29,194 bases of DNA, taken from positions 1-29,194 of IMG/VR virus record IMGVR_UViG_3300014720_000129, one strand, 5' to 3'. Positions 1 to 29,194 of the stretch are shown piece after piece. A program made the translations under genes and the position numbers. This DNA comes from a virus. Numbering within the stretch: the first letter of the stretch is position 1; the number at the start of each line of letters is the position of its first letter. The notes below the pieces were generated by a model. That model was not told where the DNA came from. It made no database searches and was given only the letters and a program-made list of their open reading frames with translations.

Positions 1-1
1 A

Positions 2-3000
2 GGAGATTCTTATCAATATTATCGATTGGGCGATGCATTCCTTGGAGCAGACTCTACCTATAGAAGCTATAATGAAGATCCATCAGACAGTGCCAACTGG
101 CAGGTAGTGGGAGACAGCACCACACAGTCTAGCGGTAAGGTTTGGGTCTATGCTCGCACAGCAGGCGATGTCTATGAACTAAAACAAATGATCAATGCAG
201 CATCGATCAGCTCATTTTCAGATATAGATTCTGGATTAGTTATTAGCACAGGTGACCAGTTCGGATTTGCAATGGACATGGATCTTACTGGTAATACCTT
301 GGTTGTTTCTAGTCCTAGATCAGATATTAATTATCAGGATCAAGGCAGTGTATATGTGCTAGAATTAGACAGTAACATCACTGAATACAGGGTGAAACAG
401 CGCCTAGAAAGTTTCGAAACATACCCTAATGAGTATTTTGGATACGGAGTCTCGGTAAGTCCGGACTCAGCAAAAATTGCTGTAGGCGCAAGAAACGCCT
501 CTAACGATATTGCTATTACATTCGATATTCTTCTCGGTACAATTTTTGATCTCGGAACGACTAGATTCAGCTCAGCGCAGGGTTATACTGGCGGAGTTTA
601 CATATTTGATAAAAAAGACCAGATATTCTTTCTCACCGAAAAACTGCAGGAAGTCTTTTCACCAGACGAAGCTTTCGGTTCTAGTGTAGACTGTGTAGGA
701 TCTTATGTGGCAGTGGGATCTCCGTACTATAGAGCTCCTGTGCTCGACTCAGAAGGAGAGCTAACCTACGAAGGTTCTTACATAGGAAATGCTAGATTGT
801 TTAAGAAAGATTCTACACTGTCTTCTTGGAATATTTTAAACACACAGCAGCCTGTGGTAGATACACGGAAAATTCGGAGTATAGAATTTTATGACAATGT
901 GCAGAATATCAAAATACAAGACCTTGATTTTATAGATTCTGCCAAAGGTAAAATATTAAACTCTGCCGAACAAGAAATTAAATTTAAGACACCCTATGAT
1001 CCTGCAGTGTATACTATAGGAACTGATCAGGTAGTTACGGATCCTGCCATAGCCTGGTACGAATCTAATGTTGGAAAATTATGGTGGAATATAGCTGCTG
1101 CAAAATGGATCTACGCCGAACAGGGCGATACTGCTTTTAGAACAGGTAATTGGAATCAATTAGCCAAGGGCAGCGATATTGCCGTGTATGAATGGATACA
1201 AAGTGTGTTGTTGCCTAATGAATGGGCAGCAGTAGCAGACACCAACGAAGGACTGGCACAAGGAATCAGCGGACAACCTCTTTATCCCAACAACGATGTA
1301 TATAGTGTAAAACAGAGTTTGAATCCAACTACTGGACAGGTACAAGAAACTTTGTATTTTTATTGGGTAGAAAATAAAACAGTGGTGCCTGCGAATATGG
1401 CAGATAGAACGAAATCGGCATCAGAAGTTGCAAGTATTATTGCAAATCCTGTGGGCACAGGCACCTCGTTCATAGCACTAATAGCCTCTGATAAATTTGT
1501 TTTGTATAATGCAAAATCAGTTATGTCATCAGATACTGCGTTGATCAATATCAAATATAGAAATGATTTAGAATCACTTAGACCTATACACAGTGAATAT
1601 CAGCTATTGACAGAATCTGTTGCAGACAGTGTGCCAACTTTACAACTAGAAAATAAATGGATCGATAGCCTGGTAGGAACTGATACACAGGGAAACAGAG
1701 TACCAGACACAGCGTTGCCTACTAAACAAAAATATGGCATAAATTTTAGACCGCGTCAAAGCATGTTTGTCGACAGACTAACAGCATTAGAGTTGGCAAT
1801 AATCAACATCAACGAAGTATTGACCAATCAACCGTTCGCTGACCTTATAGACTTCACAAATCTAAACGCCAAAGATCCTGCACCAGCCGAAATATTAAAT
1901 CTATATGATGTGACAGTTAATACCGAGATTGATCTACAGACTGTAGGCACAGTAAGAACTAAACAAGCGGTACTTCGGGCAAATCTTGTTGATGGTGAAT
2001 TAGATACTGTTGACATAGTCAATTCTGGATTCGGATATAGAGTAGTGCCACCAGTAGAGGTAGAAGGTGATGGCCAGGGAGCTAAAATAGCAGTAACGCT
2101 AGATAACCAAGGAAGAATAGCTACTGTTACCGTGTTAGACAGAGGTAAACGGTATCGGACACTGCTGGCCAAGGTACGGAATTTTTCAGTGCTGGTGTTG
2201 AATGATTCTACTATAGATAATTTTTGGAGCGTCTATGCCTGGGATGATGTGAGAAAGGTGTTTTTCCGCAGTCAATCCCAAGCCTACGATACTACCAAAT
2301 ATTGGAATACTGTGGATTGGTATCTTTCGGGATATAATCAAGATTCACCTATCACAAGAGAAATTTTAAGTGTGTTTCAAGAACCACAATATCAAATTTC
2401 ACCAGGAGAACTAATTAGAGTCAAAGAATACGGAGCCGGGGGTTGGGCGATATTTGAAAAAATCAACAACACAGGTACAACTTTTTCAGATAGATTTAAA
2501 TTAGTGGCTAGACAGGACGGAACTTTGCAATTGAAATCTTCTCTATTCGATACCACGGTAGCAGGTATAGGATTTGATAACACACAGAGTTTTGACAACA
2601 CTACCTATGATATTTCAAATGCAATAGAATTAAGAAATATTTTACAGGCTGTAAAAAAAGATATTTTTGTTGCAGATTATGCTACAGAATGGAATAAATT
2701 ATTTTTCTCTAGCATAAGATATGCTTTGTCAGAACAACAATATGTTGATTGGGTGTTTAAAACCAGTTTCTTAAACGCTACACACTCCGTAGGCAGTTTT
2801 GAACAAAAGCTAAATTATAAAAATGATAATCTTGAAAGTTATCAACAATATATAGATGAAGTTAAACCTTTTAGAACTACAGTAAGAGAGTATGTGAGTC
2901 GTTACAATACTCCCGAGCCTTATCAATCAGCTATCGCAGATTTCGACCTTGCTCCTAATTTTTCAGTTGTAGATGGTAAAGTAGTTCCTATAACCTTTGA

Positions 3001-6000
3001 TCGTGCAGAATTAACACAGTTCCCTTGGAAATGGTGGGCAGACAATAACGGTTACTCGGTCACGGAAATTTTATTATATGATTACGGCACACTATATACC
3101 ACTGTGCCTAGGGTGGTTATAGAAGGTAACGGATCAGGAGCCACAGCACAGGCCTATATATCCAACGGTCGTGTATCTGGTATTAAAATGTTGACCTTAG
3201 GCAGTGGCTACACACAAAAGCCTACAGTGACCTTGGTAGGAGGAAATTCCAACGACGGAACACAGGCTCGAGCCACAGCGGTGTTAGGCAATACTAAGAT
3301 TAGAACTTTTAATCTCACAGTGAAATTTGATCGTGTTAGCAAAACAGGTGATTATCAGTCATATACGCAGAATCAAACATTTACGGCCACAGGCAGCACA
3401 GCAGTGTTTGAACTGGGATACGCTCCTACTAGAGATAAAACCAAAATATCAATATTTCGAAATAATCAATTAGTCTTAAACAGCGAATACACTATTAGCT
3501 TATATTATTTGGCCACTGATAATTATTCTTTGTTGAGAGGAAAAATTACATTCAATACAGCTCCAGTTAGCGGCGATGTGATCACTGTAAACTATGAAAA
3601 AAATATCGAATTATTATCTGCTGTAAACAGAATAGATAGATTCTACACTCCTGTTTCCGGTATGGTGGGTAAAGAACTTAACCAACTTATGACCGGAATA
3701 GATTTTGGAGGCGTACAGATACAGGGTACGACGTTCGAAGTCACAGGCGGCTGGGATGCATTGCCATGGTTCACGGACAACTGGGACAGCGTAGAATCTG
3801 CCAGCGACTTTTACATAGTTCATGACGGCAGCACAAACACAGTGACCTTACCATATATTCCAGCGGCCGGACAAGAAATCAATATCTACATCAAACGTGC
3901 GGGAGAAACACGAGTAGTAAGAATAGACGATCCGGCATATAATGATCAGATAGATTCGTCTACTAGTGCAAATCCTAATGCAGAAATGCCTACTTTTATA
4001 GGCGATGGCGTTAACAATGTTGTAGAAATTGGAGATTATCTATCAACACAAAGTGGGGATACATTAATTTTCCGTCCTGTAGAAAGCGATGGATCAGTAA
4101 CAATCACCGACGATAATTTGCTAGATACCAAACTCAGTGGAGGCACATTATCGGCCATAGATAATATATATGTCACAGCCAGAGGAACCACAGCAGAAGA
4201 AATAGCTATAACCGGTGGTAAGTTTATTGAACCCGATCACGTGCCTGCTCCAGAAGAAAATCTTCCTGGACAGGTTATGGACAGTGTGTCTATCAGAGTG
4301 TTTCAATCGACTCCAACGGGATCAGCGGCACTGCAATCTAAAATTGTCAAAGGTAACGGAATCGATACCGATTTTGATATCGGACAACCTATTGTTGAAA
4401 ACAACTCAGTGATTGTGTATGTAAATAAAGTTAAAAAATACCTAGGTGTAGACTATACTTTAGATCTAGTACAGAATAGAGTAGAATTTAATACAGTACC
4501 TATTAACAATGCAGTAATAGAAATTATCTCTATAGGTGTAGGTGGAATAGGTATATTATCTTCAGACATATTCGTTGCCGATGGAGCTACCAACTTATTC
4601 CTAACAGATGCTAACTATAACGACACAGCATTAATATTTGTTAGTGTAAATGGTGAGCCCAAAGATACTGGGTTTATAGACAGTACCGGAGTCACAGATA
4701 TTCCGGGAAAAACTCTAGTAGAATTCGGAATAATTCCACCAGCGGATGCAGTAATAAAAATAATAAGTCTTCAAGCCAGTGCAGACGTAGATAGTTCGGG
4801 GGTGTCTGTGGTGCAGGTCAACACTCAAACGATGTATTTTGAAGGTAGTACAAGAAGTTTTGATCTTGAAGGGTTTGTAGAGATATCTAGGGGATCAGCA
4901 CCTAATTCAATGTTAGTAGAAGTAGATGGACAATATCTCAGAGGTGCAGATACAATCTATGTGAAATATGACGGAACTAACAACACGTTTATTCTAGGTC
5001 AAGATCCTTTAGAAGCATCCGGAGCTATTCTACCCAGCAATATTAGAGTATATGTTAATAACCAATTGAAAACTTTTATCACGGAATATACCTATAACGC
5101 TGCTACGAAAGAATTAGTAATTATACCGACTGTTCTCAATGAAGGAGATCAAATAAAAATTGAAAATAATCGTAGGGCAGAATATTCTATAGTTGATTCT
5201 AATCTTGTAATAGATTCTGGTGTTTCTATGATTACTACCAACGAAACAGATAATGTAGAAATAAATGTTACATGGTTCAGCGAATATGCTTCATTGGATA
5301 TGATATCGGATGAAATTGTAGGCGGCAAGGTACAGTATCAATTACCCCGTGCTCCTATATCTGCTAGTTATGTTTGGGTATATAAGAATGGAACCCGCCT
5401 TACCCAGGATCAAGATTACTATGTCAATATACCTAGAAATGTAGTTTATCTGGTTGCAGATTCAACCTTTAATGATCAGATCAAGATTGTGTTATTTTCA
5501 TCAGACATTTATCGATCACCTAGTGCTTTTGAAATCCATAAAGATATGTTGAATGTATATCATTATAATAGATTTTCTAGAGGTGAAGTGACACTGTCCT
5601 CAACACTAAACTATTATGATACTGCTATTACAGTCACTGACGGTTCAAAACTAACCGAACCAATTACTTCAAGGAACATTCCGGGAATTATAAATGTAGA
5701 GGGCGAAAGAATAGAATATATGAGTAAAGTTGGGAATGTTCTATCACAGCTAAGAAGAGGTTCTCAAGGCACAGCTATTGCAGAAATTTACTCTGCGGGA
5801 ACCGCGGTTATCGATGTAGGCTACGAAGAAGTGTTGCCCTACAATGAAACACAGCAAAGAACAGATTTCTATAGTGACGGTAGTTCACTATTAGTTGGGC
5901 CTTTAGATTTTGTGCCTATACAGGGTGTGAGATCTTCATGGTACAGAGAAACTGTGCCTAGTTCTTACAGTGCCTGTGATCAAATTGAGGTGTTTGCGGG

Positions 6001-6292
6001 AGGTCGCAGACTGCGTAAAGATCCTGTTGCAGTATGGGTAGAAGACAACGGAGCCTACAGTCCAGAAGCCGATGAAATACTAGAGGCAGAATTTGCGGTG
6101 GACGGTATCACTGCTTATATTAGGCTCACAGCACCATTGGCCGCAGGTACAAGGGTCACTGTAATTAAAAGAACAGGCAGAATATGGTACGATAGAGGAG
6201 AAACCTCAGCGTCTAGTGGCCAAACATTGCTGGATAATTCAACGGCTGTAGCAAGATTCATAGCGGAGAAGACTACAGTTTTACCTCGATAA
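2..6292 (+). CDS. Very large virion structural protein (5' partial)
   Basis: The frame is open from base 2 with no stop before the first possible start (TTG at 26), so the true start lies upstream of the window. At least 2,096 residues are visible. Near the visible start (about nt 130-740) are three or so FG-GAP-like blade motifs (FGFAMDMD, FGYGVSVS, FGSSVDCV, each followed by a V-V/A-x-S/G stretch and a G-x-VY/VYIF strand), as in integrin-alpha-type beta-propellers. Two glycine-rich repeats follow at about 2023-2160 and 3078-3270. From about 3400 to 5520 come repeated fibre-like modules of the form hydrophobic-strand, VYVN, DYTL, V-F-T-P. A GERIEY...LSQLRRGSQGT segment near 5700-5780 is of a type I associate with structural proteins of marine T4-like phages. 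It probably belongs to the baseplate or tail periphery; a baseplate-wedge role is possible but unproven. It ends just before a late-promoter-like site. Confidence 0.85.
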   Translation, partial: GDSYQYYRLGDAFLGADSTYRSYNEDPSDSANWQVVGDSTTQSSGKVWVYARTAGDVYELKQMINAASISSFSDIDSGLVISTGDQFGFAMDMDLTGNTLVVSSPRSDINYQDQGSVYVLELDSNITEYRVKQRLESFETYPNEYFGYGVSVSPDSAKIAVGARNASNDIAITFDILLGTIFDLGTTRFSSAQGYTGGVYIFDKKDQIFFLTEKLQEVFSPDEAFGSSVDCVGSYVAVGSPYYRAPVLDSEGELTYEGSYIGNARLFKKDSTLSSWNILNTQQPVVDTRKIRSIEFYDNVQNIKIQDLDFIDSAKGKILNSAEQEIKFKTPYDPAVYTIGTDQVVTDPAIAWYESNVGKLWWNIAAAKWIYAEQGDTAFRTGNWNQLAKGSDIAVYEWIQSVLLPNEWAAVADTNEGLAQGISGQPLYPNNDVYSVKQSLNPTTGQVQETLYFYWVENKTVVPANMADRTKSASEVASIIANPVGTGTSFIALIASDKFVLYNAKSVMSSDTALINIKYRNDLESLRPIHSEYQLLTESVADSVPTLQLENKWIDSLVGTDTQGNRVPDTALPTKQKYGINFRPRQSMFVDRLTALELAIININEVLTNQPFADLIDFTNLNAKDPAPAEILNLYDVTVNTEIDLQTVGTVRTKQAVLRANLVDGELDTVDIVNSGFGYRVVPPVEVEGDGQGAKIAVTLDNQGRIATVTVLDRGKRYRTLLAKVRNFSVLVLNDSTIDNFWSVYAWDDVRKVFFRSQSQAYDTTKYWNTVDWYLSGYNQDSPITREILSVFQEPQYQISPGELIRVKEYGAGGWAIFEKINNTGTTFSDRFKLVARQDGTLQLKSSLFDTTVAGIGFDNTQSFDNTTYDISNAIELRNILQAVKKDIFVADYATEWNKLFFSSIRYALSEQQYVDWVFKTSFLNATHSVGSFEQKLNYKNDNLESYQQYIDEVKPFRTTVREYVSRYNTPEPYQSAIADFDLAPNFSVVDGKVVPITFDRAELTQFPWKWWADNNGYSVTEILLYDYGTLYTTVPRVVIEGNGSGATAQAYISNGRVSGIKMLTLGSGYTQKPTVTLVGGNSNDGTQARATAVLGNTKIRTFNLTVKFDRVSKTGDYQSYTQNQTFTATGSTAVFELGYAPTRDKTKISIFRNNQLVLNSEYTISLYYLATDNYSLLRGKITFNTAPVSGDVITVNYEKNIELLSAVNRIDRFYTPVSGMVGKELNQLMTGIDFGGVQIQGTTFEVTGGWDALPWFTDNWDSVESASDFYIVHDGSTNTVTLPYIPAAGQEINIYIKRAGETRVVRIDDPAYNDQIDSSTSANPNAEMPTFIGDGVNNVVEIGDYLSTQSGDTLIFRPVESDGSVTITDDNLLDTKLSGGTLSAIDNIYVTARGTTAEEIAITGGKFIEPDHVPAPEENLPGQVMDSVSIRVFQSTPTGSAALQSKIVKGNGIDTDFDIGQPIVENNSVIVYVNKVKKYLGVDYTLDLVQNRVEFNTVPINNAVIEIISIGVGGIGILSSDIFVADGATNLFLTDANYNDTALIFVSVNGEPKDTGFIDSTGVTDIPGKTLVEFGIIPPADAVIKIISLQASADVDSSGVSVVQVNTQTMYFEGSTRSFDLEGFVEISRGSAPNSMLVEVDGQYLRGADTIYVKYDGTNNTFILGQDPLEASGAILPSNIRVYVNNQLKTFITEYTYNAATKELVIIPTVLNEGDQIKIENNRRAEYSIVDSNLVIDSGVSMITTNETDNVEINVTWFSEYASLDMISDEIVGGKVQYQLPRAPISASYVWVYKNGTRLTQDQDYYVNIPRNVVYLVADSTFNDQIKIVLFSSDIYRSPSAFEIHKDMLNVYHYNRFSRGEVTLSSTLNYYDTAITVTDGSKLTEPITSRNIPGIINVEGERIEYMSKVGNVLSQLRRGSQGTAIAEIYSAGTAVIDVGYEEVLPYNETQQRTDFYSDGSSLLVGPLDFVPIQGVRSSWYRETVPSSYSACDQIEVFAGGRRLRKDPVAVWVEDNGAYSPEADEILEAEFAVDGITAYIRLTAPLAAGTRVTVIKRTGRIWYDRGETSASSGQTLLDNSTAVARFIAEKTTVLPR

Positions 6293-6295
6293 ATA
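6289..6295 (+). promoter_or_regulatory. T4-type late promoter-like site
   Basis: ATAAATA, preceded by G, matches seven of eight bases of the T4 late promoter TATAAATA. It straddles the stop codon of the large upstream gene. With the usual spacing, transcription would begin near 6301, after the ATG pair at 6297/6300 but about 20 bases before the ATG at 6321. This supports the later start for the next gene. The match is short and the region AT-rich, so it could be chance. Confidence 0.45.
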
Positions 6296-6320
6296 CATGA
6301 TGAATTCAACAGAGAACAAA

Positions 6321-6968
6321 ATGTCAGAAAATCAATCAAAAATCTCCGAGATCCCCCAGGCTCGACCAAATGAAACGGGCGGTTTCCATTTTGAAGGACA
6401 CATTAAGATCTTTGATCCTAACACCAAAGAAGTGTTCATTGATAAACGTAACGCTATCCATTATGAAAATATGAGTGTGGCCATGGTACAGAGTCTTAGC
6501 AATCAAGGTCAGGGAACAATCTATCAAATGGCGTTTGGTTCTGGAGGCACAATCGTTGATCCAACTGGTCTGATTACATATCTAACACCAAATACTATAG
6601 GAGTTAACTCTAGTTTATACAACCAAACCTATGTGAAAGTTGTAGATCAAAACGCTATCGAAAACACAGACCCTGCTAGAAATCTCATGCAGGTAAGACA
6701 TATCAGTGGCGCTACTTACAGTGATATTTTAATCAGTTGTTTACTAGACTATGGAGAACCTCTAGAACAACAAGCCTTTGATAACTCAGTCGATATGAAT
6801 GGAAATTTCGTTTTTGACGAATTAGGATTAATCAGCTACAACCCTAGTGGCACAGGAAAACTACTGACGCATGTGATATTTCATCCGGTGCAAAAAAGTT
6901 TAAACAGACTGTTACAGATCGATTATACGATCCGTGTACAGAGCTTGACCGGTTTCACAGAGGTATAA
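6321..6968 (+). CDS. Phage structural protein, unknown role
   Basis: 215 residues from the ATG at 6321. Earlier in-frame ATGs at 6297 and 6300 would add eight residues but have no ribosome binding site and lie on the putative late promoter. The 6321 start has GAGAACAAA before it, close to the GAGAACAAG before the fibre gene at 9097. The protein opens with a polar tail, then ETGGFHFEGHIKIFDPNT, and has no membrane segment, signal peptide or enzyme motif. The ...KIFDPNTKEVFIDKRNAIHYENMS... segment resembles small structural proteins of marine T4-like phages that lie beside tail-fibre genes; this is recollection of the family, not a search. A role in the baseplate or fibre attachment is inferred from its place between the giant structural protein and the fibre array. 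Confidence 0.75.
   Translation: MSENQSKISEIPQARPNETGGFHFEGHIKIFDPNTKEVFIDKRNAIHYENMSVAMVQSLSNQGQGTIYQMAFGSGGTIVDPTGLITYLTPNTIGVNSSLYNQTYVKVVDQNAIENTDPARNLMQVRHISGATYSDILISCLLDYGEPLEQQAFDNSVDMNGNFVFDELGLISYNPSGTGKLLTHVIFHPVQKSLNRLLQIDYTIRVQSLTGFTEV
6958..6963 (+). promoter_or_regulatory. Ribosome binding site of first fibre gene
   Basis: CAGAGG lies eight bases before the ATG at 6972, overlapping the last codons of the upstream gene, and fixes the start of the fibre gene that shares its N-terminal module with three downstream paralogues. Confidence 0.6.
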
Positions 6969-6971
6969 TAG

Positions 6972-9083
6972 ATGCCATATTCAGTTAATTTTACAGATAA
7001 AGAAAACAAAACACCAATAACGGTGTTTGATAATACTTCCAGCACAGACACCAGTCTAAAATTTCCAGGTAGGAATGTCACAGGATATGGACAGATTATC
7101 GCAGAAAACTTTTTGGCTCTATTAGAAAATTTCGCTTCTGCTGACGAACCAATAAATCCTATAGAAGGACAGTTGTGGTATAATAGTACAGACGGAATTC
7201 TTCAGATCTGGGATAACACTGCATGGAAAGCAGCCTCCGGCATACAAAAAGGTGTAAGTGAACCCTCAATACAAACTAGTAAAGTTGGTGAACTATGGGT
7301 CGACACTACAAATCAACAGCTACGTATTTTCACAGGTACACGCTGGATTTTAGTAGGACCAACAGAAAGCTCTGTGGACGGATTACGATACGGACCTGTA
7401 GTAGAAAAGATCGCCGACTCTGATAACATTGACAGATTTGTTCTTACGTTTTACATTGCAGACATACCAGTAATTATTTTTAGTAAAGATAGTTTTACTC
7501 CTAAGACTATAATATCTGGATTTAATATTATTCGTTCCGGTATTAATATATCTGATCCTAGTACCGCACCTGAGATAGCAGCATTCGTTGGAGGTTTTGA
7601 ACCGATAATGTTTGGTACAGCCACTCGAGCTAACGCATTAAATGTCGGAGGTATCGAAGTTGATTCCGGCAAGTTTTTGAGATCGGATACAATTAATACT
7701 ACGGATTTTGCATTTAACATTAGAAATAACAACGGAATCACTGTTGGAATTGATGGAACATTTAACATTGGTACTTCTGCTACCGCAGCAAAAATATATA
7801 ACAGTGCTGCTGGTAGTTCGATTGACATTCAAACTAATCGTGACGGAATTCCATCTACGATTTTAAAAATCGTAGACAACAGAGTGGGTATTAATCAGGC
7901 TTCTCCTAGTCAGGCATTAGACATTGATGGTAGTCTTACACTTACAGGCTCCGTTATTGTTACAAACAACACTGCTAGCACCAATTTGAATAATGGAAGT
8001 TTCAGAACAGCAGGCGGTGCCGCAATTACAAAAAATCTCATAGTAGGAGACGGTGTTGACATCACTGGAACTACACAGCTCAATAACCTGCAACCTAAAA
8101 CGACTGATTTGTATGATTTAGGCACAGGCCTGAAACGTTGGAAAACTGTCACAGCCAAAACAGTTATAGCAGATACTATAGAAGGCGTATTATCCGGAAA
8201 TATCAGCGGTAACGCTAATACCGCTACTAGTCTCACGAATGTAACTAGTTTTCAACTGGCAGGTGATGTGACCAGTCCAGCTGTGCAATTTGATGGGCAG
8301 GTAGGCAGTTACACCAAAATATTTAATACCACCTTAACTGCTAATATTATTGTAGACAAAAATCAACCTTTTCCAAACGTATCTAAATCCACAGACTTTG
8401 TGCTTGTTTACAGAGCAAGTGATGCAGCCCTAGCATCATCGGGATTATTAAAACAAACTAGAGACACCTTCGTAGGAGATTTAGGCATTCCTATTGGTGG
8501 TATTATTCCTTACGCTGGAGCAACTGCTCCCTATGGATTTTTATTCTGTGACGGTTCTGAGATTGAAAGACCAAAATTTTCTGTATTGTTTGACATCATA
8601 GGCAGTACATATAATGGAGCAACACCGTTGGTCGGTGTAAACACTTTTAGATTACCAGACCTACGAGGTAGATTTCCACTTGGTAGAGACAACATGGATA
8701 ATGCAGGAACAGTTCCTATAAGTGCGGGCGGATTTGTAGATTCGGGCGGCGGTACTGCAGGTAGGGTATCTGACATACAGGCCACTACCACAGGCGGTTC
8801 TGCAGGTTCAAGTTCGGCTACGCTTACATTGGCAAACTTACCAGAACACAGTCATACACTTAGTTCCGGAGCACAAGATTACTCAGCTATAGCAGTGACC
8901 ACAACTATCGATCCAGCTGCAACTACGGGACTTGGACCAACTGCGCCTGGTCAAGCACAGTATCTCAAAGATTCAGGAGGAATCAAAAAGCCGGCTCTGA
9001 CTACACTGAGTACTCCGGTAGGCATCATGAATCCATTTCTAACAATAAATTATATTATTAGATCTGGTCCACCGTTATTTTAA
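6972..9083 (+). CDS. Tail fibre protein with tail-collar domain
   Basis: 703 residues. Residues 1-130 are the shared fibre N-terminal module: GRNVTGYGQIIAENFLALLE, then two GxLW-type strands ending in VGP. The following block FSKDSFTPKTIISGF is shared with the fibre at 9097. The middle is a beta-rich shaft with a LYDLGTGLKRWKTV motif typical of phage fibres. At about residues 505-577 is a clear phage tail-collar domain: PIGGIIPYAGATAPYGFLFCDG, then FRLPDLRGRFPLGRD. LPEHSHT near residue 620 and a C-terminus ending NYIIRSGPPLF are also usual for this family (T4 short-tail-fibre gp12-like collar domain). It is probably a receptor-binding fibre, trimeric by analogy. It is the only one of the four paralogues with this tip. 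Confidence 0.9.
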   Translation: MPYSVNFTDKENKTPITVFDNTSSTDTSLKFPGRNVTGYGQIIAENFLALLENFASADEPINPIEGQLWYNSTDGILQIWDNTAWKAASGIQKGVSEPSIQTSKVGELWVDTTNQQLRIFTGTRWILVGPTESSVDGLRYGPVVEKIADSDNIDRFVLTFYIADIPVIIFSKDSFTPKTIISGFNIIRSGINISDPSTAPEIAAFVGGFEPIMFGTATRANALNVGGIEVDSGKFLRSDTINTTDFAFNIRNNNGITVGIDGTFNIGTSATAAKIYNSAAGSSIDIQTNRDGIPSTILKIVDNRVGINQASPSQALDIDGSLTLTGSVIVTNNTASTNLNNGSFRTAGGAAITKNLIVGDGVDITGTTQLNNLQPKTTDLYDLGTGLKRWKTVTAKTVIADTIEGVLSGNISGNANTATSLTNVTSFQLAGDVTSPAVQFDGQVGSYTKIFNTTLTANIIVDKNQPFPNVSKSTDFVLVYRASDAALASSGLLKQTRDTFVGDLGIPIGGIIPYAGATAPYGFLFCDGSEIERPKFSVLFDIIGSTYNGATPLVGVNTFRLPDLRGRFPLGRDNMDNAGTVPISAGGFVDSGGGTAGRVSDIQATTTGGSAGSSSATLTLANLPEHSHTLSSGAQDYSAIAVTTTIDPAATTGLGPTAPGQAQYLKDSGGIKKPALTTLSTPVGIMNPFLTINYIIRSGPPLF

Positions 9084-9096
9084 TTAGAGAACAAGA

Positions 9097-10947
9097 ATGG
9101 CATACCAAATAAACAAAACGGACGGAACTATTATAGCAACAGTGGCAGATGGTCAGGTAGACACCCTATCCACAGACATCACACTGATAGGTAAAAATTA
9201 CAGTGGCTTTGGCGAAGCATTGAATGAAAATCTAGTAAAAATACTAGAAAATTTTGCCAGCACCACAGCACCCTTGCATCCACTAAAAGGTCAGGTTTGG
9301 TTTGATAATGCAGAAAATAAGTTGAAAGTTTATAATGGCTCAACATTTATTCCTGTTAGTTCTGCAACTATTTCTAGCACACAACCTGCTACCTTATCTA
9401 TAGGCGATTTATGGTTTGATGATGTAGGAGCTCAGTTGTATTTCTTCGACGGGAATCAACCTATATTAATAGGACCAGCATATTCAACAGCACAGGGTAA
9501 AAGCGGATTAGAGGTTGACAGCATATTAGATACTCTGAATCAAACCAAAGTAATAACATATCTTTATAATAATGGTATATTATTAGGAATCTTTTCTAAA
9601 GACAGTTTTACACCTAAAATTTCTATTATTGGATTTAGCGGTAGCATAGAGCCTGGATTCAACGCAGGAACATTGGCTGGTATAAAGTTTCGAGTAACCT
9701 GTACTAATTCAGAACAATTAGGAGGCACAGTAGCTACAACATATGCTAGACGAGATTCAGCTAACACGTTTAGCGGACAATTAAGTATAAACGTAGATGC
9801 AGGTCTAGTAATAGGCTCGGGTAATCAGATGAATCTTTTAGTGAGCTCGGGAGATATTGAAGTATCAAATTTTGCCAGCGACAAAGATCTATTTCTTAAA
9901 GTTAGAAAAGGTATTGATCAAGAAACTGCGGTATCTATAGATTCAAGCACACGGACAGTTGGAATATATTCAGGATTTCCGACTAGCACAGTAAATGTCG
10001 GCGGAAGTCTAGTAGTTACAGGCGATCTAACAGTAGAAGGTACAACTACCACAATCAACACCGCTAATGTAACTATCGAAGATAAACTACTGACATTGGC
10101 CAATGTAGCAGCGCCTAGTGAAACCACAGCCACAGGAGCTGGAATAAAAATAAGATCCACTGGTGCAGATTCATCTGCCTACGACAAAGAAATCATATAT
10201 AGAAGCACAAGTGAGGGACCTCCTCCTACTGGGGTATTCGATGTCAGCGAGGACCTTAACCTAGCCGCAGGCAAACAGTTGCAGATAGGCGGAGTCAAAG
10301 TCATTGATGGCAACAGTCTGGGAAGTTCAATAACCAGTATTCCGGGAGTTACAGCATTTGGCACACAGAATGTCGTAAACATCGGTCCCGGTGCGCCACC
10401 AGTAACACAGATGCGTTTAGAAAACCATAGGATCAGCACGGTGTCAACAAACTTTGACATCGAGCTTGAACCCGACGGCACAGGAAATGTTGCGTTAATA
10501 GGTTCGCCGAGAATCACGGGCATGCAGGATCCAGTAGGTCAACAGGACGCCGCTACCAAAGAATATGTGGACGATACCATAGAGCTGCGCCCACTGATAT
10601 TCAGTATGGATCTGTCTGATGGAAAATCTAACACATATATAATCACCAACGTACTAAACAATCTTGCACCCGTCGCTGAATTTAGGAATGGCACTTATGC
10701 AAGGATATTGTGTACTTTGATCAATCCTTCCAGCACTACGTTGTCCATCAATGCACTGCCTCCTGGCATCAGTACAAATCCTTTCTTGACTGATCTATCA
10801 GGAAGCAGTGCTTTAGCTATTACTAGTATCTCGTTTCCTACAGCTACTATTGCAGCAGCAAGTATTTCAACAACTAGAATTATAAAAACGTTTCAAATTG
10901 TGGCCAGCGTTTGGACATGGCAGTCAGATTTAAGTTTACCACCATAA
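9097..10947 (+). CDS. Tail fibre protein, ATKEYVD type
   Basis: 616 residues, starting 13 bases after the previous stop, with GAGAACAAG just before the ATG. The first 127 residues are the shared fibre module (GKNYSGFGEALNENLVKILE). EQLGGTVATTYARRDSANTF near residue 210 and a GDLTVEGTTTTINTANVTIE stretch near residue 310 are common phage-fibre shaft motifs. Near residues 475-495 is DAATKEYVD, a motif that often marks the start of a coiled or chaperone-like C-terminal part of trimeric fibres. The last 115 residues form a beta-rich tip with no recognised enzyme motif. The role inferred is host recognition or a fibre shaft segment. Confidence 0.87.
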   Translation: MAYQINKTDGTIIATVADGQVDTLSTDITLIGKNYSGFGEALNENLVKILENFASTTAPLHPLKGQVWFDNAENKLKVYNGSTFIPVSSATISSTQPATLSIGDLWFDDVGAQLYFFDGNQPILIGPAYSTAQGKSGLEVDSILDTLNQTKVITYLYNNGILLGIFSKDSFTPKISIIGFSGSIEPGFNAGTLAGIKFRVTCTNSEQLGGTVATTYARRDSANTFSGQLSINVDAGLVIGSGNQMNLLVSSGDIEVSNFASDKDLFLKVRKGIDQETAVSIDSSTRTVGIYSGFPTSTVNVGGSLVVTGDLTVEGTTTTINTANVTIEDKLLTLANVAAPSETTATGAGIKIRSTGADSSAYDKEIIYRSTSEGPPPTGVFDVSEDLNLAAGKQLQIGGVKVIDGNSLGSSITSIPGVTAFGTQNVVNIGPGAPPVTQMRLENHRISTVSTNFDIELEPDGTGNVALIGSPRITGMQDPVGQQDAATKEYVDDTIELRPLIFSMDLSDGKSNTYIITNVLNNLAPVAEFRNGTYARILCTLINPSSTTLSINALPPGISTNPFLTDLSGSSALAITSISFPTATIAAASISTTRIIKTFQIVASVWTWQSDLSLPP

Positions 10948-10954
10948 TGAATAC

Positions 10955-10959
10955 AGGAG
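10955..10959 (+). promoter_or_regulatory. Ribosome binding site of third fibre gene
   Basis: AGGAG, eight bases before the ATG at 10968, inside the 20-base gap between two fibre genes. It supports independent translation of this paralogue. Confidence 0.6.
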
Positions 10960-10967
10960 CGCAATAA

Positions 10968-13241
10968 ATGGCTTACATAGTTAATAAATTTAGCGGGACA
11001 CAGTTAATAGTTCTTGAAGATGGAACTATTGATACCTCCACCAGTCTGGGACTAGTTGGTAGAAACTATGTAGGCTACGGTGAAACACAGAACGAAAATT
11101 TTGTGTTTTTATTGGAAAATTTTGCTAACGAGTCTCCTCCATCGAGACCCCTACAAGGACAAATTTGGTTCAACACCACTACCAACTTAACCTATGCCTA
11201 CGACGGTGCAACTTGGAGCCCTATAGGTGCTGCTCTATTAAGTGCAACAGCTCCTGCTGATTCTAATGCAGGAGCTCTTTGGCTAGACACTACTGCCAAT
11301 CAACTGAAAATTTACACAGGGTCTGCATGGACTTTAATTGGTCCGGAAGTGGTAGCTGGATTTGGATCGACTAGAGCAAGGGCTACTTCCCTAGATGATT
11401 CTGTAGGTAATCCTAGACCTGTAGTAATTTTAGAAACTGACGGTATCGCTTTCGCTATATGTACAGCACAGGCATTTACTATAAATTCCTCTAATTCAGT
11501 TGTCGGGTTTGAAAATAATTTAATATCAGGTATCAATCTTTCTTCAACCGCAAAAGTCAAGGGTGACATTACGGGGAATGCTGGTAGCGCAGATAGACTC
11601 AGCACCGCTAGGACTATTAACGGTGTGCCTTTTGATGGTCAACAAAATGTCACTATAAAATCTTCTACCACAAATAAACTGGTCAAGGGCACATATATTC
11701 AAGGATCAGACTTTGATGGTAGCACAGAGATAACATGGAGTGTAGATGCTACATCTTCAAATACTATAGGTAAGATAGTAGCTAGAAATTCAGAAGGCGG
11801 ATTTTCAGCTGGTACTATTTCGGCAAACCTCATAGGAAATGTCATAGGTAATGTAACTGCTGAATCCGGAACCAGCACATTCAATGTTGTACAGGCCAAC
11901 ACATTTATCGGTGCAACGCTAACTGGTAATGCTAATTCCGCTACACAGTTGGCCACACCAAGACAGATCAATGGTGTAAATTTTAATGGCACCAGTGACA
12001 TCACAGTGCCCGTAGCAGCCGATACGCTGACCGGCAATACTTTAAACTCTACGATAATTCAGAGTAGTTTGCAACAATTAGGAACATTAGTGAATTTAAA
12101 TGTTACTGACAGCGGAGTTAATATAGGTAGTTCTGGTCAGTTAAAAATGTTTGTAGATGCAAGTAGACCAACTATAAGATCCAGCACCGGAATACTTAAT
12201 TTTGATATGGGAGTTAGTGGTCCTGATATTTCTTTTGTAGACTCTGCGACAGCATTATCATTAGGCGGTCCTAATGCACCTGCTGTGCTAGGAGATAATA
12301 CCACAAATCTAGGTATCACAGGATATAAATTTAACAACATCTATGCTAACAATTTCTTAGGTAATGCTACTTCATCCACTCTAGCCACAACAGCTACCAA
12401 TATAGCAGGCGGTGGCGCAGGAGCTATACCGTTTCAGACCGCCGCCGGTACCACTTCGATGCTGGGCTTAGGCACAGCTGGATCTGTATTAACTGCACAA
12501 GCAGGCGGATTAATTTGGTTGCCAGTAAGTAGATCTCCTCTTACCAAAGGATCTTATCTAACACTTGCACTTTCTGGATCGCCGTTTACTCCATTTGCAT
12601 CATATAATGGTTTAGATGATCTAACTATATCTGTTGACGCTACATCTGTCAATACTGTTAACAAAGTAGTTGCTAGAGATGCCAGCGGTAATTTCTCTGC
12701 AGGAACAATTACTGCTAGTTTAACAGGTAATGTAACAGGCAATGCAACATCAGCCACACAATTGCAAACCGCTAGAACTATTAACGGTGTAGCATTTGAT
12801 GGCACACAAAACATAACCATAGTTGCTAGCGACAGTACAAAAGTTGCGCTGGCAGGCAGCACAATGTCTGGATATCTAACACTAGTTGGAGCTCCAATTG
12901 ATACCAATCATGCTGCCACTAAAACGTATGTAGACAGTAGATTACCTCAGTATACAATTATCTCTGGAGTCAGTTACAGCATAGCAGGATTTACCAACCA
13001 GGTAGGATCGTTTAACGATGGTGCCAATTACTTTGATGTGTATCCTCCCGCAGGTAAATCTATGGGGAACCTAGTGGCTTTTATACCAAGTATACATGTG
13101 GTTCATTATGCCGGAGGAGTAGATGGCAATGACAGTATCAGATGTACATATTCATACCTAGGTGATAGGATCAGAGTATGGGTTCAAAACACAGAACAGC
13201 GTTCGACACCAGCAGCTAACTATTTGGTAATTTGGAGTTAA
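10968..13241 (+). CDS. Tail fibre protein with NGV-FDG repeats
   Basis: 757 residues. Residues 1-126 are the shared fibre module (GRNYVGYGETQNENFVFLLE). The shaft carries three copies of a repeat common in phage long tail fibres: G-N/D-x-T-G-N-A/x-S-A-x-x-L-x-T-A/P-R-x-I-N-G-V-x-F-D/N-G followed by a TI/TV strand, at 11562-11657, 11919-12008 and 12720-12821. Near residue 643 is HAATKTYVDSR, as in the 9097 fibre. The final 100 residues (ending NYLVIWS) are a distinct tip, presumably receptor-binding. Two spans within the protein are related: the LVKGTYIQGSDFDGSTEITW region and the LTKGSYLTLALSGSPFTPF region, each followed by SVDATS-NT-K-VAR. This suggests internal duplication. Confidence 0.88.
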   Translation: MAYIVNKFSGTQLIVLEDGTIDTSTSLGLVGRNYVGYGETQNENFVFLLENFANESPPSRPLQGQIWFNTTTNLTYAYDGATWSPIGAALLSATAPADSNAGALWLDTTANQLKIYTGSAWTLIGPEVVAGFGSTRARATSLDDSVGNPRPVVILETDGIAFAICTAQAFTINSSNSVVGFENNLISGINLSSTAKVKGDITGNAGSADRLSTARTINGVPFDGQQNVTIKSSTTNKLVKGTYIQGSDFDGSTEITWSVDATSSNTIGKIVARNSEGGFSAGTISANLIGNVIGNVTAESGTSTFNVVQANTFIGATLTGNANSATQLATPRQINGVNFNGTSDITVPVAADTLTGNTLNSTIIQSSLQQLGTLVNLNVTDSGVNIGSSGQLKMFVDASRPTIRSSTGILNFDMGVSGPDISFVDSATALSLGGPNAPAVLGDNTTNLGITGYKFNNIYANNFLGNATSSTLATTATNIAGGGAGAIPFQTAAGTTSMLGLGTAGSVLTAQAGGLIWLPVSRSPLTKGSYLTLALSGSPFTPFASYNGLDDLTISVDATSVNTVNKVVARDASGNFSAGTITASLTGNVTGNATSATQLQTARTINGVAFDGTQNITIVASDSTKVALAGSTMSGYLTLVGAPIDTNHAATKTYVDSRLPQYTIISGVSYSIAGFTNQVGSFNDGANYFDVYPPAGKSMGNLVAFIPSIHVVHYAGGVDGNDSIRCTYSYLGDRIRVWVQNTEQRSTPAANYLVIWS
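11562..11657 (+). repeat. Fibre shaft repeat, copy 1
   Basis: Encodes GDITGNAGSADRLSTARTIN then GVPFDGQQNVTI. The bases around 11611-11626 closely match those around 12770-12790 (copy 3), so the similarity is visible in DNA as well as protein. Confidence 0.75.
11919..12008 (+). repeat. Fibre shaft repeat, copy 2
   Basis: Encodes LTGNANSATQLATPRQINGV then NFNGTSDITV; the most diverged of the three copies, with P for A and N for D. Confidence 0.7.
12720..12821 (+). repeat. Fibre shaft repeat, copy 3
   Basis: Encodes LTGNVTGNATSATQLQTART then INGVAFDGTQNITI. Just upstream (12672-12692) a 21-base stretch coding ARDASGN is identical to 15022-15042 in the fourth fibre gene. Confidence 0.75.
13234..13237 (+). 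promoter_or_regulatory. Ribosome binding site deciding the 13244 start
   Basis: GGAG lies six bases before ATG 13244 and overlaps the end of the upstream fibre gene. It selects this ATG over the in-frame TTG at 13232, whose bases overlap the site itself. Confidence 0.65.
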
Positions 13242-13243
13242 TC

Positions 13244-13600
13244 ATGCACTATGTATGTATAGAAAACAATCAGATCACAGCGATACAGAGTTACGAACCT
13301 GCGGTGCCTAACACAGTGTCCGTGGTTACTATCTCAGATACTCAACATGAACAGATCATGGCGCAGACACACCGATTTGATGTGGCTTCTAGAACTGTGG
13401 TGGTTGTGGACCAAGCGGTGATCAACCAACAAGAGCAGGATAGATTAAACGGTATAGAGCGCGAGTTTTTGAATTCCACAGATTGGAAAGTGATGCGCCA
13501 CATTAGGCAAAAAGCTCTGGGAATTGCTACCAGCCTTACTGATGCAGAATACCTAGAATTAGAGCAGCAACGGCAGACCGCGGCAGCTCGCATAGTTTGA
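13244..13600 (+). CDS. Small fibre-assembly-like protein
   Basis: 118 residues from ATG 13244, chosen because GGAG sits six bases upstream. It starts with a beta-rich part (MHYVCIENNQITAIQSYEP) and ends with a helical, charged tail of about 55 residues containing NSTDWKVMRHIRQKALG and SLTDAEYLELEQQRQ. The pattern 'DW...RH..Q.A.G...SLT..EY..L...RQ' resembles the C-terminal half of tail-fibre assembly proteins and related small proteins encoded after fibre genes. Its position between two fibre paralogues fits a role as fibre-folding or fibre-attachment helper. The N-terminal half is unremarkable. The function is inferred from size, C-terminal pattern and context; it could also be a minor structural protein. 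Confidence 0.6.
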   Translation: MHYVCIENNQITAIQSYEPAVPNTVSVVTISDTQHEQIMAQTHRFDVASRTVVVVDQAVINQQEQDRLNGIEREFLNSTDWKVMRHIRQKALGIATSLTDAEYLELEQQRQTAAARIV

Positions 13601-13632
13601 TAAGTAATAATAATGACTAGCGGAGTATATCA

Positions 13633-15441
13633 ATGGCATATCAAGTAGATAAATTTAACGGTGCTTTTTTTGTATCCGTAGAAGACGGTACGATCGATAC
13701 CACCTCGGATCTTAGATTTGTAGGTAAAAACTATGCGGGATACGGCGAAGTACAAAATGAAAACTTTCTACATCTTTTAGAAAATTTCTCAAACACCACT
13801 GCTCCGCCCAAAGTGATCACTGGACAGATTTGGTTCGATAGTGCCAATAAAAAGTTAAAATTCTATGATGGTTCAAGATTTAAACTGGCAGGTGGAGCAG
13901 AAGTCTCAACCACTGCACCCAGCGGGCTGAGTACCGGTGATTTTTGGTGGGATTCTGCAGCCAAACAATTGTATGCATGGACAGGCACTGAATTTGCACT
14001 CATTGGTCCAGAAGCCAGTCCAGATCTCGGATCGTCAATCATTAGTGCTGCTGTAGTTAAAGGCACGATAAGCACCGCGGTAGGACCGCATACTATACTT
14101 AAAGTCATAACTGATGATAAAACTATAGGCATTTTCAGTAAGACTGCGTTCACTTTAGACAATGCACAGAATGCTATAGATGATTTCACAGTTATTAAGA
14201 AAGGTTTCACACTAGCTAAGTCTCAATCCGGAATCAGCTCCGATGACTACATTCTATGGGGTACTGCAAATAACGCAGATCGTCTAGGCGGGTTTACTGC
14301 AGATCAATACTTAAAATTAGGAGATAACTCATTTACTGGCGAAGTTAAATTCTTTGATCCAGGTTTAACAGTAGGTGATGGTAATGATTTTAGACTGCGT
14401 GTAGAAAACGGTGATGAAGTAATTGTTGAAAATCGTTTAGGAAATCCTATAACATTTAGAATCACAGTAGTTGATACCACAGATGAACGGGATGTTGCTG
14501 TAATAACTAGTACAGGAGTAGTACCCGGTAATGACGCTGCTTATGCACTAGGCTCCGCCGGATTGCGCTGGAGCAATGTGTATGCTGCTATCCATACCGG
14601 AAACCTAGTAGGTAACGTCACAGGAAATTCTACCGGAGTCCATACAGGTAATATATTAGCCTCAGACAACACGGTGATGATCAATGCCGCAACTAAACAG
14701 ATCGGATTTGCAGGAGCCAACATAATTGGCACCCTTACTGGTTCAGTCACAGGAACAGCTAGTTCAGCCACTAATGCTAGTAAACTAAATGATCTAGATC
14801 CTAGTGCAACAGTACCGGGATCTGCTGTTGCTACTATTGCTGTAAGAAATGCATCAGGAAACATCGTAGCAAATCAATTCGTTGGCACGTCAGATAAGTC
14901 AGATAGACTGTATCTCGACGATAGCATAGCTGCTGGAGTATCGGATCCGGCATGGGACCCTGCAACTACCAGCACAAAATATAGAACTGCAAAAGTAACA
15001 GCTACCGCTTACAGCATAGCAGCTAGAGATGCCAGCGGTAATATTGCAGCTAATATTTTTTCAGGCACTGCAACTGCTGCTAGATATGCAGACTTAGCAG
15101 AAAAATATTTGCCCGATACAGAATACCTACCAGGCACAGTTGTTATGATCGGCGGAGAAAAAGAAATTACTGCAAGTGTATTCGGCAAACGTGCTATAGG
15201 AGTTATCAGTGCAAATCCTGCATTTATGATGAATAAAGATCTAGAAGGTGGTGTGTATGTTGCTTTGAAAGGTCGAGTACCTGTTATGGTAATTGGACCT
15301 ATTATAAAAGGTCAAGAGCTAGTTCCAGCAGAAAATGGCCATGCTGTATATAACGGTGATAATCCGACTAGAGCATTTGCGGTTGCATTAGAATCAGATA
15401 ATAGTATGGAAGTTAAATTAATAGAAGCATTGGTGCTGTAA
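13633..15441 (+). CDS. Tail fibre protein with ADLAEKY C-terminal domain
   Basis: 602 residues; GGAG at 13622-13625 lies seven bases before the ATG. Residues 1-126 are the shared fibre module (GKNYAGYGEVQNENFLHLLE). DRLGGFTADQYLKLGDNSFTG and ALGSAGLRWSNVYA are fibre shaft motifs, followed by LVGNVTGNSTG repeats. The last 120 residues or so (from about 483) are a distinct domain: ADLAEKYLPDTEYLPGTVVM, then GVISANPAFMM, ALKGRVPV and KGQELVPAENG. I recall this domain as common at the end of fibre and structural proteins of marine T4-like phages; it resembles C-terminal chaperone or peptidase-like tips but I see no proven catalytic residue. It carries the 21-base ARDASGN-coding repeat (15022-15042) shared with the 10968 fibre. 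Confidence 0.87.
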   Translation: MAYQVDKFNGAFFVSVEDGTIDTTSDLRFVGKNYAGYGEVQNENFLHLLENFSNTTAPPKVITGQIWFDSANKKLKFYDGSRFKLAGGAEVSTTAPSGLSTGDFWWDSAAKQLYAWTGTEFALIGPEASPDLGSSIISAAVVKGTISTAVGPHTILKVITDDKTIGIFSKTAFTLDNAQNAIDDFTVIKKGFTLAKSQSGISSDDYILWGTANNADRLGGFTADQYLKLGDNSFTGEVKFFDPGLTVGDGNDFRLRVENGDEVIVENRLGNPITFRITVVDTTDERDVAVITSTGVVPGNDAAYALGSAGLRWSNVYAAIHTGNLVGNVTGNSTGVHTGNILASDNTVMINAATKQIGFAGANIIGTLTGSVTGTASSATNASKLNDLDPSATVPGSAVATIAVRNASGNIVANQFVGTSDKSDRLYLDDSIAAGVSDPAWDPATTSTKYRTAKVTATAYSIAARDASGNIAANIFSGTATAARYADLAEKYLPDTEYLPGTVVMIGGEKEITASVFGKRAIGVISANPAFMMNKDLEGGVYVALKGRVPVMVIGPIIKGQELVPAENGHAVYNGDNPTRAFAVALESDNSMEVKLIEALVL

Positions 15442-15442
15442 A

Positions 15443-16339
15443 ATGTCTTTGAACTCGGATATCACAGCCGCTGGGTTTGTAACAATACAGAACAAAGCTG
15501 AGGAACTGTTAGGTACAGGTGCCGCCACTAGAGGATACAATCAAACAGTTCTATCGTCGGATGTGTTTTCTGGCAATCAAATTACTAAAGCACAGTGGGA
15601 TCTATTAAAAACTGACATTGTTAACATATTGTATCATCAAAATGGAGAGTTGCCAAATATTGTATCTGTTAATGCTGGCGATGTAATTGGATTCGGCGCC
15701 AGTCATCCGAATACCAACTATGATACTCTGTTAACAACAGCAGACCAAAATAGATTTCAGATAGCAGCTACTCAGTCTGCGGTTAGTTCTAAAGGTTCAG
15801 CAACCTACACTAGTGCTTGGAGTTCATCTGTACAATTTACACTAACTGTAACATTTGCGTCTGCAGACCAGGGACGATATTTTTTTAACAGCGGTGGCAA
15901 AGTTAGAATTAACACAACTATTACCGGCGGCACAAACACCGCTCAGTATAACGCCTGGCTTAATGTTTTAAATGCAGTGGGGGTTCGATCATTTGGTGCA
16001 GACACGGACCCATTAGTGAACTATTATACTCTTACTAGTTCTTTCCAAATATATTATCAAAATTCTCTTTCAGCACCATATGCTGCTAATAATTATCGAT
16101 TAGAAGCCAAAACTGATGTGGCTAACAATTCTACAGGCACGGCAACTATTTTAACTTTAAGAGTAACTTTGACTGATGCATACATTGACCCAGGACCAGC
16201 ATCTCCACCGGGAGACTCAGTCGACGGAACGCTGACTATATCGGTGGAAGAATTAAAAGCATCAGGCTCACTTATACCGTCAGGAACTTTTACAATTTCT
16301 AGCCCTGCATACTCGCTTTCTGTGATCAGTGGCAGTTAA
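15443..16339 (+). CDS. Virion structural protein, paralogue 1
   Basis: 298 residues, starting one base after the fibre stop; no clear ribosome binding site, so translation is probably coupled. Its partner at 16374 shares the whole layout: an N-terminal IQNKAEELLGTG / IRNKVLGVLGTG segment, YHQNGELPNIVSV / VHQVGSNPSTVTV, YDT-x-NRF, QSA, then a beta-sandwich-like core with GRYFFNSGGKVRI / ARYFWNSGGQIRF, GGT, and a C-terminal DPGP-x-GDSVDGTL strand region. I recall the FFNSGG pattern from structural proteins of marine T4-like phages. It has no enzyme motif, signal peptide or membrane segment. A tail or fibre-associated adhesin-like role is inferred from the position after the fibres. Confidence 0.75.
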   Translation: MSLNSDITAAGFVTIQNKAEELLGTGAATRGYNQTVLSSDVFSGNQITKAQWDLLKTDIVNILYHQNGELPNIVSVNAGDVIGFGASHPNTNYDTLLTTADQNRFQIAATQSAVSSKGSATYTSAWSSSVQFTLTVTFASADQGRYFFNSGGKVRINTTITGGTNTAQYNAWLNVLNAVGVRSFGADTDPLVNYYTLTSSFQIYYQNSLSAPYAANNYRLEAKTDVANNSTGTATILTLRVTLTDAYIDPGPASPPGDSVDGTLTISVEELKASGSLIPSGTFTISSPAYSLSVISGS

Positions 16340-16373
16340 TCGATTATATAAGACTTAATCAAAGACAAAACGC

Positions 16374-17318
16374 ATGCCAGTAAATGACATTATCACCCAA
16401 GCAGAATACAACAATATCAGAAACAAAGTACTCGGAGTGCTTGGCACAGGATCGGGGAATTCTGGCTACGGACAACCTTTTGTTAGTACCTCGGTAGCAG
16501 AAGGAAATTCTATTACCATTAATGAGTATGCTAATCTAAGATACGATATTTTCAGTGCTTATGTACATCAGGTAGGATCTAATCCTTCTACAGTGACCGT
16601 AGTAGAAGGTAACACGGTAAGATTTAGTGCTATAGATGCTCCGGTGACTACATACGATACAATAGCTGATACACTTATATCAAATAGATTTAATGTAGGA
16701 GCTGGACAATCAGCTATAAACATACCTACCGCACCTTCAAGTACTACCTGGCCTGGAATATATGGTGCAGATTGGTCTAGCCTTATACAGTGTACAGTGA
16801 CCGCTACATGGCCTGATAGTAATCAAGCTAGGTATTTTTGGAATAGTGGTGGTCAGATTAGATTTACAGCATCTCGTAGCGGCGGTACTGCCGCCACTCA
16901 GAACACACAATGGACATCTATTCTCAGCACCGCTGGTACACAGACCTATGGCGGTAATAATCCTGGCGCTGGCACTAGTCCCAACGATGGTCAAAACTGG
17001 TACAGATGCACCAACACTCGACAGTTGTGGTACAGTCAAAGCGGATCTAGTCCTTACGGCTCTAATACCTATAAAATATATGCTAGAACTTTAGATGCAA
17101 GCAATAACTCTACAGGCACTGCTCGCCAAGGCGAATGGCACATAGAGTTTGTTGATAACTATACAGATCCAGGCCCTCCTGCTCCAGGAGATTCAGTAGA
17201 CGGGACATTCTCAGTAGCAGTTAGTTTACAATATGCCACAGGTATTTTGGTACCGCCAAGTCAGGGCAGTTTTACAGTAACATTGCCTACAGTCACTATT
17301 TCAGCTATAGCACCTTAA
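16374..17318 (+). CDS. Virion structural protein, paralogue 2
   Basis: 314 residues, 34 bases after its paralogue. Conserved landmarks in order are YNNIRNKVLGVLGTGSGNSG, EYANLRYDIFSAYVHQ, YDT-x-NRF, QSA, DSNQARYFWNSGGQIRFTAS, GGT...QNTQWTSIL, AGTQTYGG, and DNYTDPGPPAPGDSVDGTFS near the C-terminus. It differs from paralogue 1 mainly by insertions in the loop after QSA (a proline/threonine-rich stretch) and by a longer GGNNPGAGTSPNDGQNW loop, which is where surface variation would be expected. The last structural gene before the late-promoter-like site at 17342. Function beyond virion component is not recognisable. Confidence 0.75.
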   Translation: MPVNDIITQAEYNNIRNKVLGVLGTGSGNSGYGQPFVSTSVAEGNSITINEYANLRYDIFSAYVHQVGSNPSTVTVVEGNTVRFSAIDAPVTTYDTIADTLISNRFNVGAGQSAINIPTAPSSTTWPGIYGADWSSLIQCTVTATWPDSNQARYFWNSGGQIRFTASRSGGTAATQNTQWTSILSTAGTQTYGGNNPGAGTSPNDGQNWYRCTNTRQLWYSQSGSSPYGSNTYKIYARTLDASNNSTGTARQGEWHIEFVDNYTDPGPPAPGDSVDGTFSVAVSLQYATGILVPPSQGSFTVTLPTVTISAIAP

Positions 17319-17341
17319 TTTTTTCTTGAATCTCTAAGCGG

Positions 17342-17348
17342 CTAAATA
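17342..17348 (+). promoter_or_regulatory. Late promoter-like site for the modification island
   Basis: CTAAATA, the late-promoter form I recall from T4-like cyanophages, lies in the 57-base gap after the structural module. Expected transcription start is near 17354, giving a leader of about 22 bases before ATG 17376. The 6289-6295 site stands at almost the same distance from its preferred start (6321). No convincing hairpin terminator precedes it, so read-through from the structural genes is also likely. Confidence 0.55.
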
Positions 17349-17364
17349 AAGTGCGCAGATAAAC

Positions 17365-17370
17365 GAGGAA
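17365..17370 (+). promoter_or_regulatory. Strong ribosome binding site
   Basis: GAGGAA, five bases before ATG 17376; one of the best Shine-Dalgarno matches in the window, at the first gene after the CTAAATA site. Confidence 0.7.
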
Positions 17371-17375
17371 AATAC

Positions 17376-17726
17376 ATGAATGATCAACTTAAAAAAGCTT
17401 TGGAGTTTGCTAATTACAGGCAGACGTTTTCAATCCAACGTAAGATTCTAAAAGAAAAAATCGCGGCCAAGTTAACACTAGGTTATAATGGCGGACTATT
17501 TCAAATTGACAGAACACTTCTGACTTTTATAGAAATGTTGCTAGTCAAAGGAAGAAGCAGTGGAGTTGTGTTATTAGATACAAATGAAACCCCTATAATG
17601 ATCGAGGATTTAGTTGCTTTTCGAGATGAATGCTTTGATAGGTATTTTGCATCCACTTATGAGTATTTTGAACAAGATCAAAATCTCAAAAAAAGTAGAT
17701 CAGTAGAAAAATTGCTAGAACAATGA
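17376..17726 (+). CDS. Small conserved phage protein, unknown function
   Basis: 116 residues, soluble and helix-rich, with no signal peptide or membrane segment. It opens MNDQLKKALEFANYRQTFSI followed by basic helices (QRKILKEKIAAKLTL), a short NGGLFQID turn, a hydrophobic stretch LLTFIEMLLVKG, and a VVLLDTNETPIMIEDL strand region; the end is charged (LKKSRSVEKLLEQ). I recall similar small proteins in marine T4-like phages near fibre genes but know no function. First gene of the putative operon, with a strong ribosome binding site, and its stop overlaps the next start (ATGA at 17723-17726), so it is probably made with the glycosyltransferases. It could be a small chaperone or regulator. Confidence 0.7.
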   Translation: MNDQLKKALEFANYRQTFSIQRKILKEKIAAKLTLGYNGGLFQIDRTLLTFIEMLLVKGRSSGVVLLDTNETPIMIEDLVAFRDECFDRYFASTYEYFEQDQNLKKSRSVEKLLEQ

Positions 17727-18583
17727 ACAAAGGTGTATTGATCTACGCTCATAATAATCGCACTGTAGATTATGCATTAATGGCGATTATTTCTGGAGGA
17801 CTAGCTAAAAAATATCTTGGACAGCCTGCGTCGTTGGTTACTGACCAAGCTACGTTAGATTGGATGATAGAATCTAAGATATACACTCGTGCTCAAACAA
17901 TTTTTGAAAATATTTTTATAGTTTCTAGACCCGAGTCAACTAATTCTAGAGGTTTGTATGATGGCACAGAACGCAGTACAGTTCAATTTATGAACGGTAA
18001 CAGAAATTCCGCCTACGACATTACTCCATATCAACGAACACTTTTGATTGACGCAGACTTTCTAATATTTTCCAATAGACTGGCAGAATATTGGAATATA
18101 GATGACGATTTTATGATTGGAGAATCTATTAATGATATCTATGACAATCACCGACTAGGATATCATGATAAGTATGTTTCGGACGTAGGTATTAAATTGT
18201 ATTGGGCTACTACTGTGATGTTCACGAAAAATGATAATTCAAAAATGTTTTTTGATCTTGTGCGCCATGTCAAGGATAACTATCAATACTATGCCGACAC
18301 ATACAGATTTGATTCAAAACAATACAGAAATGATATTGCATTTAGCGTGGCCAAACACGTATTAGCAGGATTTGAACAGTCACCATTGGGGTGTTTACCG
18401 CCTGTGTTAACATTATTAGACAGAGATATACTACACTCTGTTGATGCCGATAAATTAACGTTTCTGATATCCCCGAAATTAGATGAGAATTATTGTGCGG
18501 CTTCGATACAGAATATTGACATCCATATAATGAATAAACAGAGTATAGTAAGACACAGCGATAAATTACTGGAGCTAATATGA
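17723..18583 (+). CDS. Predicted glycosyltransferase, GT-A fold (1)
   Basis: 286 residues. Near residue 105 is QRTLLIDADFLIFSN, a hydrophobic strand ending in D-A-D (110-112), the usual form of the metal- and nucleotide-sugar-binding DxD motif of GT-A enzymes. Before it, GVLIYAHN...YALMAIISGGLAKK resembles the first beta-alpha unit of such folds, and GQPASLVTD the second strand. After it, MIGESINDIYDN and LYWATTVMFTKND fit the acceptor-side half. It has no membrane segment, so it would act in the cytoplasm. It overlaps both neighbours by four bases (ATGA). The donor sugar and acceptor cannot be read. The family is assigned from motif and layout only; an inactive or different nucleotide-binding role is less likely. 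Confidence 0.7.
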   Translation: MNKGVLIYAHNNRTVDYALMAIISGGLAKKYLGQPASLVTDQATLDWMIESKIYTRAQTIFENIFIVSRPESTNSRGLYDGTERSTVQFMNGNRNSAYDITPYQRTLLIDADFLIFSNRLAEYWNIDDDFMIGESINDIYDNHRLGYHDKYVSDVGIKLYWATTVMFTKNDNSKMFFDLVRHVKDNYQYYADTYRFDSKQYRNDIAFSVAKHVLAGFEQSPLGCLPPVLTLLDRDILHSVDADKLTFLISPKLDENYCAASIQNIDIHIMNKQSIVRHSDKLLELI

Positions 18584-19419
18584 AATTCGGATATCTGTTA
18601 ATAGTAGCAGAGAATGAATTTGTGGACTATCTACAGTTAGCCTATGCCTTGGCTATTAGTATCAAAAATACACAAAAACCTGGGTTTGATCAAGTGGCGC
18701 TGGTGATCAATGACAAGCAAAAACTTAAAGATTTAAACAGCAGTTGGGTCTTTGATCATGTTATAGAATGGAATCAAGAAACATTCTGGGATGGTCGTAG
18801 CTGGATGGATCAGTTGACACCTTTTGACCACACAGTATGCTTAGATGCTGACATGCTGTTTATGCGTGACTACAGTCATTGGGTCGAATACTTTATTGAA
18901 ACCAGCGAATTATATGTTGCCAATAAAAGCTACACATATCGAGGAGAGATAACTGTTGATCAACATTATAGAAAAACATTTATAAAAAACGATCTACCTA
19001 ATCTGTACAGCATGTATACCTTTTTTAAAAAAGACAGCGAAGTGGTTAAAGAATTTTTCGATCTAGGAAGATATATTATAAAAAATCCTATAGAATTTAC
19101 AAATACTTTCTTATCGGATCATAAACCTCGAGTTGTAGGTACAGATGAATCCTTTGCCCTAGCAGCCAAAATATTAGATATTACCGATGATATTGCATAT
19201 CCTTTAGAGTTTCCCCGAGTTGTACACATGAAACCAATGGTACAGAATTGGCCTTGGCCTGCTGATTGCTGGAGTGATCATGTAGGATTTTATCTAAATC
19301 AAAAAGGAAAATTGAAGATAGGAAATTATCAACAACATGATATTGTTCATTATGTAGAAAAAGATAAAATTAACAAGGAAATGATCAACATTCTCGAGGA
19401 AGTATTATGGAAGAAATAA
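18580..19419 (+). CDS. Predicted glycosyltransferase, GT-A fold (2)
   Basis: 279 residues. FGYLLIVAENEFVDYLQLAY opens the fold and FDHTVCLDADMLFMRDYSHW carries the DxD motif (D-A-D, 89-91), like GT8-type and related enzymes. The sequence is of the same general kind as the upstream gene but not a close copy. Later motifs are YTFFKKDSEVVKEFFDLGRY and GTDESFALAAKI, where the second is the spot of the acceptor-side D/E in GT8-like enzymes, and HMKPMVQNWPWP, a H-x-K-P motif that in GT8 enzymes helps bind the metal and sugar donor. It is translated from an ATGA overlap at 18580-18583. It is likely cytoplasmic and one step of a glycan built with its neighbours, but sugar and acceptor are unknown. 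Confidence 0.75.
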   Translation: MKFGYLLIVAENEFVDYLQLAYALAISIKNTQKPGFDQVALVINDKQKLKDLNSSWVFDHVIEWNQETFWDGRSWMDQLTPFDHTVCLDADMLFMRDYSHWVEYFIETSELYVANKSYTYRGEITVDQHYRKTFIKNDLPNLYSMYTFFKKDSEVVKEFFDLGRYIIKNPIEFTNTFLSDHKPRVVGTDESFALAAKILDITDDIAYPLEFPRVVHMKPMVQNWPWPADCWSDHVGFYLNQKGKLKIGNYQQHDIVHYVEKDKINKEMINILEEVLWKK

Positions 19420-20024
19420 TTGATTTTGATAATTGGCTTGCAAATTTAAAATTGCCCCCTGTAAAATTTGTTGCAGTTTTTAATCCCGACACTGGCGCAG
19501 TAGTTAGTGTAGGTCCTAGTCATGCCTTTAAAGATCAAAAACACAAAATATCTATAGGTAAAGAATTGGCACAATCTATAATTAATGCAGAAATTAAAAT
19601 TAACAACTGCATAGTTGATATAAATTCAAATACTTTAGAAGTAGCAGAAATAAAAAATACCTATAAGATAGATGATGTGCTGCATAGAATTATTTCTAAG
19701 AAAGATTCTGAAATAAAAAACCCAGATATCTATATTAAATATGATTCTAAATTACATACTTTTAAAATAGAAATGTCTTCAGAATTCGGGGGTACACGTA
19801 AGGCTAGAGCTGGGATAAAGAAAAGAAATATTGTATGGGATGGCGACACTAAAATGCATTTTTTTATCACAGAATACAATGATCCAAACTTGCTTTTTGA
19901 ATCAGTAAGTGTTAAAATTAACGATCTTACTGGAAACCATAAGTTAATTACAGGTTTTAAGTATCCTAAATTCAGCGTGTACACTAGACGCTTGTTTAAA
20001 AACTATGTGATAGAATATAAATGA
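19407..20024 (+). CDS. Unknown protein between glycosyltransferases
   Basis: 205 residues, overlapping the upstream gene by 13 bases, with GAGGA at 19396-19400 six bases before the ATG. I do not recognise the family. It opens with an acidic helix (EEIIDFDNWLANLKLPP), then a beta-rich part (VKFVAVFNPDTGAVVSVGPS), a central basic and acidic mix (KKDSEIKNPDIYIKYDS), and a C-terminal strand-rich part with ...RKARAGIKKRNIVWDGD, FFITEYNDPN and KYPKFSVYTRRLFKNYVIEY. There are no cysteine pairs, DxD or membrane segments. Being locked between two glycosyltransferases by overlaps suggests a partner or acceptor-binding role, but this is inference from position only. Confidence 0.65.
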   Translation: MEEIIDFDNWLANLKLPPVKFVAVFNPDTGAVVSVGPSHAFKDQKHKISIGKELAQSIINAEIKINNCIVDINSNTLEVAEIKNTYKIDDVLHRIISKKDSEIKNPDIYIKYDSKLHTFKIEMSSEFGGTRKARAGIKKRNIVWDGDTKMHFFITEYNDPNLLFESVSVKINDLTGNHKLITGFKYPKFSVYTRRLFKNYVIEYK

Positions 20025-20917
20025 AAATTATTGAATTTGATGTTGTTTTTATCAGTTACGACGAGCCTAATGCAGATATGCATTACGCAGATCTATGCAC
20101 TAAGGTACCTTGGGCCAAGCGTGTGCATGGTGTAAAAGGCAGTGATGTTGCTCATAAAGCAGCCGCCGATCTATCAGAAACAGAATGGTTTATAGGAGTT
20201 GATGCTGACAATATTGTAAGTTCCAAATTTTTTGACATAGATCTAGACATGTCTAATGAAAGTGTCAAGGTCTATAGTTGGTTAGGTAGAAATAAATTAA
20301 ATGGTCTATTATACGGCAACGGAGGATTAAAAATCTGGAATAAACAATTTGTCTATGATATGAAAAGTCACGAAGCATCTGATTCAGATAGAGCACAAGT
20401 TGATTTCTGTTGGGAAGATGGTTACGTACAATTTAAAAAATGTTTCAGTGATACAGTGATTACAGGATCTTCATTCCAGGCATGGAGATCGGGATTCCGA
20501 GAAGGTGTTAAGATGACATTACTCGACGGAGTTAAAGTTCCGCCAATGGAAATACAACAGAGAATTTGGTGGCACAATATACATAGACTGCGTATGTGGA
20601 GTACAGTTGGTGCTCACGAGATAAATGGAATTTATGCTGTATATGGAGCACGATTAGGAACTTGGTTAGCTAATTGCACTAATTGGAATTATGTAGAGGT
20701 TCGAGATTTTGAAATATTAAAAGGAATCTATGAACAATATACAAAACCCTATGTTGATGTTCAAGGTGAAGGTTTAATAGACGAGATAAAAAATCTCGGA
20801 GAAAAAATTAAACAACAGTTAGGTTTTGATTGGCCATGGCTAGATTCTCAACAGAGTAAGTATACTCTAGATCTTTACAACGAAACTATTAATCTTACAG
20901 AGACCTATTTAAAATGA
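20021..20917 (+). CDS. Predicted glycosyltransferase, GT2-like (3)
   Basis: 298 residues, ATGA overlaps at both ends. It starts with FDVVFISYDEPNADMHYADL, then PWAKRVHGVKGSDVAHKAAA, LSETEWFIGVDADNI with D-A-D at 61-63, and LNGLLYGNGGLKIWNK. This order (first strand, basic segment, conserved HG-x-K/R-G...AHKAAA, DxD, GNGG) matches the last 245 residues or so of the next gene, which is a longer relative. I recall this pattern from marine T4-like phages annotated as glycosyltransferases. A later W-rich segment, RIWWHNIHRLRMWSTVGAHE, may form the acceptor site. Cytoplasmic. Donor and acceptor unknown; assignment to family GT2 is tentative. Confidence 0.75.
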   Translation: MKIIEFDVVFISYDEPNADMHYADLCTKVPWAKRVHGVKGSDVAHKAAADLSETEWFIGVDADNIVSSKFFDIDLDMSNESVKVYSWLGRNKLNGLLYGNGGLKIWNKQFVYDMKSHEASDSDRAQVDFCWEDGYVQFKKCFSDTVITGSSFQAWRSGFREGVKMTLLDGVKVPPMEIQQRIWWHNIHRLRMWSTVGAHEINGIYAVYGARLGTWLANCTNWNYVEVRDFEILKGIYEQYTKPYVDVQGEGLIDEIKNLGEKIKQQLGFDWPWLDSQQSKYTLDLYNETINLTETYLK

Positions 20918-22623
20918 TTTATGATATTTTTTATGTAAGCAAATCTAAAATAAATGATTTAGATTACGCCCAGTTTAGGCAGAGATTTCCTATCAGTCAA
21001 AAAATAGAAAATGTTAGTAGTTTCGAAGATATAAGAATAAAAGCATTTACAAAATTTTTTTATGTAATATGGGATGGAACTAAAATTTTAGATTTTCAAT
21101 TTGATTATAAGGTAGGAGATTATGATCAAGAGTATATTCATGTATGGAAAACTTTAAGAAATGACGAAGAAACATATCAAGGAGGAATAGCTCTATTTCC
21201 AAAAAATATTAAATTAGTTTCTTCTAGAGAATTTGCCAATAAATTTTATATAAACAAAAAAGAAATTGATCAAATAATTTCTAAACAAGTATATCCTCGT
21301 TATAATATCAAAGATTACGACGAATATAAAGACATATTAGAAAACACAGGACATGATATGTTCTGGTATGTTCCGGAGGATATTGAGTTAGTTGATGAAA
21401 GTATTTTTAATTTATATTTTGATCCTAATAACGGAAAGTACGATTATGATCGAAATGAAAATCATTCTTTTAAAAACGGCGAATATTATGACGGAGTATT
21501 TTTATTTTCTAAAAATAAAATGATATCTGAAAAAGAATTTAAATTTAGATTCTTAGCAACTAAAAAAGAAATTGACATATTAGCAAGTACCCCTAAACCT
21601 TTTGAACAGCATCATATCGATTCATATTCTGAATATTTGGATATTATAGAAACTTGTAAGACTAATATGTTTTGGGTAGTATGGCCCGATATTGAATTAA
21701 TCGAAGATTTAGATTATCAAGTTCCCTATTATGATCAGCATATAACCCATGTATTTTTAAATGATAAATGGTATGACGGTGTTGTATTATTTTCTAAATC
21801 AGAACCAGTTACTAAAAAAGAATTTGATTACAGATTTTATAAAAATAGAAAAGAAATAGACATGCAAATGTCTGTGCCTAAACCGTATGATATTTTCTTT
21901 ATAAGTTATAATGAACCAAGTGCAGATAAAAATTATAAAAATTTAGTTGCAAAATTTCCTAGAGCAAAACGCATACATGGTATCAGGGGTATACACAATG
22001 CACATAAGGCTGCAGCAGAAAATTCTGAAACTGAAATGGTTTGGGTAGTAGATGCCGATGCTATTTTATTAGAGGATTTTAATTTTGAAATAGAGTATTA
22101 TCCTCATTATGATTCTGGTAATCGTAAAGAACATTTATCTACCGTTCATATATGGCAGAGCAAAAATCCTATTAACGGATTAATATATGGTTATGGCGGT
22201 GTCAAATTATTGCCTAAAGATTTAGTTCTCGAAATGAATATTGATTCGGTGGACATGACAACTTCTATTAGTGAAAAAATTAAAATACAACAAGAAGTAA
22301 GCAACGTCACAGCATTTAATGTTAATCCTTTCGAAACTTGGAAATCTGCTTTTCGAGAATGTGTAAAATTATCAAGTAGAATTATAGATAGAAATTATGA
22401 TGAAGAAAATGAAGTTAGATTAAAAATATGGATGGAAAAAGGTGAAGATCGATTGTTCGGTAAATATGCCTTAGCAGGTGCTAAGGCAGGATATATGTAT
22501 GGTAGTATGAATTTAGGCAATAATGATAAACTAAGATTGATAAATGATTTTCAATGGTTGAAGTCGCAATTTATCGAATGGCAAAAAGAGAATGAGCAAC
22601 CAGGAAAAAATAATAATTCTTAG
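20914..22623 (+). CDS. Glycosyltransferase with three degenerate repeat modules (4)
   Basis: 569 residues. Residues 325-550 or so form an intact domain like the upstream enzyme: YDIFFISYNEPSADKNYKNL, PRAKRIHGIRGIHNAHKAAA, MVWVVDADAIL (D-A-D, 380-382) and NGLIYGYGGVKLLPK. Before it lie three shortened copies of the same half-domain, at about 1-128, 129-230 and 231-324. Each has a W-x-x-D/P core (VIWDGTKIL, WYVPEDIEL, WVVWPDIEL) in place of the D-A-D strand, a YYDGV-F/V-LFSK or GGIALFPK strand, and a basic ending such as KKEFDYRFYKNRKEID. Modules 2 and 3 are the most alike. The copies lack the catalytic D-A-D and are probably binding or spacing units. Base use is notably AT-rich. It overlaps the first radical SAM gene by 32 bases. 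Confidence 0.75.
   Translation: MIYDIFYVSKSKINDLDYAQFRQRFPISQKIENVSSFEDIRIKAFTKFFYVIWDGTKILDFQFDYKVGDYDQEYIHVWKTLRNDEETYQGGIALFPKNIKLVSSREFANKFYINKKEIDQIISKQVYPRYNIKDYDEYKDILENTGHDMFWYVPEDIELVDESIFNLYFDPNNGKYDYDRNENHSFKNGEYYDGVFLFSKNKMISEKEFKFRFLATKKEIDILASTPKPFEQHHIDSYSEYLDIIETCKTNMFWVVWPDIELIEDLDYQVPYYDQHITHVFLNDKWYDGVVLFSKSEPVTKKEFDYRFYKNRKEIDMQMSVPKPYDIFFISYNEPSADKNYKNLVAKFPRAKRIHGIRGIHNAHKAAAENSETEMVWVVDADAILLEDFNFEIEYYPHYDSGNRKEHLSTVHIWQSKNPINGLIYGYGGVKLLPKDLVLEMNIDSVDMTTSISEKIKIQQEVSNVTAFNVNPFETWKSAFRECVKLSSRIIDRNYDEENEVRLKIWMEKGEDRLFGKYALAGAKAGYMYGSMNLGNNDKLRLINDFQWLKSQFIEWQKENEQPGKNNNS
21298..21603 (+). repeat. Degenerate GT module 2
   Basis: Residues 129-230: DEYKDILENTGHDMFWYVP, EDIEL, YYDGVFLFSK, then KEFKFRFLATKKEIDILAS. 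It matches module 3 over nearly its full length, with an extra loop in the middle. Confidence 0.65.
21604..21885 (+). repeat. Degenerate GT module 3
   Basis: Residues 231-324: SEYLDIIETCKTNMFWVVWP, DIEL, WYDGVVLFSK, then KEFDYRFYKNRKEID, ending at the KPY that opens the intact glycosyltransferase domain. Confidence 0.65.
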
Positions 22624-23977
22624 ACAAAAAAGAGAAAAAATAAATGAAATAAGCTCGTGTTTTTGTTCTGCTAAATGGCTGCAAACGACTCTATATCTAC
22701 AAAATGGCTTCAACCATAGTTGTCATCATCCAAGCCCGCATAAAATACCTTTAGAAGAAATAGAAAAAGATCCCGCGGCTTTACACAATAGTAAATTTAA
22801 AAAGCAACAGAGGAAAAAAATGTTAGCAGGCGAACGTCCTGCTGAATGCGATTACTGTTGGCAAATAGAAGACCTTAATAAAGATTATTTCAGCGATCGA
22901 CATTATAAAACAGCAGACTATTGGGCGTGGGATAGATTTAATGAGATAGCATCTGTTGATCCAAATGCCAACGTATATCCATCGTATCTTGAAGTGAGTT
23001 TTTCAAACGCCTGCAATCTCAAATGTAGTTATTGCAGTCCGGAAATTTCCAGCAAATGGCTAGAAGAAATAAAGCAATTTGGCCCTTATCCTATACCGGA
23101 AAGTAATCAAGATATTGAATGGTATAAGAAAGTAGGAAGATATCCTTACAAACACAGTGATGACAATCCGTATATCACTGCATTCTGGCAATGGTTCCCT
23201 CAAGCATTACCTCATTTAAAAGTTTTTAGAATCACCGGCGGCGAGCCATTGATGAGCAAAGATACATGGAAATTATTTGAGTTTATCAAAGAAAATCCGC
23301 AACCGGAACTTGAATTAGCCATTAATACCAATCTAGCTGTTGATAGCAAATTAATAGATAAATTTTTATCAGAAGTTAATGCTATCAAAGACAAAGTTAA
23401 AAATATAGACATTTATACAAGTTTAGAAAGCACAGGAGCTCAATCTGAATATTCTAGATTTGGTTTAATTTATGAAGATTGGATATCTAATATCAGACGT
23501 TGTTTAAACGAAACAGATTTAAGAATATCTGTTATGACAACGATCAATATATTAAGTTTGCCTACATTTGTTGATTTTATAGAACTAATTATGAAATTAA
23601 GATGTAATTATAATGACAGGTTTGAAAAAAACAGGATACCTATAAGCATCAACTATCTGAGATGGCCTGAACACCTCAGCGTCAAGCTATTACCTCACGA
23701 GATGAGATTAAAATATAGTCAGCAAATATTAGAAAAAATCGAACCTTGGGTTAACGGATATCTTCCGGGTAAATTTGCCAGAGTTTATTTAGAAGAATGG
23801 GATCAGATAGAAAGATTCTGCGAGTATCTCACACAAGATGAAAATAATTCAGAAAAAAGAATGTATTTTATCAAATATATAAACGAATACGATCGCCGTA
23901 GAGGAACTAATTTTTCTAAAACATTTCCCGAGTACGCACATTTTTTAGAGGAATGGGATGTCCAAAAAACCCTATGA
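22592..23977 (+). CDS. N-terminal-twitch radical SAM protein, CHHP type (1)
   Basis: 461 residues. The radical SAM core is clear: CNLKCSYC with cysteines 141, 145 and 148 for the [4Fe-4S] cluster that cleaves S-adenosylmethionine, and ITGGEP at 214-219 for SAM binding. Before it, residues 20-92 form a half-SPASM ('twitch') domain: SCFCSAKW (C23, C25), SCHHP (C44) and AECDYCW (C86, C89), presumed to hold an auxiliary iron-sulfur cluster. Twitch domains usually follow the core; here it comes first, as in the family named 'twitch domain-containing radical SAM protein'. The ending YDRRRG...FPEYAHFLEEW is also in the next protein. Substrate unknown; SPASM/twitch enzymes commonly modify peptides. 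AGAGA-like bases before ATG 22592 sit inside the upstream gene. Confidence 0.93.
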   Translation: MSNQEKIIILRQKREKINEISSCFCSAKWLQTTLYLQNGFNHSCHHPSPHKIPLEEIEKDPAALHNSKFKKQQRKKMLAGERPAECDYCWQIEDLNKDYFSDRHYKTADYWAWDRFNEIASVDPNANVYPSYLEVSFSNACNLKCSYCSPEISSKWLEEIKQFGPYPIPESNQDIEWYKKVGRYPYKHSDDNPYITAFWQWFPQALPHLKVFRITGGEPLMSKDTWKLFEFIKENPQPELELAINTNLAVDSKLIDKFLSEVNAIKDKVKNIDIYTSLESTGAQSEYSRFGLIYEDWISNIRRCLNETDLRISVMTTINILSLPTFVDFIELIMKLRCNYNDRFEKNRIPISINYLRWPEHLSVKLLPHEMRLKYSQQILEKIEPWVNGYLPGKFARVYLEEWDQIERFCEYLTQDENNSEKRMYFIKYINEYDRRRGTNFSKTFPEYAHFLEEWDVQKTL

Positions 23978-25460
23978 AACATTAATTGATTATCGAAACA
24001 GAGTTATCGATACAAAAAGCAAAAGTTTTTGCGGAGCTAAGTGGCTTAATGCTACCACATGGTTAGGTAGCGGTTCTACTGCTAGTTGTCATCATCCTCC
24101 TGCACACGATATTCCTTTAGACGAACTTAAAAATAATTATACGGCTATACATAATACCAAACATAAAAAATTAATGAGGAAAATGATGATTGAGGGAGAA
24201 CGTCCCCGTGAATGCGAATATTGTTGGAAAATTGAGGACATTGATGATAGCAAAGTTTCTGATCGTGTTTTTAAAACAATTATCTATAAAGACGAAGAAC
24301 TTGAAGATATTTATAATAAGCCTTGGGATCATGATGCACAATTAAAAACATTAGAAATAAGTTTTGATCGTGTATGTAATCTTGCCTGCTCCTACTGTAA
24401 TGCTAGTTTTAGTACAGCCTGGGCTAGAGATATTAAAAAGAATGGGGCATATCAGAATCTAGTCTCAGACGGAGCCGCCGCTTTTCAACAGGACGGGTCT
24501 TGGGTTGAACCATACAACAAAGATGAAGATAATCCTTACATACAAGCATTCTGGAAATGGTGGGACAACGGTTTAAGCAGCAGCTTAGATGAATTAAGAA
24601 TAACAGGCGGCGAACCATTGATGAGTGGCAATACCTGGAAATTATTAGATTGGTTTAATTCTCAAGGTACTAGCATGAGGTTTGCTATCAATAGTAATTT
24701 AATAGCTAAAGATGAAATTATAGATAATCTTATAGAAAAAACAAAGAATATAAAACAATTTGTTTTATATACCAGTTGCGAGACAGTAGGTGCTCATGCA
24801 GAATATATTCGAGATGGGTTGGTTTATAATCAGTGGAAAAATAATTTAATAAAAATCTTACATGACGGCAACTGCAGAAATATAAACATAATGATGACTA
24901 TCAATAGTTTATGTTTATTTTCTATAACGGATTTTTTTGATGAGATATTAGAATTAAAATCTAGGTACGGAAAACATTTAACAATGAGTATCAATCTATT
25001 AAGATTTCCAAGTTTTCAAAGTCCTTTAGCCCTGCCCGATCATATAAAGGATCATTGTAGAAATCAATTAGAAGAATGGTATTCGAGTAATAAAGATAAT
25101 CCTTTGTTGCACGAACACGAAACAGCCAGTATAGAAAGATTAATAGATTATCTAATAGTAGTGGATGCTCCACATCGTAGAACTAGTAATAAAATTACGT
25201 TATGGAGAGATTTTAAAAGTTTTTACAAACAATACGATGAGCGCAGAGGAAAAGATATAAGAGTTTTTCCACAAATATTATTAGACTGGTTGGAGCGAAT
25301 TCCTGAAACAAAATTAGATCAAATACAAATTCTTGTTGACGGAAATAGTACAAAACAATATGAAAATGATGAAGAGTTACAAAAATTAGCAGAAAAGGAA
25401 GGTTGGATTTTAAAACCAAACAATAAAAATATAGACGATCCATTAGCCAAATATGAATAA
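23958..25460 (+). CDS. N-terminal-twitch radical SAM protein, CHHP type (2)
   Basis: 500 residues; overlaps the upstream gene by 20 bases, with AGAGGAA four bases before ATG 23958. It is a clear paralogue of the first: FCGAKWLNATTWLGSG (C25), SCHHP (C44), RECEYCWKIED (C86, C89), CNLACSYC (C140, C144, C147) and ITGGEP (215-220). Shared side motifs include IPLDEL, HNTKHKKL and DNPYIQAFWKWW, then QYDERRG...FPQ near the end. It is about 40 residues longer than the first, with an added C-terminal tail (ILVDGNSTKQYENDEELQKL) that might carry a binding or docking role. It is likely to use the same kind of substrate as its neighbour, or to act one step later. Confidence 0.93.
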   Translation: MSKKPYETLIDYRNRVIDTKSKSFCGAKWLNATTWLGSGSTASCHHPPAHDIPLDELKNNYTAIHNTKHKKLMRKMMIEGERPRECEYCWKIEDIDDSKVSDRVFKTIIYKDEELEDIYNKPWDHDAQLKTLEISFDRVCNLACSYCNASFSTAWARDIKKNGAYQNLVSDGAAAFQQDGSWVEPYNKDEDNPYIQAFWKWWDNGLSSSLDELRITGGEPLMSGNTWKLLDWFNSQGTSMRFAINSNLIAKDEIIDNLIEKTKNIKQFVLYTSCETVGAHAEYIRDGLVYNQWKNNLIKILHDGNCRNINIMMTINSLCLFSITDFFDEILELKSRYGKHLTMSINLLRFPSFQSPLALPDHIKDHCRNQLEEWYSSNKDNPLLHEHETASIERLIDYLIVVDAPHRRTSNKITLWRDFKSFYKQYDERRGKDIRVFPQILLDWLERIPETKLDQIQILVDGNSTKQYENDEELQKLAEKEGWILKPNNKNIDDPLAKYE

Positions 25461-26787
25461 AAAAATAATAGACATTGTTTCCTTAGATCCTTCTTCCTTA
25501 TTAAAAGAAAATAAATCTTTCTGTGCAGCCCCCTGGGTACATACTCATACTTGGCCTGACGGACGAGTGTTTCCTTGTTGTATGGCTGATTATAATGCAG
25601 TATTGGGCAATTTAAACGAATCTAAAACTTTCGAAGCAATATGGAATAATGAAAATTATAAGACATTGCGTCAAGATATGATCGAAGGCAAAGAAAGACC
25701 CGATATCTGTAATAGGTGTTATGCTCAAGAAAAACATTCTATCACTAGTCTTAGAGAAAAAATAACTAAAGAATTTTGGAAAGAAACTAAAGAACAATTA
25801 GAAAACACTAAAGAGGACTATTCAGCAGATTTAAAGTTACCCTATTGGGACTATAGATTTAACAATATTTGTAATTTAAATTGCAGAACCTGTGGACCGG
25901 ACCTTAGTAGCAGTTGGTATCAAGATCATATTACAATGTATGGAAAACCGCCAAAATATGCTACAACAAAATTTGTTGTATTTGACTCAAATAAAGAACA
26001 TTCGGTGCATAGCGAATTAATAGAAAATCAAATAGAATATGTTAAAGAAATATATTTTGCCGGCGGCGAGCCTATTTTAATGCCGGAACATTTAGATATT
26101 ATCCAGCGATTAATACAAAAAAATAAAACTGATATTTTAATTAGATATAGTACTAATTTGAGTGTTTTATCTTACAAAGGAAAAAATTTTTTAGATTTAT
26201 GGCCTAAATTTAAAAAAGTCATGATTTATGTTAGTCTAGACGAAATTGAAAATCGTGCCGAGTACTGGAGAAATGGAACTAATTGGTCTAGATTAGAAAA
26301 AAATATAAAATCATTAATTGAACTCGAAAAAAAACATCAAAATATAAAAATGGGATATGCTCCTACAATTAGTATTTTTAATATACACAGGATGCACTCG
26401 TATATGAGATATCTAGTAGATAATAGATTAATAAATGAATATACACCTTTTGTGTTTAATATTTTACAAGGTCCGACAGAATTCAATATAAAAAATGCTC
26501 CCGAACAATTAAAAATTTCAGCAAGAAAATCTTTAAAAGAATTAAAATCAATAACTGCCGGTTGGCCTAGACAATCAAAAGATATAGATATAGTAGAAAA
26601 TTGGTTAAATGAAGAAAAGGTCGACGAAGAAATTTATTATAAAACAGCAAGACATTTAGCCGAAATTGATAAAGTTAGGAATCAAAGTTTAAAATCAGTG
26701 GCTCCTGAATTATACGAAATTTACCAAACATATGATTATGATCGATACTATAATAACTTTACGCCTTGCAAACCGCCTGGTCAATAA
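25453..26787 (+). CDS. N-terminal-twitch radical SAM protein, CC type (3)
   Basis: 444 residues; overlaps the upstream gene by eight bases. The N-terminal domain is the classic half-SPASM form: SFCAAPW (C24), DGRVFPCC (C42, C43), LGNLNES, EAIWNNENYKTLRQDM, and ICNRCY (C86, C89). The core is CNLNCRTC (C140, C144, C147) and FAGGEP (202-207). The pattern 'CC...LGN...IWN...LR...C..C' is the one found at the C-terminus of usual SPASM proteins, here moved to the front. It differs from the two upstream paralogues, which have CHH in place of CC and no LGNL. RYSTNLS and LDLWPKFKKVMIYVSLDE match the fourth radical SAM protein. It may act on a different substrate or residue than the first two. Confidence 0.93.
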   Translation: MNKKIIDIVSLDPSSLLKENKSFCAAPWVHTHTWPDGRVFPCCMADYNAVLGNLNESKTFEAIWNNENYKTLRQDMIEGKERPDICNRCYAQEKHSITSLREKITKEFWKETKEQLENTKEDYSADLKLPYWDYRFNNICNLNCRTCGPDLSSSWYQDHITMYGKPPKYATTKFVVFDSNKEHSVHSELIENQIEYVKEIYFAGGEPILMPEHLDIIQRLIQKNKTDILIRYSTNLSVLSYKGKNFLDLWPKFKKVMIYVSLDEIENRAEYWRNGTNWSRLEKNIKSLIELEKKHQNIKMGYAPTISIFNIHRMHSYMRYLVDNRLINEYTPFVFNILQGPTEFNIKNAPEQLKISARKSLKELKSITAGWPRQSKDIDIVENWLNEEKVDEEIYYKTARHLAEIDKVRNQSLKSVAPELYEIYQTYDYDRYYNNFTPCKPPGQ

Positions 26788-27751
26788 TATCGATCCGTTT
26801 TATCTCGATATCCAATTATCGGATCATACTGCTGTCAAGTTATGGGCTGATAGATTTCTCTATGAACTAAAATCGGGGGCAATGGTGAAAAAAGAACATA
26901 TTTTTATGAGTCATAGCCCATTGACTGTAGAACAAATGATAGAGCAGATAAACAAAACTCTAGACAGCATCAATGAATATGATTTTATATCTAACCAACA
27001 TCCAGATTATCCTATATCTGAGCAACCGAAATTGACAGAACGGTTATCGATAAATGATTTCGCAAAAGGTCCTAATAATTCAAAAATGAATTTGATACAT
27101 AATTATTTTCCTAAGTTGGCAGGATCTGCGCAAATAACCAGCAATTATATGTATGCGGCATCTCCTGAAATTAGGATAAAGATATGTAGATTGAATTTGG
27201 AAGTTCACGAATTACATACACTCCTGCAAAAAGATCCTAACCATATAGGCATGCATCTTAACATAAGTTGGCAACGTGCCCCTAAAAATTTGCCAATATT
27301 ACCCATAATGTTTGATGATATTTTTTCAAAAAAAATAAGTTTTGGTGATGTTTTGTTGGGATATCCTCAGGTAGGAAAAACTTATTTTGAAGCATTTATC
27401 GAAGAGGATGAGGAATTAAGTGATGAAAATGTAGAACCTATACGATTATTAAGTGGCGATATGTTGGTACACCTTAGTTCGGATATTAATGATAATATTA
27501 TAAAAAAATTTAATGAATGGTTAGAAAATAAAAAACTTGATCCAAATGATAAATCACTTAGACTAGGATTTGCTGTATTAGGAAAAGTAATAAATGTTGA
27601 TAGAAATGCTGTAAAAAATGTTTTATGTAACTATAATGACATTGATCAAATCATATTTGAAAAAAATCAGATTAAAGAAATTTTTGATTTTCCGTATAGT
27701 AGATTTGATCTCGATTATGACAAGGTGTGGCTGAAACATGTCGACGATTAA
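26732..27751 (+). CDS. Unknown protein embedded in the radical SAM array
   Basis: 339 residues from ATG 26732 (overlap 56 bases with the third radical SAM gene); a second ATG two codons later, at 26738, is equally possible. I do not recognise it. It has no CxxxCxxC and no twitch cysteines, signal peptide or membrane segment. It begins with a beta-strand-like DTIITLRLANRLV and YLDIQLSDHTAVKLWADRFL, then has LIHNYFPKLAG (121-131) and RLNLEVHELHTLL (153-165), two H-containing helices whose spacing recurs in my memory of phage proteins near radical SAM genes, but I cannot name the family. The C-terminal half is acidic (EEDEELSDENVEP). Its place between two radical SAM enzymes, with overlaps on both sides, makes it a candidate partner or substrate-delivery protein. 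Confidence 0.7.
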   Translation: MIMIDTIITLRLANRLVNNIDPFYLDIQLSDHTAVKLWADRFLYELKSGAMVKKEHIFMSHSPLTVEQMIEQINKTLDSINEYDFISNQHPDYPISEQPKLTERLSINDFAKGPNNSKMNLIHNYFPKLAGSAQITSNYMYAASPEIRIKICRLNLEVHELHTLLQKDPNHIGMHLNISWQRAPKNLPILPIMFDDIFSKKISFGDVLLGYPQVGKTYFEAFIEEDEELSDENVEPIRLLSGDMLVHLSSDINDNIIKKFNEWLENKKLDPNDKSLRLGFAVLGKVINVDRNAVKNVLCNYNDIDQIIFEKNQIKEIFDFPYSRFDLDYDKVWLKHVDD

Positions 27752-29078
27752 AAAAGCAAGTCCTTATTTTTGCATCGCTCCCTGGACTCATACTTACATT
27801 AGTCCTCAAAGTGAAAGACGCATTTGCTGTGCCAGTAGAGAAAAAGCCACTTGGACTCAACAATACATTGATGCAAAAGAGCCAACATCTAGCAAAAAAT
27901 ATATTCCTATAACATTAGAAGAGCATTGGAATAGCGAACACATGAAATCTGTACGTCATAGAATATTGGACGGAGAACGAATTCCGGAATGTGAAGTTTG
28001 TCATAGTCAGCAATTAAATTTACATACATATAGAAATTATTTTACTAATACGCTGTTTTCAGATAAAATTGAAGAAGCATTGAACTCTACAGATGAGACG
28101 GGGTATACTACAATGAAACCCATAAGTTTTGATTATAGAATTCATAATTTATGTAATTTTAAGTGTAGAATGTGCGGAGAGCAATTATCAAGTAGTTGGG
28201 AAACAGAAAAAAGATTAATGAATGCTTGGAATCCTGAAAAAGATGCTTGGATGATTCCTGAGAATAAAAAGATAGTTGAAGAATTTCAAGAGACCGTAGT
28301 TGAACAGGAGATATGGAATGCGGTAAAAGAAGATAGAATAGAAGAAATATACTGGGTTGGTGGAGAACCTTTAATGTATCAAATACATTGGGACGTGATG
28401 AAGTATCTTGTAGATAATAATCAGGCACATAAAGTAGTGGTAAGATATAATACTAATTTAAGTATTATAGAACGCAATGGAGTAAATTTATACGATCTTT
28501 TACCGCATTTTAAAAATGTGAATATGTGTTGCAGTCAAGATGCTACCGGAAGAATAGCAGAATTTATTAGAACAGGTTTAAAATATGAAAGATGGTTAGA
28601 TAATTTTAAACAAGGAATTTTTCTAAATTCTAAATATGGTATGGATGCCATGGTAATTGATGTTACCATTACGCTGGCTGGTTTATTAGATATAAAATCG
28701 TTGATGAATTTAGCAGTTGACTTGGGAGTTAAAAGTTATGTAAAAATTACTTTTGATTTTGACAGTTCGATAGTTATGAGCCCAATGGCTTTGCCGAGGG
28801 ATATTTTAAATGATATATTGTATGATTTAATTGATTATGAAAAAAATATAAATTCTCCTCTTACTCGAGTCTATAAAGAAACATTTGAAAATATGTTACT
28901 CCGTCCAACCTTTGAAGAAAAATACAAAGAAAATTATAAAATAGGATTAAAACACGGCAAAGATAGAATGGAAAAAATCGCTGCATTTAGAAAAGACGGA
29001 AAAGAAAATCAAGCGATTACTATTGAAGAAATATTTTCAAACAACAAAAAAGTATTAGATTGGTGGAATCAGATATGA
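27738..29078 (+). CDS. N-terminal-twitch radical SAM protein, CC type (4)
   Basis: 446 residues; overlaps the unknown upstream gene by 14 bases. N-terminal half-SPASM: YFCIAPWTHTYISPQSERRI (C12), CC (C30, C31), then a 20-residue insertion, EEHWNSEHMKSVRHRIL and IPECEVC (C85, C88). Core: CNFKCRMC (C139, C143, C146) and WVGGEP (206-211). RYNTNLS, YDLLPHFKNVNMCCSQDATG and TGLKYERWLDNF match the third paralogue, with D-A in place of D-E in the strand after the cysteine pair. There is an extra cysteine pair, MCC, in that strand, which the third lacks. Like the others it should be a cytoplasmic, oxygen-sensitive enzyme requiring S-adenosylmethionine and a reductant. Confidence 0.93.
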   Translation: MSTIKKASPYFCIAPWTHTYISPQSERRICCASREKATWTQQYIDAKEPTSSKKYIPITLEEHWNSEHMKSVRHRILDGERIPECEVCHSQQLNLHTYRNYFTNTLFSDKIEEALNSTDETGYTTMKPISFDYRIHNLCNFKCRMCGEQLSSSWETEKRLMNAWNPEKDAWMIPENKKIVEEFQETVVEQEIWNAVKEDRIEEIYWVGGEPLMYQIHWDVMKYLVDNNQAHKVVVRYNTNLSIIERNGVNLYDLLPHFKNVNMCCSQDATGRIAEFIRTGLKYERWLDNFKQGIFLNSKYGMDAMVIDVTITLAGLLDIKSLMNLAVDLGVKSYVKITFDFDSSIVMSPMALPRDILNDILYDLIDYEKNINSPLTRVYKETFENMLLRPTFEEKYKENYKIGLKHGKDRMEKIAAFRKDGKENQAITIEEIFSNNKKVLDWWNQI

Positions 29079-29194
29079 TTAAAGATGTCACCTGTTGCCT
29101 ACCGTGGAATCATTTAGCTACTCATCCCAATGGCAATGTAAGTTTATGTTGTCAAGCAAAATTAGATGACGGGTCTGGATTCGCCAAATCAGAT
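29075..29194 (+). CDS. N-terminal-twitch radical SAM protein (5), 3' partial
   Basis: The frame starts at ATG 29075, overlapping the previous stop as ATGA, and runs off the window after 40 codons. It reads MIKDVTCCLPWNHLATHPNG then NVSLCCQAKLDD...: a cysteine followed by L-P-W, an NG turn and a CC pair, the opening of a CC-type half-SPASM domain as in the third and fourth proteins. The radical SAM core is not visible. The CC at positions 7-8, in place of the single C of its relatives, is unusual. It shows that the array continues beyond the right edge. Confidence 0.75.
   Translation, partial: MIKDVTCCLPWNHLATHPNGNVSLCCQAKLDDGSGFAKSD

Follow-up and report, generated by a model that had tools for sequence, protein, structure and literature searches.

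Divergent, ordered N_Twi_rSAM radical SAM paralogues shared by large tailed phages and Bdellovibrionota

Arrays of radical SAM (rSAM) genes as such have already been reported in phages (PMC5332604; PMC7029224). The Tara T4-like genome TARA_ERS488813_N000010 carries 12 rSAM genes, described in the setting of Fe-S metabolism (PMC5332604), whereas the host-recognition clusters of pelagimyophages combine GT8 enzymes with rSAM cassettes, and there the authors interpret the glycosyltransferases as serving O-chain modification (PMC7029224). As far as the available portions of these reports go, marine T4-like phages resemble the locus described here in that a large tailed-phage genome carries numerous rSAM genes, next to tail fibres and GT8-type glycosyltransferases; the pelagimyophage clusters also agree with it in gene types (tail fibres, GT8 and rSAM), but the large structural protein of our locus is nearest to jumbo-phage homologues. 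In the same portions of both reports genes are counted, and paralogue groups, gene order and a bacterial counterpart are absent; the likeness drawn here is one of description, not of sequence.

Radical SAM enzymes perform C-H chemistry that is within reach of few other enzymes. The SPASM/twitch peptide maturases SkfB, SuiB and anSME have in common with the proteins studied here, termed RS1 to RS5, a barrel and an auxiliary cluster, and are among their top structural matches; however, their auxiliary domain is mainly C-terminal, and neither a precursor gene nor an RRE domain was seen in the RS array. BtrN, a 2-deoxy-scyllo-inosamine dehydrogenase, has an auxiliary-cluster twitch domain homologous in sequence to that of the RS proteins, but placed after the barrel, at the C-terminus, whereas the RS twitch precedes the barrel. 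Finally, the NCBIfam family NF033640 (N_Twi_rSAM), whose domain order RS1 to RS4 share and whose cut-off they exceed well, is widespread and, as far as the searched literature goes (no paper naming it was found), is a family name only, with no known function or reaction; what was a bare name is here a series of genes in set order, representing at least four distinct groups of paralogues. To the extent of the literature searched, in the portions available, the resolved paralogue module and its conserved order beside exchangeable cassettes are new, as are the N-terminal BtrN-like twitch in RS proteins and the occurrence of the module in Bdellovibrionota. A defined, ordered paralogue set found in many phages and on bacterial chromosomes is a concrete system to express.

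The window, that is, the whole stretch of DNA analysed, is the linear virus record IMGVR_UViG_3300014720_000129 (29,194 bases), a fragment of an uncultured jumbo-like tailed phage; its large structural protein shows its best likeness to jumbo phages such as PA5oct and GAP32. Structural and tail genes are followed, in this order, by two GT8-like genes, F7, F1, a longer F1-family protein and the RS array (Table 1). The genes RS1-RS2-RS3-U-RS4-RS5 lie head to tail on the + strand, each overlapping the next, and the overlaps between successive genes are unbroken from position 17376 onward. The G+C content is 39-42% at first (about 40% for the tail genes) and drops to 31-34% where the glycosyltransferase and rSAM genes lie (18000-29194), as if this cassette had a separate history. 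Scans of the window for sigma-70 promoters and terminators gave signals no higher than chance, and the T4 late-promoter word occurs once (5.4 occurrences expected), inside the array and on the opposite strand.

Table 1. Features of the window, with the evidence for each assignment
Feature	Coordinates	Strand	Evidence
Upstream tail/structural genes: large structural protein, tail-collar fibre, fibre-like proteins	2..17318	+	PHROGs virion, tail-fibre and baseplate matches
Tail-collar fibre	6972-9083	+	Pfam Collar, E 2.5e-17
GT8/glycogenin-like glycosyltransferase, copy 1	17723..18583	+	Family profile vs glycogenin-1, E 4e-4
GT8/glycogenin-like glycosyltransferase, copy 2	18580..19419	+	Same family as copy 1
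F7, conserved cassette gene, 205 aa	19407..20024	+	Present in 33 loci; without confident family
F1, conserved cassette gene, DxDN motif, 298 aa	20021..20917	+	Present in 56 loci
F1-family protein with N-terminal repeats, 569 aa	20914..22623	+	Family membership; repeats by eye
RS1, N_Twi_rSAM, CHHP subtype, 461 aa	22592..23977	+	NF033640, 339.6 bits
RS2, N_Twi_rSAM, CHHP subtype, 500 aa	23958..25460	+	NF033640, 303.6 bits; 39% identity to RS1
RS3, N_Twi_rSAM, CC subtype, 444 aa	25453..26787	+	NF033640, 358.6 bits; Pfam SPASM and Radical_SAM matches
U, protein without family, 339 aa, between RS3 and RS4	26732..27751	+	ORF
RS4, N_Twi_rSAM, CC subtype, 446 aa	27738..29078	+	NF033640, 294.2 bits
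RS5 start, fifth N_Twi_rSAM, 40 residues, gene cut by record end	29075..29194	+	Twitch motif CCLPWNHLATHPNGNVSLCC

The original prediction of a tandem rSAM array, with four complete cores and a fifth cut by the edge, overlapping and on one strand, agrees with the open reading frames and with the NF033640 scores. RS1 to RS4 match this model over nearly its full length (340, 304, 359 and 294 bits; cut-off 170 bits; E values from 1e-87 to 1e-107), and their membership of the family is far beyond chance. A search of the whole record gave five matches, the fifth being RS5; this fragment includes no core, but is 90% identical over 39 residues to the complete RS5 of locus L015, while the RS5 orthologue in L005 scores 350.6 bits. 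The CxxxCxxC and GGEP core is present in all four complete proteins. In RS1, the twitch cysteines (C25, C44, C86 and C89) precede the radical SAM cysteines (C141, C145 and C148), so that the twitch domain, with conserved cysteines of its own, is N-terminal to the core. The CxxxCxxC and GGE(P) motifs are found in nearly every homologue counted. An SC[HY]HP motif marks RS1 and RS2 and a CC motif RS3 to RS5, a split that runs through the whole lineage. The AlphaFold model of RS1 (pLDDT 93) has a radical SAM barrel, the partial TIM barrel of the superfamily, and an N-terminal auxiliary domain, and matches radical SAM structures at Z 10-13; the closest folds are those of SkfB (the best, Z 13.3), DesII, BlsE, MoaA and anSME. 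When the twitch-domain profile was compared with PDB sequences, only BtrN matched (E 3.3e-6). Assignment of the RS proteins as BtrN-type dehydrogenases was rejected, the twitch domain of that type being C-terminal and the homologous domain here N-terminal.

Two findings that would weigh against a set of distinct enzymes, near-identical recent copies and unconserved cysteines, are excluded: any two RS copies of the window share about 20-39% identity, against 60-89% with orthologues elsewhere, and conservation across 352 homologues is near 100% at the three core and four twitch cysteines. For RS1, RS2 and RS4, identity to the orthologues in other phages is 62-89%, and in a tree of the 352 sequences each RS protein falls in its own group, usually with one member per locus, although support for the deepest nodes of the RS4 and RS1 groups is low to modest. 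RS3 forms the loosest group, with its nearest relatives in L005 and L015 (three rows) and a deep wider clade. The identities and the trees together rule out recent tandem duplication, and each paralogue is, by these comparisons, an ancient line with orthologues of its own. The dN/dS values against L005 and L015, taken where synonymous change is unsaturated, are 0.05-0.22 and point to purifying selection on the RS genes. It had been proposed that so many paralogues make a multi-step modification likely and that the CHHP and CC subtypes suggest at least two reactions. Divergence, purifying selection and fixed order (see below) fit several steps, and the two subtypes are two old clades and therefore at least two different enzymes; the part of the proposal that pointed to a peptide as substrate was not supported (see below).

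Relatives of RS4 are encoded by at least 599 viral stretches. In 47 non-redundant viral loci with RS4, the order RS1, RS2, RS4, RS5 is kept in 39/42, 39/43 and 31/37 pairs and reversed in 1, 1 and 0; among the 38 loci of at least 17 kb, RS1, RS2 and RS4 occur together in 37, with RS5 as well in 32. These loci were found mostly via RS4, and the co-occurrence counts are therefore conditional on RS4; queries with RS1 and RS3 added a few loci, and those with RS2 and RS5 none. Gene maps of 97 loci, the window counted in, place RS1-RS2-RS4-RS5 next to at least three different upstream cassettes: one (a) with fibre genes, GT8-like genes and F1, another (b) with a GT2-like gene and GT7-lectin fusions, and with a tail-sheath gene downstream, and a third (c) with desaturase, acetyltransferase and methyltransferase-like genes. 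As many as 13 family members occur in whole viral records. The array of L005 and of L015, which are the nearest relatives to have RS1 to RS5, consists of exactly five genes followed by genes on the opposite strand, so that the array of the window is probably also one of five. The near relatives L012 and L016 have RS1-RS3-like genes, with RS4 and RS5 absent from their contigs; thus, the full set of five need not be present.

The array had been regarded as peculiar to phages, and this did not hold: Bdellovibrionota genomes with the module have 9-31 family matches. Bdellovibrionota is a phylum of predatory bacteria. When one genome per species was scanned, relatives turned up in Bdellovibrionota, Bacteroidota, Alphaproteobacteria and others, and in the phylum of the Bacteriovoracaceae MAG G051, 54 of the 192 sampled genomes were above the NF033640 cut-off. 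Classification with group profiles assigned all of RS1, RS2, RS3, RS4 and RS5 to each of four genomes (G051, G052, G053 and G069); for G051, five of the matches listed are over the cut-off, one per group. RS4 is followed directly by RS5 in G051, G053 and G054, and in G053 the genes run consecutively as RS2-RS4-RS5-RS3. The G051 module has chromosomal surroundings, with leucyl-tRNA synthetase, peptide deformylase and Obg, as named from their sequences, among its neighbours. In a quick tree of 108 sequences, the RS1, RS2 and RS4 groups each contain bacterial proteins interspersed with viral ones; in this tree, RS4 of G051 is sister to that of the window (support 98), and RS5 of G051 groups with one viral RS5, most viral RS5 proteins forming a clade of their own. 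A literature search combining radical SAM and Bdellovibrio, judged by titles, suggested no link. Several MAG contigs labelled Pelagibacter, Betaproteobacteria, Rickettsiales or Rhodobacteraceae (L105, L106, L107, L128 and L149-L151) contain the phage cassette; these are probably of phage origin and were binned together with bacteria.

What might such a module do? The reading that we prefer, while giving it a little less than an even chance of being right, is that the array is a multi-enzyme N_Twi_rSAM module that modifies a glycan, on a surface or on the virion, by successive radical reactions. To judge from the conserved cysteines, each RS protein would bind two [4Fe-4S] clusters, the radical SAM cluster in its barrel and an auxiliary one in the N-terminal BtrN-like twitch. 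By analogy with BtrN and other twitch/SPASM enzymes, a 5'-deoxyadenosyl radical would abstract a hydrogen from the substrate and an electron would pass to the auxiliary cluster, so that the step would be an oxidation or a related C-H rearrangement. The five enzymes would most likely work in succession, or at different residues, and their common substrate would be a glycan or nucleotide sugar that the GT8-like enzymes and other glycosyltransferases nearby provide; the host envelope or the phage tail fibres would then display an unusual sugar. If so, this would bear on the ways in which large phages and predatory bacteria recognise or change cell envelopes.

Three lines of evidence favour a sugar as substrate. 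First, cassettes (a) and (b) contain glycosyltransferases (GT8-like genes, GT7-lectin fusions and a GT2 match slightly below the cut-off), and farther along the cassettes there are a carbamoyltransferase, a UDP-glucose-dehydrogenase-like protein and weak GDSL-like matches. Second, in the cultured Vibrio phage K566 (L220, 12013-16415), a GT8 gene lies among three family members (two over the NF033640 cut-off, the third at 154 bits); a weak GT4 match comes next, and some 5.6 kb farther is a gene annotated as the lipid A enzyme PagP. Third, in G069, a Bdellovibrionota genome with a 2.66-Mb contig, the surroundings of the module include a nucleotidyltransferase and a choline-kinase-like protein together with GDSL proteins and a GT2. 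DesII and BlsE, which are among the closest folds of RS1, act on sugar nucleotides. Against the glycan reading stands the fact that SkfB, the closest fold, and several others act on peptides; moreover, the twitch is a general auxiliary-cluster domain and alone does not point to sugars. No recognised glycan gene was seen among the housekeeping neighbours of the G051 module, and Pfam counts on bacterial contigs gave no clear near/far difference in glycan enzymes around rSAM genes, in two samples of 102 proteins (1-2 genes away against at least 6), the far set lying partly in the same clusters. A broader proposal, that RS1 to RS5 are a radical assembly line for a novel surface modification, employed by Bdellovibrionota and by large phages alike and transferred between the two as a unit, seems to us possible but rather doubtful.

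The peptide chemistry of SkfB, the nearest fold, and then of anSME and SuiB, would fit a protein substrate instead, with radical post-translational changes such as cross-links, epimers or oxidised residues introduced into tail fibres or other virion proteins of the same operon; in the window the array does come after tail-fibre genes and, in many relatives, after tail genes. The gene U, between RS3 and RS4, may be relevant here. Its family has 26 members, all within loci holding rSAM arrays, with N120, H123, N155, H159 and G215-K216 invariant. Pfam, NCBIfam, PHROG and a sequence profile against the PDB gave no match to U, nor did Foldseek with its AlphaFold model (pLDDT 89.6) find anything, E values being over 0.2; in a second structural search nearly all listed matches were cyclophilins (Z 7.6-9.4; rmsd 3.5 over 140 aa at Z 9.4). 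U is thus a candidate for a cyclophilin-like fold, which, if the model is right, could bind peptides. However, the module is found elsewhere upstream of a sheath gene or beside the fatty-acid desaturase cassette, and therefore does not track tail fibres; the bacterial copies have no adjoining phage fibre; no RRE or PqqD domain was seen in Pfam scans of the proteins scanned; and the overlapping genes of the array leave no gap for a precursor gene, a distant precursor being possible. We therefore consider a protein substrate unlikely, though it is the most credible of the alternatives to a glycan.

Slightly less probable still is that the genes serve unrelated substrates and were piled up by recombination in a hypervariable region, their order reflecting shared ancestry only. 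Copy numbers from a few to 13, with extra copies gained and lost, would fit such a history, as would the hypervariability of pelagimyophage host-recognition clusters, where, in the portion of the report available, rSAM cassettes distinguish two genomes (PMC7029224). Yet the order persists beside different cassettes and partly on bacterial chromosomes, and all five groups are present in four Bdellovibrionota genomes. A lipid as product or substrate in place of a sugar, for example lipid A or a membrane lipid, might be suggested by the fatty-acid desaturase of the third cassette, the annotated PagP near the K566 array and an archaeal tetraether synthase among the structural matches, but is improbable: only some of the cassettes contain lipid genes, glycosyltransferases are found more often, and no feature of the RS proteins is specific to lipids.

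The genes between the fibre genes and the array gave few matches. F1 had none in Pfam or the PDB, and a search of the cultured-phage collection with the F1 of the window gave no relative at E 1e-5; the protein carries a DxDN motif and is possibly a GT-A enzyme. No PDB sequence-profile match was found for F3, and profile scans gave no confident family for F7. A relative of F1 adjoins rSAM genes in the Bdellovibrionota locus L198. The longer F1-family protein of the window has, by eye, repeated N-terminal segments of ~90-120 aa before its F1-like C-terminal part. Elsewhere, the second family member of K566 also gives a weak match to a viperin model, and the 1106-aa ORF of contig L135, from a bacterium MAG, scores 690 bits and is perhaps two fused copies. 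The Elusimicrobia contig L147 carries four tandem long ORFs (668-957 aa) with the N_Twi_rSAM domain, and the Bdellovibrionota genome G058 (contig C192, L196-L197) holds 31 family matches, more than 10 of them within about 33 kb.
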